Notes under the pieces: model-generated
Seen by the model: the letters and a program-made list of their open reading frames with translations, nothing else
What the model was told of the DNA's origin: nothing
The model's database searches: none
Assembly: GCF_009659535.1 (NCBI RefSeq)
Contig: NZ_VJZZ01000001.1
Coordinates: 1 to 64,000, forward strand
Direction: 5' to 3'
DNA length: 64,000 nucleotides
Source of the DNA: Aggregicoccus sp. 17bor-14
GTDB taxonomy: Bacteria; Myxococcota; Myxococcia; Myxococcales; Myxococcaceae
Position numbers and translations under genes: made by a program
Part shown: in pieces, positions 1 through 64,000 of the stretch
How positions within the stretch are numbered: position 1 is the first letter of the stretch
Layout of the letters: every line of letters starts with the position of its first letter

Positions 1-106
1 CCCGGTCGCGCTCGGCCGCATCCACGTCCGCGGAGTGGCCAATGCTTCGCAGCCGCTCCCGCTCTGCCCTGTCCACCCGCAGCGAGTCCATGCTGGGGGT
101 GGACAT
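1..106 (-). CDS. Partial hypothetical protein, N-terminus only
   Basis: The first 35 codons of a minus-strand reading frame that runs off the left edge. It starts at ATG (104-106), 17 bases downstream of the stop of the LytTR regulator, with a second in-frame ATG at 89-91. The visible peptide begins MSTPSMDSLRVDRAERER and is charged and helix-prone, with no signal peptide. The spacing suggests a third gene of the two-component operon. Nothing in it identifies a family, there is no strong Shine-Dalgarno, and the start is uncertain. Confidence 0.4.
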   Translation of the reverse strand, partial: MSTPSMDSLRVDRAERERLRSIGHSADVDAAERDR

Positions 107-123
107 TATCTATGTCCGGGGGC

Positions 124-852
124 CTAGGCCTCGCCCCCGAGCGCCCGCCGCAGCGCCGCGCGGTGGCTCCGGCCGGCGGCCAGGCGCAGGCCGCTGCGCA
201 TCCGCACGAGGCACCCGCCGCCCTCGCACGCCTCCACGGCGTCCACCAGGTCCAGCCGGACGATGTGCGAGCGGTGCACGCGCAGGAAGAGGCGCGGGTC
301 CAGCCGGGCCTCCAGGTTCGCCATCGTCTCGCGCAGCAGCAGGGTGCGCTTGCCGACGCACAGCTCCACGTAGTTGCCCTGGGCGCGCACGCACTCCAGC
401 TCCGAGACCGGCACCACGCGCAGGTGCTGGCCGTCCGGCACCGCGAGCCGCTCCGGGTACGCGCCCGGGGTGGCCGAGAGCCCTGCGCGCCGGCGGCGCA
501 CCCGCTCCACGGACTCGTGCAGGCGGTCCGGCCCCACGGGCTTGAGCAGGTAGTCGGCCGCCTGGGCGTCGAAGGCGCGCACCGCGTGCTGCGCATGGGC
601 GGTGACGAAGACCACGAGCGGGCGCTCCGCCGGGGGCAGCGCCTGCAGCATCCCGAAGCCGTCCACCTCGGGCATCTGCACGTCGAGGAACACCACGTGC
701 GCGCCGAGCCCCGGCAGGGCCTGGGCCGCGGATGCCCCGTCAGCGAACTCGCCCACCAGGTCCACGTCCGCCTCGGAGGCGAGCAGGCGCGTCAGCCGGG
801 CGCGCGCCAGCGGCTCGTCGTCCACGATGACGGCGCGCAGCGCAGGCCTCAC
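124..852 (-). CDS. LytTR-family response regulator
   Basis: A 242-residue DNA-binding response regulator of the LytR/AlgR class. The N-terminal receiver domain (about 1-120) has the acidic pair D11-D12, the phospho-acceptor Asp in VVFLDVQMP (D57), the TAHAQ segment and the Lys of LLKPVGPD. A LytTR DNA-binding domain follows (about 135-238), with the typical NYVELCVGKRTLLLRETM and FLRVHRSHIV signatures. It starts at GTG and overlaps the stop of the upstream kinase by four bases (GTGA), so the two are translationally coupled and almost certainly cognate. It is expected to bind direct repeats upstream of its targets. The target is not evident; the envelope genes nearby are candidates only by proximity. 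Confidence 0.9.
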   Translation of the reverse strand: MRPALRAVIVDDEPLARARLTRLLASEADVDLVGEFADGASAAQALPGLGAHVVFLDVQMPEVDGFGMLQALPPAERPLVVFVTAHAQHAVRAFDAQAADYLLKPVGPDRLHESVERVRRRRAGLSATPGAYPERLAVPDGQHLRVVPVSELECVRAQGNYVELCVGKRTLLLRETMANLEARLDPRLFLRVHRSHIVRLDLVDAVEACEGGGCLVRMRSGLRLAAGRSHRAALRRALGGEA

Positions 853-1949
853 GCGGCACTCCGCGCGGCGTGCCGGAGCGGGAGGCGCAGCCGGGCCCGC
901 GTGCCGCCGCCGGGCTCGGAGAGGAGCTCGAGCGTGGCCTCCTCGCCGTAGAGGCACTCCAGGCGCGAGCGCACGTTGGCGAGCCCCGTGCCGCGCCCGG
1001 GCTTCCCCGCGCCCGTCCCCGCGCCGTCGTCGCTCACCTCGAGCAGCAGCGCTCCGCCCTCGGCCCGCGCGTGGATGCCCAGCCGCCCGGGGCCGAGCCT
1101 CGGCGCGACCGCGTGGCGGATGGCGTTCTCCGCCAGGGGCTGCAGCAGCAGGGGAGGCACCCGCGCATCGTCCAGCCCGGGCGCCACGTCCCAGGTCAGC
1201 CGCAGCCGGTCGCCCAGGCGCGCCCCCTCGATCTCCAGGTAGTGCTGCACCAGCTGCAGCTCCGCGTGCAGAGGCACCAGCGCGTGCTGCCGGTGATCGA
1301 GGCTGCTGCGCAGCAGCTCGCCGAGCCCGACCAGCATCCGGTCCGCCGCGTCCACGTCCCGGTGCACCATCTCCGCCGCGGAGTTGAGTGCGTTGAAGAG
1401 GAAGTGCGGGTCGAGCTGGGCGTGGAGCGCCTCCAGCCGCGCCGCCGTCAGCCGCGCCTGCAGCTGCTCCGCCTGGCGCTCGCGCTGGTGCGCGCGCCGC
1501 GCATACAGGAGCCCGTGCCACACGCCGATGGTGAGCCAGCACATCAGCAGGTTGTTGAAGAGACTGGTGAGCAGGACCTCGCGGAAGGGCGGCAGGTCGC
1601 GGTACCAGCCGAGCACCGGGTTGAGGTGGAAGATGGTCACCGCTCGCAGCGCCACCACGAGCGCCGTCGCGGCGGCGTACACCGCCAGGGCCCGCGTGCG
1701 CCGGCCCGGGTCCAGGGGGTAGCGCTGCACGCAGGCCAGCAGCAGCATGGACAGCGGGACCCAGGTCCAGGCCGAGAGCAGGCCGCGCCGCAGGGCGCTC
1801 GCCACAGTCACCGGCTCATCGCCGAACTGCATCGTCATCAGCTGCCCGGCCGTGACCAGGCCCTCGAGCGTCCACCAGGCGCACACTGCCAGGAGGGGGC
1901 GCACGTCGATTCGCCGCATCCACACACCGTAGCGGCTGCACCGGCCCAT
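849..1949 (-). CDS. LytS/YehU-type sensor histidine kinase
   Basis: A 366-residue membrane histidine kinase of the HisKA_7TM/His_kinase class that pairs with LytTR regulators. Several hydrophobic helices occupy about residues 15-150. A short coiled linker rich in Arg and Gln precedes the phospho-acceptor motif DPHFLFNALNS (H182), and an HATPase_c domain follows with LAENAIRHA (N-box), SDDGAGT (G1) and GTGLANVRSRL (G2). I chose the ATG at 1949 because GAGGGG lies six bases upstream; a longer frame begins at 2054 without a comparable site. It heads the two-gene signalling operon. No recognisable extracytoplasmic sensor domain is present, so the signal is probably sensed in or at the membrane. 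Confidence 0.88.
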   Translation of the reverse strand: MGRCSRYGVWMRRIDVRPLLAVCAWWTLEGLVTAGQLMTMQFGDEPVTVASALRRGLLSAWTWVPLSMLLLACVQRYPLDPGRRTRALAVYAAATALVVALRAVTIFHLNPVLGWYRDLPPFREVLLTSLFNNLLMCWLTIGVWHGLLYARRAHQRERQAEQLQARLTAARLEALHAQLDPHFLFNALNSAAEMVHRDVDAADRMLVGLGELLRSSLDHRQHALVPLHAELQLVQHYLEIEGARLGDRLRLTWDVAPGLDDARVPPLLLQPLAENAIRHAVAPRLGPGRLGIHARAEGGALLLEVSDDGAGTGAGKPGRGTGLANVRSRLECLYGEEATLELLSEPGGGTRARLRLPLRHAARSAA

Positions 1950-2312
1950 GGTACACCCCTCGGGGATGTCGTTCGTCCCCGCCCGAGGGCACTTCGTCCC
2001 TTCGTCGCGCTGCGGGAACAGATGGGCGCCCCGCGCGGTTGAGAGGGGAGCCACCTCCCTTCACGGAGTCCCGACGTGCCCACGTCTCCACCCCTCAGCC
2101 CGTTCAGCACCCGCGCGAACAGGCGAGAGGTGCGCGCGCGTCGCTCCGTGATGCACCGGGCCGCTGCCTGGCTTGGCGTGCCGGCCGTCGCCTCTCGGTA
2201 ACCCCGAGCCGCTGGCGGCCCCTTTCGCGAACCCGAAGGCGCAGGCACTGCGCGAGCGGCCCCTCCGCGCCCTGCCTGCGGCACCCGTCCAACCTCTGCC
2301 CTGGAGAGCCCC
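1950..2312. other. Divergent intergenic region, about 360 bp
   Basis: The region between the kinase gene (leftward) and the CBS-domain gene (rightward) must hold both promoters. I could not find a convincing sigma-70 pair or a GG-N10-GC sigma-54 element with consensus spacing. A GGAG ribosome binding site for the CBS gene lies at the right end. I see no open frame with a credible start and no repeat. Confidence 0.5.
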
Positions 2313-2783
2313 ATGTCCCTGTTCGTTCGAGAGCTGATGCTCCGTGATGTCGCCGTGCTCGAGCCGCGCACGCCGCTGCGCGAGGCCGCTGCGGCCATGG
2401 CCCGATCACCCCGGGGTCTCCTGGTCATCGCAGATGAGGATCGCATCCACGGCCTGGTGACCCTGCGCCAGCTCGTCTTCGGCGCGGAGGCCGCCGCGCA
2501 GGGCCATCCGGTCCATGGCGTCGGTGACCTCGCCCACCCGCGCTTCCTCGTCACGTGGGAGCGCGAGCCGCTCGAGGAGCTCGCTGCGCGCCTGGTGCAG
2601 GCCGGGGTCCGCTGCGCCGTCGTCCTCGGAGAGGGCGGAGGCGTGGCGGGCCTCATCACCACGCTCGAACTCGCGAACGCGGCGAAGCGCCGCCGGCGGG
2701 GCCTGCGCGCCGTGGACGTCGCCTCCGAGGACTCGTTCCCCGCGAGCGACGCACCGTCCTGGACCGGTGCTCTGGCCGGCTGA
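2313..2783 (+). CDS. CBS-pair domain protein with ESFPASD-type tail
   Basis: A 156-residue cytoplasmic protein. Residues about 5-125 form a tandem CBS module: RELMLRDVAVLEPRTPLREA starts the first repeat, and RFLVTWEREPLEELAARL with GVAGLITTLEL the second. Such modules bind adenine nucleotides and act as energy or stress sensors. The tail ends in SEDSFPASDAPSW, a short conserved motif often seen at the C-terminus of small stress-related proteins, whose function I do not know. A GGAG site lies just upstream of the ATG. The next gene is an Rnk-like protein 31 bases downstream on the same strand, so the two probably form a stress-linked operon. There is no fused channel or enzyme domain, so it is likely a free-standing sensor. 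Confidence 0.82.
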   Translation: MSLFVRELMLRDVAVLEPRTPLREAAAAMARSPRGLLVIADEDRIHGLVTLRQLVFGAEAAAQGHPVHGVGDLAHPRFLVTWEREPLEELAARLVQAGVRCAVVLGEGGGVAGLITTLELANAAKRRRRGLRAVDVASEDSFPASDAPSWTGALAG

Positions 2784-2814
2784 TCCCACCCCTTCACACA
2801 GCACAGGAGGAAGC

Positions 2815-3222
2815 ATGAGCAACCACCCTCGAATCACCGTCAGCCGCCAGGACTTCGACCGGCTGCAGAGACTCATCGAGCAGCATGCGGAGGGGCGCGA
2901 CGCGGTGCTCGTCGAGCGCCTCGAGCAGGAGCTGCTGCGCGCGGACGTCGTAGAGCAGGTGCCACCGGACGTGGTGGCGATGAACAGCACCGTCCTCTTC
3001 GAGGAGGAGGAGACGGGTGCGCGCCGCCAGGTGCGGCTGTGCTACCCGCTGGAGGCGCGCGGCGCGCCGGGCGCGCTCTCCGTGCTCGCACCGGTGGGGA
3101 GCGCGCTGCTGGGGCTCTCCGTCGGCCAGTCCATCGAGTGGCAGGTGCCCAGCGGGCGCCGGCGGATCCGCATCGTCGCGCTTCCGCAGGCGCTGCCCGA
3201 AGCGGCGCAGCCTGCCGCGTGA
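2815..3222 (+). CDS. Rnk/GreA-C-terminal-like RNA polymerase-binding protein
   Basis: A 135-residue protein of the Rnk family (regulator of nucleoside diphosphate kinase): a short N-terminal helical arm (ITVSRQDFDRLQRLIEQH) followed by the FKBP-like C-terminal domain shared with GreA/GreB (VVAMNSTVLFEEEE, then VRLCYPLEA and VGSALLGLSVGQSIEW). Members bind RNA polymerase near the secondary channel but lack the long Gre coiled coil, so they do not stimulate cleavage. The start is firm: AGGAGG lies five bases upstream. It follows the CBS gene closely and probably shares its promoter. A role in transcriptional or energy stress adjustment is inferred from the family. Confidence 0.85.
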   Translation: MSNHPRITVSRQDFDRLQRLIEQHAEGRDAVLVERLEQELLRADVVEQVPPDVVAMNSTVLFEEEETGARRQVRLCYPLEARGAPGALSVLAPVGSALLGLSVGQSIEWQVPSGRRRIRIVALPQALPEAAQPAA

Positions 3223-3225
3223 GGG

Positions 3226-3260
3226 ACCGGGGGGCGGCGCCGCGCGCGCACGCCCCCGGT
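3226..3260. terminator. Possible bidirectional terminator hairpin
   Basis: ACCGGGGG (3226 onward) pairs with CCCCCGGT ending at 3260, with a GC-rich loop, between the convergent ends of the Rnk-like and RdgC-like genes. There is no T-tract on either side, so it may act only weakly or with Rho. Confidence 0.35.
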
Positions 3261-3272
3261 GCCTCCCGGGGC

Positions 3273-3944
3273 TCAGCCCTGCGCGGCGCGCCGGGCGCGG
3301 CCCACCACGTCCAGGGTGGGCTTGTCCTCGCCCTTCATCCAGCGCTTCATCTCCGGCACCACCTGCTTGCTCCAGGTGGCGCCGGTGCGCACGCGGATGA
3401 AGGTGTCCAGGAGCGTGTCGATCATCGCGGAGAGCTGGTCCGAGAGGTAGAGGCGCTCCGAGATGCGATCGTCCTCCTCCTCGCTCATCAGCTCGGGCAG
3501 CTTCGCCGCGCGGATGTCGAGGAACTCGGCGTCCAGGGTGGCTTCGAAGGTGCGCTCGCCCACGTTGAGGCGCACGCGCGCCATGTGGATGAGCAGCCCG
3601 CGGTCCAGCGCGAAGCGCACCTGCTCGGAGTAGGGCGCGAGCGTGCCCTTCGCAGAGAGCTCGGTCACGTCCCCGGTGATGCCCTTGAGCACCACGCGGC
3701 CCTGGAACAGCGGCACCAGGCCCGTGCCCTCGTGCTGGGCGATGGGGTCGCCGGACTCCGAGCGCCACAGCAGCCACGTGAGGAACTCGCGGCCGAGATA
3801 GGCCTTGCCGCGCAGCAGGGCCTCGCGGGCTTTGCCCTTCTCGAGCTCGGCCTCGTCCTGCTTCTCCTCCGTCGCCGCACCGTCCACGCCGGTGTCGCCG
3901 CGCATGAACGCCGCCTCGCTGCGCGCCTGCTCCCGCTTACCCAT
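3273..3944 (-). CDS. RdgC-like protein, C-terminal half (separate gene)
   Basis: A 223-residue protein that looks like the C-terminal portion of RdgC-like proteins: LGREFLTWLLWRSE, then a beta-rich stretch with GRVVLKGITGDVTELSAKG, then APYSEQVRFALDRGLLIHMARV. RdgC binds double-stranded DNA as a ring and modulates RecA. The N-terminal 50 residues are charged and low in complexity. The ATG follows GGAGGTG and overlaps the end of the upstream RdgC-like gene by eight bases, so the halves are coupled. The full-length E. coli protein is about 300 residues; here the two products sum to about 430. The assignment rests on the pairing with the neighbour and on the FLTWL and DRGLLIHMARV segments. Confidence 0.65.
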   Translation of the reverse strand: MGKREQARSEAAFMRGDTGVDGAATEEKQDEAELEKGKAREALLRGKAYLGREFLTWLLWRSESGDPIAQHEGTGLVPLFQGRVVLKGITGDVTELSAKGTLAPYSEQVRFALDRGLLIHMARVRLNVGERTFEATLDAEFLDIRAAKLPELMSEEEDDRISERLYLSDQLSAMIDTLLDTFIRVRTGATWSKQVVPEMKRWMKGEDKPTLDVVGRARRAAQG

Positions 3945-4569
3945 GGGACACCTCCGCCATCAGCTCGCCACCCACCAGCTCCGCCGTGGGCTTGAGGGAC
4001 TCCTCGTCGATGCCCTGGCGAGCCGCCACGGCCGCGGGCACCATCGCGGTGAGCTTCACCCCGAAGGCGCTCTCCACGGCGGACTGCACCTCTTCCACCG
4101 CCTTGCGCGAGGCGGCCCAGATCTGCAGCTGCTGCGTCTTCAGGTTCCAGCTCAGGTCGTGGACCTTGGTGCCGGGCACGGCGCGGTTGCGCAGCATCTG
4201 GCGCAGGGAGTCGCGGTTGGAGGCCTTCTCGGCGCGGCTGGGCGGCCGGTCGTGCTCCTTCTCGAAGGCGGCGGCCCACTTGGCCAGCTCCGCCTTGAGC
4301 GCGGCCGCCGGGACCTTGATGCGGTCCACGCGGTAGCCGATCAGCGCGTACTCGCCATAGAGGAAGCTGCCGGGGGAGAACTCCGTGGAGTCGGAGTTCT
4401 CGAGCTCGACGAAGCCCGCGGACGTCTCGTCCTCGGACTTGCGATCGATGGGCTCGAAGGCGTGCGCCTTCAGGCCGCGGCTGAGCCACTTCTTGACGTC
4501 GGAGGGAGCGTCTTCCGCGGGTTCAGCACGGAAGCGCGAGAAGGTGACGGCACCACGCAGGACGGGCAT
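3937..4569 (-). CDS. RdgC-like protein, N-terminal half (recombination-associated)
   Basis: A protein of about 210 residues matching the N-terminal part of RdgC: MPVLRGAVTFSRFRAE at the start, GSFLYGEYALIGYRVDRIKVP followed by a long charged helix with SNRDSLRQMLRNRAVP, then VHDLSWNLKTQQLQIWAAS and KAVEEVQSAVESAFG. In E. coli RdgC the same order (VIKQALEAKI, a charged helix, LLPRAFSRF, then a strand-helix unit) forms the first half. The start was placed at the Met preceding PVLRGAVTF by analogy with RdgC; longer frames begin at 4584 and 4632. It is followed with eight bases of overlap by a gene encoding the rest of the protein. A role in limiting RecA during recombination is inferred. Confidence 0.68.
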   Translation of the reverse strand: MPVLRGAVTFSRFRAEPAEDAPSDVKKWLSRGLKAHAFEPIDRKSEDETSAGFVELENSDSTEFSPGSFLYGEYALIGYRVDRIKVPAAALKAELAKWAAAFEKEHDRPPSRAEKASNRDSLRQMLRNRAVPGTKVHDLSWNLKTQQLQIWAASRKAVEEVQSAVESAFGVKLTAMVPAAVAARQGIDEESLKPTAELVGGELMAEVSHG

Positions 4570-4637
4570 GAGGCCGCGCAACATCGATGTAGCAGCGCGT
4601 CCCGTCAAGATTCCCGCACGGGGCCGCTCCATGCGCG

Positions 4638-4670
4638 AAAGGGGCCGGACTGCGAGTGCGCTCCGGCCCC
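4638..4670 (-). terminator. Intrinsic terminator of the CapB/CapC operon
   Basis: Perfect 9-bp inverted repeat: GGGGCCGGA at 4641-4649 and TCCGGCCCC at 4662-4670, separated by 12 bases. Read on the minus strand it lies ten bases after the capB stop and is followed by TTT. It plausibly ends the operon before the RdgC-like pair. Confidence 0.6.
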
Positions 4671-4680
4671 CCTTGCAACG

Positions 4681-7600
4681 CTACTTCTTGCCCGTTCCAC
4701 CCTCTTCGGAGGACTCGCTGCGCGGCGGCGCCGCGGGCTCCTGGCGCACGGCGTCGGAGCCCTCGAGGGTGGCGCGCCGCTCGCGGGGCTGCAGCTGGTT
4801 GCGCAGCAGCCCGCTGGCGTCAGGAACCGGCATGCGCGGCGGAGAGGCGCGGTCCAGCTCGAAGAACGGCGCCGTGCTCGCCCCCTGCGCAGGAGGCGGC
4901 GTGGCGGAGTCCGCGAGCTCCGGCTGCGGCTCGGGGCGGGTGCGGCGCAGCCAGGGCGGCAGCAGGAGGCTCAGCGCGGCGAGCGGGGTGAAGCTCTCGC
5001 GCAGCCAGCCTCCCTTCTGCCGCTCGTACAGCTTGCGCATCTCCAGCGCGGCGCGCTTGTGGGAAACGCGGCCCTCTACGAGGTCCTTCATCAGCATCTG
5101 CGCGAGCCGGCGTCGGTCCACGCTGTCCACGTAGTCGAGCACCTTCTCCAGGCTGGCGGTGAGCCGCTCCGAGCGTGTGTCCGCGCGGGTGTGCTGCAGC
5201 GCCGCGAGCTTCGCCTCGTGCGTGGCGCGGGCCCGGTCGGCGAGCTGCTGCAGCATCTCCGCCTCCTCGGCGCTCATCGCCTCGCTCGCGAGCGCGGGCA
5301 GCACCCGGCGCGCGAGCCCCGAGTCGATGAGGCCCGGGTCCTCGAAGCCCTCCAGGGCCTCCAGGGCGCGGCGGCGCACGTCCGGCGCGCCGAGGCGGAA
5401 GGACTCCAGCGCGCTCTTCACGCGGTCCAGGGCGATCCAGCGGTACACCCAGTCCAGGCCGGTGCCCTTGATGTTCTGGGCTCCCATGATGCTCACCTGC
5501 AGGCCCGGCGCGACCGCGCGGGCGCAGGCGTCGATCACCTGGTCGCCGGTGGCGTGCGAGTCCGGCACGGGCACCAGCTGCTCCATGAAGAGCGCCTTGT
5601 AGGCCGCGCGGAACTGGCTGCGGAACTGCTTCACCTCGCCCGCGGGATCGCTCGCACCGGGGCGGGGCAGGGCGGCGCGAAGCCGCGCGTGCACCACCAG
5701 GCGCGCGAGCAGGTAGAGCGCGTGCGTGCGCACCTCCTCCCCGGTGGCCTGCGCGAGCACCTCGGGCAGCTTCGGATCCTCGGGCTGCGGCTCCGCCTCG
5801 AGGCAGCGCTCGAGGAGCGGGCCCACGCTCGAGGCGAGCGCCTCGCGCACCGCGCCCACCGCCACGGTGTCGCCCGCGTCCACGAGGGCGGAGGTGACCG
5901 CGGCCTGCAGCTCGGCGCTGGGCGTGAGGCGCAGCCCCGCGCCGCGGGCGTAGAGCGCCACGCGCTCGAGGAAGAGGTCCACGGAGGGGCGCGGGATCTT
6001 CAGCCGCGCCATCGCCTGCGCGAGGCGCTGCTCGGGGTGCGGCGCACCCTCGGCGGGCGCGCCCCTCAGGTCATCCGTGCTCACCACCTCGACGCGGTCG
6101 AGGTATCCCCCGAGCGCGTCGCGGACGAACTTCTGCAGACCCTCGAGGTTCGTGCCGATGAGCACGTGCCGGTCTGCCGGCGCATCCTCGACCATGATGC
6201 GGGCGAAGACCTCGGAGCGGGAGACGCGGTCCCAGCGGTTGTTGATGACGGTGAGCACCGCGCGCTCGGGATGGCGCTCCGGGTCCACCGCGTCCAGGCC
6301 GGTGCGGATCCAGTTGTTGAGGAAGCCGGTGCGCTCGTTGGCCGAGTGGCCGTTGATGAAGGTGAGCGTGCGGCCGCGCACGCGCGCGGAGGGGAACACC
6401 TTGAGCACGCCGATCTCCGGCTGCACGTGCTCGGCCATCAGCGCGAGGGCGCGCGTGCGCGGCACCCCGAGCTGCTCGGCCACCGTGGCCACCAGCGCCA
6501 TGTTGCGCGGGTGCTCGCGGTAGGGGAACAGGGCGAGCAGCTCCTCGGGGATGAGCTCGGCCTCGTACGCCTTGCTGTGCACGAGGGTGGTGTCCTTCGC
6601 GCGCGCGGTCTCCTCGAAGAGCGGCAGGAAGTGATCCTCGCTCGTCACCACCTTGCCGCCCTCGGGCATGAACTGGCTGATGACGGAGGCCACGTTGATG
6701 CCGGCGGGGCCCTGGATGTCCTCGTGGTCCGGGTACGCGTTGGTCAGCGTGGCCAGGTCGTCCTTCATCCAGTCGTTCTGCAGCAGGTCCACGAAGTTGG
6801 GCTGCAGCGCCATGCACTCCCAGAGGAAGACCTCGGTGCCGAGCTTCGCGCCCAGCTCGAGCATGTCGCGCTGCTCCCAGATGGTCGCCTTGTCGTAGGG
6901 GCGGAAGATGAAGAACTCGGAGGGCGCGGCGCCCGGTGCCGAGTGCACGAACATGGCCTCGGAGCCGGTGGTCTTGGCGAACACGTCGAAGCCCAGGCCG
7001 CTGAAGAGCGCTGCCTTGAGGCGCTCGGTGCCGGACTTGCCGCGGGTGCCCCAGCCGCCGATGCACAGCGGGATGCTCTCGCGGGTGCGGCGCACGCCCT
7101 GGCGCTGCACGAAGGCGTGCACCAGGAACACCGTGAAGATCGCCGCGGTGAACAGCGCGAGCGCGAGCAGGCCGTTGCCGCTGGTGCCGCGAAAGTAGCT
7201 GTCGTTCTCGAGCAGCCGGTTGCCCAGCTCGGCGATCCAGCCCGTGTCCACGAGCGCGAGGCCCGAGAGCAGCGCACCGGTGGCTGCGGCTCCGCCGGAG
7301 GCGCCTGCGCCCGGGTCGGTGCCGAACAGGGTCTCGAGCGGACGCGGCGTGGGAATCTCGTTGCGGTACGGCGTGAAGCTCACCCGCAGGCCGAGCTCGC
7401 GCTCCAGCGTCTCCACGTAGCGGCGGCGGTCGCGCGGCTCGCTGCCGTTGAGCGAGGCGAGGCGCAGCTGCGCGAACTGCTCGTACTCGCGCGTGATGCG
7501 CAGGCGGTTGCGCAGCCGCTGGCCCAGCGAGGCGGGCGGGGCGACGGTGGTGGTGCCGTGGCTGCTGAACAGCCGCACCTCCTGGGCGGAGCCCAGGGGC

Positions 7601-9342
7601 AGGTCCAGCAGATCGTCCACGGTGGGCAAGTGGCGGCCCCAGCTGCCCTCGGTGGCCACGTGCACGCGCTCGCCGGGGACCAGGGTCTGGGTGATCTCGT
7701 CCAGGTGGCCGGGGTGTGCGCGCAGCGGGCCCGGGATGACGCGGCCCACGGTGTGCTGGAAGGCCTGGCGCTTGTTGGGCGCGGGCCGGCGCAGCTCGTG
7801 CCACACGCGCCAGGCGCGGCGGGCGAAGCGGTCCCCGCGCCACAGGCGAAGCAGGTGTCCCTCGCGCTGCGCGTAGAGGCCCTGGCCCGCGTAGGACAGG
7901 TCCGCGAGGATGGCGCCCAGCCAGGCGTCCTGCTCGGGCAGCGGAGGCAGCCCCTCGGGGGCCGGGTCGATCTCGATGCGCGTGGTGCCGCCCACCGGCA
8001 GCTCCGCGGCCACGCGCGCGAGGTAGCGCGTCCACGCCCGGCGCGCCCCGTCCTGCTGGCGCTGCAGCACCTGCGCGGCGGCCGCAGCCGCCTCGAGCAC
8101 GGGCCCCGCGAGGCCCTCGCGCGAGAGCACCCCGTCCAGCGCCTCGCTCAGGGTGGCGAGGCCCGGCAGCTCCGCCACCGCGCCCGCCAGCTCACCCACC
8201 TGCTCGCAGGCGATGCGCAGCGGCAGCGGGTCCACCTCGCGGCGCAGCACCTCGGCGAGCAGCGTGCTCAGGGCGCTGCGGCGCTCGGGCGCCTGCGCTC
8301 CGGGCTCACGGAGCGCGGCAATGGCCACGAGCACGGCGCTCGCCCGCACGCGGGGGCTCGGCTCCGGGGACTCCGCGTCCAGGCCGGCCCGCTGCGCGAG
8401 GAGGCGCACGCCCTGCGGCAGCGCGAGCACCAGGTTGCACAGCCCCATGCGCACGTACTCGCTCGGGTCCGCGCGGCCCACGTTCACCAGCAGGGCGTGC
8501 AGCTCCTCGGGGGGCAGCAGCGGCGCGAGCAGCTCCAGCGCCTCGCGGCGGAAGAGGAAGTCGCGCCCGGCGGCGAAGGGCGCCTGCAGCCGCTGGCGCA
8601 TGAGCACGCGCCCGCCCTCGGGCTCCACCCGCAGCAGCACGCGCAGGGCCTCGGCGCGCAGGAAGGGGCTCGCGGAATGCTGCTCCACGAGCGCGATGAG
8701 CGCAGGCCCCGGCTCCTGGAGGCCCTGTGCCACCCCGGGGTGCGCCTCCACCAGCGCGCGCAGGGCCTGCACCGCGGCGAGCTGGTTCTGGGGCCGCGGA
8801 CTGCGGCTCGCCAGCTCCAGCAGCGCGCGCGCGAGCGGGGCGCCCACGCTGGGGCTCAGCCGGGTCTCCACCTCGCCCGTGCGCAAAAGGCCTCCCAGAC
8901 AGAGGAGCGCGGTCTCCTCCTCGAGCTGCAGCGACTGGCGCTGGCGCTCGAGGCGCTCGCGCAGGGCATCGAAGCCGAGCCAGCGGTGCAGGGCGCGCAG
9001 GTCCTTGCGGCGCTCGGCGGCGTCCTCCACCGTCTCCTCGAGGTGGGCCACGAGCACCGCGCGGCGGGCGGCGGCGTCCGGTGCCTCGTTGTAGCGGCGG
9101 GTGAGCTGGGCGATCGCCGCCTCCACCTCCTTCACCTCCGCCTCCAGGTCTCCCAGCGCCTCGTACAGCAGGGTGGTGGGCGTGGGGCGCAGGCCCGAGG
9201 GCTTGAGGCTGGCCTGCAGCGAGAGGCGCTCGGCGAGCTCCTGCGCGAGCGGCGCGCGCACCTTGCGGTGCAGGGGCGGCAGGACGCGCAGCAGCAGGCT
9301 TCCGAGCTCACCTGCGGGCGCTTCGTCAGAGGGCGAAGACAT
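4681..9342 (-). CDS. capB: Giant CapB/PgsB-type amide ligase with helical scaffold
   Basis: A 1553-residue protein containing a complete CapB/PgsB (Mur-ligase-like poly-gamma-glutamate synthase) core. A membrane helix (about 724-744) is followed by the P-loop GTRGKSG (K769), KTTGSEA (790-796), the LWECMALQPNF acidic motif, a TNAYPDHEDIQGP segment equivalent to VNVLEDHMDVMGP of Bacillus PgsB, the FINGHSANERTG motif (H999) and, after an insertion, GAQNIKGTG (about 1288). PgsB is about 390 residues; here about 720 residues of helical, HEAT-like sequence precede the core, a helical insertion of about 150 residues divides it, and a charged helical tail of about 250 residues follows. CapB activates the polymer carboxylate with ATP and adds the next amino acid. 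This is the last gene of the operon, 122 bases after the barrel protein. The start at 9342 (MSSPSDEAPA) was preferred over 9399. It is a single uninterrupted frame. Confidence 0.85.
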   Translation of the reverse strand: MSSPSDEAPAGELGSLLLRVLPPLHRKVRAPLAQELAERLSLQASLKPSGLRPTPTTLLYEALGDLEAEVKEVEAAIAQLTRRYNEAPDAAARRAVLVAHLEETVEDAAERRKDLRALHRWLGFDALRERLERQRQSLQLEEETALLCLGGLLRTGEVETRLSPSVGAPLARALLELASRSPRPQNQLAAVQALRALVEAHPGVAQGLQEPGPALIALVEQHSASPFLRAEALRVLLRVEPEGGRVLMRQRLQAPFAAGRDFLFRREALELLAPLLPPEELHALLVNVGRADPSEYVRMGLCNLVLALPQGVRLLAQRAGLDAESPEPSPRVRASAVLVAIAALREPGAQAPERRSALSTLLAEVLRREVDPLPLRIACEQVGELAGAVAELPGLATLSEALDGVLSREGLAGPVLEAAAAAAQVLQRQQDGARRAWTRYLARVAAELPVGGTTRIEIDPAPEGLPPLPEQDAWLGAILADLSYAGQGLYAQREGHLLRLWRGDRFARRAWRVWHELRRPAPNKRQAFQHTVGRVIPGPLRAHPGHLDEITQTLVPGERVHVATEGSWGRHLPTVDDLLDLPLGSAQEVRLFSSHGTTTVAPPASLGQRLRNRLRITREYEQFAQLRLASLNGSEPRDRRRYVETLERELGLRVSFTPYRNEIPTPRPLETLFGTDPGAGASGGAAATGALLSGLALVDTGWIAELGNRLLENDSYFRGTSGNGLLALALFTAAIFTVFLVHAFVQRQGVRRTRESIPLCIGGWGTRGKSGTERLKAALFSGLGFDVFAKTTGSEAMFVHSAPGAAPSEFFIFRPYDKATIWEQRDMLELGAKLGTEVFLWECMALQPNFVDLLQNDWMKDDLATLTNAYPDHEDIQGPAGINVASVISQFMPEGGKVVTSEDHFLPLFEETARAKDTTLVHSKAYEAELIPEELLALFPYREHPRNMALVATVAEQLGVPRTRALALMAEHVQPEIGVLKVFPSARVRGRTLTFINGHSANERTGFLNNWIRTGLDAVDPERHPERAVLTVINNRWDRVSRSEVFARIMVEDAPADRHVLIGTNLEGLQKFVRDALGGYLDRVEVVSTDDLRGAPAEGAPHPEQRLAQAMARLKIPRPSVDLFLERVALYARGAGLRLTPSAELQAAVTSALVDAGDTVAVGAVREALASSVGPLLERCLEAEPQPEDPKLPEVLAQATGEEVRTHALYLLARLVVHARLRAALPRPGASDPAGEVKQFRSQFRAAYKALFMEQLVPVPDSHATGDQVIDACARAVAPGLQVSIMGAQNIKGTGLDWVYRWIALDRVKSALESFRLGAPDVRRRALEALEGFEDPGLIDSGLARRVLPALASEAMSAEEAEMLQQLADRARATHEAKLAALQHTRADTRSERLTASLEKVLDYVDSVDRRRLAQMLMKDLVEGRVSHKRAALEMRKLYERQKGGWLRESFTPLAALSLLLPPWLRRTRPEPQPELADSATPPPAQGASTAPFFELDRASPPRMPVPDASGLLRNQLQPRERRATLEGSDAVRQEPAAPPRSESSEEGGTGKK

Positions 9343-9464
9343 GGCGAGAGAATCCTGAGTCGGCTCGGGACGGAATCGCATCGGTGGGAGGGTGCGCACG
9401 GCGCCCCGGCGCTGCTGGGCAGCGGCCGGGAGGCCGGGCGCGGAGCGTTCGACGTTCGACAGCG

Positions 9465-12400
9465 CTAGTCGGTGGGACGTCGGGGAGCGAGCAGCTTCTC
9501 GAACTCCTCCTCGTACGGAGTCACATCGCGCAGGCCGCGGCCGCCGGTCCAGTCCCAGCGCAGGCCCACGGACACCTGGTTCTGCAGCCCGAAGGGACCG
9601 GAGTAGAGCGCCCGGTCCTCGGCGAAGACGAGCAGGCGGCCGTCGCGGCCCTTCCAGAAGCCCCAGTCCAGGCCCGCGAGGGCGCCGTGGCGCAGGTACT
9701 GCTCGCGGCGGTGGGTGTCCTCCATGCGCAGCGAGGCGTCGTAGGCGAGCGTGGCGCGCGCCTGGCTGCGCGGGCCGAAGAGCAGCGCCGACCAGCGCAG
9801 CTGCGAGTTGAGGCTGTCCGCCGTGCGCAGATCCGCGTTGCTCACCGCCCAGGTGCTCAGGGTGCCCACGTGATCCTGCAGGGGCTGCCAGCGCAGCGAG
9901 AGGCGCGGGGTGAGCCGGCGCGGGTGCTCGCGCCCGAAGAGCCAGGAGACGTTGCGATCATAGTCGGACGCCGGCGGCCCGCCCTCGCCGCCCCCTTGCG
10001 TCTCCAGGGTGAAGCCGAGGCCCGGGATCAGCGCGAAGTCCGTGCTCAGCCGCACCCAGCGGTCGAGGCCGACGCGTCCCTGCACGCGGTAGCGCAGCAC
10101 CTGCTCGAGGCGCTGGCCGTACGCCGCGCCCGACAGCTGCAGGCGCAGCTGCCCCGGCAGCTGCTTCACGTAGAGGGAGGAGCGCGCCCCCAGCACCGGC
10201 CCGCCCTCGGTGGGCAGGCGCAGCTCGGGCGTGAGCCGCAGCCACACGCGGTCCTCCGCCAGCTCCTGGCGCCAGCCCAGCTGCAGCTCGAGCCCCGTGC
10301 GCAGCGGGCGGTTGAGCTGGTCGCCGTCCTCCACGTTCTCCTGGCGGGCGGCGACCTCGGCGCTGAGCATGCCAAGGCTGCGCGCGGCGCCGAGGCTGGG
10401 GCCGCTGTCCGGCAGCAGGCTGAGGGCCTGCGGGTTCGCCGGCCAGGGCAGCGGCTCGGCGGTGGGGTCCGCGGCGCTGAAGCGCTCCATGCGCTGGGTC
10501 TCGGGCGCGTGCGCCACGCCCGTGTCCACGTGCAGGAGCACCTCGCCCTCGGTCGACTCGAAGCGGACCTGGTGCGGCCCGCGCTCGGGCAGCAGCAGCA
10601 GCGTCTCGCCCTCCGAGCCCACCGGCTCGGAGATGCCGGACACCCGGGTGTCCAGCTCCGCGGGCAGGCCGAGCCGCTGCGGTTGCACCGCGGCGCCTCC
10701 CGAGCCGCCGCTGGCGGACGCGACCGGCGTGCTCTGCAGGAGCAGCTCGCGCCCCGGCTGCGGGGACACCGCGCGCGCCGAGACGCGCAGCGCGGTGGGG
10801 CCCAGCACCGTCATGACCACGGGCTGGCCGGGGCGGCTGCGCAGCAGCGAGAGGGGCTGCTGCGCCTGCAGCGCCTGCGCCCCGTCGTCCGAGGCGCCCG
10901 CCTGGCCGAGCGCGACGAAGCGCACGGCGGCCTGGCGGCCCTCGCCGTTCTGCGCGAGCAGCAGCTCGAGCTGGTGGCGGCCCGGGGCGCTCAGCGGCGC
11001 GGCGAGCAGCGCCGCGCCGCCCGGCTGCACCTCCTGCTTCAGCGCCGTGGCGCCATCCACCCGCAGGGTGAAGGTGCAGGGCGAGGGCTCGGCGTCGTCA
11101 CCCGCGTCGAGGGTGGCCGGGCTGCACTGCACCTGGGCGCCGAGGCGCTGGGCGCCGGCCGTCTCCAGGTCCAGCACGCTCGCGCGGCCCGCGCTGAGCA
11201 GGCGCGCCTCCTCGAGCGGCCAGGGCGGGGCGAGCAGCGCCTTGCGCACCAGCTCCGCGCGCTCCTGGGGGGCGCCGCGCTGCAGCGCCTCGAGGTGGCC
11301 CGCCGCCTGCTCCGCGTCGCGCAGGCGCTCCCAGCGCGTCCAGCGGCCGGCCGTGGTGCGCATGCGGCGCACCAGCGGGAGGTCCGCCCACTCGCCCAGC
11401 TGCACGGCGATGGCAGAGCCCAGCGGGGCGCCGCCTTCCGCCCAGGTCCTCGAGGTGGGCTGCAGCTGATCCAGCAGCGCGAGCGCCTCGAGCCCCACCT
11501 GCGGGCGGCCCGTCTCGCGGTACAGCTGGACGAGGGAGAGGGCGGCCGCGTCCGGCTCGCCGGCGCGCGCCTGCAGCCGCGCGCGCACGTAGCGCTCGGC
11601 CGGCGTGGCCCCGCTCTGGGGCAGCGCGAGCGCGGCCTTCGCACCGCGCTCGCGCGCGGTCGTCAGCAGCGCGCGCACCGGCGCGGACTGGGCACCCTCG
11701 AGTGCCGGGAAGGCCGGGGCGAGCAGGGTGGGCGTGGAGGCCGGCTGCGCGAGGCGCACCTCGCTGCGGTCCCCCTCCGCCATGGCGATGAGGTGGTTGA
11801 GCTGGGTGGCCTGCGCCGACGTGAGCGGCTCCTGCAGGCGCGTCACCCGGCCGAGGTCCGCGCGCGCGAGCCCCTCCTCACCGAGCGCGAGCAACAGCTC
11901 GGCGCGGGCGAGGAGGAAGCGGGCGGAGCGCGGCTGGTTCGAGACCTGGCGCGAGAGCGCGAGCAGCTGCTCCACGGGCCGCTCCGGCGCGGCCGCGGCG
12001 AGCGCGGGGGCAGCAGAGGGGGCTTCATCGCTGGGCAGGTCGCGGCGCACGGCGAGCGAGGCGGCCACGTCCGCGGAGCCCTTCTCCAGCTCCAGCCACA
12101 CCTCGCGGGTGAGCGGCGGCAGCATCACCACGGCGGCGGCCGCGGCAGGCGAGGGGCGCGCCGAGCCGTCCAGCGCGAGGTGCTGCGCGTTGGCGGCGGC
12201 CGGGTAGAGCACGAGCCGGCGCGTGGGGCCCACGTCCGTGTGCAGCGTCACGCGCACCGGCCCGCCCGAGGCCGAGGGCGCGCGCAGCTGCAGGCGCACG
12301 GGGGTGGGCAGCTGGGGATCCGGAATGCGGAAGCGCAGGGCTCCGGCGCCTGCGCGCAGCGGCCAGCCCGTGCGCACGTAGGCCACGTCCGCCGCCGCGG

Positions 12401-14507
12401 TGCCGCTCTGGGGCGCGAGCGAGAGGAAGGCGCGTGTCGCGGGCGGACCCTCGAGCCGCAGCGCGTGTGCGCCTGCGGGAAGGGCGAGCTCCACCGGCTC
12501 CACCGGGTCCACGCCGGCGAGCGGCAGGCTCGTCGCGCCCACGCGCAGGGCGAGCGGCGCGGAGACGTCCTTCGTCCCGGCCGCCGGCGGCACCACGAAG
12601 GCGCGCAGCAGCGTCTGGGCGCCCGCGCTGGGCGCGCTGTTCACGGACACGTCCTGGCCGGGGCTCAGCGCCCAGAGGGCACCGGACTCGGCGCGGGCGG
12701 AGTCCTGGGGCGGCTGGATGTCCAGCCACTGCTGCGCCGAGGCGGTGGCCGCGCTCGAGGGCGACACGAGGTTCCAGCGGCTCTCCTGCCACCAGGCCGC
12801 GAGGTAGCGGCGGCGGATCTCCGAGGAGAGGGGCTCCTTGCGCCACGCGAGCTCGAGCGCCGCGAGGCCGCGGCTGCGCAGTGGGTCACCGAGCGGCAGG
12901 CGCGCCACCAGCTCCGCCGCCTGCGCCGCCACCCAGCCGGACTCCGGGAAGGCGGGCGCCGCGGCGAGCACCGCGTGCGCCTGGGCCGCATGGTGCGTGT
13001 CCAGCAGCAGGCGCGCGAGGCGCAGGCGCAGGTCCCACCCGAGGGCATCCGCGGGCAGGGCGCGCGCGCCCAGCTCGCGCGCCGCCTCGAGCGCGAGGGC
13101 CGCGCGCCGCTCCGGCGCGCCCGCCGCCTCGGCTGCGTGCACGCGCGAGAGCACCTGCAGCGGGAGCGGCAGGCCCCGCAGCCCGGGCGGCGTGCCGGCC
13201 GGATACGCGTCGGGCAGCAGCGCGCCCAGCTCCTGGCGCAGCAGCGCGGCGGGCGCCGAGGGGTCGCTCTTCACGGCCTCCCACGCCGTCTGGGCGTAGG
13301 ACTCCCAGGTGGCCGAGTGGGAGAGCACCTCGCGCAGCTCGGGACGGCGCTGGGCGACGCGCGCGCGCAAGAGCAGCGCTCCGCCCTGCCAGGCCACCCG
13401 GTAGCGGTGACGGCCCGGGGAGAGCACCACCCGCAGCTCCTCCTGCACCCCCAGCTGCTCGCCGGAGGCGAGCGTGCGCGCCCGGCGCTCTGCAGGCAGC
13501 GCGGCATCCTCGGCGTCGGCGAGCGCGGCGCGCGGCGCGAGCGTGGCCTGGCCCAGCACCCGGCCCGCTGCGTCACTGCCCTCGCGCACCTCGAGCGCGC
13601 GCGACTGCGCGCTGCCCGTGCCCAGCAGCGCCCGGCCCTGCAGCTGCAGCACCCCGGGGCCCTCCAGCTCCACGCTCCACTCGCCCTGCGGCTGGGGCAG
13701 CCGCGCGTACTCGCGCTGCGTGCCCTCCACGTCCACCGCCGCACCCGGCGGGTGCAGCTCGCTCAGGCGCAGCGCCGGCGAGGGCTGCAGCGGCTCCTCG
13801 AGGGACCAGGCGCGCAGCGCCGCCGCCTTGCGCCAGGCGGCCACCGCCGCGTCCAGGCCGTGCGCGGAGCCGCTCGCCCCGCGCAGCGCCTCGCCGAGCT
13901 GGGCATCGCGCTCCAGCTGCGCGCGCAGGCCCGCGCGGAAGGCGAGGGCAGGGGCCGGGGCGCGGCCGTCGAGCCACGCGAGCAGCGCGGCGCGCGTGGG
14001 CTCTCCGCCCAGCACGCCCTCGCTCAGCGCGGGGCGCTCGAGGCGCAGGCGGGTGGGGCGGCTCGCCGTCACCACCCACACGCTGCCCGCCCCGACCGGC
14101 TCCGTGAGGTACCAGAGGCCCGGGCGCGCCGGCACCGCGCGCTCCTCCAGCTGCAGGCTGGGGGCGTCCGCGCCGGCCTCCGCAGGCACGCGCACGAAGC
14201 GCAGTCCCGCGCCCCCGGAACCCTCCTCCACCACCCGCGCCACCTCGAGCGCGCTGAGCCACAGAGCGGCGCCCTGCTCGGGGCCGACCTCGACGGTGCC
14301 GCGCACCTCGCGCGCACTCGCGGGAACCCGCGGGTCCACGCTGCGCACGGTCTCGGGCCGCACGCCCACGCGAACCGGCTGCGGCTCCCAGGTCAGCCCC
14401 TCGGCCCACGCCTCACGAGGCGGCGAGGCCGGGGACGCCGCGGCGGCGTCGAGGGAGAGCAGCGCGCTCGCCGCGAGGGCAAGCCATGTGAAGCGTCGCG
14501 ACGACAT
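9465..14507 (-). CDS. Putative outer-membrane polymer exporter: beta domains, TPR, barrel
   Basis: A 1680-residue secreted protein with a clear signal peptide (WLALAASALLSLDAAAA). The first 450 residues look beta-rich. TPR-like helical repeats follow at about 460-560 (ALALEAARELGARAL, LLLDTHHAAQAHAVLAAAP), 855-920 (ARAELLLALGEEGLARADL) and 960-1020 (RARLQARAGEPDAAALSL), with beta-sandwich-like stretches between. The last 300 residues or so have the alternating aromatic and charged pattern of an outer-membrane beta-barrel (LRWSALLFGPRSQARATLAYDA style strands, QNQVSVGLRWDWTGG near the end). TPR plus C-terminal barrel is the architecture of BcsC, PgaA and AlgK/AlgE-type polysaccharide exporters. 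It sits between the hydrolase-like gene (6 bp upstream) and capB, so I infer it carries the CapB/CapC product across the outer membrane. No single family was recognised. Confidence 0.7.
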   Translation of the reverse strand: MSSRRFTWLALAASALLSLDAAAASPASPPREAWAEGLTWEPQPVRVGVRPETVRSVDPRVPASAREVRGTVEVGPEQGAALWLSALEVARVVEEGSGGAGLRFVRVPAEAGADAPSLQLEERAVPARPGLWYLTEPVGAGSVWVVTASRPTRLRLERPALSEGVLGGEPTRAALLAWLDGRAPAPALAFRAGLRAQLERDAQLGEALRGASGSAHGLDAAVAAWRKAAALRAWSLEEPLQPSPALRLSELHPPGAAVDVEGTQREYARLPQPQGEWSVELEGPGVLQLQGRALLGTGSAQSRALEVREGSDAAGRVLGQATLAPRAALADAEDAALPAERRARTLASGEQLGVQEELRVVLSPGRHRYRVAWQGGALLLRARVAQRRPELREVLSHSATWESYAQTAWEAVKSDPSAPAALLRQELGALLPDAYPAGTPPGLRGLPLPLQVLSRVHAAEAAGAPERRAALALEAARELGARALPADALGWDLRLRLARLLLDTHHAAQAHAVLAAAPAFPESGWVAAQAAELVARLPLGDPLRSRGLAALELAWRKEPLSSEIRRRYLAAWWQESRWNLVSPSSAATASAQQWLDIQPPQDSARAESGALWALSPGQDVSVNSAPSAGAQTLLRAFVVPPAAGTKDVSAPLALRVGATSLPLAGVDPVEPVELALPAGAHALRLEGPPATRAFLSLAPQSGTAAADVAYVRTGWPLRAGAGALRFRIPDPQLPTPVRLQLRAPSASGGPVRVTLHTDVGPTRRLVLYPAAANAQHLALDGSARPSPAAAAAVVMLPPLTREVWLELEKGSADVAASLAVRRDLPSDEAPSAAPALAAAAPERPVEQLLALSRQVSNQPRSARFLLARAELLLALGEEGLARADLGRVTRLQEPLTSAQATQLNHLIAMAEGDRSEVRLAQPASTPTLLAPAFPALEGAQSAPVRALLTTARERGAKAALALPQSGATPAERYVRARLQARAGEPDAAALSLVQLYRETGRPQVGLEALALLDQLQPTSRTWAEGGAPLGSAIAVQLGEWADLPLVRRMRTTAGRWTRWERLRDAEQAAGHLEALQRGAPQERAELVRKALLAPPWPLEEARLLSAGRASVLDLETAGAQRLGAQVQCSPATLDAGDDAEPSPCTFTLRVDGATALKQEVQPGGAALLAAPLSAPGRHQLELLLAQNGEGRQAAVRFVALGQAGASDDGAQALQAQQPLSLLRSRPGQPVVMTVLGPTALRVSARAVSPQPGRELLLQSTPVASASGGSGGAAVQPQRLGLPAELDTRVSGISEPVGSEGETLLLLPERGPHQVRFESTEGEVLLHVDTGVAHAPETQRMERFSAADPTAEPLPWPANPQALSLLPDSGPSLGAARSLGMLSAEVAARQENVEDGDQLNRPLRTGLELQLGWRQELAEDRVWLRLTPELRLPTEGGPVLGARSSLYVKQLPGQLRLQLSGAAYGQRLEQVLRYRVQGRVGLDRWVRLSTDFALIPGLGFTLETQGGGEGGPPASDYDRNVSWLFGREHPRRLTPRLSLRWQPLQDHVGTLSTWAVSNADLRTADSLNSQLRWSALLFGPRSQARATLAYDASLRMEDTHRREQYLRHGALAGLDWGFWKGRDGRLLVFAEDRALYSGPFGLQNQVSVGLRWDWTGGRGLRDVTPYEEEFEKLLAPRRPTD

Positions 14508-14513
14508 GAGGGG

Positions 14514-15533
14514 TCAGTCCTCCGAAGGAGCCAGGAGCGCGGTGGCCATGAAGGCCGCCTGGTCCTGAGTGGAGAGCGCGCGGCGAGAGCTCGCCGACAG
14601 CTCGAGGTGGATGAAGCGCGCGCCGGGGTAGGCCTGCAGCAGCCGCGCCTGGACGTTCTGGGTGCCTCCGAGCATCTGCGTCTCGTCGGGGTACACGCGC
14701 ACCCCGCTGCCCAGCAGCGGCCCCAGGCGCAGCGCCACCTGGCGCACCCAGGGCGAGCGCACGCGCGAGCCGGGGCTCACCACGGCCGCCACGCCGGTGC
14801 GCTCGGGCAGATCCGCCTTGCCGAAGCCGTGCACCTGCACCACGCGCAGCCTCGGGAGGTTGCGCGCGAGCAGGTCCGTCACGTGCTGGAAGAGGTGCTC
14901 GGGGTTGTGGGCCACGTCCGCCGGGTGCTCCGCGTCCGTGCGCTTCTCTCCCGGGTGCGAGCGGTAGCGGTGGGCGGTGTTGGTCATGAAGGCGCGCGGC
15001 CGGTGGCCCTCCGGCGCGCAGGCGAAGAGCGTGAGGGCGAGCGGGCCCGTGCCCACGTCGAAGTAGGCGTGCGGCGCCTGCACCACGTCGTCCGTGGCGG
15101 GCCCGGTGCGCAGCACGTAGGCCCCGGCGCCGTGGCGGCGGGCCACCTGCTCGCGCAGCACCCACAGGGTGTCGTCCCCGCGCGTCCAGGTGAGCAGCTC
15201 GAAGCCCACCGACTGCGCGAGCTTCACCAGCGGCGCGGGCACGGGCTGCTTCGTGCGCGCGGCCGCCAGGAGCGCAGGGACGAGCTGGGTGAAGGCGAGC
15301 CGCTCCTCCAGCGTGGTGGGGCGAAAGCTCACCTGGTCCGGCTCGGGCCACAGCGCCTTCGCCCAGTCGGCGGGAAGGCACTGCGCGAGCGGCTTCGAGG
15401 GCACGAGCATCTGGGCTCCGTTCATCTTCGTGGCGCGCGGCGGAGGCGCCGTCCCGGCGAGCGCGGGGGCGGCGAGCAGCCCGGCCGCGAGCGCGGGCGC
15501 CATGGGGCCGGCGAGCGAGCGCCGCCGCCTCAC
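14514..15533 (-). CDS. Secreted PghP-like putative zinc gamma-glutamyl hydrolase
   Basis: A 339-residue protein with a signal peptide (residues 1-27). Key motifs in order: QAPHAYFDVGTG (H155, D159), MTNTAHRY (H188), VVQVHGFGK (H235), VVSPGSR, LGGTQNVQARLL and FIHLELSASSRRAL (E311). This order resembles, from memory, the phage poly-gamma-glutamate hydrolase PghP (PHGGGIE, a T-x-H, SFHG, then QLEIS followed by RR), a carboxypeptidase-like zinc enzyme. The lipoprotein encoded upstream of capC is a clear paralogue. GTG start with GGAGGAGG upstream; the start overlaps the stop of the preceding gene (GTGA), and the barrel gene starts 6 bp after the stop. Inferred role: trimming, release or length control of the polymer in the periplasm. 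The metal and substrate are untested, but all ligand-type residues are intact here. Confidence 0.68.
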   Translation of the reverse strand: MRRRRSLAGPMAPALAAGLLAAPALAGTAPPPRATKMNGAQMLVPSKPLAQCLPADWAKALWPEPDQVSFRPTTLEERLAFTQLVPALLAAARTKQPVPAPLVKLAQSVGFELLTWTRGDDTLWVLREQVARRHGAGAYVLRTGPATDDVVQAPHAYFDVGTGPLALTLFACAPEGHRPRAFMTNTAHRYRSHPGEKRTDAEHPADVAHNPEHLFQHVTDLLARNLPRLRVVQVHGFGKADLPERTGVAAVVSPGSRVRSPWVRQVALRLGPLLGSGVRVYPDETQMLGGTQNVQARLLQAYPGARFIHLELSASSRRALSTQDQAAFMATALLAPSED

Positions 15534-18163
15534 GGCCCCTCCTCCGGCTCCCAGCCGCCGCGGTTCCACTGCTGGGGCACCTCGTCCAGCGCGTCCTCGC
15601 CGTAGACGAAGAAGCGCGCCCAGGCGGGGCCGAGGCCCTGCGCCTTCAGGCTCACCCAGTGCACGCCCGGGGCGAGGTCCTCCCCCAGGGTGACGGGGAC
15701 GGTGCGCGCGTGCCAGTGCACCTCGGGCTGGCCGCGCGGGAAGGCCGCGGGCTTGTCGGAGGCGGGCAGGGCGAGCTCGCGCTGGGCGCGGGTGAGGCGC
15801 GGTAGCAGCTGTCCGGTGCGCCGGCGCGGCGCGCCCCCGTCCAGGCTCACCCGCAGCCGGGGCGCGCTGCTCGCGGCGCGGCTCTGGGTGTAGAGCACCA
15901 TGTTGAGGGTGACGGCGCCCCGCCCGCGCTTCACCACGGGGATGCGCAGCCCCCCGTCCGCGAGCCGGTACACGGTGCGCGTGCGCAGCCCGCCCTCGCC
16001 CTCGCCGCCCGCAGGGGGACGGTTGAGCAGCGCGCTCAGGCCCTGGGCGCTCGAGCGCAGGAGCACCTCGTGGACGCCGGGAGGGATGGGGGGCAGGAGC
16101 TCGCGCGAGCGCGTGGCGTGCAGCACCGCGCGGTGCAGGGGCGCACCATCCAGCAGCACCTCCACCTCGCTGCCCAGCGCGGCCGCGTCCTCCAGCCGCA
16201 GCTGCAGCTCGGGGCGCGTGGGCACGCGCGAGTCGAAGTGGGCGCGCACGGCGCCGCGCTCCGGGGAGAGCAGCGTGAAGGCTGCCTTCGCGGCGTCCTG
16301 CCCGCGCGCATCCGGGTCCACCGGCTCCAGCAGCTCCTGGGTGGGCGGCGCGCCCTCGGGCGCGAGCGTGAGGGGCACCCCGGAGGTGACGTGCGTGGGC
16401 TCGGGCACGATGGGCTCGAGGCCCACCTGGCTGACCAGCTGCACCTCGGCGCCCTGCGCGGCGAGGGCGCGGTGGTTGAAGGGGCGCAGCGGATACCAGC
16501 TGCGCTCCTCGAGCGGAGCGTGGCGCCAGCGCACGTCGACGAGCGTCTCGTCGGAGTAGGGCGCCGAGGCGCTGGGCCCCTCCTTCGCCTGCAGGAAGCT
16601 GTAGAGGTTGAGCGCGGTCGGGTGCGAGGCCTGGATGCGCACGCGGCGGGTCCCGGTGGGGAGGACGAGCCGCGCGCTGGCGGGGCGCGACACGCGCGCG
16701 GCCTGCTCGGCCACCCGCATGCCCTGCGCCTCCTCGCTGCCGCCCACGCCCTGCTCGCAGGGCAGCAGCCCCTGCGCGAGCGGCGGCAGGTTCACCTGCT
16801 CGAGCTCGGCGCCCTCGGCGCCCACGTCCATCCGGGCCTCGCTCAGCGAGCGGCCCCGCGCATCGAGCATCGTCAGGGTCACGCTGCTGGGGCCCGCGCC
16901 GAGCGAGCGCGCATCCAGGCGCAGGAGGCGCGCGGCGGCGTCGCCGTCCGCCTCCACGGCGAGCTCGTAGGCCTGGCAGCCCGGGCCCGCCACGTAGCTC
17001 TCGACCCGGCGCGTGTCCGGCAGGTACGCGATGCGCGCGCCCGCGGCTGCCGCTCCCACGGCGCCCTTGAGCGGCTCGGGGGCGAGCCACGCCTCGCGCG
17101 GGCCCTCGATGGCGTAGCGCAGGTCACCTGCGGCGCCGTTGGCGAGGGTGAGGGTGTGGATGCCCTCGGGCAGCTCCACCTCGGTGGTGCTCAGGTCCCC
17201 CGCGGCAGGGGCCGCGAGCTTGCGCGCCTGGGCATGCCCGTCCGCGCCCAGCGTGCTCAGCTCCACCGCGTCCGGCACGGGCGCGGTGGCCTGCGGCGAG
17301 ACGCTCCAGAGGCGCACCAGCAGCCGGGTGGGGCCCTTCACGTTCACGGCCACGGCGCGGTGCGCATCGAGCCGCTCCTGCGCGGACTCGGCCACCTCCA
17401 GCAGCGGGAGGCGGAACGCGGTGCGGTACACCGGCTCGGTGCGGTAGTCCTGACCCTCCTCGCCGTCCGCGCCCACGCGCAGCCACTGCGCCTCGGTGAG
17501 CGCGCGCTGGGTGGTGGGCGTGAGCTTCGCCCAGGGCTCGAAGGTGACGCGCTCGGCGCGAGTCTCGGCGCGGGCGACGGCGCGCGCCTTGCCCGAGATG
17601 GACAGCGGCATCGCGGCCTGGCCGCGCGCGTACACGCGCACCAGCAGCGCGCCGCGGGTGCCCGGGTAGCGCAGCTCCAGAGTGGAGGAGCCGGAGCCCG
17701 GAGGGAGGGTGAGGGGGAGCTCGCGCCCGTCGGTGAGCTGCACGCCGGGGTCCGCGGTGAAGGCGCTCTCCTGCATCCACAGCCCGTCCACCGGCTGCGC
17801 CTTGCTCTGGCGCGTGCGGGTGAAGAGCCGGCGCGCGAGCAGCGGCTGGCCCTGCGCGCCGGCGCCGAGCAGCCGCAGGTCCACGCCGTACACGTACTGG
17901 TTCTCGGGGGCGTAGGTCTCCCCGGGCGGCAGGACGAGGTGGGTCATGATCCGCAGCGCCTGTGCATCCGTGGGCAGCGGGATGCGCAGCGAGGTGCCCG
18001 GCTCGAGGCGGTAGAACACGAGCCGCTCCGCGTCCGCGTACTTCGCGTCGCGCGCCACGGTGGGCGAGTTGGCGTTCCAGAGCACGCCGGCGCTCGCGGC
18101 CCACACCAGGCCGAGGCTCAGCAGGAGGCCCACGAGGGCGCTGACGCGAGTCGTCCGCTTCAC
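15530..18163 (-). CDS. Large periplasmic beta-rich protein of the CapB/CapC operon
   Basis: An 877-residue protein with an N-terminal signal or anchor segment (MKRTTRVSALVGLLLSLGLVWA), then almost entirely beta-rich sequence with recurring strand-turn signatures such as LPEGIHTLTLANG, PPGVHEVLLRSS and LAPGVHWVSLKAQG, suggesting several immunoglobulin-like or jelly-roll modules in series. There are no catalytic motifs I recognise. The start overlaps the capC stop by four bases (ATGA), and its own stop overlaps the hydrolase-like gene (GTGA). In Bacillus the third subunit of the synthase is CapA/PgsA; no CapA-like protein exists here and this one shows no similarity to it, but its position makes it a candidate periplasmic scaffold linking the inner-membrane synthase to the outer-membrane barrel. 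The function is unknown. Confidence 0.75.
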   Translation of the reverse strand: MKRTTRVSALVGLLLSLGLVWAASAGVLWNANSPTVARDAKYADAERLVFYRLEPGTSLRIPLPTDAQALRIMTHLVLPPGETYAPENQYVYGVDLRLLGAGAQGQPLLARRLFTRTRQSKAQPVDGLWMQESAFTADPGVQLTDGRELPLTLPPGSGSSTLELRYPGTRGALLVRVYARGQAAMPLSISGKARAVARAETRAERVTFEPWAKLTPTTQRALTEAQWLRVGADGEEGQDYRTEPVYRTAFRLPLLEVAESAQERLDAHRAVAVNVKGPTRLLVRLWSVSPQATAPVPDAVELSTLGADGHAQARKLAAPAAGDLSTTEVELPEGIHTLTLANGAAGDLRYAIEGPREAWLAPEPLKGAVGAAAAGARIAYLPDTRRVESYVAGPGCQAYELAVEADGDAAARLLRLDARSLGAGPSSVTLTMLDARGRSLSEARMDVGAEGAELEQVNLPPLAQGLLPCEQGVGGSEEAQGMRVAEQAARVSRPASARLVLPTGTRRVRIQASHPTALNLYSFLQAKEGPSASAPYSDETLVDVRWRHAPLEERSWYPLRPFNHRALAAQGAEVQLVSQVGLEPIVPEPTHVTSGVPLTLAPEGAPPTQELLEPVDPDARGQDAAKAAFTLLSPERGAVRAHFDSRVPTRPELQLRLEDAAALGSEVEVLLDGAPLHRAVLHATRSRELLPPIPPGVHEVLLRSSAQGLSALLNRPPAGGEGEGGLRTRTVYRLADGGLRIPVVKRGRGAVTLNMVLYTQSRAASSAPRLRVSLDGGAPRRRTGQLLPRLTRAQRELALPASDKPAAFPRGQPEVHWHARTVPVTLGEDLAPGVHWVSLKAQGLGPAWARFFVYGEDALDEVPQQWNRGGWEPEEGP

Positions 18164-21100
18164 GGGCGCACCTCCTTGCTACGACCGGCAGCCGGGGCGG
18201 GCAGCTCCGCGGCGACGAGGAGGGGACTGCGCTGGCGCAGGGCGCGCTCGCCGGCCTCCCGCACCTCGGGGCTCCCGGGGGTCAGCTCCACCCGTGGCAG
18301 GGGCGACAGCTCCTCCTGCAGGAAGTACACGCCGCGCAGGAGCCGGCGGCCCTGGCGCGCCTCCAGCAGCAGGTAGGGCAGGCCCTGCTCGCGGCTCCAC
18401 GCCACCTCCACCCGCTCGGCGACGCCCGCGCGGGTGCGCGCGTGGGCGAGCGCCCGCAGATCGTGGATGTTCTGCTGACGCAGGCGCCGCTCGGCGGCCG
18501 CCGCCAGCTGCTCGAAGTGCTCGCGCAGCACCGGGGGCACCGCGCCGCTCAGCGGCTGCAGGCCCGGGGTGAGCAGGCTCTCGAGGGGCGGTCGCGAGTC
18601 GGTGGGCAGCGGCCCGAAGCCCGCGAGCGCGAGCTGCTCGGGCGTGGTGCGCGGGCCCACGTAGGCGCCGCGCAGGTGCTCGGAGAGCCACAGGGTGGCG
18701 AAGGGCGCACCGCCGAAGGTGCTGGAGAAGGCCTGCTGGGGGCTCGAGTCGCTGAGGCCCGCGAGCTCCGGAGAGCCGTCGTGGTAGCGCACCAGCGGCT
18801 TCATCCAGCCCAGGGGCCCGGAGGGCGCGAGCAGCGCCTCGAGCGCGCGGGGCCGCTGCGCGGCGCTGAGCACCGGGCCGTCGAGCTCCACCAGCACGTC
18901 CGCCGCCACGGCGGGCCGCGAGGAGAAGCCGCGCACCTGCAGCGTCAGGCCGCCCTCCGCCGGTAGGCTGCGGTGCAGCGCCTGGTGGAAGGCCTGGAAG
19001 GCCGTGCGGTAGTTGCCCGGGCTCGCCGCATCCGCCGCATCCGCGAGCAGCAGCGCGCGCCCCTGGTCCGCCGACCACACCTCGAGCGCCACCGGCAGGC
19101 TGCCGGCGTCACGGCCCACGGTCGGAGCCTCGACGGCGAGCGGCGCGCCGCCCGCGCGCACCAGCAGCGCCGCACCCAGCCGGCCCCGGGCACCCTCGGC
19201 GTCCGTCACCAGCCAGCAGCGCCCGTCGGGCGTGCCGCAGCCCTGCACGGGCCTCACCTGGAGCTCCATCAGCGAGGCCATGAGCGTGGCCCAGCGCAGC
19301 TCGTCCTCGCGGGCAGCGGACTCCGCCGGGGCGCCCGCGCCCGGCGTGGCCGCGGCGAGCAGCGGCGCGGCCACCTGGCGCTCCAGCACCGCGAGCTCCG
19401 CCTCGGAGGGAGCGGGCGCAGGCGCGGCGCCGGGCGCAGCGGGCGGCTGCGCGGGCGCAGAGAGCGTGGCGAGCAGGGCGTCCGGGGCGAGCGAAGGGCC
19501 CAGGCCGCCCGCGCGCGCGAGCACCGCGGCTCGCAGGGTGCGCGGGTGGGCGCGCAGCACGCTCACGCGCCCCTCCTCCCAGGCGAGGCCCGGCTCGGGC
19601 GGCGCCTCGGAGGTGACGTGGGCGCCGGGCCACAGCGCCCCGGGCGCGGGCTGGGCAGCGCGCGCCTGGTGCAGGCGCACCTCCCCCTCGGGGAGCGCGG
19701 CGTCCGCGCGGACGAGGATGCGCGGGTGGGCGTCCAGCGCGCCGTGCGCGCGCAAGAGCGGCGTCTGCTCCTCGAGCAGCGCATCGCCCTGGCGCAGGCC
19801 GGCGGCGCGCGTGTCCACCCCGCTCACCAGGAGCACGCGGCACTGGACGCGCTCGCAGAGCACGGCGGCCGCCTCGGCGCTGGGGGCCTCGCTCGAGGGG
19901 CGCGGCACCTCGAGCACCGGCCCCGGGGCGCCGGGCACCAGCACCGCGGTGTCCCAGCCCAGGCGCCCGCCCAGCCGCTCGCGCTCGGCGAGCACGAAGC
20001 GGGGGCGCGCGCCGGGCGCCTCGGCCGCGAGCGGACGCAGGTCCAGGCCCAGGCGCAGGGCCTCCTGCTGCACCGCGGCCTGCTCCTCGGCGCTCCCGGT
20101 CTCCAGCCAGCGGTCCACGTGGCGCCAGAGCACCGAGTAGCGGCGCAGCTCGTTGCGGCGGCGGCGCAGCGGGGCGTCGCCGCCCTCGTTCTCCCGCGCC
20201 GTCACCCGCGCGAGCGCCATGGCGCCCATGGGGGTGTGCGAGAGCCCCAGGGTGGGGGCCTCGGCGCGCGCATCCTCGGGCGTCGCGACGGCGGTGTGGG
20301 GCTCGATGAGCGAGAGGCCGAAGCCGATGAGGCTGCCCAGCAGGAAGCCCGCGAGCGAGGTGTGCAGGCTGGGCAGCACGATGCGCGCCACCACCTGCTT
20401 CTGGAGGATCTTCACCGCGAGCAGCGTGGGCACCAGGTAGCCGAAGCCGAAGAGGTCGGTCACCTTCAGCCCGGGCACGCGCCCGCCCAGCGCCCAGCCG
20501 ATGCAGAACTTGAGGACGAAGCCGAGCGTGAAGACGAGCACCGTCTTGCGCGGGCCCTCCAGGTTCGCGGTGCGCAGGCCGGGCAGGGTGAGCACCGCGC
20601 GGGTGCCCAGCACCAGCAGCAGGACCTCGGCCACGGTGGCCAGCAGCTTGCCCGGAGACAGCCAGGTGAGGGCGAGCAGCGCCGGCACGAGGATGCCGTT
20701 GAAGTCCCAGCCGTAGAGCAGGTTGAAGCGCGCCGCGAGCAGCGCCGTCACCAGCAGGATGATGTAGGCCTTGGGGCTCGCGAGGAAGCTGCGCGCGATG
20801 TCCTCGTACACCAGCTCCAGGCTGCCGAAGGACAGGTTGGTGCCCGGCAGCAGCACCCAGCGCAGCACCGCGTAGGTGAGGAACACGGGCACGCCCACCT
20901 GCAGCAGGCCGCGGCGCAGCTTCAGCTTCCAGAAGGCATTCGCCGTGAGCGGCACCAGCACGAGGCCGATGCTGTGCAGGCTGCGGTCGAGCACGAAGGT
21001 GGTGTCGAAGCGGGCGTCCAGCCAGTGGCCCACGTAGGGCAGCAGCCACGCCTCGCTCACCGCGCGCACGAGCACGCTGGCGAGCACCACGAGGAAGAAG

Positions 21101-21387
21101 CGGTCGCGGCCGAAGAAGGCGCTCCACGCACCCGTGCGGCTCACGCCTGCGGACAGCAGCACCGCGAGCCCGTAGGTGAGCAGCGCCTCCACGGCGACCG
21201 TGGCGCCCGCCTCCGGGTTGATGACGAAGATCGAGGCCAGGTAGCCGGGGACGACGAGGCCCACGAATACCCACCCCAGCGTCTCCGTGAGCAGCGCCAG
21301 GATCAGCACGCCCACGAGCACCGCGACGAGGATCGAGGTATCGAGGCTGTACGGCGGGAAGAGTGTCAGCGTCGACAAGAGAGCCAT
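18160..21387 (-). CDS. capC: CapC/PgsC-type synthase subunit, doubled, with periplasmic region
   Basis: A 1075-residue protein. Residues 12-365 are membrane-embedded and contain two CapC-like units: the first with LGWVFVGLVVPGYLASIFV, the second with YGWDFNGILVPALLALTWL followed by FGFGYLVPTLLAVKILQKQ. Bacillus PgsC is one unit of about 150 residues (TGIVPAGLVVPGYLGLVF). CapC is the membrane partner of CapB in making and moving the polymer. Residues about 370-1075 are soluble and probably extracytoplasmic. Two segments there (about 460-530 and 720-830) follow the pattern of the PghP-like enzyme of this operon but lack its histidines: EVPRPSSE and EAPTVGRDAGS replace QAPHAYFDVGT, and LQVRGFSS replaces VQVHGFGK. 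This is the first gene of the operon. No strong Shine-Dalgarno was seen at the ATG. Confidence 0.82.
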   Translation of the reverse strand: MALLSTLTLFPPYSLDTSILVAVLVGVLILALLTETLGWVFVGLVVPGYLASIFVINPEAGATVAVEALLTYGLAVLLSAGVSRTGAWSAFFGRDRFFLVVLASVLVRAVSEAWLLPYVGHWLDARFDTTFVLDRSLHSIGLVLVPLTANAFWKLKLRRGLLQVGVPVFLTYAVLRWVLLPGTNLSFGSLELVYEDIARSFLASPKAYIILLVTALLAARFNLLYGWDFNGILVPALLALTWLSPGKLLATVAEVLLLVLGTRAVLTLPGLRTANLEGPRKTVLVFTLGFVLKFCIGWALGGRVPGLKVTDLFGFGYLVPTLLAVKILQKQVVARIVLPSLHTSLAGFLLGSLIGFGLSLIEPHTAVATPEDARAEAPTLGLSHTPMGAMALARVTARENEGGDAPLRRRRNELRRYSVLWRHVDRWLETGSAEEQAAVQQEALRLGLDLRPLAAEAPGARPRFVLAERERLGGRLGWDTAVLVPGAPGPVLEVPRPSSEAPSAEAAAVLCERVQCRVLLVSGVDTRAAGLRQGDALLEEQTPLLRAHGALDAHPRILVRADAALPEGEVRLHQARAAQPAPGALWPGAHVTSEAPPEPGLAWEEGRVSVLRAHPRTLRAAVLARAGGLGPSLAPDALLATLSAPAQPPAAPGAAPAPAPSEAELAVLERQVAAPLLAAATPGAGAPAESAAREDELRWATLMASLMELQVRPVQGCGTPDGRCWLVTDAEGARGRLGAALLVRAGGAPLAVEAPTVGRDAGSLPVALEVWSADQGRALLLADAADAASPGNYRTAFQAFHQALHRSLPAEGGLTLQVRGFSSRPAVAADVLVELDGPVLSAAQRPRALEALLAPSGPLGWMKPLVRYHDGSPELAGLSDSSPQQAFSSTFGGAPFATLWLSEHLRGAYVGPRTTPEQLALAGFGPLPTDSRPPLESLLTPGLQPLSGAVPPVLREHFEQLAAAAERRLRQQNIHDLRALAHARTRAGVAERVEVAWSREQGLPYLLLEARQGRRLLRGVYFLQEELSPLPRVELTPGSPEVREAGERALRQRSPLLVAAELPAPAAGRSKEVRP

Positions 21388-21567
21388 GGATTGGCTCTAC
21401 GAGATGGTGACGCCCGACCCACTCTGCCAGCACCCAGCGTTCGCGGGTGCGCCCTCACCGTGCGCTAGGTGACCTCCCGTAGGCTCGCGAGTGTCGGGAA
21501 GTGCGCTGCAACTGGACCCCGGGATCGGCTCGCGGCCCGGGAGCGGCTTTCAAGCTGCGTCCGGCCT

Positions 21568-21583
21568 CCTTCCTGCAGGAAGG
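21568..21583. promoter_or_regulatory. 16-bp perfect palindrome upstream of capC
   Basis: CCTTCCTGCAGGAAGG is a perfect palindrome in the 206-bp gap between the hydrolase-like lipoprotein gene (stop at 21594) and the capC start (21387). It may be an operator for the capC operon, or the core of a short hairpin after the lipoprotein gene, since it lies only ten bases beyond that stop. No clear promoter hexamers were seen. The rest of the gap shows nothing I can name. Confidence 0.4.
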
Positions 21584-21593
21584 GGCGCGGGCC

Positions 21594-22727
21594 TCAGCTG
21601 CAGGCCGGGGTGGCGGCTGCCGGACACTTCGCGCCGGCGCCGGGCATGGTGCAGGGGATGGTGTCCGCGAGCCCCTCGCCCACCGGGTCCTCCTTCGCGC
21701 CGCCGCGCAGGATGGGACCCTGCTCCACGTGCAGGAAGCGGTCGCTCGCGGCGCCGCCCTCGGTGTAGCAGCCGTCACTCGCGCCGTTGTCCAGGCGCCC
21801 CTGCACGTTGGTGGAGCCGCACAGCGGGCGGAACTGGCCGTTGTCGTTCACGTCGTTGCAGGAGTAGGCGAGGCCGTCCGTCGTCTTGAGGTAGCTGTTC
21901 ACCGAGTCGCGCAGCCGCAGCGAGAGCGAAGTCGGCCGCGCCGTGCGGGTGCCGTCGCTCACCACGGCGGCCTCCTTGCCGGCGGTCTCCATGCCGTGGA
22001 GGCTCACCGCCACCGCGCTGGGGTAGGCGGCGCGCAGCGCCTTGTGCGCGGCGGTGAAGTAGTTGTCCGCGAAGTGCGCGGCGTCCGAGGTGCGCAGCTT
22101 CCCGCCGCACACCGCCGTCGCGCCCGTGTCGCACGCGGTCTTCGCCGCGGAGGCGCAGCGGTTCACGCCGGTGATGATGAGCGCGCGCGCTCCCAGCGCC
22201 ACCACCTGCTTCGCCCCCTGCTCGAGCGTGCCCTGGTCGGAGTCCGCGTGCGGGGTCTCCAGCCACAGGTCGCGCGCGGGCGAGAGGTTGATGGCGAAGG
22301 TGCCGGCGCCGGTGCGCGGCGCCTTCTCCTCCACGATCAGCCAGGAGGCGCCGCTGCTCGCCTCGCGGAAGCGCGAGACCTCGAAGCCCAGCTTCTCCAG
22401 GTCCGCCACGGCGGAGGGGTCCACCGGACCGAGCAGGCGGCCGAACGCGCGCTGGAAGGCCTGCAGGTCGCTGCTGCTGGGCTCGCGGAACTGGGAGGTG
22501 TTGGCGGAGAGGATCACCGCCTTGTCCAGCCGCTGCGAGAGGTCTCCCTGCTCGCTGGACAGGCCGCTGAGCGCCTGACAGGCGGCGGGGGCGAGCTGGG
22601 GCTGCGACACGGGCGCGGAGGAGCCCTGGGCGGTGGGGTCCGAGGACCCTGCACCCGGACCGCAGGCGGCAAGGGGGAGGGCGAGGAACAGCGCGAGGAC
22701 GGATGCTCGGTAGGCGTAGTTCGTCAC
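21594..22727 (-). CDS. PghP-like putative hydrolase, lipoprotein paralogue
   Basis: A 377-residue lipoprotein with lipobox LALPLAAC (C22) and a low-complexity linker. The domain from about 110 to 337 aligns with the secreted hydrolase-like protein encoded at 14514-15533: LGFEVSRFR, GAGTFAINLSPARD, LETPHADSDQGT (H160, D164), RALIITGVNRCAS, DAAHFADNYFTAAHKAL, VSLHGMETA (H244), VVSDGTR, GSTNVQGRLDNG and FLHVEQG (E335). The third presumed metal ligand (H188 of the paralogue) is Asn here. Cysteines at 191, 199, 207, 290, 303 and 320 suggest disulfides. GTG start. It lies upstream of capC on the same strand, separated by 206 bp. It is probably an outer-membrane-anchored enzyme or polymer-binding protein of the same system; activity is uncertain because of the Asn. 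Confidence 0.62.
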   Translation of the reverse strand: MTNYAYRASVLALFLALPLAACGPGAGSSDPTAQGSSAPVSQPQLAPAACQALSGLSSEQGDLSQRLDKAVILSANTSQFREPSSSDLQAFQRAFGRLLGPVDPSAVADLEKLGFEVSRFREASSGASWLIVEEKAPRTGAGTFAINLSPARDLWLETPHADSDQGTLEQGAKQVVALGARALIITGVNRCASAAKTACDTGATAVCGGKLRTSDAAHFADNYFTAAHKALRAAYPSAVAVSLHGMETAGKEAAVVSDGTRTARPTSLSLRLRDSVNSYLKTTDGLAYSCNDVNDNGQFRPLCGSTNVQGRLDNGASDGCYTEGGAASDRFLHVEQGPILRGGAKEDPVGEGLADTIPCTMPGAGAKCPAAATPACS

Positions 22728-22846
22728 GGTCCGACACGAACGCCTGACAAGGGGCGCCCATTCGGACTCTTCGGGCCCGCTCGGAGAGCGGGCGAGCAGC
22801 AGAGGCCCCGCAGGGCCTGCCGCTCGATGCTAGAGGCTCGGGGGGA

Positions 22847-24565
22847 TCAGGGGAGGGTGTCGAGCAGGCCCTGCGCATCCGGCGCGCCCCAGCCCGTGGG
22901 GAAGTCCCACCCCGCGTGCGCCGGGTACGAGAGCGAGTAGTGCTCGGTGATGTCGCGGAAGGTGCGCTGCACCTCGCGCCGCTCGTAGAGGTGGCGGTTG
23001 ATGAAGCCGAGCACCGGGCGGCCCGAGGCGAGCCGCCCGCTGTCGATGCTCGCCACCATGCCCGCGAAGATGGGTGCGGCGAACGAGGTGCCGGTGTTCG
23101 GCCGCAGCTTCCCCAGCCACATGTACCAGTAGTCGGTCTCGGCGTTGAGCGCGACGTCGGACACGCCGCGCATGTCGCTCAGGCCGGGCAGCCCCACCTG
23201 CCACTCCGGGATGGCGAAGGTGTTGCTGGTGCCCGAGCCCGAGTACTCCCAGGCCACCTCCGAGACCACCTTCGTCCCCTCCAGCTTGAGCACCGTGCCG
23301 CCCACGCAGGTCACGTAGGGGCTCGAGGAGGGGATGTCCACGCCGGCCGAGTCGCCGCTCGCCGAGACGACCGTCATGCCGATCGCCGCCGCCATCATCG
23401 CCGAGTTGCCGTAGGCGACGCGCACGCCGCGCGGCTCCGCGTCCTCGCGGTGGGCAAAGGAGTTGGTGAGCACGTTCACCTCGCCGCGGCCGATCGCCTC
23501 GTTGAAGGTGTAGAGCATGGACGTATTGCGGGCGTCCGGCCCCATGTAGACGATCAGCTCCGCCTCCGGCGCCATCGCGCCTGCCCACTCCACGTCCAGC
23601 TGCGTCTCGCGGTAGCGCGTGGCCGGCGGCTCCATGGTGAGCACCCGCTTGGGGTCCTCGCGCTGGATGCCGAACACCTTCCAGAAGCCGCGCGCGTCCT
23701 TCATGTGGAAGGCCGCGCCCACGTTCACGCCCAGCTTCACGCCCTTGCCGCGAAAGCCCTTCGCGTACAGCGAGGTGAAGTTGTACGCGGCCGCCACCTG
23801 CTGCGGCGAGAGCCCCAGCTCGGGGTTCTCGGGCGGCTTCGTGGAGGGGGTGTTCTCGCGGTCGTCGATGGCGTGGGGATCCGCGGGCAGGTCCAATGCG
23901 ACGACGCTGTCGATGCGGTCCGCGATGAACTTGGGCGCGGTGATGCTGCCGTTGAAGCCGTAGACGTCGTGCGGCTCGTTGCCCACCTGGGGGCTCTTGC
24001 GCTCGAGCACGCGCACCTCGGCGCCGAAGGCCTCGTTGAAGTCCCCCACGGTGCCGGTGAACTGCAGGAGCAGCCGGTTGCTCGCGATGCGCGGCACCTT
24101 GAAGCCCTTGCTCTTGAGCCAGTCCACCACCACGCCCACGTCCTTCTCGGTGGGCGCGTGGCGCTCCACCCACTGCTGCGGCGTGAGGTAGTGGCGGAAG
24201 TTCGGGCTCTGCGGATCGTACAGGTCGTCGATCGTCGCCTTGAGCTCGTCGCGGTTGCGGATGGGGAAGGAGATGAGCCCGCGGATGGGATCCTTCGGCT
24301 TGGCCGCGCCCTTGTCGTCGTACACGCCCGGGAGGTCCGCGGGCACGCCGTCCGGCGCGGGGGTGGGCGTGGGATCGTGCGGCGGATCCACCGGGGGCGG
24401 AGGCGGCGTCTGCTCGGGGATGGGCGTGGGCGTGGGCGCGGGTGCCGGCTGCACCGGGGCGGGCGGGGGCGGGCTGAGGAAGAGCGCCCGATCCGAGTCG
24501 TGACACGCGCTGGTGCCCAGCAGTGCCCACGTTCCCAGGACCCACGCCCCTCGCCATGCCCTCAT
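22847..24565 (-). CDS. Secreted S53 sedolisin (pro-kumamolisin) serine protease
   Basis: A 572-residue lipoprotein-type secreted protease: lipobox region GTWALLGTSAC, a Pro/Thr-rich linker, a pro-kumamolisin activation domain (about 90-230: FRHYLTPQQW, FGAEVRVLERK) and a sedolisin catalytic domain. The Glu and Asp of the catalytic set lie in ETQLDVEWAGAMAPEA, the oxyanion Asp region in VVSASGDSAGV, and the nucleophile in NTGTSFAAPIFAG; a Ca-binding GWGAPD segment ends the protein. These enzymes work at acidic pH after self-removal of the prodomain. The start at 24565 was chosen because GGGGGA lies just upstream and the signal peptide begins there; a longer frame starts at 24700. The stop is 119 bp upstream of the hydrolase-like lipoprotein gene. 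A link to the polymer system is only positional. Confidence 0.88.
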   Translation of the reverse strand: MRAWRGAWVLGTWALLGTSACHDSDRALFLSPPPPAPVQPAPAPTPTPIPEQTPPPPPVDPPHDPTPTPAPDGVPADLPGVYDDKGAAKPKDPIRGLISFPIRNRDELKATIDDLYDPQSPNFRHYLTPQQWVERHAPTEKDVGVVVDWLKSKGFKVPRIASNRLLLQFTGTVGDFNEAFGAEVRVLERKSPQVGNEPHDVYGFNGSITAPKFIADRIDSVVALDLPADPHAIDDRENTPSTKPPENPELGLSPQQVAAAYNFTSLYAKGFRGKGVKLGVNVGAAFHMKDARGFWKVFGIQREDPKRVLTMEPPATRYRETQLDVEWAGAMAPEAELIVYMGPDARNTSMLYTFNEAIGRGEVNVLTNSFAHREDAEPRGVRVAYGNSAMMAAAIGMTVVSASGDSAGVDIPSSSPYVTCVGGTVLKLEGTKVVSEVAWEYSGSGTSNTFAIPEWQVGLPGLSDMRGVSDVALNAETDYWYMWLGKLRPNTGTSFAAPIFAGMVASIDSGRLASGRPVLGFINRHLYERREVQRTFRDITEHYSLSYPAHAGWDFPTGWGAPDAQGLLDTLP

Positions 24566-24709
24566 GCTGTCCCCCATCCCGTCGCGCAGCGCGCGACCCT
24601 GTGGAGGACGATGCGATCGCACTCCAGGTCCGACAACTGTCCACTCCCGTGAGCCGCAATGCTCGCCTGGTCGGCGGGCGCGCCGCGCTCGCGGGATCAC
24701 CGCATGGCG

Positions 24710-25162
24710 CTACACCGTGGCTGGCGCGGGAGGCAGCGGCTTGCGGCGAAGGATGCGCGCGGGCACACCCGCCACCACGGCGCCCGGCGGCACGTCCTCG
24801 GTCACCACCGCATTCGCGCCGATCTCCGCGTGGTCGCCCACCGTGACGGGCCCGAGCACCATCGCGCCCGCGCCCACCATCACGTCGGCCCCGAGCCGCG
24901 GCACCCCGGGCGCGTCGGGGCGCTCGCCCAGCGTCACGTTCTGGCAGAGGAAGGTGCGCGGGCCCACGTGCACCCCCGGCGCCACCACCACGCCGATGCC
25001 GCCGTAGCCCAGCTCCACGCCCTCGCCCAGCTGCGCGCGCAGGTCCAGCCGCGTCTGGTGCAGGCGCTCGCCCAGCGTGGAGAGCACCTGCGGGAGCAGG
25101 GGGACGCCGGCCGCCCTCAGGCGGCGCGCGGTGCGGTAGAAGCTCAGTGCGTTCGGGCCCAT
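24710..25162 (-). CDS. Serine-acetyltransferase-like hexapeptide acyltransferase
   Basis: A 150-residue left-handed beta-helix acyltransferase: a short N-terminal helix pair (SFYRTARRLRAAGVPLLPQVLS), then hexapeptide repeats (GIGVVVAPGVHVGPRTFLCQNVTLGER, VMVGAGAMVLGPVTVGDHAEIGANAVV) and the GVPARIL ending typical of CysE/WcaB-like enzymes. It is too short for CysE, which carries a longer N-terminal helical domain, and resembles the serine O-acetyltransferase-like proteins of capsule and exopolysaccharide loci. It overlaps the preceding GNAT gene by 19 bases, so the two are coupled and probably decorate the same cell-surface product. The acceptor is unknown. Confidence 0.85.
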   Translation of the reverse strand: MGPNALSFYRTARRLRAAGVPLLPQVLSTLGERLHQTRLDLRAQLGEGVELGYGGIGVVVAPGVHVGPRTFLCQNVTLGERPDAPGVPRLGADVMVGAGAMVLGPVTVGDHAEIGANAVVTEDVPPGAVVAGVPARILRRKPLPPAPATV

Positions 25163-26424
25163 CGTCTCACCATGCGCCGGGCCATCGGGGCCCAGCGGAA
25201 CTTGGCCGAGTGCAGCGTGCGGCCGACCAGGGAATCGCGGAACACGAAGAGCCAGCCGTGGCGGCGGGCGCGCTCGGTCCACTCGCGCTTGCTCGGGCTG
25301 TCGTCGCCCAGCAGATCCAGCTCGCGGATGCCGCGGCGCACGCAGTCCTCGATGAGGCTCTCGGTGAGCAGCTGCCCCGGGCTCACGTCCGCGTAGGCCT
25401 CGTCGTAGCCGGGCTTCATCGCCAGGTAGCGCTCGCCGTATGCGAGCCCGAACTGGAACGCGATGGGCTGGCCGTCGAGCTTGAGGAAGTAGAGCGCGAG
25501 CTGCCCCTCGGCGGCCGCCCGGTGCGCGAGCGCCGTGTAGAAGCCCAGCGTGCGCGCGTCCTGGCTGATGGCGGTGCCGTTCTTCGCCTTCCAGCCGCTG
25601 CGCTCGATGCGGAAGCCCTCCTCGAGCCACAGGTCCAGCGCCTCGCCGCCGTCCACGCGGTCCACCGTCACCTTGCCGCGCTCCTCGAGCCGGCGCCGCT
25701 TGCGCCGCAGCGTCTTGCGGTTCTTGCGCTTCTCCTGCGCGAGCGCCTCGAGCGTGGCGGGAAGCTGCACGTAGGGCGACTGGCCGCTGTGCCACACGCC
25801 CGCGGGCATGCCGGCCGCCTCGGAGGCGGGGAGCAGCGCCCACGCGGCGCCGCCCTCGTACACGTGGGTCACGCGCAGCACGTCCCACGACTCGTCCTGT
25901 GCGAGGTGCGCGAGGAAGGCGCGGCCCACGGCCTCGGGATCCTCGGCGAGCATGTCGAAGCGGCCCGAGTGCTCGTTGGAGGCGGAGGCCAGCTGGCGCA
26001 CGCGCACCCCGTACTGGCGGCGGCGCTGCTCGAGCAGCACCAGCGCGCCCGCGAGCCGCCCCTCGGCGCTGCGCGCGGTGAGCACCCGCAGGCGCGCGCG
26101 CGGCGCGAAGTGGTCGAGCCAGCAGCGCAGGTAGCCGTGGCGGTGGAAGACCTGGTCATCGGTGCGCGCGGCGAGCGCGTCCCACTCGAGCGCGAGCGCA
26201 TCGAAGGCGGCGCGGCCGCGCGCCTCGTACACCTGCAGCGGCCCGGCGCTGGGCGCGTGGGCGGTGCGGGGGGGCTGCCAGGGGGCGACCTCCTCGAGCT
26301 CGGAGAAGAGCGGCACGTCGGTGGGCCGCAGGGACGCGCGGCCGGGCGTGTTGGGCGCGCGGGAGGGCTCCTGCGCGGCCAGCTCCCCGGTCGGGTGCGG
26401 CAGTGGTGTCAGCGGCTCCGGCAT
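25144..26424 (-). CDS. GNAT/FemAB-like (BioF2-type) acyltransferase
   Basis: A 426-residue cytoplasmic protein. After a 90-residue Pro-rich leader comes the two-lobed GNAT fold of the BioF2/CelD/FemAB-like family: FDALALEWDALAAR with HRHGYLRCWLDHF, a central basic helix (AQEKRKNRKTLRRKRRRLEE), and the C-terminal lobe with LALYFLKLDGQPIAFQFGLAYGERY and GYDEAYADVSPGQLL. Members act in exopolysaccharide modification or add aminoacyl groups to cell-wall precursors. It starts at ATG 26424 with GAGGGGGGA upstream and is coupled to the downstream hexapeptide acyltransferase. Four genes separate it from capC on the same strand, so involvement in the polymer is possible but unproven. Confidence 0.8.
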   Translation of the reverse strand: MPEPLTPLPHPTGELAAQEPSRAPNTPGRASLRPTDVPLFSELEEVAPWQPPRTAHAPSAGPLQVYEARGRAAFDALALEWDALAARTDDQVFHRHGYLRCWLDHFAPRARLRVLTARSAEGRLAGALVLLEQRRRQYGVRVRQLASASNEHSGRFDMLAEDPEAVGRAFLAHLAQDESWDVLRVTHVYEGGAAWALLPASEAAGMPAGVWHSGQSPYVQLPATLEALAQEKRKNRKTLRRKRRRLEERGKVTVDRVDGGEALDLWLEEGFRIERSGWKAKNGTAISQDARTLGFYTALAHRAAAEGQLALYFLKLDGQPIAFQFGLAYGERYLAMKPGYDEAYADVSPGQLLTESLIEDCVRRGIRELDLLGDDSPSKREWTERARRHGWLFVFRDSLVGRTLHSAKFRWAPMARRMVRRWARTH

Positions 26425-26703
26425 CTGGTCTGTCCCCCCTCGGTGCACGACTGGGCGCCTGCGACTCACTGACGCTCGCCCTGTCGGGAAGCGGGCACCC
26501 TCCAGCTCCCGCCTCCGACGAAGAGACAATGAGGACGCCTCCGGCCGACGAACAGCAGGGGCAAATGTCACTTCGCCCGTGCCGCCGGGAGGCATGCGTG
26601 CAGGCGTGGTCCGCCGCGTGCATGGAGAAGGGGCCTTCCCCCAGCGTCGGCGCGTGCACACGCATGCCGTCTGCGGGGCCGATGGGGCACCGTTCACTTT
26701 GCG

Positions 26704-27414
26704 ATGGCCCGCTTCGAGCGCATCCACGGCTGGGACGTCTCGCCCACGCAGGCCGTGGCGCTGCAGCAGCAGCTGCGCTCGCAGGTGCGGCTGCAGCCCG
26801 CGCCCGGGCCCTTTCGCACGGTGGCCGGCGCGGACATCTCCTTCGACCTCGGCTCGGAGACGGTCTACGCGGGCATCGTGGTGCTCTCGCTCCCGGAGCT
26901 GGAGACGATCGAGGAGGTGGGCGTCACCACCCGGGCGCCCTTTCCCTATGTCCCCGGGCTGCTCACCTTCCGCGAGGCGCCCGCGCTGCTCGAGGCCTGG
27001 GCGCAGCTGCGCTGCGAGCCGGACGCGGTGATGCTGGACGGGCAGGGGGTGGCGCACCCGCGGCGCATCGGCATCGCCTCGCACCTGGGGCTGTTCCTGC
27101 AGCGGCCCACGGTGGGCTGCGGGAAGAGCCGGCTCGTGGGACGCTTCGCGGAGCCGGGCTCGGAGCGCGGGGACTGGTCGCCGCTCGTGGACAAGGGCGA
27201 GTGCGTGGGGGCGGCGCTGCGCAGCAAGCGGCGCACCCAGCCGCTGTTCATCTCGCCCGGGCACCTGCTGGATCTGCCGGGTGCGCTCGCGCTCACGCTC
27301 GCCTGCGGCGGTGGCTACCGGGTGCCCGAGCCCACGCGCCGCGCGCACCTCTTCGTCAATGCGCTGCGCCGCGCCGGACAGGCCCCCCATTCCGTAGTAG
27401 ACGGGCACGCATGA
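26704..27414 (+). CDS. nfi: Endonuclease V (deoxyinosine-specific)
   Basis: A 236-residue endonuclease V. Diagnostic motifs: VAGADISFDL (catalytic Asp), PFPYVPGLLTFREAP (strand-separating PYIP-type wedge with the metal-binding Glu), DAVMLDGQGVAHPRRIGIASHLGL (catalytic Asp and His) and PTVGCGKSRLVG. It cuts the second phosphodiester bond 3' of deoxyinosine, starting repair of deaminated adenine. The length is normal for the family. The stop overlaps the start of the downstream coiled-coil gene (ATGA). The roughly 280-bp gap upstream is divergent with the GNAT gene and should hold both promoters, though none is obvious. Confidence 0.93.
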   Translation: MARFERIHGWDVSPTQAVALQQQLRSQVRLQPAPGPFRTVAGADISFDLGSETVYAGIVVLSLPELETIEEVGVTTRAPFPYVPGLLTFREAPALLEAWAQLRCEPDAVMLDGQGVAHPRRIGIASHLGLFLQRPTVGCGKSRLVGRFAEPGSERGDWSPLVDKGECVGAALRSKRRTQPLFISPGHLLDLPGALALTLACGGGYRVPEPTRRAHLFVNALRRAGQAPHSVVDGHA

Positions 27415-28016
27415 GCAAGCGCGAGAAGCAGGAGCCGACGCAGCTGGGCATGGCCGCCGAGGGCGTGGAGGAGGAGCTGCGGCGCTTCGAGGCGCTGGCG
27501 GACACGGTGCTGCGCACGCCGCTGGACTCGGAGAAGAACCTGGAGCGCGCCTCCAAGGCGCTGCGCGAGGTGGCCGAGAGCGACGAGCGCCTCGTCGCGC
27601 AGCTGCAGAAGCTGGTGGCCGCGGTGGGCGGCATCCGGGACCGGCAGCAGGAGCACGCGCGCGGGGTGAACGCCCGCGCCGAGGAACTGCAGGCGCGCAC
27701 CCAGGCCTTCCAGGGCCTGCTGCAGCGCTACGCCGGGCTGGGCAAGAGCGCGAGCGAGCTCAACGCCGTGGTGCAGGACATCGCCGCGCGCAAGCAGAAG
27801 GCCACGAGCTCCGAGGACAACCGCGCGCTCGCCGCGAGCCTCGAGCAGCTGCTCGAGCGCATGGGACAGGTGGCCGAGGAGGCGCAGGGCCTGGCCACGA
27901 GCGCGACCGAGCAGGACTTCGGCGACATCGCCCGCCAGGCGGACTCGCTGCGCCAGCAGCTGCTGTCCGCGCGCAACAAGATGTCGCTCCTGCAGAAGGG
28001 GCTCGCGGCGAGTTGA
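27411..28016 (+). CDS. Coiled-coil protein coupled to endonuclease V
   Basis: A 201-residue, almost wholly alpha-helical, soluble protein with heptad-like patterns throughout (VEEELRRFEALADTVL, EVAESDERLVAQLQKLVAAV, LEQLLERMGQVAEEAQ). It has no signal peptide, membrane helix or catalytic motif, and no known family was recognised. Its start overlaps the nfi stop by four bases, so it is co-translated with endonuclease V. Its 3' end faces the Omp85-type gene with a gap of 13 bases. Confidence 0.75.
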   Translation: MSKREKQEPTQLGMAAEGVEEELRRFEALADTVLRTPLDSEKNLERASKALREVAESDERLVAQLQKLVAAVGGIRDRQQEHARGVNARAEELQARTQAFQGLLQRYAGLGKSASELNAVVQDIAARKQKATSSEDNRALAASLEQLLERMGQVAEEAQGLATSATEQDFGDIARQADSLRQQLLSARNKMSLLQKGLAAS

Positions 28017-28029
28017 AGTCCCCGGCGGC

Positions 28030-29406
28030 TCAGGGCGCCACGCCCGCCACCACGTAGATGCGCACCTCGCCCGGGTTCACGCCGTAGGCCACGTCCACGC
28101 CGAGCAGGGGCAGCACGATGTTGCTCAGGTACAGGCGCAGGCCCGCGCCCACGCCCTGGGTCAGCTGCCCGCCGTTCACCCCCTCGCGCTGGTTCGGGAG
28201 GTAGCCGCGCGTGAGCTGCTCCTCGCTGCCGAGCAGGGCGAGGTCGTCCGGCAGGTGGCGGAAGTAGGTGAGGGCGGTGTCCGAGAAGGCCACGCCGCGC
28301 ACCGAGAGCGCGCTCACCCGGAAGAGGGGGAAGTGGTACTCGGCCGTGAAGGACGCCTTCGTATCGCCGCGAAACTGCCGGTGCAGGAAGCCGCGCAGGT
28401 TGAGGCCGCCGGTGGTGAGCTCGTTGTAGAAGGGCAGGTCCTGGCCCAGCTGCGCCTCGGCGCGCAGCACCAGGTTCTGCTCGGTGAAGAGCCGGATGCC
28501 CTGCCGGTACAGCGCGCCCACCTTCTCGTAGTCGAAGTCCGAGCCCAGCCCCTCGCGCGAGATCTCGTACGAGCCCTCGAGGTTCAGGCCCTCCATGATC
28601 GGCCCCAGCGTCTGGCGCGTGTCGATGCCGGCGACCAGGCGCAGCGTCGCGTCCGTCTGCGTCTCGTGCGGGAGCTGCGCGGGCGAGGTGACGGGGCTGT
28701 CCGGGCTCGGCGAGAGCGGGTGCACGAGCGAGTAGCGGTACTTCACCGCGGTGCGGAAGGTCTCGAACCAGTTGATGGTGAACTCGCTCGCCACGCCGCC
28801 CAGGTTCACCCGGGTGGTGCGCAGCACCGCGGGCTCCTTCACCTCGGCGCCGCCTTCGTACTCCTGCACCCGGTCGCTCTTGAGCTGCCCCTCCACCGAG
28901 AGGCGCAGGGCCGGCCAGTCGAAGAGGTTCGGGTCCAGGTAGCCCACGAAGATGCCGGACTCGTTGGAGGTGACCTGGGCGCCCACGATGAACTTCTTGC
29001 TGCGCCCCCACAGGTTGTTCTCCGCGTAGATGAGCCCGCCGCCCACATTGGAGGACGAGGCCGCGAAGGTGGGCGCGATGACCCAGGAGATCTTCTCCGT
29101 CACCTCGATGAGCACCCGCACGCGCCCCTCGTCCGCGGGCTCGGTGGTGAGCTGCACCTCCTTGAAGAGGCCGGTGGCCACCAGGTAGCGCTCGGCGCGC
29201 GCCGCGTCCTTCGGGCCGAAGGCGTCACCCACGTCCAGGCGCGAGTAGCCCACGATGGTGTCCTCGTGGGTGCGCCCGTCGGTGTGGGCGCGGATCTCCG
29301 CGATGCGCGGCGCGCCCTCGTCCTCCGCGAGGGCGAGCGCGGGAGGGAGCAGGGCGAGCGCGAGGCCGAGCAGGCGCGCGGGGAGCAGGGGGCGGAAGGG
29401 GGCCAT
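28030..29406 (-). CDS. Omp85/BamA-TamA-like outer-membrane barrel protein
   Basis: A 458-residue outer-membrane protein with signal peptide (LLGLALALLPPALALA), one POTRA-like domain (about 30-110: IAEIRAHTDGRT, DAARAERYLVATGLFKEVQLTTEP, VRVLIEVTEKI) and a 16-strand-type barrel of the surface-antigen (Bac_surface_Ag) family. The barrel contains a GFLHRQF-like RGF-loop equivalent (LNLRGFLHRQFRGD) and ends with a membrane strand that terminates in Ala-Pro rather than the usual aromatic residue. BamA has five POTRA domains; a single one suggests a specialised insertase or secretion pore. It is monocistronic. Confidence 0.82.
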   Translation of the reverse strand: MAPFRPLLPARLLGLALALLPPALALAEDEGAPRIAEIRAHTDGRTHEDTIVGYSRLDVGDAFGPKDAARAERYLVATGLFKEVQLTTEPADEGRVRVLIEVTEKISWVIAPTFAASSSNVGGGLIYAENNLWGRSKKFIVGAQVTSNESGIFVGYLDPNLFDWPALRLSVEGQLKSDRVQEYEGGAEVKEPAVLRTTRVNLGGVASEFTINWFETFRTAVKYRYSLVHPLSPSPDSPVTSPAQLPHETQTDATLRLVAGIDTRQTLGPIMEGLNLEGSYEISREGLGSDFDYEKVGALYRQGIRLFTEQNLVLRAEAQLGQDLPFYNELTTGGLNLRGFLHRQFRGDTKASFTAEYHFPLFRVSALSVRGVAFSDTALTYFRHLPDDLALLGSEEQLTRGYLPNQREGVNGGQLTQGVGAGLRLYLSNIVLPLLGVDVAYGVNPGEVRIYVVAGVAP

Positions 29407-29514
29407 CGCCCCGTGGATAGCCCAGGCCGGCGCGGCGAGTCATGCCCGGCAGCGCCGCAGGCGTCCCGGAAACGTCAGCTGCCGCCCGGGAACGCACGCC
29501 CTAGCTTCTGCGGC

Positions 29515-30105
29515 ATGCCCTCCGAGCCCCGCGCCAAGCTGCACTCGCCCGAGGTGGACTACCGCGCCCACCCCGAGCTGTACCGCGTGGGCCGCGGCGA
29601 GCAGGGAGTGCTCACGGTACAGCCCTACAAGGCCGAGCTGCTGCCGCTCTGGCGCTTTCGCACTCCCGCCGAGGCGGAGCGCTCCGCGGCGCAGCTCTTC
29701 CGCGCCTACCTGCGCTACCGGCGCGCCGGGGACTTCGTGGGCATGGACATGGCGCGCAAGTTCCTCCAGATGGGCTTCACCCGCGCCTCGCGCTACGCGC
29801 ACCACGCCGGGGGCCGCAAGTACGCGCGCGGCAGTGGCGAGGCGCTGCCGCCCACGCTCGACCCGGAGAAGGCCGCCTCTGCCGCGATCTTCAAGGAGGC
29901 CTGGGATCGCGTCCGGGAGGACCCCCTCTACCAGGCGCGCAAGGCTGCGCACCCGGCCGCAGCCCCGCTCAGTGACGCGCCGTCGCGTCGTGCAGCAGCT
30001 CCAGCAGCGCCTTCTCGGAGCAGTGCAGGCCGCCGTTCGTCTGGTGCACCTCCTCCACGCTCTGGAAGTAGCGGTCCACGACGCGGCCGCGCTCGAAGTG
30101 GGTGA
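29515..30105 (+). CDS. DUF4385-family protein with anomalous 3' extension
   Basis: A 196-residue protein. Residues 1-145 match the DUF4385 family: KLHSPEVDYRAHPELYRVGRG, QPYKAELLPLWRFRTP, VGMDMARKFLQMGFTR, ASRYAHHAGGRKYARGSG, AAIFKEAWDRVREDPLYQ. The function is unknown. The family usually ends near the ARKAAH segment. Here the frame runs on for about 50 low-complexity Ala/Ser/Arg/Pro residues, overlapping the 3' end of the convergent topoisomerase gene by 137 bases. The extension looks like antisense read-through, either from a lost stop or a small frameshift near 29945-29975. The start is firm, since the family N-terminus coincides with it. Confidence 0.8.
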   Translation: MPSEPRAKLHSPEVDYRAHPELYRVGRGEQGVLTVQPYKAELLPLWRFRTPAEAERSAAQLFRAYLRYRRAGDFVGMDMARKFLQMGFTRASRYAHHAGGRKYARGSGEALPPTLDPEKAASAAIFKEAWDRVREDPLYQARKAAHPAAAPLSDAPSRRAAAPAAPSRSSAGRRSSGAPPPRSGSSGPRRGRARSG

Positions 30106-30991
30106 GCACGGGGGGCGAGATGTACGAGGCGCGCGCCACGGCGGGCGTGTTGCCCAGGTGCTCGGAGGCCTCCTTCACCGCCGCCACCAGCGTCTTCTTG
30201 AGCACCTTCTGGTCGGGCTTCTCCACCTGCTCGCGCGCCCGCGCCAGCGCGCAGGCGCAGATGAGCGTGCCCGCCCAGGTGCGGAAGTCCTTGGCGCTGT
30301 AGTCCGCGCCCATGATCTCCTGGATGTACTCGTTGATGTGGCGGCGGCGCACGTCCACCACCGCGCCGTCGTCGAGCACGAACTTGAAGACGTCGCGGCC
30401 CGGCACCTTCAGCAGCTCGCGGATGATGCGCGCCACGCGCCGGTCGCGCAGCTCGCGGTGCTGGTGCTTGCCGGATTTGCCGGGGAAGTCGAAGGTGATC
30501 GTCTCGCCCTTCACCTTCACGTGCTTGGGCCGCAGCGTCGCGAGCCCGTAGCTGCCGTTCTCCGCCGCGTACACCTCGCTGCCGGGGCGGATGTAGCAGG
30601 TGCCCAGGATGCGCAGGATGCACGCCATCACCTTGTCGCGCCCCAGCCCCTTGCGCCCGAGGTCCGCGTTCACGCGCTTGCGCAGCCGCGGCAGCGCCCG
30701 GGCGAAGTTGAGCAGCCGCTCGTACTTCTCCGCCTCGCGCTTCTGCACCTGGCGCTCGTGGTAGCGGTACTGCCAGCGCCCGGCCGCGTCCTTGCCCACC
30801 GCCTGCAGGTGCGAGCGCGGGTTGGGCGAGATGGCCACCTCGGTCCACGCGGGCGGCAGCTTGAGGGCCTCGATGCGGGAGAGGTCGGTGGCGCGCAGCC
30901 GGCGGCCGTCCGGAGAGGCGTAGCGAAAGCCCCGCTGGGGGCTGCCCACGCGCCGGATTCCACTCTTCTGCAGTCGCTCGAGGTGCGTCAT
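29969..30991 (-). CDS. Type IB DNA topoisomerase (poxvirus/bacterial type)
   Basis: A 340-residue topoisomerase IB. An N-terminal beta domain (GFRYASPDGRRLRATDLSRIEALKLPPAW, ISPNPRSHLQAVGKDAAGR) is followed by the catalytic domain with the Arg/Lys/Arg/His set (RILGTCYIRPGSEVY, GKSGKHQHRELRDRR, DYSAKDFRTWAGT) and the nucleophile Tyr in ARASYISPPVL (Y290). It relaxes positive and negative supercoils through a 3'-phosphotyrosine. The start at 30991 has GAGG upstream; a longer frame begins at 31030. The 3' end overlaps the DUF4385 frame. Confidence 0.93.
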   Translation of the reverse strand: MTHLERLQKSGIRRVGSPQRGFRYASPDGRRLRATDLSRIEALKLPPAWTEVAISPNPRSHLQAVGKDAAGRWQYRYHERQVQKREAEKYERLLNFARALPRLRKRVNADLGRKGLGRDKVMACILRILGTCYIRPGSEVYAAENGSYGLATLRPKHVKVKGETITFDFPGKSGKHQHRELRDRRVARIIRELLKVPGRDVFKFVLDDGAVVDVRRRHINEYIQEIMGADYSAKDFRTWAGTLICACALARAREQVEKPDQKVLKKTLVAAVKEASEHLGNTPAVARASYISPPVLTHFERGRVVDRYFQSVEEVHQTNGGLHCSEKALLELLHDATARH

Positions 30992-31076
30992 GCTTGCCTC
31001 ATAGCTGTGCAGTCCAGTGGGGGACCGCAACGGCCCGGGTCTCTCCGGAGGCAGGCGGGCAGCCGGGCGATCGCGC

Positions 31077-32171
31077 TCAGGGCTGCCCGGGCCGCAGCGC
31101 AGGCACCCCGCGCTGCGCGAGCCGCGTGCGCACGCTGCGCCAGCCCTCCTGCACGCGGTCCAGCACGGTGCACAGGGCGAAGGTGAGCAGGATGAGCGCG
31201 AGCGTCAGCGCGGCGTACTGCGCCCAGCCGCTCCGGTCCCGCCAGAAGCGCTCGAAGCTCAGGCCGAAGGTCCGGTAGTAGAGCAGCGCCTCGTGCAGGA
31301 AGTACGCGGAGAGGGACGAGGTGCCGAACACCTCGACGAAGCGCCGGACGGGGCTGCGCGCGCGCTGGGCGCCGAGCTGCGCCTCGAGTGCCAGCAGCGC
31401 CAGCAGCACGAGGCACACCCAGGTCCAGCGCAGCGCCGCCTCGGCCGGGTTGGTCACGCTGAAGCGGTGGGGCGGGTAGAGCGCGCGCAGCGGCTCGGAG
31501 CACGCCCAGCCCACGGCGCCCAGCGCCACGAGCGCGAGCAGCGCGCGCACCAGCCCGCGCCGCCCGGCCTCGCCCGCCACGGCGCCCGCGTAGGCGCCCA
31601 GCCACGTGTACCCGAGCCACGGGAGCAGGGGGAACACCGCGCCGGTGCTCTTGTTCAGGAGGTAGGCCCAGGCCCCCGTCACGTCCTCGCCCAGCGGGGA
31701 CACCGCGAAGACCGCGAGCCCCAGCACGAGGGCCACGCCGCGCAGTACCCGCGGCCTGCGCGCGAGCCCCGCCGTGGCAGGCAGCACGAGCAGCAGGCAC
31801 AGCCCCACGCAGTGCAGGATGTCCATGCGCGCGAGCCAGCGCGGCTCGCGCAGCAGCGGGAACCACATCCAGTTGACCAGCGTCGCCACGGCCAGCACCT
31901 CGGCGATGCGCTTGAGGTTGCGGCCGAGCCGCTGCTGGCGCAGTCCCTGGGCGGCGCTGCGCACCTGCAGGAGCGCCAGCGCGAAGCCCGCGGCGAAGAG
32001 GAAGGCCGGCGCCACCAGCCCGTCGATGCGCAGCAGCGCCTTCGCCGCGTCGCTCTGGCGCAGCTCGGGCTGCAGCAGCACCAGCGCGTGGCACTGGATC
32101 ATGAAGAGCACGGCCACGCCGCGCAGCCAGTCGATGGCGCGGATGCGCTCGGTCACGGAGGGAGGGGACAC
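31077..32171 (-). CDS. Multi-pass HGSNAT-like (DUF1624) acyltransferase
   Basis: A membrane protein of about 364 residues with around ten helices, opening with the hallmark of the heparan-alpha-glucosaminide N-acetyltransferase catalytic family: RIRAIDWLRGVAVLFMIQCHALVLL, with the conserved His after the first helix. Later segments (NWMWFPLLREPRWLARMDILHCVGLCLLL, PWLGYTWLGAYAGAVAGEAGRRGL, TSSLSAYFLHEALLYY) fit the same family. Such proteins pass acetyl groups across the membrane to sugars. The start is uncertain: GTG at 32171 puts the helix near the N-terminus, while a GTG at 32216 adds 15 residues. It follows the DUF3105 lipoprotein gene on the same strand. The target glycan is unknown. Confidence 0.82.
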   Translation of the reverse strand: MSPPSVTERIRAIDWLRGVAVLFMIQCHALVLLQPELRQSDAAKALLRIDGLVAPAFLFAAGFALALLQVRSAAQGLRQQRLGRNLKRIAEVLAVATLVNWMWFPLLREPRWLARMDILHCVGLCLLLVLPATAGLARRPRVLRGVALVLGLAVFAVSPLGEDVTGAWAYLLNKSTGAVFPLLPWLGYTWLGAYAGAVAGEAGRRGLVRALLALVALGAVGWACSEPLRALYPPHRFSVTNPAEAALRWTWVCLVLLALLALEAQLGAQRARSPVRRFVEVFGTSSLSAYFLHEALLYYRTFGLSFERFWRDRSGWAQYAALTLALILLTFALCTVLDRVQEGWRSVRTRLAQRGVPALRPGQP

Positions 32172-32232
32172 GGGCGCGAACCCTAGGGCACCTGCGCGCC
32201 GGATGCACCCCGGCACGCGCGCGGGCCCTGCG

Positions 32233-32757
32233 CTACGGGCAGCCCAGGCCGGCCTCGGGCGTCACGCCGCCCTCGTCCTGCAGCTTGAGGAAGCAGCGCA
32301 GGGCGGCCGGATCCGGCACGTCCGCCTGCAGCGAGCGGCGCCACAGCAGTGCGGCGGTGCGGGTGGGCAGCCCCGCGGCGGGCGCCACCACCGCGCGCGG
32401 CCGGCCCTTCGAGTCGCGCGCGGCCTCGGAGGCAATCTGCGTGAGGGTGCTCACCACGTCCGGGCAGCCGTCCGGGCAGCTGTAGAGCAGCACGAGGTGG
32501 CCGTGCTCCAGGTTGTGCACGTACCGGCACACCTGGGTGGGCGCGTCGTAGCTGCCGCAGGCGAGCGGGTACGCGCAGTGAGGGCCCGCGGTGGGCGGGT
32601 TGAGCCCGTTGCCGCAGGGGTCGTCACACGTAGCGGTGTGCGCCGCGGAGGAGGGCGCGGGATCCAGCGCGAAGTCGTAGACGTCGCAGGGGTCGTTCGA
32701 GTCGGTGCCGCACGCGGCAGCGGCGAGGAGGAGCAGCGGGAGGAGTCGCAGCGACAT
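32233..32757 (-). CDS. DUF3105-family lipoprotein
   Basis: A 174-residue lipoprotein with signal and lipobox LLLLAAAACG (Cys at 16). The mature part carries the DUF3105 signature: NPPTAGPHCAYPLACGSYDAP followed by VHNLEHGHLVLLYSCP, with conserved His and Cys residues that could bind metal or form disulfides, then a small alpha/beta tail. The function is unknown. It lies upstream of the membrane acyltransferase, with 61 bases between the stop and the start chosen there. Confidence 0.82.
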   Translation of the reverse strand: MSLRLLPLLLLAAAACGTDSNDPCDVYDFALDPAPSSAAHTATCDDPCGNGLNPPTAGPHCAYPLACGSYDAPTQVCRYVHNLEHGHLVLLYSCPDGCPDVVSTLTQIASEAARDSKGRPRAVVAPAAGLPTRTAALLWRRSLQADVPDPAALRCFLKLQDEGGVTPEAGLGCP

Positions 32758-32781
32758 GGGGAGCGGTGTCTACACCGCCGC

Positions 32782-33882
32782 TCAGCCCGGTGCGAGCCCC
32801 CTTGGCTCGAGCGCCCCGGCGCCCAATCCCCGGAATCCCAGCGCCTCCAGGAGCCGCGCGAAGGCCTCCGGTGGCAGGCTCCCGCCGGTCGCCCGGGCGT
32901 GGCCGCGCGCGAAGTCGCCTCCCATGTCCGGCAGCTCCAGTCCCTTGAGCAGCGCGATGAGGTCCAGGTCCTGGCGGCTGCGCAGCACGAAGTTCACGCG
33001 CCCCGGCAGGTAGCCCGTGTTGGCGGCCAGGACGATGCTGCGCGGCAGCCGCTGCGCCCAGCGCACCGCTACCAGCGGGTGCACCTGGGCCGCGGAGCTG
33101 AAGAGCAGCAGCGCCACGTCGCCGGCAAAGCGCGGCGGCGTGCGGGCGCAGCGCGCCACCTCGTGCTGCACCTCGAGGCGGAAGTCGCGCAGCTGCTCCA
33201 CGCCCGCCACCCGTCCCTCGGCGATGTCGCGCGCGCCCGGGGCCTCCCGCAGCACCTGCAGCGCCGTCTCTGCGGAGAAGCGGGCCGAGCGCCGCGCCGC
33301 ATTGAGCAGCGCCACGCTCTCGGTCGCCGCCTTGCGCCCGGCGCGCCGCAGCGCCTCCTTGAAGCCGGGGAAGGGCGCGGTGGCGCCGTGGTCCGCCAGC
33401 GTGCCCAGCACCGCGAGCCACTCGAGCGCCTCCGGCTCGACGAAGGGCCGCACCAGCACGTGCGCGAGCAGGGACGTGGGCGCCACCGGCTCGTGGCCGT
33501 GCGCGCTGAGCACCCCGGCGCCCGGCGGAAACCCCTCGGGCGCGTGATGGTCCACCACCAGCGTGGCCACGCCAGGGAGCAGGGGCTCGGCCCGGCTGCC
33601 CATGTCCAGCACCACCAGCGCCTCGGGCGCGAGCGCCTCCGCGCGGGCGAGCAGCGCCGGGTGGTGCGCGTGCTCGCCCTTGGCCGGGACGCACCACTGC
33701 ACCCGCGCGCCGAGCGCCGTCAGCGCCCGCTCCACTTGCACGCCGGCGCTCAGGCCGTCCACGTCCTTGTCGGGAACGAGCACCACGCGGCATCCCGCCT
33801 GCCGCTCGAGGAAGGCGCGGGCCGCGCCCAGCGCTTCGGCGCTTGCCGGCCAGCTCGGCGTCTCTGCATCCGCCAGGGTCAT
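32782..33882 (-). CDS. DHH-family phosphoesterase (RecJ-like)
   Basis: A protein of about 366 residues of the DHH superfamily. Motifs: VVLVPDKDVDGLSAGVQV (motif I, D-x-D-x-DG), ALVVLDMGSR (motif II), TLVVDHHAPEGFPP (the DHH motif, III) and VLGTLADHGAT (motif IV). A C-terminal substrate-binding part follows (NTGYLPGRVNFVLRSRQDLDLIALLKG, with the GGDFARGHARATGGSL glycine-rich DHHA1-type signature). It hydrolyses phosphodiesters, probably single-stranded DNA ends or oligonucleotides. It is shorter than E. coli RecJ (577) and lacks the OB domain. Diverges from uvdE. The start may instead be ATG 33894. Confidence 0.85.
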   Translation of the reverse strand: MTLADAETPSWPASAEALGAARAFLERQAGCRVVLVPDKDVDGLSAGVQVERALTALGARVQWCVPAKGEHAHHPALLARAEALAPEALVVLDMGSRAEPLLPGVATLVVDHHAPEGFPPGAGVLSAHGHEPVAPTSLLAHVLVRPFVEPEALEWLAVLGTLADHGATAPFPGFKEALRRAGRKAATESVALLNAARRSARFSAETALQVLREAPGARDIAEGRVAGVEQLRDFRLEVQHEVARCARTPPRFAGDVALLLFSSAAQVHPLVAVRWAQRLPRSIVLAANTGYLPGRVNFVLRSRQDLDLIALLKGLELPDMGGDFARGHARATGGSLPPEAFARLLEALGFRGLGAGALEPRGLAPG

Positions 33883-34002
33883 GGGGCTCAACATGGGCGC
33901 GCGACGGGAGCCCCGGCAGCAAAGCCCGTACGCCCGGCCGCCCGCCGTGCGGGTGCGGGGCAGGGTGCGCGACCTTTGCGCCGTGGCGAATCTGAGAGGG
34001 AC

Positions 34003-34950
34003 ATGGAGAGCCTCGACACCTACCGCCTCGGCTACGTCGCCAACTGCCTCAGCCTTGGCATCGGCGCGAGTCACACCTGCCGCCTCGCCGGCGCCACCCC
34101 CGAGCGCCTGAGCTCGCTCATCGCGCAGAACCTGGAGGAGCTCGAGCAGATCCTCCTCTTCAACGAGGCGCACGGCATCCACGTCTACCGCATCGGCTCC
34201 TCGCTCGTGCCCTTCGCCTCCCACCCGGTGAACACGCTGCCGTGGTGGCGCACCTTCCGCTCCACCTTCGAGCGGATCGGCCGCATCGCGCGCCGCTCCT
34301 CGCAGCGGCTCTCGCTGCACCCGTCCCCCGCGGGCGCCTCGCTCTCCTCGCAGCACGAGCGGGTGCGCAAGGCGGCGCTGGTGGAGCTGGGCTACGGCGC
34401 GCGCGTGCTGGATCTGCTGGACCAGGGGCCCGAGGCCCGTGTCGTGCTGCACGTGGGCGGCGCCGCGCCCGAGCGCCCCGTGGCGCTCGAGAACGCGCAC
34501 CGGATGCTGGACACCATGCCCGCGGAGCTGCGCGACCGGCTCGTGGTGGAGCACGACGACAAGGTGTGGAGCGCGCGCGAGGTGCTGCCGCTCGCGCGCG
34601 AGCACGGCGTGCCCTTCCTCGCGGACAACCTGCACAACGACATCCTGCCCTCCGAGCCCGAGCTGCCCCTGCGCGAGCTGCTGCGCGCCTCGGCGGAGAC
34701 CTGGACCCGCCTCGGCCTGCGCCCCAAGTTCCACCTCGCGAGCCAGCGTCCCGGTGGGCGCCCGGGCCACCACGCGGACCAGGTCTCGGAGGAGGACTTC
34801 CGGGCCGTGCTCGCGGCGCTCCCGGGCCCCGCGGACCTCATGCTCGAGGCGAAGGAGAAGGATCTCGCGCTCTTTGCCCTGCGCGGCGAGGCGCCCCCGC
34901 GCGCCGCGGCCGGCACGGAAGCCGCGGCCGAGCAGGGCGTGTCCGCGTAG
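34003..34950 (+). CDS. uvdE: UV damage endonuclease UvdE
   Basis: A 315-residue UVDE-family TIM-barrel endonuclease. Signatures: YRLGYVANCLSLGIGASHTCRL at the start, NLEELEQILLFNEAHGIHVYRIGSSLVP, RLSLHPSPAG (metal His), ARVVLHVGGAAPERPVAL (His in place of the usual QIHVGG context), LVVEHDDKVWS (metal Glu, Asp) and PFLADNLHN, then KFHLASQRPG with the HADQVSEEDF motif. It nicks DNA immediately 5' of UV photoproducts and other lesions using Mn/Zn ions, independently of UvrABC. GAGAGGG precedes the ATG. It sits in a local cluster of repair genes (nfi, DHH phosphoesterase, topoisomerase IB). Confidence 0.92.
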   Translation: MESLDTYRLGYVANCLSLGIGASHTCRLAGATPERLSSLIAQNLEELEQILLFNEAHGIHVYRIGSSLVPFASHPVNTLPWWRTFRSTFERIGRIARRSSQRLSLHPSPAGASLSSQHERVRKAALVELGYGARVLDLLDQGPEARVVLHVGGAAPERPVALENAHRMLDTMPAELRDRLVVEHDDKVWSAREVLPLAREHGVPFLADNLHNDILPSEPELPLRELLRASAETWTRLGLRPKFHLASQRPGGRPGHHADQVSEEDFRAVLAALPGPADLMLEAKEKDLALFALRGEAPPRAAAGTEAAAEQGVSA

Positions 34951-35019
34951 CGACGGCGCAGCGCGGCGCGATTTTTCGGGCTTGGGCGCTGCGGGGACCT
35001 TCTTCTAGGGTCTCCCGCC

Positions 35020-36861
35020 ATGACCCCATTCCCCCCTGTCTCCCAGGTCCTGCGCGCCGCGCTCGCGGCGTGTCTCCTGCTCTCCGGGCCCGTGCTGGCC
35101 CAGGAGCAGCCCCCCGTGCAGACGAAGGGCACGCCCGCCGAGGCGAAGGCCTTCGTGCAGCGCGTGAACGAGGATCTCAAGCGGCTGTGGACGAAGCAGG
35201 CCACGGCCGACTGGATCCGCCAGACGTACATCACGGACGACACCGAGCGGAACTCGGCCACCATCAACGAGGAGGTGCTCGAGTACGTGGCGCGCGCGAT
35301 CAAGGACTCCACGCGCTTCCAGGGCCTGCAGCTGGACCCGGACACCGCGCGCATGCTCCTGCTGCTGCGCGTCTCCTCGCCGATGCCCGCGCCCAACGAC
35401 GCGAAGAAGCGCGCGGAGCTCGCCGCCGTGGCCGCGAAGCTCGACGGCATGTACGGCAAGGGCAAGTACTGCGGCAAGGACGGCAAGGGGAAGTGCCGCG
35501 AGCTGGGCGAGCTCGAGGACGTGCTCGCCAAGAGCCGCAACTACAACGAGCTGCTGGACGCGTGGACCGGCTGGCACGCCATCGCGCCGCCGATGCGCCC
35601 GCTCTACGAGCGCCTCGTCTCGCTCTCCAACGAGGGCGCGCGCGAGATCGGCTTCAAGGACACCGGCGCGCTCTGGAAGAGCGCCTACGACATGCCGCCC
35701 GAGGCCTTCGAGCAGGAGAGCCAGCGGCTGTGGGCCCAGGTGAAGCCGCTCTATGACGACCTGCACTGCTACGTGCGCTCACAGCTTGCCAAGACCTACG
35801 GCGCGGACAAGGTGCCCGCCGGCGGGCCCATCCCCGCGCACCTGCTCGGCAACATGTGGGCGCAGGAGTGGAACAACATCTACCCGCTCGTGGAGCCGTA
35901 CAAGGGCCAGGGCAGCCTGGACGTGGACGCGGAGCTCAAGCGCCAGAAGTATGACGCGGTGAAGATGGTGAAGCTCGGCGAGAGCTTCTTCACCTCGCTG
36001 GGCCTCAAGCCGCTGCCGGCCACCTTCTGGGAGCACAGCATGCTCACCAAGCCCCGCGACCGCGAGGTGGTGTGCCACGCGAGCGCCTGGGACGTGACCT
36101 ACGAGAACGACCTGCGCATCAAGATGTGCATCAAGCCGACCGAGGAGGACCTCGTCACCATCCACCACGAGCTCGGCCATGACTACTACTACACGTACTA
36201 CTACAAGCTCCCCGTGCTCTATCAGCAGGGCGCGAACGACGGCTTCCACGAGGCCATCGGCGATGCGCTCACGCTCTCCATCACCCCGGAGTACCTGAAG
36301 AAGGTCGGGCTGCTGAAGACCGTGCCCGCCAACGACAAGGGCCTCATCAACCTGCAGATGAAGTCCGCGCTGGAGAAGGTCGCGTTCCTGCCCTTCGGCC
36401 TGCTCATCGACCAGTGGCGCTGGGACGTGTTCTCCGGCAAGACGCCGCCCGCGGACTACAACAAGGCCTGGTGGGCGCTGCGCACGAAGTACCAGGGCGT
36501 GGCCGCGCCGGTCGCGCGCTCCGAGCAGGACTTCGATCCGGGCGCGAAGTACCACGTGCCGGCGAACGTCCCCTACACGCGCTACTTCCTCGCGCGCATC
36601 CTCCAGTTCCAGTTCCACAAGGCGCTGTGCGAGGCGGCAGGCTTCAAGGGCCCGCTGCACCAGTGCTCCATCTACGGGAACAAGGAGGCCGGCAAGCGGC
36701 TGCAGGCGATGCTGGAGCTGGGCGCGAGCAAGCCCTGGCCCGAGGCCCTGTACGCGATGACCGGCCAGCGCCAGATGGATGCGGCGCCCATCCTCGAGTA
36801 CTTCGCCCCGCTGCGCACCTGGCTGCAGCAGCAGAACAAGGGCCAGCGCTGCGGCTGGTAG
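35020..36861 (+). CDS. Secreted M2-family (ACE-like) dipeptidyl carboxypeptidase
   Basis: A 613-residue peptidase of family M2 with signal peptide (LAACLLLSGPVLA). The zinc site is HHELGHDYYYTYY (HELGH, 383-387) with the third ligand Glu in NDGFHEAIGDAL; upstream are CHASAWDV and ICIKPTEEDLVTIH-like stretches typical of angiotensin-converting-enzyme homologues, and RYFLARILQFQFHKALCEAAGF near the end. Cysteines around YGKGKYCGKDGKGKC and PLHQCSIYG fit the disulfides of the family. It removes C-terminal dipeptides in the periplasm. It is monocistronic, with a hairpin terminator following. Confidence 0.92.
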   Translation: MTPFPPVSQVLRAALAACLLLSGPVLAQEQPPVQTKGTPAEAKAFVQRVNEDLKRLWTKQATADWIRQTYITDDTERNSATINEEVLEYVARAIKDSTRFQGLQLDPDTARMLLLLRVSSPMPAPNDAKKRAELAAVAAKLDGMYGKGKYCGKDGKGKCRELGELEDVLAKSRNYNELLDAWTGWHAIAPPMRPLYERLVSLSNEGAREIGFKDTGALWKSAYDMPPEAFEQESQRLWAQVKPLYDDLHCYVRSQLAKTYGADKVPAGGPIPAHLLGNMWAQEWNNIYPLVEPYKGQGSLDVDAELKRQKYDAVKMVKLGESFFTSLGLKPLPATFWEHSMLTKPRDREVVCHASAWDVTYENDLRIKMCIKPTEEDLVTIHHELGHDYYYTYYYKLPVLYQQGANDGFHEAIGDALTLSITPEYLKKVGLLKTVPANDKGLINLQMKSALEKVAFLPFGLLIDQWRWDVFSGKTPPADYNKAWWALRTKYQGVAAPVARSEQDFDPGAKYHVPANVPYTRYFLARILQFQFHKALCEAAGFKGPLHQCSIYGNKEAGKRLQAMLELGASKPWPEALYAMTGQRQMDAAPILEYFAPLRTWLQQQNKGQRCGW

Positions 36862-36875
36862 CCGCCGGGCGGAGT

Positions 36876-36919
36876 GCGCTCGCGGCTGTTTACACCCCGC
36901 GAGCGCCCTCCTAGATTTT
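36876..36919 (+). terminator. Intrinsic terminator after the M2 peptidase
   Basis: GCGCTCGCGG (36876-36885) and CCGCGAGCGC (36897-36906) form a perfect 10-bp stem with an 11-base loop, 14 bases after the M2 stop. A short CTAGATTTT follows. Confidence 0.6.
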
Positions 36920-37002
36920 CCAGCGCTCCCGACGAAGCTCGCCGGGGGCCGCGCGGCGGAGATGTACTGCGCCGGCGATCGACCGAAGGAAGAAGAGCGC
37001 TC

Positions 37003-37206
37003 ATGGCTACCGGTACCGTGAAGTGGTTCAACGATGCGAAGGGCTTCGGCTTCATCACGCAGGACGGTGGGGGCGAGGACGTGTTCTGCCACCACACTGC
37101 GATCAACATGGACGGCTTCCGCACCCTCCAGGAGGGGCAGAAGGTGCAGTTCGACGTGACCAAGGGCCCCAAGGGCCTGCAGGCGCAGAACGTCCGCGCC
37201 GCCTAG
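37003..37206 (+). CDS. Cold-shock domain protein (CspA family)
   Basis: A 67-residue single cold-shock domain: [20 protein letters not shown] with RNP-1 (KGFGFI) and RNP-2 (VFCHHTAI in place of VFVHFSAI), then [20 protein letters not shown]. It binds single-stranded RNA and DNA and melts RNA structure. AAGGAAGAAG precedes the ATG. The 5' region from the M2 terminator to the start is about 80-140 bases and could be a structured leader, as in cspA genes. A long terminator follows. Confidence 0.95.
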
Positions 37207-37237
37207 TCCGTCCGCAGCCCGCGTGACCCGCAGTCCC

Positions 37238-37278
37238 GCGAAGGCCCGGCCCCCGCTCTCCGGGGACCGGGCCTTCGC
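37238..37278 (+). terminator. Strong hairpin terminator after the cold-shock gene
   Basis: GCGAAGGCCCGG (37238-37249) and CCGGGCCTTCGC (37267-37278) form a perfect 12-bp stem that can be extended inward by CCCC/GGGG. It lies about 30 bases after the cold-shock stop. It lacks a T-run but is the strongest hairpin in this part of the window, and it argues that the next gene starts at 37307 rather than 37223. Confidence 0.65.
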
Positions 37279-37306
37279 GCATCCACCGCCCGCCCCGAGG
37301 TCCTCC

Positions 37307-39442
37307 GTGCCCCTCCGCCGCCCCTGGCTCTCCCTCGCCCTCGCCGCGCTCGGCTGCGCAGGCGCCCCGGTGCCCGAAGCGAAGCCCGCGCCGCCCCGCG
37401 CAGAAGCGCCTGCGCCCGCGGCCGCTCCCGTCGCGAAGGAGCGCGCCGCGCCGCAGCTCGCGCCCCTGCTCGCGCCGCTGATCGAGGAGCTGGTGAAGAC
37501 CCACGGCGAGGCGCAGCGCCCGCGCATCGAGCGGGGCCTGCGCCAGGTGGCGGCGCTGTGGCGCGCGGAGGACGGCGAGCTCGCCCCCTTCGCGCGCGAG
37601 CACTTCCTCTCCGACCCGGCGAAGCTCGAGGCCACGCGCGCGCGCCTCGAGGCCGTGTTCGAGCAGCTCGATGGCCACTTCAACGAGCAGGGCCGCGCGC
37701 TGCGCTGGGCCACCGACGTGGACGTGGGACCGCTGCTGCCGGTGGACCCGGTGCTCGCGTCGGTGGACCCGTCGGCGCACCTCACCGAGGACCTCTTCGC
37801 CTCCAAGGTGGGCTTCGTGGTCCTGCTCAACTTCCCGCTCACCACGCTCGCCGAGCGCCAGCAGCAGGGGCCGGGCTACACGCGCCGCGAGTGGAGCGAG
37901 GTGCGGCTCGCCGGGCGCTTCGGCCGCCGCATCCCGGCAGAGGTGCAGCAGGCCCAGGCCGCCGCGGGCGCCGCGGCGGACCTCTACATCGCCCAGTACA
38001 ACGTCTGGATGCACCACCTGCTCACGCAGGACGGGCAGCGGCCCTTCCCGAAGGGGCTGCGCCTCATCAGCCACTGGAACCTGCGCGACGAGCTGAAGGC
38101 CGACTACGCGGACCGCGAGCAGGGGCTCACGAAGCAGCGGCTGATCACGAAGGTGATGGAGCGCATCGTCACGCAGAGCATCCCGCGCGCCGTCATCGAC
38201 AACCCGCGCGTGGACTGGAACCCCTTCACCAACGCGGTGAGCGCTGCGCCGGCAGCCGAGGTGGAGGAGGGCGCGCCGGCGCGCACGGACGCCGTGGCCC
38301 CCACGCCCGAGCCCGAGCCGGACCTGCGCTACGCCCAGCTGCTCGCCCAGTTCCGCGCGGCGAAGAGGGCGGACCCCTACGTGCCGGTGGCGCCCACGGC
38401 GATCGCGCGCTCCTTCGAGCTGTTCCGCGAGCTGCCCGAGGAGCGCGTGAAGGCGCTGCTCACCGAGGTGCTCGGCTCGCCGCTCGTCCCGCGCGTGGCG
38501 GCGCTCATCCAGCAGCGGCTGGGCCGCCCGCTCGAGCCGCAGGACCTCTGGTTCAGCGGCTTTCGCCCGGGAGGCGCGCTGCCCGAGGCGCAGCTGACGG
38601 CGCTCACCCGCCAGCGCTACCCGACGTCCGAGGCCTTCGCGAAGGACATCCCGCGCCTCCTGCGCGCCCTGGGCTTCAGCGCGGCGAAGGCGGACTTCGT
38701 CGCGGCGCACGTGCGCGTGGACCCCTCGCGCGGCGCGGGGCACGCGATGCCGGCGCTGCGCCGCGGGGACTTCCCGCACCTGCGCACGCGCGTGGAGAAG
38801 GGCGGCATGGACTACAAGGGCTACAACATCGCGGTGCACGAGCTGGGGCACAACGTGGAGCAGACCTTCTCGCTCTACGAGGTGGACAGCACGCTGCTGG
38901 CCGGTGTCCCCAACAACGCCTTCACCGAGGCGCTCGCCTTCGTCTTCCAGGCGCGCGACCTGCAGCTGCTGGGCCTCTCGCGCCCGAGCGCGGCGAGCGA
39001 GCGCGAGCGGGTGCTCAGCGACTTCTGGAACACCTGGGAGATCGCCGGCGTCGCGCTGGTGGACGTGGCCACCTGGCACTGGATGTACGAGCACCCGGAC
39101 GCGACCCCCGCCCAGCTGCGCGAGGCGGTGGTGCAGCTCTCACGCGAGCTCTGGGATCGCTACTACGCGCCGGTGCTGGGAGGGGAGGGGACCGTGCTGC
39201 TCGGCGTCTACAGCCACATGATCTCCAACCCGCTCTACCTGGCCGACTACCCCATCGGCCACCTCATCGCCTTCCAGCTCGAGGAGCACCTGCGCCAGAA
39301 GGGCCCGCTGGGCGCGGAGTTCGAGCGCATGGCGCGCTTCGGCTCGGTGACGCCGGACGTGTGGATGGTGAACGCCACCGGCGCCCCCGTGAGCGCGCAG
39401 CCGCTGCTGCGCGCCACCGAGGCGGCGCTGGCCGCGCACTAG
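37307..39442 (+). CDS. Lipoprotein zinc metallopeptidase (M3-like gluzincin)
   Basis: A lipoprotein of about 711 residues (LALAALGCAG lipobox) with a Pro/Ala-rich linker. A long helical region is followed by the zinc motif YNIAVHELGHNVEQTFS (HELGH, 511-515) and a downstream Glu in NNAFTEALAFVFQARD (about 541) that fits the third ligand of gluzincins of the M3/thimet type. An acidic linker interrupts it around 330-350. The precise family is uncertain. I placed the start at GTG 37307 because an AGG lies upstream, it gives a clean signal peptide, and the upstream frame would run through the terminator. The 3' end overlaps the convergent FKBP gene by four bases. Confidence 0.8.
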   Translation: MPLRRPWLSLALAALGCAGAPVPEAKPAPPRAEAPAPAAAPVAKERAAPQLAPLLAPLIEELVKTHGEAQRPRIERGLRQVAALWRAEDGELAPFAREHFLSDPAKLEATRARLEAVFEQLDGHFNEQGRALRWATDVDVGPLLPVDPVLASVDPSAHLTEDLFASKVGFVVLLNFPLTTLAERQQQGPGYTRREWSEVRLAGRFGRRIPAEVQQAQAAAGAAADLYIAQYNVWMHHLLTQDGQRPFPKGLRLISHWNLRDELKADYADREQGLTKQRLITKVMERIVTQSIPRAVIDNPRVDWNPFTNAVSAAPAAEVEEGAPARTDAVAPTPEPEPDLRYAQLLAQFRAAKRADPYVPVAPTAIARSFELFRELPEERVKALLTEVLGSPLVPRVAALIQQRLGRPLEPQDLWFSGFRPGGALPEAQLTALTRQRYPTSEAFAKDIPRLLRALGFSAAKADFVAAHVRVDPSRGAGHAMPALRRGDFPHLRTRVEKGGMDYKGYNIAVHELGHNVEQTFSLYEVDSTLLAGVPNNAFTEALAFVFQARDLQLLGLSRPSAASERERVLSDFWNTWEIAGVALVDVATWHWMYEHPDATPAQLREAVVQLSRELWDRYYAPVLGGEGTVLLGVYSHMISNPLYLADYPIGHLIAFQLEEHLRQKGPLGAEFERMARFGSVTPDVWMVNATGAPVSAQPLLRATEAALAAH

Positions 39443-40143
39443 CCCTGGGGGGGCATCACGTCGAGCAGCTCCACCTCGAACACCAGCACGGCGTTCGGGG
39501 GGATGCGCGGCTGGGCCCCCTTGGCCCCGTAGGCGATCTCGGGCGGGCACACGAGCCGCGCCCGGCCGCCCACCTTCATCATCCCCACGCCCTCGGTCCA
39601 GCACTTGATGACCCCGTTGAGCGGGAACTCCGCCGCCTGGCCGCGCTTGTAGGAGCTGTCGAACTCGCGGCCGTCCGTGAGCGTGCCGCGGTAGTTCACG
39701 GACACGGTGTCGATGGAGCGCGGGCTCTTGCCCGTGCCCACCTTCAGGGGCGTGTAGATCATCCCCGAGGCGGTGCGCTGGGCGCCCTTCTCCTTCGCGG
39801 CCCGCGCGAGGAAGGCCGCGTTGAAGCGCTGCCGGCGCTCGGTGCGCAGGGGCTCGGCCTTCGGCGCGTAGGTGGCCAGGTCCGCGGCCGGCGTGCGGCC
39901 CGCGATCGCGTCCGCCACCGCCTGCTGCACCAGGGCGAGCTCGGCCGGGGTGAGATCGAAGGCCTCCAGCGCCTGCCCCAGCTGGTAGCCCACGGCGTAG
40001 ACCGTCTTGTCGTCCTCGCTCTGGGGCGTGGCCGCGCTCGCCTCGGCGCCCTTGTCGCCCTTCGCCTGAGGGGCCTGCGGGGCCTGAGCCCATGCTCCAC
40101 CGCCCACCAGCGCCACCGCAGCCAGCAGCCTCATCGCTCGCAT
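39439..40143 (-). CDS. Secreted FKBP-type peptidyl-prolyl isomerase (FkpA/Mip-like)
   Basis: A 234-residue protein: signal peptide (MRAMRLLAAVALVGGGAWAQ), a Glu/Ala-rich helical dimerisation region (KTVYAVGYQLGQALEAFDLTPAELALVQQAVADAI, typical of the FKBP_N domain of Mip and FkpA) and a C-terminal FKBP domain (VSVNYRGTLTDGREFDSSYKRGQ, EFPLNGVIKCWTEGVGMMKVGGRARLVCPPEIAYG, IPPNAVLVFEVELLDV). It catalyses Xaa-Pro isomerisation of periplasmic proteins. AAGGAGAAG precedes the ATG at 40143. Diverges from the PilZ gene. Confidence 0.93.
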   Translation of the reverse strand: MRAMRLLAAVALVGGGAWAQAPQAPQAKGDKGAEASAATPQSEDDKTVYAVGYQLGQALEAFDLTPAELALVQQAVADAIAGRTPAADLATYAPKAEPLRTERRQRFNAAFLARAAKEKGAQRTASGMIYTPLKVGTGKSPRSIDTVSVNYRGTLTDGREFDSSYKRGQAAEFPLNGVIKCWTEGVGMMKVGGRARLVCPPEIAYGAKGAQPRIPPNAVLVFEVELLDVMPPQG

Positions 40144-40296
40144 CGCTTCTCCTTGAAGTCTCCGGGGGCGGGCCGCCGCCGGGTCGTTTTCTTGCGCCCG
40201 GGCCGTGGCCACCTAGGCTCGGTACAGCGTGCTCCAGCGCGGCAGCAACCTGTAGCACACCGCGATGTTCCCGCAGCCCTCCCTGCAAGGACCACC

Positions 40297-40629
40297 ATGA
40301 GCGACAAGCGCAAGAAGACGCGGGTTCCCCTCGACATCTACGTGAACAAGTACATGGGCGGCGTGCCCTACATGGCCCGCACTGCGGACATCAGCCCGGA
40401 CGGGGTGGGGCTGGCGCGACTCATCGAGCCGCAGCACCACGGCAAGCGCGTGGGCCTGCAGTTCCAGCTCCCCGGCTCCGAGGAGGTCATCTACGCGGAG
40501 GGCGAGGTGGTGCGCGAGTGGGTGGGCGCCAGGCGCACCGAGGGCACCGGCGTGCGCTTCACGCTGCTCACCGAGCGCCACCGCAAGATGATCTCCGCCT
40601 ACGTGCACGAGGCGGGCGACGAGCACTGA
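40297..40629 (+). CDS. Single-domain PilZ protein
   Basis: A 110-residue PilZ-like protein: KRKKTRVPLDIYVNKYMGG at the N-terminus, ARTADISPDGVGLARLIEP (the D/NxSxxG part of the c-di-GMP site) and VVREWVGARRTEGTGVRFTLL near the end. The first Arg-rich motif is RKKTRVPLD rather than the canonical RxxxR followed by the usual spacing, so c-di-GMP binding is plausible but not certain. AAGGA lies seven bases before the ATG. In myxobacteria such proteins bear on motility and exopolysaccharide; no such genes adjoin it here. Confidence 0.8.
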   Translation: MSDKRKKTRVPLDIYVNKYMGGVPYMARTADISPDGVGLARLIEPQHHGKRVGLQFQLPGSEEVIYAEGEVVREWVGARRTEGTGVRFTLLTERHRKMISAYVHEAGDEH

Positions 40630-40757
40630 CGCGCCCGCGCGCCTCCCCCCTGCGCGCTCCGTCGCCTTCTTGACTCAGCCGGGCGCGGGCCGATTGAATG
40701 GACCGAATGGCGTCTCGTCGGTTCGCAGTACCTCACTTCCCTGGGGGGAGGGCTCTC

Positions 40758-41573
40758 GTGAAGCATTCTCTGTGGTTGCTGACGCTCGGACTGCCGCTTG
40801 CGGCGCTGGGCCAGACGAAGGCGCCGGCCAAGGCGCCTTCCCATCCTGCCCCGGCGGCCGCGCCGGCCCCGGCTCCCGCCAAGCCCGCTCCCGGCGTGAG
40901 CTGGGAGGGCCAGGTGGTGCGCGCCACGGGCGCTGGCGCCCCGGACATGAAGGCCAGCAGCCCCGCGCAGGCGCGGCTCGGCGCCGAGAAGGCGGCCCAG
41001 CTCGATGCGTTCCGCAACCTGCTCGCGCAGGTGCGCGGCATCCAGGTGAGCGCGGGCAAGACCGTGGGCGACGCCATGTCGCAGGACGAGGTCCGCGGCA
41101 AGGTGGAGGGCGTGCTGCGCGGCTTCAAGGTGACCGGCAAGCGCTACTTCTCGGACGGCGGCGTGGAGCTGGACGTCGAGGTCCCGCTCGCCGCCGTGAC
41201 GAGCGCGGTGGTGCCCACTTCCGGTGAGGCGCTCGCGCTCAACGAGAAGGGCGAGCCCAGGAACACCGGGCTGGTGGTGGACGCGCGCGGGCTCGGCGCG
41301 AAGCCGGTGCTCGCCCCGCGCCTGGTGGATGCGAGCGGCAAGGCGCTCTACGGCCCCGCGGCCCTCGGCGCCGAGGCGCGCGGCGTCGCCGCGTGGGCCG
41401 CGAGCCTCGAGGCCGCGAAGAAGAGCGCGCTGGTGGGCGAGCACCCGCTCACGGTGAAGGCCACGCGCCTCGAGGGCTCGGACCTCGTGCTCTCCGCGGA
41501 GGACGCGGGAAAGCTCGCCTCCGCCAACAACAGCTTCCTGGCCGAGGGCCGGGTGGTGATCGTCACCCAGTAG
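40758..41573 (+). CDS. Secreted LPP20-domain envelope protein
   Basis: A 271-residue exported protein (signal HSLWLLTLGLPLAALG), a Pro/Ala/Lys linker, then an LPP20-like domain: SPAQARLGAEKAAQLDAFRNLLAQVRGI with GKRYFSDGGVELDVEVPL. A second domain (about 165-270: LVVDARGLGAKPVLAPRLVDASGKALYG, SLEAAKKSALVGEHPLTVKA) has an alpha/beta pattern. GTG start with a GGGGGGAGGG run upstream. First gene of a four-gene operon. LPP20 domains occur in outer-membrane lipoproteins and in FlgT; the function here is unknown. Confidence 0.78.
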   Translation: MKHSLWLLTLGLPLAALGQTKAPAKAPSHPAPAAAPAPAPAKPAPGVSWEGQVVRATGAGAPDMKASSPAQARLGAEKAAQLDAFRNLLAQVRGIQVSAGKTVGDAMSQDEVRGKVEGVLRGFKVTGKRYFSDGGVELDVEVPLAAVTSAVVPTSGEALALNEKGEPRNTGLVVDARGLGAKPVLAPRLVDASGKALYGPAALGAEARGVAAWAASLEAAKKSALVGEHPLTVKATRLEGSDLVLSAEDAGKLASANNSFLAEGRVVIVTQ

Positions 41574-41605
41574 TCCGCCTCGCGCGGCCCAGGGAGTTCC
41601 AAGAC

Positions 41606-42802
41606 ATGAAGGCACTGAAGCTCACGGCCGTCACGCTGCTGGCGGCCTCGCTGTTCTCCGCCGCGGCCCTCGCCGCGCAGCCCGCGTTCGTCACTCAGGA
41701 GGCCACGGGCGAGGCCGCGATCGTCGCGGGCAACCGCGACAAGGCCAAGCGCGACGCGAAGAACAACGCGCTGCGCGAGGCGGTGGAGCGCGTGGCGGGC
41801 GTGATGGTCTCCGCCGACACGCTCTCGGCCAACAGCCAGCTCATCAGCGACCGGGTCTTCGCCAACAGCGCGGGCTACGTGCGCAAGTACGAGGTCCTCA
41901 AGGAGGAGGAGGCCAACGGGGTGGTCCGCACCACCGTGCGCGCCGAGGTGGGCACCGCCGAGCTCGACAAGGATCTCCAGTCCGTGCAGGCCCTGGTCAA
42001 CCGCCTGGGCAACCGCAAGCTGGTCATCGTGCTGCAGGAGCAGTCCGCGGATGCGAACAAGGTCGTAATGAGCAGCGGCGTGATGGCGCAGGTGCTCACG
42101 GACGCCTTCAAGGCGGACGGCTGGCGCATCCTCGACCCCGCGTTCGCCGCCGGGAAGCTGGAGCTCGCCTCGGGCGTGTCGCTCGGCACCCCGGACAAGA
42201 AGGTGATCCAGGACCTGAACCGCGCGGACTACGTGCTCGCGGGCACGGTGAACTTCCGCCACCAGAGCGTCGCGGACCTGCCAGGCCTGGGCAAGGACGC
42301 CTCCATCTACCCCGTCACGGGCGAGTGGGATCTGGCCGTCTTCGCCACCGACTCGGGCACGCAGATCGCGAAGCTCAGCGGCAAGTTCAACAGCACGCCC
42401 GCGGACCTGGGCCCCAAGGGCTCCGCGCTCATCTCCTACGAGCGCACCTCCTTCGACATCGCGAAGTACCGGGGCAAGGAGGTCGTCGCCGAGGTGCGCA
42501 AGGCCGTGGTCGAGCACCTCAGCCGTGCCGAGCAGAACGGCAATGCGGTGGTGATGACCGTGGTGGGCTTGCCGGACTACGCGGCGGTGCAGGGCTTCAA
42601 GCGCGTGCTCGCCGAGTCCGTCACCGGCATGCGGGACGTGAAGCCGGGCAGCTTCGGCTCGGGCAAGGCCCAGTTCGACGTGACCTTCGTGGGCAGCACG
42701 GACGAGCTCGCCGAGCAGCTGGGCGGCAAGAGCTTCAAGGGCAAGCGCGTCAGTGTCACCGGCGTGTCCGGCAACACGGTCGAGCTGACCCTGGCGAAGT
42801 AG
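41606..42802 (+). CDS. FlgT-like periplasmic protein
   Basis: A 398-residue exported protein (signal LKLTAVTLLAASLFSAAALA). It shows the layout of the flagellar assembly protein FlgT: an N-terminal LPP20-type helix-strand domain (NRDKAKRDAKNNALREAVERVAGV), a middle alpha/beta domain (RLGNRKLVIVLQEQ, MAQVLTDAFKADGWRIL, DYVLAGTVNF) and a C-terminal domain (GNAVVMTVVGLPDYAAVQGFKRVLAE). No flagellar genes are present and myxobacteria glide, so a non-flagellar envelope role is likely. It shares the LPP20 motif with the gene before it and overlaps the next gene by one base. Confidence 0.75.
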   Translation: MKALKLTAVTLLAASLFSAAALAAQPAFVTQEATGEAAIVAGNRDKAKRDAKNNALREAVERVAGVMVSADTLSANSQLISDRVFANSAGYVRKYEVLKEEEANGVVRTTVRAEVGTAELDKDLQSVQALVNRLGNRKLVIVLQEQSADANKVVMSSGVMAQVLTDAFKADGWRILDPAFAAGKLELASGVSLGTPDKKVIQDLNRADYVLAGTVNFRHQSVADLPGLGKDASIYPVTGEWDLAVFATDSGTQIAKLSGKFNSTPADLGPKGSALISYERTSFDIAKYRGKEVVAEVRKAVVEHLSRAEQNGNAVVMTVVGLPDYAAVQGFKRVLAESVTGMRDVKPGSFGSGKAQFDVTFVGSTDELAEQLGGKSFKGKRVSVTGVSGNTVELTLAK

Positions 42803-43194
42803 TGGGCGCCTCCCGCACGCTCCCGCTGGCCGCGGCCGCCGCGCTGCTCGGCGCCTGCGCCAGCGCGCCTCCGGGCCCCTCGGCCACGGTGGCCCGGGCG
42901 CGCGGCCTGCTGGAGGGCTCGCGCTCGGCGCGCGGCAACGTCGTGCTGCGCTGCACCCCGCGCGAGGCCGAGGTCGTGCTGGACGGCGTGCCGCAGGGGC
43001 TGTGCTCGGACTTCGAGGCCGCGAGCGCCGCGCTCACCCTGGGCGAGGGGCTGCACAGCATCGAGGTGCGGCGCGAGGGCTACTGGCCGTACACCACCTA
43101 CGTCGAGCCCAACGGGGCTCGCACCACGCTGCGCGCGGTCTTGCGCCCCTCGTCGGGGGGGGCGGCGGCCGCGCAGGCGGGGGATGCCAAGTGA
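42802..43194 (+). CDS. PEGA-domain lipoprotein
   Basis: A 130-residue lipoprotein (signal LPLAAAAALLGACAS, Cys at 19) with one PEGA domain: GNVVLRCTPREAEVVLDGVPQG, then GEGLHSIEVRREGYWPYTTYVEP. PEGA modules are small surface-associated beta domains. GTG start overlapping the previous stop (TAGTG). The C-terminus is Ala/Gly-rich. Confidence 0.82.
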   Translation: MGASRTLPLAAAAALLGACASAPPGPSATVARARGLLEGSRSARGNVVLRCTPREAEVVLDGVPQGLCSDFEAASAALTLGEGLHSIEVRREGYWPYTTYVEPNGARTTLRAVLRPSSGGAAAAQAGDAK

Positions 43195-43205
43195 GGAAGG
43201 CGCAC

Positions 43206-43964
43206 ATGCTTCGTCGCTCCATCGGTCCCGCGGTGCTCGCCGCGCTGCTGCTGCCGGCGCTCGCGCTCGCCAGCGTGGGCAAGGTCTCCGTGCTCGAGGG
43301 GCACGCCGCGCGCACACCTTCCTCTAGCGCGAAGCAGGCGCTGCAGGTGGGTAGCGAGGTGGAGCTGGGGGACACGCTGGACGTCGCCGCCGCCTCCAAC
43401 CTCAAGCTCACGCTCAATGACCGCAGCGTGATCATGCTCGGCGAGAACAGCCAGCTGCGCATCGACGAGGCGAGCTTCGAGGGCCAGGAGCGCAAGGGCT
43501 TCAGCGCGACCCTGGGCTTCGGGAAGATCTGGTCGCACGTCGAGAAGATGCTCGCCGGCTCCAACGCCAAGTTCGAGGTGCGCACCGAGCGGGCGGTGGC
43601 CGGCGTGCGCGGCACCATCTTCCGCGTGGACGCGGTGAAGCTGGTGGGCGCCACCACGCAGCTCGCGCACCGCGCCCACACCGTGGTGCGCGTGGTCGAG
43701 GGGCGCGTGGCGGTGGAGGCCCAGGTGAAGAAGGCGCTGAAGGGTGCGACGCCTCCACCCAAGAAGGGTGCGCGCGTGCAGGTGCCCGGGCCCACCGAGA
43801 TCAGCGCCGAGCAGTGGGAGCGCCGCTTCGTGGAGCTGCAGGCGAACCAGCAGGTGTCCGTCGGCGAGGAGCTCTGGAAGGAGGCGGCCGTGGACCCCGC
43901 GTCGAAGAAGGACGCCTTCGCCCGCTTCGTGGACCGCAACGCCGGCACGGGCGCCAAGCGCTAG
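43206..43964 (+). CDS. Exported FecR-domain protein
   Basis: A 252-residue exported protein (signal PAVLAALLLPALALA) with a FecR/LysM-associated beta domain: VGKVSVLEGHAARTP, LQVGSEVELGDTLDVAAASNLKLTLNDRSVIMLGENSQLRI, and the signature KFEVRTERAVAGVRGTIFRV. There is no N-terminal cytoplasmic anti-sigma segment, so it is not a FecR anti-sigma factor but a periplasmic protein using the same fold. The C-terminal 70 residues are basic and then helical. GAGGAAGG upstream. Last gene of the operon. Confidence 0.82.
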   Translation: MLRRSIGPAVLAALLLPALALASVGKVSVLEGHAARTPSSSAKQALQVGSEVELGDTLDVAAASNLKLTLNDRSVIMLGENSQLRIDEASFEGQERKGFSATLGFGKIWSHVEKMLAGSNAKFEVRTERAVAGVRGTIFRVDAVKLVGATTQLAHRAHTVVRVVEGRVAVEAQVKKALKGATPPPKKGARVQVPGPTEISAEQWERRFVELQANQQVSVGEELWKEAAVDPASKKDAFARFVDRNAGTGAKR

Positions 43965-43980
43965 CAGGCGGGCGGGGCGC

Positions 43981-44001
43981 TCCCGGCGGAAAACGCCGGG
44001 A
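43981..44001 (+). terminator. Hairpin after the FecR gene
   Basis: TCCCGGCG (43981-43988), loop GAAAA, CGCCGGGA (43994-44001): a perfect 8-bp stem 17 bases after the FecR stop. No T-tract follows. It probably ends the LPP20-FlgT-PEGA-FecR operon before the tRNA promoter. Confidence 0.5.
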
Positions 44002-44028
44002 AGAGGCGGGGCAGGGGACCGTGTTTCC

Positions 44029-44058
44029 TTGACAGCCGAAGACGCGCCTTGCTATTCC
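44029..44058 (+). promoter_or_regulatory. Promoter of tRNA-Val
   Basis: A perfect -35 hexamer TTGACA (44029-44034), 18 bases of spacer, then TATTCC (44053-44058) preceded by TGC, like an extended -10. The tRNA begins 20 bases later. The -10 is a weak match. Confidence 0.5.
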
Positions 44059-44077
44059 CCGCGCGCCTCACACAGAC

Positions 44078-44152
<75 letters not shown>

Positions 44153-44167
44153 ATACGCAGTCTTCGA

Positions 44168-44207
44168 GCGGGCGGCAGGTCTTCGGGCCTGCCGCCCGCG
44201 TCCTTTT
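44168..44207 (+). terminator. Intrinsic terminator of tRNA-Val
   Basis: GCGGGCGGCAGG (44168-44179) and CCTGCCGCCCGC (44188-44199), a perfect 12-bp stem with an 8-base loop, followed by GTCCTTTT. A classical Rho-independent terminator. Confidence 0.9.
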
Positions 44208-44241
44208 CCGCGTCGTCTTTCGTCCCTGAACGAGGTCCTCC

Positions 44242-46170
44242 ATGTCCGAGCAGATCACGGTGACCCTGCCCGACGGCAGCCAGAAGCAGGCGCCGCGCGG
44301 CATCACCATTGCCGACTTCGTGCGCGACCACATCGGCGCGGGGCTCGCCAAGGCGGCGCTCTACGCCAAGGTGAACGGCAACGAGATGGATCTCGCGCGC
44401 CCGCTCACCGAGGACGCGCAGCTGCAGATCTTCACCCCCAAGAGCCCCGAGTCCATCGAGCTCATCCGCCACGACGCCGCCCACCTCGTGGCGAGCGCCG
44501 TGCAGCGCCTCTTCCCCGGCACCCAGGTCACCATCGGCCCGGCCACCGAGGAGGGCTTCTATTACGACTTCTACCGCGAGCAGCCCTTCACCCCGGAGGA
44601 CCTCGAGAAGATCGAGGCCGAGGCGAACGCGGAGATCCAGAAGAACATGCCCTTCGTGCGCGAGGAGGTCTCGAAGGACGAGGCCATCGCGCTGTTCACG
44701 AAGCTCGGCGAGAAGTTCAAGGTGGAGATCGTCGAGGACATCTTCGCCAAGGGCGCCAAGACGCTCACGCTCTACCGCCACGGCGACTGGGTGGACTTCT
44801 GCCTCGGGCCCCACAGCCCCAGCACGGGCAAGGTGGGCGTGATCAAGCTGCTCTCCTCGAGCGGGGCCTACTGGCGCGGCGACCACCGCAACCCGATGCT
44901 CCAGCGCATCTACGGGACGGCCTTCTTCGACAAGAAGCAGCTCAACGAGTACCTCACCCGCATGGAGGAGGCGCGCAAGCGCGACCACCGCAAGCTGGGC
45001 AAGGAGCTGGACCTCTTCCAGTTCCACCCCTACGCGCCGGGCGCCGCCTTCTGGACCGCCAAGGGCACCACGCTCTACACCACGCTCTCCAGCTGGATGC
45101 GCCGCCTCACGGCGGAAGACGGCTACGTGGAGATCAAGACCCCGCTCATGTTCAACAAGGGGCTGTGGGAGACCAGCGGCCACTGGGGCAAGTACAAGGA
45201 GAACATGTTCCTCGTGCTGGACAGCGAGTCCGGCGAGCACGACTTCTCGCTCAAGCCGATGAACTGCCCCAGCCACCACCTGTTCTACGGCTTCAAGCGC
45301 CACAGCTACCGCGACCTGCCCCTGCGCCTGCACACCCAGGACGTGCTGCACCGCAACGAGGCGGCCGGCTCGCTCGGCGGCCTCACCCGCGTGCGCCAGT
45401 TCGCCCAGGACGACGCGCACATCTACTGCGCCGAGAGCCAGATCGCGGACGAGGTGCGCCGCTTCGTGAAGCTGCTGGACCGCGTGTACACGGCCGTGGG
45501 CCTCAAGTACGCGGTGAAGCTCTCCACGCGCCCCGCGCAGCGCCTGGGCGATGACTCCCTCTGGGACCGCGCCGAGGGCGGCCTCAAGAGCGCCCTGGAG
45601 ACGCTGGGGCTCGCCTACGAGCTCAAGCCCGGCGACGGCGCCTTCTACGGCCCCAAGATCGACTTCGAGGTGAGCGACAGCATCGGGCGCAAGTGGCAGC
45701 TGGGCACCATCCAGCTGGACTACCTCGCCCCCGAGCGCTTCGACCTCACCTACGTGGGCGAGGACAACGCCGAGCACCGCCCGGTGGTGCTCCACCGCGC
45801 CATCTTCGGCTCCTTCGAGCGCTTCATCGCCATCCTCATCGAGCACTTCGCGGGCGCCTTCCCCGCCTGGCTGGCCCCCGTGCAGGCGGTCATCGTCACC
45901 GTGGCGGACCGCCAGCTCGACTACGCCCGCTCGGTGCGAGACCAGCTCCGCGCGAAGGGCTTCCGGGTGGACCTGGACGAGCGCGGCATGACCCTGAACG
46001 CCAAGATCCGCGAGGCGCAGGTGCAGAAGACCCCGTTCACCCTGGTCATCGGGGACAACGAAGTGGAGGCGGGCGCCGTGGCGCCGCGCCGTTATGGTGG
46101 GGAGGACCTCAAGAGCATGAAGCTGGACGCCTTCACGGCCCTGCTCTCCCAGGAGGGGGCGCTGCCCTGA
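44242..46170 (+). CDS. thrS: Threonyl-tRNA synthetase
   Basis: A 642-residue class II synthetase, the same length as the E. coli enzyme. Domains: TGS (1-65), editing domain with HDAAH and FCLGPH (HxxxH/CxxxH zinc-like set), catalytic core with MNCPSHH (zinc Cys), motif 2 ([18 protein letters not shown]) and motif 3 ([18 protein letters not shown]), and an anticodon-binding domain ([42 protein letters not shown]). It charges tRNA-Thr and clears Ser-tRNA-Thr. GAGG lies upstream of the ATG. First gene of the conserved thrS-infC-rpmI-rplT-pheST-ihfA cluster. Confidence 0.97.
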
Positions 46171-46207
46171 CGGCGCTGCCCTGATGTCGGTCCTGTGCTG
46201 ACGTCTC

Positions 46208-46235
46208 TTGACTCTCAGTGGTAGAAAAGTATCTT
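46208..46235 (+). promoter_or_regulatory. Candidate infC promoter
   Basis: TTGACT (46208-46213), 16-base spacer, TATCTT (46230-46235), in a noticeably A/T-richer stretch between thrS and infC. Matches are 5/6 and 4/6 to the sigma-70 consensus. It would give infC a transcript independent of thrS. Confidence 0.5.
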
Positions 46236-46272
46236 CCCCCCTCTTTTGAAGGGGGTAGTGGCTCAACCCCCC
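46236..46272 (+). promoter_or_regulatory. infC leader with two mutually exclusive hairpins
   Basis: CCCCCT (46237-46242) can pair with AGGGGG (46250-46255) around a 7-base loop. The same GGGGG (46251-46255) can instead pair with CCCCC (46267-46271) around an 11-base loop. The second hairpin ends a few bases before the GGAGGA ribosome binding site of infC, so the switch could affect initiation. No T-run follows either hairpin, so a translational rather than transcriptional effect is more likely. Confidence 0.4.
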
Positions 46273-46291
46273 GTTTTCGGAGGACTTTCAC

Positions 46292-46981
<690 letters not shown>

Positions 46982-47041
46982 TAGAACCGGCTGTCGGCTT
47001 ACGCTGTCGGCCTTTGACGAAGTTGAAGAGGATCAGTCCCC

Positions 47042-47251
47042 ATGCCGAAGATGAAGACGAAGAGCGCCGCGAAGAAGCGGTTCCAGGTGAAGAAGTCCGG
47101 GAAGGTGAAGCACGGCAAGGCCTTCGGGAAGCACCTCTTCACCCACGCCAAGACCCCGGCCGGCAAGCGCCGCAACCGTGGCACCGGTCACCTGCGTGAC
47201 ATGGATGCCAAGAAGGTCATCAAGGAGCTGTTCCCCTACGGGGCGAACTAG
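47042..47251 (+). CDS. rpmI: Ribosomal protein bL35
   Basis: A 69-residue bL35: MPKMKTKSAAKKRFQVKKSG, basic throughout, with HAKTPAGKRRNRGTGHL and the C-terminal IKELFPYG. Between infC and rplT as in most bacteria. GAAGAGGA lies upstream of the ATG. Large-subunit protein. Confidence 0.96.
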   Translation: MPKMKTKSAAKKRFQVKKSGKVKHGKAFGKHLFTHAKTPAGKRRNRGTGHLRDMDAKKVIKELFPYGAN

Positions 47252-47349
47252 TCGATCACCTCAATCACGAGGGGCATTTGCCGTGCGGAGCGGCGTGAAG
47301 CCGGCGCCGCCGGAGCCCCCCGTCCAGTCGAGCAGTCAGGAGTCAGCAC

Positions 47350-47697
47350 ATGCGCGTCAAGAAGGGTTTCAAGGCTCGTCGCCGTCGTAATCGGATTTTG
47401 AAGCTGGCCAAGGGTTTCCGCGGCCGCCGGAAGAACTGCTACAAGCGCGCGAACCAGGCCGTCGAGCGCGCGCTCGACTACGCCACGCGCGACCGCGCGG
47501 CGCGCAAGCGCAACTTCCGCCGCCTGTGGATCGTCCGCATCAACGCGGCGGCCCGCCTGGTGGGGCTCTCCTACTCGAAGCTGATCGCCGGTCTGACCAA
47601 GAACCAGGTCGCCCTGGACCGCAAGGTCCTCGCCGACATGGCCGTGGCGGATCCCGCGGGCTTTGCTGCCGTCGCCAACATCGCGAAGGCGGCCTAG
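47350..47697 (+). CDS. rplT: Ribosomal protein bL20
   Basis: A 115-residue bL20: [27 protein letters not shown]-type N-terminal extension, then [40 protein letters not shown] and a C-terminal domain with [26 protein letters not shown]. It is essential early in 50S assembly and represses its own operon in E. coli. The roughly 100-base gap after rpmI is GC-rich and may fold, but I could not match it to a known L20 operator. AGGAG lies upstream of the ATG. Confidence 0.97.
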
Positions 47698-47723
47698 CAG
47701 CGACTCAGTAGCTGTGAAGTTCA

Positions 47724-47759
47724 GGGGCTGCCTGTCGAGGGCGGCCCCTTTTCTTTTTT
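47724..47759 (+). terminator. Terminator/attenuator between rplT and pheS
   Basis: GGGGCTGCC (47724-47732) pairs with GGCGGCCCC (47740-47748; one T-G wobble) around a 7-base loop, followed by TTTTCTTTTTT (47749-47759). This is a canonical intrinsic terminator placed immediately before the pheS ribosome binding site. In E. coli the pheST operon is controlled by an attenuator at the equivalent place. A weak leader frame from GTG 47715 reads through the hairpin with two Phe codons in the T-tract; no T-box is seen. Confidence 0.8.
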
Positions 47760-47771
47760 CCAGAGGACGCG

Positions 47772-48821
47772 ATGCAAGACCGGTTGCAGGCGCTCGCGGC
47801 GGCGGCGCGGCGGGACATCTCCGTCGCCTCCGAGCCGGCTGCGGTAGAGGCGCTGAGGGTGCGTTACCTCGGCAAGAAGGGCGAGCTCTCGGGCGTGCTG
47901 GGCGGCATGGGGAAGCTGCCGCCCGAGGAGCGGCGCGCGCTCGGCGAGATTGCCAACCAGGTGAAGGCCGAGATCGAGGGGCTGCTCGCGGACGCGGTCG
48001 GCCGCGCCGAGGCCGCCGCGCTCGAGGAGCAGCTTCGAGGCCCGCGCCTGGACGTGAGCCTGCCGGGGCGCGGGGTGGCCCCGGGCCGCCGCCACCCGGT
48101 GAGCCGCACGCTCGAGGACATCGTGCGCGTGTTCAGCCGGCTCGGCTTCGAGGTGGCGAGCGGGCCGGAGATCGAGCTCGACTTCTTCAACTTCGAGGCG
48201 CTCAACCTGCCGAAGGATCACCCTGCGCGCGACATGCAGGACACCTTCTATCTGGACCCAGGCAGCCTCGGGCACAGCAAGCCCCCGGACAGCCCGGTGC
48301 TGCTGCGCACGCACACGAGCCCCGTGCAGGTGCGCACCATGCTCAACCGGCAGCCGCCGTTCCGGGTGGTGTGCCCGGGGCGCGTGTACCGGCGCGACTC
48401 GGACATCACGCACACCCCCATGTTCCACCAGGTGGAAGGCCTGCTCGTGGACAAGGACGTGAGCTTCGCCGAGCTCAAGGGCACGCTGGACGCGTTCGTG
48501 AAGGCCTTCTTCGGCAGCGAGACGAAGATCCGCCTGCGCCCCTCGTTCTTCCCCTTCACCGAGCCCTCGGCCGAGGTGGACATCTCCTGCACCAGCTGCG
48601 GCGGCAAGGGCTGCCGCGTGTGCAAGCAGACCGGCTGGCTCGAGGTGCTGGGCGCCGGCATGGTGCACCCCAACGTGTTCCGTGCCTGCGGCTACGATCC
48701 CACGCAGGTGACCGGCTTCGCGTTCGGCATGGGCGTGGAGCGCATCGCGATGCTGCGCTACCGCATCGACGACCTGCGGATGATGTTCGAGAACGACGCG
48801 CGCTTCCTCGAGCAGTTCTGA
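47772..48821 (+). CDS. pheS: Phenylalanyl-tRNA synthetase alpha subunit
   Basis: A 349-residue class II catalytic subunit. An N-terminal coiled coil (about 1-90) is followed by [21 protein letters not shown], motif 2 ([34 protein letters not shown]), and motif 3 ([22 protein letters not shown]). A four-cysteine element ([18 protein letters not shown], about 275-293) suggests a structural zinc site, known from a subset of bacterial PheS. It works as (alpha-beta)2 with PheT. AGAGGA precedes the ATG; an intrinsic terminator lies directly upstream. Confidence 0.97.
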
Positions 48822-48867
48822 GTCCTCCCTCGAACCGCCGCGCCAAGGCGCACCGGAGAACGCACCC

Positions 48868-51294
48868 GTGAAGATTTCGCAGAAGTGGCTCGCAGACTAC
48901 GTCCAGCTCCCGGAGAGCACGGACGCGCTCGCCAAGAAGCTCACCGACGCCGGCCTGGAGATCGAGGGCCTGGAGCGCCCCGGTGCCGCGCTCGACGGCG
49001 TGCTGGTGGCGCAGATCAAGGAGTCGGTGCAGCACCCCAACGCCGACAAGCTCTCCGTCACCCAGGTGGACATCGGCGGCTCCGCGCTGCTGCAGGTGGT
49101 GTGCGGCGCGAAGAACTACAAGGTCGGGGACAAGGTCCCGCTGGCCACCGCCGGGACGAAGCTGCCCAACGGCGTGGAGATCAAGCAGGCGGCGCTGCGC
49201 GGGGTGGAGAGCTTCGGCATGCTCTGCTCGGCGAAGGAGCTCGCGCTCTCCGAGGAGAGCAGCGGCCTGCTCATCCTCCCGGCGCAGCTCAAACCCGGCA
49301 CCCCCATCGCCGAGGCGCTGGGCCTCGACGATGTGGTGCTCGAGGTGAACGTCACCCCGAACCGCCCGGACGCGCTCAGCCACCTGGGCGTGGCGCGCGA
49401 GGTGAGCGTGGTGACGGGCGCGCCGCTCAAGCTCCCGCAGCCGAGCTTCAAGGAGGGCGGCAAGCCCACCGCCGAGCAGGTGAAGGTGCGCATCGAGGAC
49501 GCCGAGCGCTGCCCGCGCTACGCGGCGCGCGTGGTCGAGGGCGTGAAGGTGGGCCCCTCGCCGCAGTGGATGCAGGAGCGGCTCAAGGCCTGCGGCGTGC
49601 GCGCGATCAACAACCTGGTGGACGTGACCAACTACGTCCTCCTCGAGTACGGCCAGCCGCTGCACGCCTTCGACCTCGCCAAGGTCGCCGGGCCGGAGAT
49701 CGTCGTGCGCCGCGCGAAGGCCGGCGAGACGCTCACCACCCTGGACGGCAAGGCGCGCACGCTGGACGCGGACGACCTGCTCATCTGCGACGCGAAGGGC
49801 CCCACGGCGCTCGCGGGCGTGATGGGCGGCGGCGACAGCGAGGTGAGCGCCGCCACCACGCGCGTGCTCATCGAGAGCGCGAACTTCCAGGCCTCCGGCG
49901 TGCGCCGCACGGCGAAGCGCCACGGACTGCACACCGAGGCGAGCCACCGCTTCGAGCGCGGCGCGGACCTGGACGCGGTGCCTCTCGCGCTCGAGCGCGC
50001 GGCCGCACTCATCGCCGAGCTGGGCGGGGGCACCGTCGCCCCGGGCCGGCTGGACGTGTACCCGAAGCCCTCGCCCGCGCGCCGCGTGACGCTGCGCTTC
50101 GCGCGCGTGGACGCGCTTTTGGGCACGCCCGTGGCCGAGCAGGAGTGCCGCCGCATCCTCGCCGCCCTCGGCTTCAAGGCCATGGAGGAGGGCAAGGGCC
50201 AGGTGACCTACGAGGTGCCGCGCGCGCGCGTGGACGTGGAGCGCGAGGAGGACCTCGTCGAGGAGATCGCCCGCGTCTTCGGCTTCGACCACATCCCGGC
50301 AAAGCTGCCGCGCGGGCTCGCCGAGCTCGCGCCCGAGCCCGCGCACTTCGACGCCGAGCGCCGCGTGCGCGCCGCGCTCTCCGGCCACGGCCTGGACGAG
50401 GTGGTGAACTACTCCTTCCTCGCGCCGCGCACGCTGCAGGTGCTCGGCGAGGCGCAGCCGCCGGTCGCGCTGGTGAACCCGCTCAGCGTGGAGCAGTCGG
50501 TGATGCGCACCACGCTGCTGGGCGGGCTGCTGGAGAACCTCTCGCGCAGCGTGCGCCACCAGGTGGAGCGCGTGGCGCTCTACGAGATGGGCCGCGTGTA
50601 CTTCCGCGACGCCGCGGGCGGGCAGGGTCAGCGCCCGGCCTCGCACGAGGTGCACCGGGTGGCGGGGCTCGTCTGGGGCCTGCGCGCCGGGCGCACCTGG
50701 ACGCAGAAGGACGCGCGCATGGACTTTTACGACGCGAAGGGCGCCGTGGAGGCCCTGCTGCAGGCGCTGCGCATCGCCGAAGGCGGGGAGGGGGGCGTCC
50801 GCTTCGTCCCCGTGGAGATGCCCGCCTACCACCCGCGCGCCTGCGCCACGGTGCTGCTGCCGGACGCGAGCCCCGCGGGCCTGGTGGGCGAGCTGCACCC
50901 GCGCGTGACGAAGGCGCTGGGGCTGCCGGAGGGCGTGTTCGCCTTCGAGCTGGACACGGCGCCGCTCTACAAGGCCGCCCAGCTGGTGCCCGCCTACCAC
51001 CCGCTGCCGCGCTTCCCCGCGGTGCTGCGCGACCTCGCCGTGGTGGTGCCGCTGGAGCTGCGCAACGAGGAGATCCGCCAGGTCATCCGCGAGGTGGGCG
51101 GGCCACTCGTGGAGGACGCGAGCATCTTCGACGTCTACACGGGCAAGCCCATCCCCGAGGGCCGCAAGAACGTGGCCTACGCCATCCGCTACCGCTCGGC
51201 CGAGCGCACGCTCACCGACGCGGAGGTCACCGAGGCGCACCAGCGGATCATCGCCGAGGTGAACCAGCGCCTCGGGGCCGCCCTGCGCGCCTGA
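48868..51294 (+). CDS. pheT: Phenylalanyl-tRNA synthetase beta subunit
   Basis: An 808-residue beta subunit in full-length form. Domains: tRNA-binding EMAP-like domain (about 40-150: GVLVAQIKESVQHPNADKL), B3/B4 editing domain (AINNLVDVTNYVLLEYGQPLHAFDL), B5 domain (VTLRFARVDALLGTPV), a pseudo-catalytic core (NYSFLAPRTLQVLGE, NPLSVEQSVMRTTLLGGLLENL) and the C-terminal FDX-ACB anticodon-binding domain (HPLPRFPAVLRDLAVVVPLE, GRKNVAYAIRYRSAERTLTDAEV). It starts at GTG; the first residues KISQKWLADYVQLP are those of the family. Follows pheS by 46 bases. Confidence 0.97.
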   Translation: MKISQKWLADYVQLPESTDALAKKLTDAGLEIEGLERPGAALDGVLVAQIKESVQHPNADKLSVTQVDIGGSALLQVVCGAKNYKVGDKVPLATAGTKLPNGVEIKQAALRGVESFGMLCSAKELALSEESSGLLILPAQLKPGTPIAEALGLDDVVLEVNVTPNRPDALSHLGVAREVSVVTGAPLKLPQPSFKEGGKPTAEQVKVRIEDAERCPRYAARVVEGVKVGPSPQWMQERLKACGVRAINNLVDVTNYVLLEYGQPLHAFDLAKVAGPEIVVRRAKAGETLTTLDGKARTLDADDLLICDAKGPTALAGVMGGGDSEVSAATTRVLIESANFQASGVRRTAKRHGLHTEASHRFERGADLDAVPLALERAAALIAELGGGTVAPGRLDVYPKPSPARRVTLRFARVDALLGTPVAEQECRRILAALGFKAMEEGKGQVTYEVPRARVDVEREEDLVEEIARVFGFDHIPAKLPRGLAELAPEPAHFDAERRVRAALSGHGLDEVVNYSFLAPRTLQVLGEAQPPVALVNPLSVEQSVMRTTLLGGLLENLSRSVRHQVERVALYEMGRVYFRDAAGGQGQRPASHEVHRVAGLVWGLRAGRTWTQKDARMDFYDAKGAVEALLQALRIAEGGEGGVRFVPVEMPAYHPRACATVLLPDASPAGLVGELHPRVTKALGLPEGVFAFELDTAPLYKAAQLVPAYHPLPRFPAVLRDLAVVVPLELRNEEIRQVIREVGGPLVEDASIFDVYTGKPIPEGRKNVAYAIRYRSAERTLTDAEVTEAHQRIIAEVNQRLGAALRA

Positions 51295-51301
51295 ATTCGT
51301 G

Positions 51302-51344
51302 AGTGAAACCGGAGGGTTGACACTCCTCCGGTTTCACTGTCAAT
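51302..51344 (+). promoter_or_regulatory. Inverted repeat and possible promoter before ihfA
   Basis: AGTGAAACCGGAGG (51302-51315) and CCTCCGGTTTCACT (51325-51338) form a perfect 14-bp inverted repeat just after the pheT stop. Its loop contains a perfect TTGACA (51317-51322), and TGTCAA (51338-51343) mirrors that hexamer. A -10 at the right distance is weak (GTCAAT). It could be a pheT terminator, an operator over an ihfA promoter, or both. No T-tract follows. Confidence 0.55.
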
Positions 51345-51378
51345 CTCGACGCTCCTCCGTACCTCCAGGGACTCAGGC

Positions 51379-51741
51379 ATGACCAAGGCGGACATCATCG
51401 AAGGCGTCTACGAGAAGGTGGGCTTCTCGAAGAAGGAGTCGGCGGAGATCGTCGAGCTCGTCTTCGACACCGTGAAGGAGACGCTCGAGCGCGGGGACAA
51501 GATCAAGATCTCCGGCTTCGGCAACTTCCAGGTGCGCCAGAAGAAGGCGCGCGTGGGGCGCAATCCGCAGACGGGCAAGGAGATCGAGATCTCGGCGCGC
51601 CGGGTGCTGACCTTCCGGCCGAGCCAGGTGCTCAAGAGCGCCCTCAACGGCGAGGCCCCGCCCGAGAACCACGCGGAGATCGACGCCCAGGAGGACGCCG
51701 CCGACCTCGATCCCGAGGGGATGGAGGGTGACGAGGAGTAA
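51379..51741 (+). CDS. ihfA: Integration host factor alpha subunit
   Basis: A 120-residue HU/IHF-family protein: MTKADIIEGVYEKVGFSKKESAEIVELVFDTVKETLERG, then GDKIKISGFGNFQVRQKKARVGRNPQTGKEIEI with the intercalating Pro in the beta arm, and SARRVLTFRPSQVLKSALN. Position after pheT is that of ihfA in E. coli. The last 25 residues form an acidic tail (ENHAEIDAQEDAADLDPEGMEGDEE) absent from E. coli IHF-alpha (99 residues). It bends DNA as a heterodimer with IHF-beta, which is not in this window. Confidence 0.93.
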   Translation: MTKADIIEGVYEKVGFSKKESAEIVELVFDTVKETLERGDKIKISGFGNFQVRQKKARVGRNPQTGKEIEISARRVLTFRPSQVLKSALNGEAPPENHAEIDAQEDAADLDPEGMEGDEE

Positions 51742-51767
51742 ATCGATTTCGGGCCGGTTTCTCTCCC

Positions 51768-51796
51768 TTGACGCGTCACGCGCCGGGAGGCATAAG
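51768..51796 (+). promoter_or_regulatory. Promoter of tRNA-Pro
   Basis: TTGACG (51768-51773), exactly 17 bases, then CATAAG (51791-51796): 5/6 and 4/6 matches to the sigma-70 consensus, followed by GGCGGCC (a possible discriminator). The tRNA begins 42 bases after the -10. Confidence 0.6.
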
Positions 51797-51836
51797 GGCG
51801 GCCCGTTTCGCAGTCGGAAACACGCAGTCAGCCGTA

Positions 51837-51914
<78 letters not shown>

Positions 51915-51919
51915 TCGAG

Positions 51920-51956
51920 GCCCCCGGAACCGCAAGGTTCCGGGGGCTTCGTCTTT
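51920..51956 (+). terminator. Intrinsic terminator of tRNA-Pro
   Basis: GCCCCCGGAACC (51920-51931), loop GCAA, GGTTCCGGGGGC (51936-51947), then TTCGTCTTT. A perfect 12-bp stem closed by a GNRA tetraloop. Confidence 0.92.
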
Positions 51957-51962
51957 GCGGGC

Positions 51963-54149
51963 TCAAACGGAAGGCTGGAGCGGGTCCCTCGGCTGCACCG
52001 GGGCCGTCACCCGGCGACGCGGCAGCAGCACGCTGAAGGTGGCGCCCTCGCCCGGTGTGCTGGTCACGCGCAGCGTTCCGCCCAGCATCTCGATGCTCTT
52101 CCGCGCGAGCCACAGCCCCAGGCCCAGGCCGCCATAGTGGCGCGAGTCCACCGCCCGCTCGAAGCGCTCGAAGATGCGCTCCTGATCGTGCGCCGCGATA
52201 CCAATCCCCTGGTCGGTGACCTGCAGGCTCACCCAGTCGCTGGAGCCCTCGAGCCGAACCGTGAGCGGGCTGCCTGCGCCGAACTTGATTGCGTTGGAGA
52301 GCAGGCTGCACACGATCTGCACGAGGTGGCGGCGATCGCTCTCGCCCGTGAGAGGGCCTCCGTCCTCGAAGCGCAGCTCCGACCCGGCGCGGACCGCGGC
52401 CTCGCGGTGATCGTCGAGCTGCTCCTGCACCACCTCACGGAAGTCGAGCGGCTCGATGCGGGCGGGGAGCTGTCCCTGCTCCAGCTGGGAGACGTCCAGC
52501 AGCTGCGCGGTCAGCTCCTCGAAGCGCCGCATCGGGCGCAGGGCTGCGGCCGCCAGGCTCAACAGCCGCGCCGGATCCGGCCCGGGCCCCGAGGCCAGGC
52601 GCACCAGCTGCTGGAGCTGCATCTTCATGGCGGTGACGGGCGTCTTCATCTCGTGCGCCGCGACCTGGAGGAAGTCCTCGCGCAGGTGCAGCGCCCGCTC
52701 GGCGTCCTGGCGCGCCCGGCTCTCCTCCACCAACAGCCTGCTGCGCTCGGCCTCCGCGAGCCTCCGCAGCGTCACGTCTCGGAAGCTCCAGACCCGCCCG
52801 ACGATCGCCTCGCCCATGCGCTGGGGGCGCGAGAAGCGCTCGAAGACGCGGCCGTCCATGAGCAGCACCTCGTCCTCGCTCTCGAGCTCCGGGTGCGCAT
52901 AGAGGTACTCCACGCGCGCGGTGAAGGAAGCGGGAGAGGCGAGCTGGTCGCGCACGTAGTCGAGCGCGCGCTGATCGTCGCCGCTCTCCAGGATGTCCCC
53001 CGGGATGCGCCACAGCTCCTTGAAGCGGTGGTTGGTGGCAATGATGCGTCCCTCGCGGTCCACCACCAGGAGACCGTCTGCGGTGGACTCCAGCGACGAG
53101 TGCAGGAGTGAGAGATAGCGCGCGAGCTCTCCCGTGCGCTCGGCCACCCGCGCCTCGAGCCCCCGCCGCTCGGACTCGAGGTCGCTCTGCAGCTGCAGCC
53201 GCTCCTCGAACGCGGCGGCAAAGCCCAGCACCACCGTGGCGAGCACCGCGAGCCGCGCGTGGAGCTCCGTGAAGATCTGCCCGAAGCCGCCCTCGGGGGC
53301 CGGGGCGGACAGGGCGCCTCCCACCAGCACCACCGCCCAGAGCGTGTTGCTGAGGGCCGCCCCGCGCGCCCCGAAGCGCAGCGTGGCCCAGAGCATCAGC
53401 GGCGCCAGCGGGTAGGCGAGGGGGATGGGGGTGGCTCGCTCCCGGGTGAAGCCCAGGCACATCGCGCCTGCGAGGACGAAGCCCATCGCCGTGAGCGCGA
53501 TCTCGCGGTGAGACCGGTCCGGACGTCCCGCGGGGCGCTCGCGCAGGGCGAGCACCAGCGGCGCGACCACCAGGCTCCCCGTGCTGTTGGCGACGAACCA
53601 CAGCCACAGCTCGCGCGGGAAGGCCAGTGCGCCGGAGCCCACGCGCCCGGGCCACCCCGCGGCCTGGGTCGCGAGCGCGGCCATGGCGGGGTACACGATG
53701 CCCGCCAAGAGGGCGAAGACGAGCACCCCCTGGACGCTGCGCGGCCAGCGCCGCGTCCCCGTCACCCGGACCACGAGCCATGCACCGGCCAGCGTCGAGA
53801 GTGCGCGGGCCGTGCCCGTCAGCAGGGCGAAGGCAAAGTTGGGCGGCGCGGCTCCCGTAGGGCCCGTCGGCATGAGCCCGCTCCACCCCGAGAGGAGCGA
53901 GCCGAGCAGGACGCCGGGCCAGCGGCTGTTGCCCCGCACGAGCAGCACTGCGAGCGAGTAGCCCGCGGCGGGCCAGAAGAGGATGACCCGCCTGTCGAGC
54001 CGGAGCTTGTCACCCACCCACGCGAGCAGCACGTAGCCGCCTGCAATCGCCAGGTTCTCGGCGAGCGCGGCTGCGCGGGTGCGAGCGTCCCGTGTCGCCC
54101 CGGCGGCGTACTGCTGCGTGAGCGTGTGGCTCTGCAGGCGCTCCGCCAT
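51963..54149 (-). CDS. MASE1-PAS hybrid-free sensor histidine kinase
   Basis: A 728-residue membrane histidine kinase. Residues about 25-315 form a MASE1-type integral sensor (eight or more helices: VILFWPAAGYSLAVLLVRG, RELWLWFVANSTGSLVVAPLVLALRER). A coiled linker with VAERTGELARYLSLL precedes a PAS domain (about 355-470: LESTADGLLVVDREGRIIATNHRFKELW). Then come HisKA with the phospho-acceptor in VAAHEMKTPVTAM (H499) and HATPase_c (SLLSNAIKFGAG, VTDQGIGIAAHD, HYGGLGLGLWLARKSIEML). No receiver domain and no adjacent regulator gene are present, so its partner is elsewhere. The start at 54149 has GGAGCGAG before the ATG. It lies 174 bases downstream of opgH on the same strand, possibly part of that envelope operon. 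Confidence 0.9.
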   Translation of the reverse strand: MAERLQSHTLTQQYAAGATRDARTRAAALAENLAIAGGYVLLAWVGDKLRLDRRVILFWPAAGYSLAVLLVRGNSRWPGVLLGSLLSGWSGLMPTGPTGAAPPNFAFALLTGTARALSTLAGAWLVVRVTGTRRWPRSVQGVLVFALLAGIVYPAMAALATQAAGWPGRVGSGALAFPRELWLWFVANSTGSLVVAPLVLALRERPAGRPDRSHREIALTAMGFVLAGAMCLGFTRERATPIPLAYPLAPLMLWATLRFGARGAALSNTLWAVVLVGGALSAPAPEGGFGQIFTELHARLAVLATVVLGFAAAFEERLQLQSDLESERRGLEARVAERTGELARYLSLLHSSLESTADGLLVVDREGRIIATNHRFKELWRIPGDILESGDDQRALDYVRDQLASPASFTARVEYLYAHPELESEDEVLLMDGRVFERFSRPQRMGEAIVGRVWSFRDVTLRRLAEAERSRLLVEESRARQDAERALHLREDFLQVAAHEMKTPVTAMKMQLQQLVRLASGPGPDPARLLSLAAAALRPMRRFEELTAQLLDVSQLEQGQLPARIEPLDFREVVQEQLDDHREAAVRAGSELRFEDGGPLTGESDRRHLVQIVCSLLSNAIKFGAGSPLTVRLEGSSDWVSLQVTDQGIGIAAHDQERIFERFERAVDSRHYGGLGLGLWLARKSIEMLGGTLRVTSTPGEGATFSVLLPRRRVTAPVQPRDPLQPSV

Positions 54150-54323
54150 CTCGCTCCACCCCTGGCCCAGGCACGTCCAGTGCGTACGATAGGCATGCAC
54201 CCTGCGGGCATCGACGGCTCCCTGCTGCGCCTCCCACCTGCGGAGCACAGAAGCGCCGGAGCGCCTGCTCACCCATTCCGACGAGGAACGTGGGACCGCC
54301 GCATGCCGCTTCGCACCTCGCTG

Positions 54324-56363
54324 CTAGCGCGTGGCCGCGCGGAGGGGCTGAGCCAACGCCGCATCGCGGAGCGTCGCCGCATCCTGGAGCAGTGCCTTGC
54401 GCTCCGCGGCCGACAGCGCCTCGCGCTCACCGGCGTGCAGCTTGCGGCGCGCGGACGCGAGGAGCAGCGAGGTGGGCTCGGAAGGGGCGGGGTGCTGCAC
54501 GAGGAGCGCGAGATGCACGGCGTGGGCGCGCGGGTCCTCGAGCACGTGGGCCAGCGCATCCTGCACGGGCGCAGGCATTGAGCGCGCCGTGAGCGCCTGC
54601 GCACGCGCGAGCACGGCAGGCGCCTCGGTCTCCTCGGGAATGAGGAAGAGGCCGAACCTCGCCGCGAGCCGCCCCAGGGTGGCTCGCGCGGTCCACACGC
54701 ACAGCGGAATGGAGAGCAGCAACCCTCCGACCACCGGCAGGGCCCAGAGCAAGAGGCGCGTGGAGATGGCGGCCGTGGCGGCTCCGAGCGCGAGCCCCAG
54801 CAGCGTGTGCACGCCATGCCGCCGCGCCGCCTCACGCCAGGTGAGCGACGCATCGTCGCGCTGCTGGCTCGACCAGGACACGCGGTAGCCGAGCAGCGTG
54901 CCGAGCACGAAGTGGGACTGGAACACCATCATCGCCGGGGCGAGCAACGTCGAGACGAGCGTCTCCAGCACGGCGCTCAGCGCGAGCCTCACCCGTCCGC
55001 CCATCTGGCGCGCCTGTGCGGAGTCCGAGAGCGCGAGCAGCAGGCCGAGGAGCCGCGGGACCAGCAGCAGCGCCATCGACACGGCCCACAGCCGCATCGC
55101 GGCCTGCGTGTCGAAGGAGGGCCAGACGGGAAAGAGGGTGCGCTGCGCGAGGAAGTAGCTCGGCTCGACGAAGCGGTCGTGCAGCGCGGTCGCCAGGCCC
55201 GTGAGCAGCAGCAGCGCCCAGAGAGGCGATGCCGCGTAGGACATCACGCCCATCAGGAAGTGCAGCCGGCTCGACGGGTGGAGATCTGCCGCCATGACCA
55301 GCCCGAGGTGCTGCAGGTTTCCCTGGCACCAGCGCCGGTCGCGCTGCGCGTAGGCGAGGAGGTTCGGAGGGGGCTGCTCGTAGCTGCCGCCCAGCTCCGG
55401 TACCAGCCACACCGTGTACCCGGCGCGCCGCATGAGGGCGGCCTCGACGAAGTCGTGGCTGAGGATGTGGCCGCCGAAGGGCTCGCGGCCCGGCAGCACT
55501 GGCAGCCCGCAGTGCTGCATGAAGGCCTCCACGCGGATGATCGCGTTGTGGCCCCAGTAGTTGCTCTCGCCCAGCTGCCACGCGGCGGCGCCCGCGGCGA
55601 CGACGGGCCCGTAGAGCCGACCCGCGAACTGCTGCAGCCTCGCGTAGAGCGTCGTGCGCCCCACGCACTGCGGGGGCGCCTGGATGATGCCGACGCGCGG
55701 GTTGAGCGCCATCAGCTGCGCCATCTTCACCAGCGTGTCGCCCGCCATGAGGCTGTCGGCGTCCAGCACCACCATGAAGTCGTAGCGCCGGCCCCAGCGC
55801 TCGCAGAACTCGGCGAGGTTGCCCGCCTTCTTCGCGCGGTTGTCGAGGCGGCGCCGGTAGAAGATGCGCCCCTGGCCCTCCACGTCCTGGCACAGCTGCG
55901 CCCAGGCGAGCTCCTCGGCCACCCAGGCCTCGGCGCTCGTGGAGTCGCTCAGCACGAAGAAGTCGAAGGCCTCGAGCTGTCCCGTCTCACGCAGGGACTC
56001 GTAGACGGCCTGCACGTTCGCGAAGACCGCCGCGGCGTCTTCGTTGTGCACCGGCATCACCACTGCGGTGCGGTGGCGCAGCGGCGGATTCCGCTGCGCC
56101 GCGTCCGGCCAGAGCAGGCCGGGGACCCGGCTGCTCAGCGTGAGGTGGAGGAAGCCCGCCAGCGCGGACCAGAAGGAGAGGGCGATCCACCCGAAGCAGA
56201 GCGCGAACACCGCGACGAGCAGCAGCTCGAGCACCGTGGTGCCCTTCACGCTCATCAGCCGGTACATCTCGCGGGTGCCGAGCACGCAGGTGAGCAGCGC
56301 GAGGCCGAGCACCGCCACGCGCCGCAGCCCGGCGGTCTCGGGAGAGAAGGAGTGCGGAGGCAT
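54324..56363 (-). CDS. opgH: Glucan biosynthesis glucosyltransferase OpgH (MdoH)
   Basis: A 679-residue GT2-family inner-membrane glucosyltransferase making the beta-1,2-linked backbone of osmoregulated periplasmic glucans. After two helices comes the catalytic domain: TAVVMPVHNEDAAAVFANVQA, VVLDADSLMAG (DxD), LGESNYWGHNAIIRVEAF, ILSHDFVEAALMRRAGY and QRDRRWCQGN (the Q/RxxRW motif); six or more helices and the FLIPEETEAPAV tail follow. Similarity to E. coli OpgH is clear throughout, but the E. coli N-terminal cytoplasmic domain of about 140 residues is absent. The start overlaps the preceding small gene by one base (TGATG). Confidence 0.95.
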   Translation of the reverse strand: MPPHSFSPETAGLRRVAVLGLALLTCVLGTREMYRLMSVKGTTVLELLLVAVFALCFGWIALSFWSALAGFLHLTLSSRVPGLLWPDAAQRNPPLRHRTAVVMPVHNEDAAAVFANVQAVYESLRETGQLEAFDFFVLSDSTSAEAWVAEELAWAQLCQDVEGQGRIFYRRRLDNRAKKAGNLAEFCERWGRRYDFMVVLDADSLMAGDTLVKMAQLMALNPRVGIIQAPPQCVGRTTLYARLQQFAGRLYGPVVAAGAAAWQLGESNYWGHNAIIRVEAFMQHCGLPVLPGREPFGGHILSHDFVEAALMRRAGYTVWLVPELGGSYEQPPPNLLAYAQRDRRWCQGNLQHLGLVMAADLHPSSRLHFLMGVMSYAASPLWALLLLTGLATALHDRFVEPSYFLAQRTLFPVWPSFDTQAAMRLWAVSMALLLVPRLLGLLLALSDSAQARQMGGRVRLALSAVLETLVSTLLAPAMMVFQSHFVLGTLLGYRVSWSSQQRDDASLTWREAARRHGVHTLLGLALGAATAAISTRLLLWALPVVGGLLLSIPLCVWTARATLGRLAARFGLFLIPEETEAPAVLARAQALTARSMPAPVQDALAHVLEDPRAHAVHLALLVQHPAPSEPTSLLLASARRKLHAGEREALSAAERKALLQDAATLRDAALAQPLRAATR

Positions 56364-56821
56364 CAGCGGATGACGGACAGGTCAGGCTCGCTCGCGCGCC
56401 AGCAGCGGCGCAGCAGCGCCACCAGGGGGTTGAGCACGAGCTGCTGCTCGGGCATCGCGCCCGGGGCCTCGGCGGGCGTGGGAAGGGGGAGCGCGGCGCG
56501 CAGCGCACGCAGCTGCGTGCAGGAGAGGGCCGCGGCCGGAGCGAGGAGCACCGCGGCGCCGTGGGCCGGGAGGCCACTCAGGACGAAAGCCGCGCGGCCG
56601 CGCGCCAGCACTGCGTCGCTTCCGGCGGCGAGATCCAGGGCCTCGGCGAGCCAGGCCTCCACCTGCCGCTGCGCCTGCGCGAGCGGAGCGGTGCCGGCCG
56701 CGCAGGCCACCCCGGCGGCGAGCTGCGCGAGGTCCGCCTCGGACTCGAAGCCGAAGCTGCGAAAGAAGGCGTCCAGCGCGGCGCGGTCGGCCACGTCGGA
56801 AGGGGAGGGCTGCGACGTCAC
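56363..56821 (-). CDS. Small protein between opgG and opgH
   Basis: A 152-residue, mostly helical, Ala/Leu-rich soluble protein (DRAALDAFFRSFGFESEADLAQLAAGV, QAQRQVEAWLAEALDLAAGSDAVLARGRAAFVLSG). No signal peptide and no known family recognised. It starts at GTG overlapping the opgG stop (GTGA) and ends one base into opgH, so it is translationally coupled to both. E. coli OpgH has an N-terminal cytoplasmic region of similar size that is missing from the OpgH here; this protein may be that region as a separate gene, but I see no convincing sequence similarity to prove it. Confidence 0.72.
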   Translation of the reverse strand: MTSQPSPSDVADRAALDAFFRSFGFESEADLAQLAAGVACAAGTAPLAQAQRQVEAWLAEALDLAAGSDAVLARGRAAFVLSGLPAHGAAVLLAPAAALSCTQLRALRAALPLPTPAEAPGAMPEQQLVLNPLVALLRRCWRASEPDLSVIR

Positions 56822-58365
56822 GGGGCCCACGGGTAGCTCCAGGTCTCGCTGAGGGTCTGTGGCCCGCTGCGCAGGAAGCAGCGCAGCTCGATGGGCGAAT
56901 CGGAGCTGGTGTCGGGCACCAGCTCGAAGGTGGCGCGCCAGCCGCCGGTCACGGGGTTGGGCTGCACGCTGGGGCGCAGCACCTGGCCGCGCGAGGCGCT
57001 CACCACCGCCTCCAGCTCCTCGCCGCCCGGCGGGGTCGGCGCGGGGGAGAAGTCGATGACGAAGCGGCGCGCGCCGGGGCTCCCCGCGGCGATGCGCGTG
57101 GCGACGACGTGCGCGGCCTGCGGCGCCCAGGGGGGCTCGAACCCCCAGTGGATCTTGTACGCGAGCTTCAGCTCTCCGCCCGGCGCGAGCGGCGCCTCGG
57201 GAACCCAGGCGGCCACGATGTTGTCGTGCACCTCCTGCGGGGTGGGGATCTCCACCAGCTGCACGCTGCCGCGGCCCCAGTCACCCACGGGCTCCACCCA
57301 CGCGCTGGGGCGGCGGTCGTAGCGCGCCTCGAGGTCCTCGTAGCTCGTGAAGGCCTCGTCGCGCTGCAGCAGCCCGAAGGCGCGCGGGCTCTGGGCCTGG
57401 AAGCTGGAGATGCTCAGGCGCTCGGGGTTCTGCAGCGGGCGCCACAGCTGCTCGCCGGTGCCCATCCAGACGAAGAGGCCATCCGAGTCGTGCACCTCGG
57501 GGCGGAAGTCCTCGCTGCTGCCGCGGTCGTTCTCGCCGAAGAGGTACATGCTGGTGAGCGGCGCAATCCCCAGCTGCTTCACCGCGCGGCGCGCGTAGAG
57601 CGTGGCCTCGATCTGCGTCACCGTGCGCACGCCAGGGGTGACGACGATACGGTAGGCGCCGGTGAGGCTGGGGCTGTCCAGCAGCGCGTGCACCACCACC
57701 TGCTTCGCGCCCGGAGCGGGCTTCTCCACCCACAGCTCGCGGAACGCCGGGAACTCCTCGCCCGAGGGCAGCGCCGTGTCGATGGCGAGCCCGCGCGCGG
57801 AGAGCCCGTAGACGTTGCCCTCGCCGAGGGCGCGGAAGTAGCTCGCGCCGAGGAAGGACACCACCTCGTCGAAGTGGTCCGGGCGGTTGAACGGGGCGTT
57901 GAGCTTCAGCCCCGCGAAGCCCTCCACGCCCTGCACCGGGCCCGGCTTCACCAGGCTGCCGTAGCGGAAGAAGTCGGGCGAGAAGGGCACGGGCCGCGCG
58001 CGGCCGCCCTCGACCTCGTTCACGCGCACGGGCTGCGTGTAGAGGAAGCCGGGGTGGAAGAGCTGCACCTGGAAGTTGCGCTTGCCGTCGCGCCAGAGCG
58101 CGCGCTCGTCGCGGAAGCGGATGTCGCGGTACTGGTCGTAGTCGAGCGCCGCGAGGAAGCCCGGCAGCTGCGCGTCCGGAGTGCGGTAGTCACGCTGGGC
58201 GAGGGACTTCGCGCGCGCCCGCACCGTCTCGATTCCCCTGAACGGAGCGGCCTCGGCGACCAGCGTCGCGGTCGCCATCTGCGCCGGGCGCGGAGACGTC
58301 TGCCCCTGCGCCATGCCGGCTGCGAGCCCCGCGAGGGCACCCGCCCACTTCCACCCCTGCCTCAA
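56818..58365 (-). CDS. opgG: Periplasmic glucan biosynthesis protein OpgG (MdoG)
   Basis: A 515-residue OpgG. Signal peptide (WKWAGALAGLAAGMAQG), a large N-terminal beta-sandwich domain (FRGIETVRARAKSLAQRDYRTPD, LDYDQYRDIRFRDERALWR, FQVQLFHPGFLY, YFRALGEGNVYGLSARGLAIDT, TSMYLFGENDRGSSEDFRPEVHDSDGL) and a C-terminal Ig-like domain. It acts in the periplasm on the nascent glucan. The start is a TTG at 58365 with AGGAGG nine bases upstream; an ATG-initiated frame would lose the signal peptide. A stable hairpin lies just upstream of that site. First gene of opgG-x-opgH. Confidence 0.93.
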   Translation of the reverse strand: MRQGWKWAGALAGLAAGMAQGQTSPRPAQMATATLVAEAAPFRGIETVRARAKSLAQRDYRTPDAQLPGFLAALDYDQYRDIRFRDERALWRDGKRNFQVQLFHPGFLYTQPVRVNEVEGGRARPVPFSPDFFRYGSLVKPGPVQGVEGFAGLKLNAPFNRPDHFDEVVSFLGASYFRALGEGNVYGLSARGLAIDTALPSGEEFPAFRELWVEKPAPGAKQVVVHALLDSPSLTGAYRIVVTPGVRTVTQIEATLYARRAVKQLGIAPLTSMYLFGENDRGSSEDFRPEVHDSDGLFVWMGTGEQLWRPLQNPERLSISSFQAQSPRAFGLLQRDEAFTSYEDLEARYDRRPSAWVEPVGDWGRGSVQLVEIPTPQEVHDNIVAAWVPEAPLAPGGELKLAYKIHWGFEPPWAPQAAHVVATRIAAGSPGARRFVIDFSPAPTPPGGEELEAVVSASRGQVLRPSVQPNPVTGGWRATFELVPDTSSDSPIELRCFLRSGPQTLSETWSYPWAP

Positions 58366-58384
58366 GACCGTGCTCCTCCTGGCG

Positions 58385-58404
58385 GTCCGGCGAACCCGCC
58401 GGAC
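58385..58404 (-). promoter_or_regulatory. Leader hairpin just upstream of the opgG ribosome site
   Basis: GTCCGGCG and CGCCGGAC form a perfect 8-bp stem with a 4-base loop (58393-58396), ending four bases before the AGGAGG site (58375-58380) of opgG on the minus strand. It could influence initiation from the TTG codon. The rest of the 281-bp gap to the MFS gene shows no clear promoter. Confidence 0.5.
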
Positions 58405-58646
58405 CACGCTGCCCGACGCGCGCGCGAGCGCGAAATTCGGAGCAGCCCTGGCAACTGCCGCGCCAGCTCCCGATACCGGGCGGCGCGGCAAGTACCACGT
58501 CGGATCGGCGCCGTCGAACCCCCCTCCACCCTCGGGATCAGAACGGGGAAAGGGCCCCCAGCACGCGGTGGGAGCTGTCCCTTTTCTCCACACCGGTGGT
58601 CAGTGGGAGGATCCTTACCCACCCGGCCACGCGTGCGGGATCGGGC

Positions 58647-60134
58647 CTACTTCGCGCGCACCCGCACCGGCACGGGGAGAGGCTCGGCGACGACGCGCGG
58701 CACCACGGTGGGCATCAGCTCTCGCAGGTTGCGCACGGGCTCCACGCCCGGCTCCGAGATGCGCAGGGCGAGGAAGGAGGCACCCAGGCGCGCGAAGGCG
58801 GACACGAGGAACACCACGTGGAAGTTCACCCACGCGTGGCCGCCGAGGGTGAAGTGCGTGGGCACCCAGCCCGCGAGCCCGCCGCCCAGCGCGGACGCCG
58901 CGGCGTAGGCGAGCCCGCCCGCCGTGGCGAAGGCCGCGAGGTACACGGGGCGGCCCTTGCGCGGCGCCACCGCGAGCGGCAGCGCGAAGATGGCGAGGCC
59001 GTGCCCACTCCAGAAGAAGCCGTTGAGCAGCACGTCGAGCAGCAGCGGCCACAGTCGCGCCTCGGTGGGCAGCAGCCACAGCGCGGGGATGGTGCTGATG
59101 CCCAGCGAGCACAGCAGCACGACGGGCTGCGCGCCCACGCGGTCGATGAGCTTGCCCCACAGGGGCGCGGTGAGGATGCGCACGCAGGCCACGGCGGCCG
59201 CCTGCAGCGCCATCATCACGAAGGTCATCCTCAGGTTCTTGAGCATGTGGAACGCGAAGAAGGGCGCGCTCAGCCCCACGCCCACGTTCCACGCCAGCTG
59301 GTACACGAGCACCTTGCGCGCCGCGGGATCGCGCGCCGGCAGCAGCGCCAGCTTCAGGTCCATCTTCACGTGGCTCGCGCCCGGCGCAGGGTCGTGCTGG
59401 CGGCGCATGATCAGCGTCGTCACCAGCCCCACCGCGCAGGCCACGGCCGAGAGCAGGGGGAGCGCGAAGCCCAGCCCGCCGTCGCGCTTCGCGCCGTCCA
59501 TGAGGAAGCCGGCGAGCACCGAGGTCACCGTGCCCGCGATGGTGATCATCGCCGTGCGCTTGCCGAAGTAGCGTCCGCGCAGGCTGCTGGGGACCAGCTC
59601 GCCCATCCACGACACCCACGCGTTGTTGCCCACCACGCCGAGCACCGCGGACAGCCCCGCCACCCCGATGAGCAGGTGCTGGCGGCCCTGCAGACCCAGC
59701 GGCAGCCACGGCACCAGCGCGAGCGGCAGCATCACCTGGCGCGAGAGGCACACCGCCACCAGCGCCACGCGCCGGTGCCCGAACGTGGAGGTGAGCCAGG
59801 CGGCCGGGAACTGCACGAACTGCGCGAAGAAGGGCAGGGCGGTCATCAGCCCCACCAGGAAGGGACTGAGCTTCAGCGCCACCGCCCACGCGGTGAGCAC
59901 CGTCGCCCCCGCACACGCGGTGAACATCTCCGCGACCATCCCCTCGGCCACCGAGGCCCGCAGAGAGCCGCGCAGCGTGCGCACGGGGCGCGCCGAGGGC
60001 GCGTCCTCCGGCGGGGCCGCGAGCAGCATCGCGGAGGCCCCGGGGAAGGAGCTTCCGGGGCGCACCCCCGGGACCACGGATGCGAGGGTGGCGATGCTGC
60101 GGAGGACGTAGCGGCGGAGGGCGGCGGTGGACAC
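58647..60134 (-). CDS. Major facilitator superfamily transporter
   Basis: A 495-residue MFS permease with twelve predicted helices. The first half begins VAEGMVAEMFTACAGATVLTAWAVAL; the loop 2-3 signature is AAWLTSTFGHRRVALVA, with a second in RGRYFGKRTAM, and the second half holds LWGKLIDRVGAQPVVLLCSLG. The substrate cannot be told. GTG start; the first 55 residues are cytoplasmic and could be shorter, since an in-frame ATG lies at 60029. It diverges from the polyprenyl synthase operon, and an operator-like palindrome lies between them, so it may be co-regulated. Confidence 0.88.
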   Translation of the reverse strand: MSTAALRRYVLRSIATLASVVPGVRPGSSFPGASAMLLAAPPEDAPSARPVRTLRGSLRASVAEGMVAEMFTACAGATVLTAWAVALKLSPFLVGLMTALPFFAQFVQFPAAWLTSTFGHRRVALVAVCLSRQVMLPLALVPWLPLGLQGRQHLLIGVAGLSAVLGVVGNNAWVSWMGELVPSSLRGRYFGKRTAMITIAGTVTSVLAGFLMDGAKRDGGLGFALPLLSAVACAVGLVTTLIMRRQHDPAPGASHVKMDLKLALLPARDPAARKVLVYQLAWNVGVGLSAPFFAFHMLKNLRMTFVMMALQAAAVACVRILTAPLWGKLIDRVGAQPVVLLCSLGISTIPALWLLPTEARLWPLLLDVLLNGFFWSGHGLAIFALPLAVAPRKGRPVYLAAFATAGGLAYAAASALGGGLAGWVPTHFTLGGHAWVNFHVVFLVSAFARLGASFLALRISEPGVEPVRNLRELMPTVVPRVVAEPLPVPVRVRAK

Positions 60135-60279
60135 GGGGCCCCCGGCTGTCGCACGCGGCTCGCGTGCGCCTCAAACCCACCCCCAGGGTCTGCGCTCGTC
60201 AGGCTGCCCTGCGGGCGTTGCTCCCGGACGCTGCGTGCGGCCGCGCCGCCTGCCCGCCTGCACTCCGGTTTTGGGTGCA

Positions 60280-60297
60280 GTTCAAGAGGTCTTGAAC
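60280..60297. promoter_or_regulatory. Operator-like palindrome GTTCAAGA-GG-TCTTGAAC
   Basis: Perfect 8-bp arms separated by GG, in the divergent region between the MFS gene and the polyprenyl synthase gene, 25 bases upstream of the latter's start. A TATATG -10-like hexamer adjoins its right edge at 60298-60303, so a bound protein would block the promoter. The co-transcribed GbsR-like regulator is the obvious candidate ligand (inference). Confidence 0.65.
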
Positions 60298-60321
60298 TAT
60301 ATGAACGGTCAGGAGGCGTAC

Positions 60322-61317
60322 ATGGACATCGCGCGGGAGCTGACGGACTTTCTAGGCAGTGTGGAGCAGCGGCTCGGCACCGTCCTGGTCGACGGGGATG
60401 CGGGTCCCCAGGTCCGCGGGGACACGCTCATGGAGGCGGCGCGCCACCTGTGCATCGGCACCGGCGGCAAGCGCGCGCGCCCCATGCTCGCCCGCCTCTT
60501 CGGCGCGGTGGTGAACGCGCCCGCCGCGCCCCTGGTGGACATCGCGCTGGGCGCCGAGCTCATCCACTCCGCGAGCCTCCTGCACGACGACGTGGTGGAC
60601 GCGGGCATGTTCCGCCGCGGCCGCCCCACGGTGAACGCGCGCTGGGGCAACATCGTCGCGGTGATGAGCGGCGACCTCATCCTCTCCGTCGCCCTGCGCC
60701 GGCTCGCCGCGCTGGACGCGCGCCTCACCCAGAGCGCGCTCGCCGTCATCGAGGAGATGACCCGCGGCGCCATCGCCGAGGTGGAGGCCCGCGGCGACCT
60801 GGACCTGCCGCTCGAGCGCCTGCGCTACATCGCCGAGGCCAAGACGGGCTGTCTCTTCGGCTGGTGCGGCCACGCGCCGGCGACGCTGGTGGACCGCCAC
60901 GACGCGGCGCGCGCCTTCGACAAGTTCGGCCGGCACCTGGGCGTGGCCTTCCAGATCGCGGACGACATCCGGGACGTGACGGGCACGGACGCGGGCAAGC
61001 CGCAGTACGCGGACGTGCAGTCGCGCACCCCCTCGCTGCCCATCCTGCTCGCGGTGGCGAAGGACGAGACCCTGCGGCGCAAGATCAAGGACGCGTGGGC
61101 CTTCAGCGCGATGACGGCCGAGCGCACGCGGGAGATCGGCAGCGCAGTGCTCGCCACCGGCGCGCTGGACGCCGCCCTGGGCATGATGAACCGCGAGATC
61201 GAGGCGGCCCTGGATGCGCTCGGGCCCTACGCGAACGATCCCGCCGGCGCCGAGCTGGTGAGCTGGGCGCACAAGCTCTCGGCGGGCATCGCCGAGCAGG
61301 CCCGGAGCGTTGCATGA
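60322..61317 (+). CDS. Trans-isoprenyl (polyprenyl) diphosphate synthase
   Basis: A 331-residue prenyl transferase. First Asp-rich motif LLHDDVVDAG (DDVVD) preceded by GGKRARPML; FARM-like context SASLLHDD; second Asp-rich motif QIADDIRDVTG; and the long-chain-type KTGCLFGW (KT) segment. It condenses isopentenyl diphosphate with allylic diphosphates. The residues before the first motif suggest a longer chain product (for example for quinones), but chain length cannot be fixed. The start at 60322 has AGGAGG six bases upstream. Stop overlaps the next start (ATGA). Probably under control of the palindrome upstream. Confidence 0.92.
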   Translation: MDIARELTDFLGSVEQRLGTVLVDGDAGPQVRGDTLMEAARHLCIGTGGKRARPMLARLFGAVVNAPAAPLVDIALGAELIHSASLLHDDVVDAGMFRRGRPTVNARWGNIVAVMSGDLILSVALRRLAALDARLTQSALAVIEEMTRGAIAEVEARGDLDLPLERLRYIAEAKTGCLFGWCGHAPATLVDRHDAARAFDKFGRHLGVAFQIADDIRDVTGTDAGKPQYADVQSRTPSLPILLAVAKDETLRRKIKDAWAFSAMTAERTREIGSAVLATGALDAALGMMNREIEAALDALGPYANDPAGAELVSWAHKLSAGIAEQARSVA

Positions 61318-61958
61318 AGGGCTACCTTTGGACGGGTGCGGGGGGCGCTCGACCGGAGGAAGCCTCCACCGCGGGACACCTCGCCCCGTGGGAAGCCATC
61401 GCGGTGGACGCGGTGGGCAACGTCATCGAGTTCTGGGGCTTCAAGCGCAACCAGGGCCGCGTCTGGGCCCTGCTGTACCTGCGCGGCGAGGCCCTCACCG
61501 CAGGGGAGATCGAGCGCGAGCTCGGGCTCTCCAAGGGCGGCGTCTCCATGCTGCTGCGCGACCTGGAGCGCTGGGGCGTCATCCAGCGCGTGCGCCTGCC
61601 CAGCGACACCGCCTGGCGCTACGGCGCCGAGTCGGACCTCATCCGCATGGTCATCCGCGTCATCGAGGAGCGCGAGGCGGGCTTCATCTCCCGCATCCGC
61701 GCGGACCTCGGTGAGGCGCGAAGGCTCGCGACCGAGGCGGGCGGCGTCCCGCGCGAGGCCTTCGGGCGGCTGGAGAAGATGGCCCTGCTCGCCGAGCACA
61801 CCGAGCGCGCGCTGAAGGTGTTCATCAAGACCGCGCGCCTCGACGTGGGCGGCATGTTCGGCGTGTTTCGCGCCGAGGGCAGTGCCTCCGCGCGCCGCGG
61901 CGCGCTCAAGGAGCCCGCCGCGCGCGGGCACAAGGGGCCAGGGGCCCGGGAGCTCTGA
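61314..61958 (+). CDS. GbsR/MarR-like winged-helix regulator
   Basis: A 214-residue transcription regulator. The N-terminal helix APWEAIAVDAVGNVIEFWGFKRNQGRVWALLYLRGE leads into a winged helix (LTAGEIERELGLSKGGVSMLLRDLERWGVIQRV), the pattern of GbsR-like MarR regulators; the C-terminal half is helical and probably dimerises. Coupled by four-base overlap to the polyprenyl synthase gene upstream and by TGATG to the gene downstream. It is likely an autorepressor acting on the palindrome at 60280-60297. The tail is basic and low in complexity. No ligand pocket can be inferred. Confidence 0.88.
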   Translation: MKGYLWTGAGGARPEEASTAGHLAPWEAIAVDAVGNVIEFWGFKRNQGRVWALLYLRGEALTAGEIERELGLSKGGVSMLLRDLERWGVIQRVRLPSDTAWRYGAESDLIRMVIRVIEEREAGFISRIRADLGEARRLATEAGGVPREAFGRLEKMALLAEHTERALKVFIKTARLDVGGMFGVFRAEGSASARRGALKEPAARGHKGPGAREL

Positions 61959-62482
61959 TGGACTCGCACTACGATCAGGTGATGAAGGCCCGCGAGGGCG
62001 CCTCGGCGCAGGGCATGCGCCTGTACTTCGCGTACTCCACCGTGCTGGACCGCGCGGCCTTCCTCGAGTGGAGGGATCAGCACAGCTACGGCTTCTTCGA
62101 CCTTCCCGAGGGGAAGCTCGCAGAGGCGGTGGACCTCGACCTCGTCTACGACTTCCCCTCGCGCTGGTGGGGCGGGCGCGTGGCCGGGCTCACGGATGTG
62201 CCGGGCAAGAGCGTGTTCGGGCGGGTGTTCGAGATCTCCGCCAAGGACTGGCCCATCATCCAGCACAAGGAGGGGGCCGTGACCGGCATGTGCATCGAGC
62301 GCGAGGTGCGCGTGCGCGTGGACGGCAAGGAACTCACCGCGACCGCGTTCACGACGCAGCCGCGGCGGGCCACGCTCGACGGTCCGATCAGCCCTCGCTT
62401 CGTGCAGGCGCTCGTGCGCGGGGCGGAGAGTGCGGGGCTGCCCGCGGCGTACATCGAGCGGCTGAAGCGCGGCGAGGGGTAA
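61958..62482 (+). CDS. Gamma-glutamylcyclotransferase (AIG2)-like protein
   Basis: A 174-residue protein of the GGCT/AIG2 beta-barrel fold. MRLYFAYSTVLDRAAFLEW replaces the usual YFAYGSNL opening, followed by LDLVYDFPSRWWGGRVAGLTDVPGKSVFGRVFEI and TAFTTQP near the end. The catalytic Glu in GGCTs lies mid-protein; EGAVTGMCIEREVRVRV may hold it, but I cannot be sure. Some members convert gamma-glutamyl amino acids to 5-oxoproline. Translated with the GbsR-like gene (TGATG). There is no reason to link it to the CapB/CapC locus 40 kb away. Confidence 0.72.
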   Translation: MDSHYDQVMKAREGASAQGMRLYFAYSTVLDRAAFLEWRDQHSYGFFDLPEGKLAEAVDLDLVYDFPSRWWGGRVAGLTDVPGKSVFGRVFEISAKDWPIIQHKEGAVTGMCIEREVRVRVDGKELTATAFTTQPRRATLDGPISPRFVQALVRGAESAGLPAAYIERLKRGEG

Positions 62483-62483
62483 T

Positions 62484-62518
62484 CCCTCACCCCGACCCTC
62501 TGCCAGAGGGAGAGGGGA
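62484..62518. repeat. CCCTCACCCC-type dispersed repeat in a convergent gap
   Basis: CCCTCACCCC followed by CCCTCT-GCC-AGAGGG and AGAGGGG: a small palindromic unit of the kind found in many copies between convergent genes in Proteobacteria and myxobacteria. It fills the 54-bp gap between the GGCT-like gene and glgB and could work as a two-way terminator. I know of it from general reading; copies elsewhere in this genome cannot be seen here. Confidence 0.55.
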
Positions 62519-62536
62519 CCGCCTCGCCCGCCTGCT

Positions 62537-64000
<1,464 letters not shown>

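Follow-up and report, generated by a model that had tools for sequence, protein, structure and literature searches.

The gene at positions 9465 to 14507 of the window (the whole stretch of 64,000 nucleotides analysed in this study) encodes T, a large outer-membrane pore protein from a family not described before; in many unrelated Gram-negative bacteria its gene adjoins genes that resemble those of polyglutamate synthase. In the window, T comes fourth in a compact operon on the minus strand, C-N-E-T-B, and it is quite likely to serve as the outer-membrane exporter of a five-gene system for the synthesis and secretion of a polyglutamate-like polyamide. By analogy, the best reading is that this system would work in the manner of the BcsC, PgaA and PelB systems yet belong to none of them. 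The operon and the gene upstream of it are arranged as follows.

21594..22727, minus strand: lipoprotein paralogue of E, upstream of the operon and kept in Myxococcaceae (orthology, profile; lipobox LAAC read by eye)
18160..21387, minus strand: C, CapC/PgsC-like membrane protein of 1075 aa with a long C-terminal extension (Pfam Caps_synth_CapC, E=1.1e-40)
18637..19422, minus strand: degenerate E-like domain in the C extension, residues ~656-917 (hhalign against the E family, E=5.9e-7)
15530..18163, minus strand: N (N877), secreted multi-beta-sandwich protein of 877 aa (orthology, profile comparisons)
14514..15503, minus strand: E, secreted PghP-like putative polyglutamate hydrolase (motifs, hhalign; start placed by eye at MAPALAAG)
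9465..14507, minus strand: T, candidate outer-membrane exporter of 1680 aa with an ATG start (orthology, models, profile match)
4681..9399, minus strand: B, enlarged PgsB/CapB-like ligase of 1572 aa, with the PgsB core at 6121-7146 (TIGR04012 match)

The T gene is confirmed as coding and real, because 19 Myxococcaceae orthologues (47-52% identity over nearly the full length) keep the same gene order and a profile of 23 T proteins from outside Myxococcota matches T (E=2e-40) and no other ORF in any of the six reading frames of the window. A chance ORF on the wrong strand was considered, as a 2073-aa plus-strand ORF overlaps T, and was ruled out by this cross-phylum homology in the minus frame. 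The reading frame, 1680 aa on the minus strand and opening with ATG, was as stated. The original prediction had recognised no family in it, and neither Pfam nor NCBIfam holds any model for T. At E<=1, matches to these two collections were entirely lacking for T, N and E. Window N, which overlaps C by 4 bases, and window E were matched by independent profiles (E=1.4e-30 and E=2.4e-42, respectively).

Judged from their sequences, the neighbours of T, a PgsB/CapB-like ligase, a CapC/PgsC-like protein and a PghP-like hydrolase, suggest that the polymer consists of amino acids. B matches the PgsB model TIGR04012 (E=3.8e-62) at 210.2 bits, under the cut-off of 222.7, and has a PgsB-like core with a conserved P-loop. 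C scores 139 bits against Caps_synth_CapC, well above the Pfam cut-off of 27, and 52.9 bits against the NCBIfam PgsC equivalog TIGR04011, under the cut-off of 96.45. Because both proteins lie below their NCBIfam equivalog cut-offs, the polymer may not be gamma-glutamate, and diverged PgsB/PgsC-like enzymes could instead supply T with another polyamide or a modified polymer for export (a polymer built from a different amino acid, a copolymer containing glutamate, or a glycan decorated with peptides). The ~740 extra N-terminal residues of B and the remoteness of the similarity between E and PghP would also suit such a product, but it is considered unlikely, given that the P-loop and core of PgsB are conserved in B, that the CapC match of C is so far above its Pfam threshold and that the PghP motif order is kept in E. 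The additional residues of B lie ahead of the PgsB core, are partly conserved across phyla and have no Pfam assignment.

PghP is a zinc gamma-polyglutamate hydrolase and kin of carboxypeptidase A (PMC4497714). E of the window has a secretion signal, read by eye. Across the E family, PH, D, H, E and R residues are invariant, and the motifs run in register with those of PghP (PH..E/D, HG, N, (H/Q)LE, R). The similarity is remote (hhalign E=3e-4, probability 40%), and the PghP model PF05908 finds only one of 29 E family members at E=0.013 and none at the Pfam cut-off; a distant homology of E to PghP is probable but unproven. Two Myxococcaceae genomes (G115 and G138; loci L139 and L140) have a genuine PF05908 polyglutamate hydrolase, on contigs other than that of the operon. 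As the histidine motifs of the E family are absent from the E-like domain of the C extension, this domain looks like a dead hydrolase-like module, possibly one that binds polymer.

CapA/PgsA (PF09587) was not found anywhere in the window genome (99.95% complete), which means that the usual third subunit of polyglutamate synthase is missing and that N, E and T stand in its place in the operon. Compared with the Gram-positive and ordinary PgsBCA/CapBCA polyglutamate synthases (PMC3815933; PMC5542703), the likeness lies in the CapC/PgsC-like C and the PgsB/CapB-like B, while B is much larger (~1570 vs ~400 aa), C carries the E-like extension, and the T operon has no CapA and does have an outer-membrane component. 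CapA was observed within 3 kb of B on contig C9 of genome G053. A short protein adjoining the operon of the window (3937-4632, minus strand) gave a partial match to RdgC (PF04381, E=7e-10, about 140 residues).

T does not stand alone: it belongs to an operon family found in several phyla. All six genes (the E paralogue and C-N-E-T-B) occur in one shared order in Myxococcaceae. A scan for enlarged B returned 304 relatives, with 79 loci kept, and C-N-E-T-B recurs in Myxococcota, Gammaproteobacteria, Desulfobacterota and Nitrospirota. Cultured bacteria bearing the operon, or part of it on the contig, include Halomonas, Vreelandella, Marinobacter, Zhongshania, Methylovulum and Desulfocicer, as well as Polyangium, Nannocystis, Plesiocystis and Enhygromyxa. 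The operon, whole or in part, was also found in MAGs assigned to Nitrospirae, Nitrosomonas, Blastocatellia, Planctomycetia, Poribacteria and Wallbacteria, of which single MAGs may be mis-binned.

A profile of the T barrel finds a match at 62 of the 67 loci whose upstream DNA is long enough; since most of these loci built the profile, it is the Myxococcaceae-only and non-Myxococcota T profiles that provide non-circular tests. The former matches 35 loci, including those of Desulfocicer, Methylovulum and a Nitrospirae MAG. Five of the 67 loci encode an enlarged B without a detectable T (L097, L099, L108 = Sorangium cellulosum; L135; L138), a point against the export reading. At one of them, L097, an unassigned 1312-aa ORF lies upstream of B. 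Across 189 Myxococcota genomes, T profile matches at E<1e-80 were confined to genomes with an enlarged PgsB (Myxococcaceae and G053), and none of the 15 Myxococcota genomes whose PgsB is above the TIGR04012 cut-off (including loci L034-L039) has a T match. At locus L032, which represents a more distant class, B is enlarged and T has diverged (E=1.8e-4).

The domain plan of T was taken from two AlphaFold2 models built from homologue alignments (residues 1-1100 and 1041-1680), with the domain types read from the secondary-structure strings of the models. The features, from the N-terminus onwards, are listed below.

14436..14507, minus strand: signal peptide, residues ~1-24 (sequence reading: RR, hydrophobic core, AAA; residues 1-29 disordered in the model)
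14025..14399, minus strand: beta-sandwich 1, residues 37-161 (AlphaFold2 model)
13797..14006, minus strand: helical block, residues 168-237 (AlphaFold2 model)
13347..13772, minus strand: beta-sandwich 2, residues 246-387, related to N877 623-706 (model and profile-profile comparison)
12783..13337, minus strand: TPR-like alpha-solenoid, residues 391-575 (AlphaFold2 model)
12039..12782, minus strand: beta-sandwiches, residues 576-823 (AlphaFold2 model)
11232..11981, minus strand: TPR-like alpha-solenoid, residues 843-1092 (both AlphaFold2 models)
10512..11204, minus strand: beta-sandwich region beside the barrel, residues ~1102-1332, related to N877 261-532 (model and profile-profile comparison)
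9549..10370, minus strand: 14-strand transmembrane beta-barrel, residues ~1380-1653 (AlphaFold2 model, fold search, strand amphipathicity)
9501..9542, minus strand: conserved C-terminal motif GRGLRDxxPxExxF, residues 1656-1669, after the last strand (T alignment)

The model of the periplasmic region (residues 1-1100) has a pLDDT of 84.9 and a pTM of 0.83. That of residues 1041-1680 has a mean pLDDT of 85.7 and a pTM of 0.60, with a disordered linker between the sandwich region and the barrel, and this low pTM makes it uncertain how the barrel and the sandwich domain are placed with respect to each other. The original prediction of a signal peptide, of beta-sandwiches like those of the 877-residue neighbour and of TPR blocks was borne out in its first two parts and partly in the third. 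The signal peptide, MSSRRFTWLALAASALLSLDAAAA, was read by eye at the N-terminus. Profile-profile comparison aligned T ~1100-1340 with N877 261-532 (E=4.6e-7) and T 262-375 with N877 623-706 (E=1.7e-5). The TPR blocks appear in the model as alpha-solenoids at residues 391-575 and 843-1092, but window T matches no TPR family in Pfam or NCBIfam, so that no label stronger than "TPR-like" is justified for them. One T homologue (L085) matches TPR_14 at E=5e-4, just below the curated cut-off.

Candidate identities from other folds were rejected. An ordinary TPR protein, or a pilus- or usher-like one, is set aside by the lack of any family match and by a fold search that returns porin-type barrels. 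The top fold-search matches of residues 1-1100, Cry toxins and BIRC6, had a TM of about 0.1 and an rmsd near 30, and hence reflect strings of sandwiches and solenoids rather than kinship. A match of the sandwich region to SsfX3 (E=0.005) was too weak.

The original prediction had placed a barrel at the C-terminus, proposing a check of the last 300 residues and counting a model without a transmembrane barrel as grounds for giving it up. The T model does contain one, with 14 long strands in the last 300 residues (pLDDT mostly >90), each of the 14 having one hydrophobic and one polar face. The last strand of window T ends VGLRWDW, a sequence that fits the usual barrel-assembly signal. In a Foldseek comparison with the PDB, the best-ranked barrel was OmpG (TM 0.6 by target length), with OprD, AlgE, PgaA and PelBC behind it; the matches to PgaA, PelB and AlgE were weaker. 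OmpG is a 14-strand monomeric porin and the closest solved barrel to that of T, but it shares only about 10% identity with T and has neither a periplasmic arm nor a link to a polymer synthase.

Slam, too, is built from TPR repeats and a barrel of 14 strands. A role of T on proteins or lipids, as a Slam-like or two-partner-secretion-like assembly factor linked only indirectly to the synthase, would agree with this plan, with the presence of FhaC among the fold-search matches of the T barrel and with a very weak TPR_Slam match in one T homologue (E=0.48). Such a role nevertheless seems very improbable, as T has no sequence match to Slam or FhaC, the operon encodes no candidate protein cargo, and T co-occurs with a polymer synthase.

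Export of a polymer remains the preferred reading, and the composition of the pore is consistent with it. On the pore face of the barrel the mean number of charged residues is 30.4, against 6.7 on the lipid face. Because the faces were assigned by hydrophobicity, this contrast is partly built in, but that does not apply to the sign of the net charge. The pore face of window T has 21 K/R and 11 D/E, a net charge of +10. Among 50 homologues it is positive in 40, with a mean of +4.4. The basic pore that the original prediction had offered as a check was thus found in window T and its relatives, clearly so in Myxococcota, but it is weak elsewhere (mean about +2, negative in several). The checks made here of the original prediction, on barrel, pore charge and family profiles, all favoured it. 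Four basic pore positions are mostly R/K among homologues (R1413, 82%; R1430, 92%; R1606, 72%; R1624, 86%). With 23 residues, the longest loop in the model joins strands 7 and 8. Three conserved positions, D1517, 1524 (mostly Y) and H1528, lie in or beside it, which makes it the best candidate for a gate.

It had also been predicted that T does not belong to the BcsC, PgaA or PelB families, and this was upheld. The BcsC barrel model BCSC_C (PF05420) was absent from T and from the genome at E<=10, as was PgaA_barrel (PF21197) from the genome at E<=10, the E. coli control being positive in both cases, and no NCBIfam exporter model matched. Alginate_exp (PF13372) was not found at T and had no credible match in the genome, and the T model has 14 strands rather than 18. 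PelB had no Pfam or NCBIfam match in T; PelBC is a weak fold match, and T is set apart from PelB by 14 vs 16 strands. A known exporter overlooked by annotation was rejected on the zero matches of PF21197, PF05420 and PF13372 at T.

The plan of T nonetheless resembles that of BcsC, PgaA and PelB, with a signal peptide, a long periplasmic alpha/alpha-repeat arm and a C-terminal barrel in one chain, encoded beside an inner-membrane synthase and a putative periplasmic polymer-cutting enzyme (PMC9384988; PMC12141448). According to the models and the gene linkage, the operon combines an outer-membrane barrel and a periplasmic alpha/alpha-repeat domain with a synthase. It differs from those three systems in that T lacks a sequence match to them and has 14 predicted strands instead of 16, its arm alternates solenoids with several beta-sandwiches, and the synthase is PgsB/PgsC-like rather than a glycosyltransferase. 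Known synthase-dependent exporters have 16 or 18 barrel strands (PMC12141448). The AlgE barrel, which appears in the T fold search, exports an anionic polymer (PMC9384988), but it has 18 strands, with the repeats in a separate protein, AlgK, whereas T is one chain (two ORFs in some methanotrophs). In three methanotroph loci T is split into adjacent ORFs for an N-terminal part of ~1060-1120 aa and a barrel of ~716-736 aa (L107, 4620-9956; L110, 4256-9759; L115, 4130-9690).

The absence of credible PgaA_barrel, BCSC_C or Alginate_exp matches in the genome also bears on whether T merely holds the polymer. T is mostly beta-sandwich, a common binding fold, and polyglutamate of Gram-positive bacteria can be cell-attached (PMC4497714), so that the barrel and periplasmic arms might act as a surface anchor or receptor that keeps the polymer on the envelope while another pore exports it. 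With no credible match to these three models in the genome, no second outer-membrane barrel in the operon and T co-inherited with the synthase, an anchoring role appears decidedly unlikely.

If T is the exporter, B and C would be responsible for polymerising the chain and for its passage through the inner membrane, and N together with the sandwich/solenoid arm of T may guide it through the periplasm. E would trim or clear the polymer, as AlgL does for alginate or BcsZ for cellulose. The chain would then leave through the 14-strand barrel of T, with its net basic pore face and conserved arginines, and gating may fall to the 23-residue strand 7-8 loop. This scheme parallels AlgE/AlgK/AlgL, PgaA/PgaB and BcsC/BcsZ (PMC9384988).

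In the polyglutamate capsule model on which genome surveys rely, CapB and CapC are the sole required components and no outer-membrane one is listed (PMC5542703), and Fusobacterium is listed as the demonstrated Gram-negative polyglutamate producer (PMC3815933). No published outer-membrane exporter of polyglutamate was found in the open-access journal literature searched. Genes for PgsB/CapB and CapC are widespread in Gram-negative genomes, and T with its conserved partners offers a concrete exporter candidate, probably the missing exit gate for a secreted amino-acid polymer in such bacteria. On balance we favour the view that T founds an undescribed class of exporter, marked by a 14-strand barrel, a sandwich/solenoid arm and a non-glycan polyamide as substrate, within a five-gene system that spans Gram-negative phyla and has dead hydrolase-like domains on its inner-membrane subunit. 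If true, this would mean that the synthase-dependent plan, known for polysaccharides, also serves polyamides, by means of a barrel family without sequence match to the known ones, and C-N-E-T-B would serve as a five-gene marker for spotting such producers in genomes.
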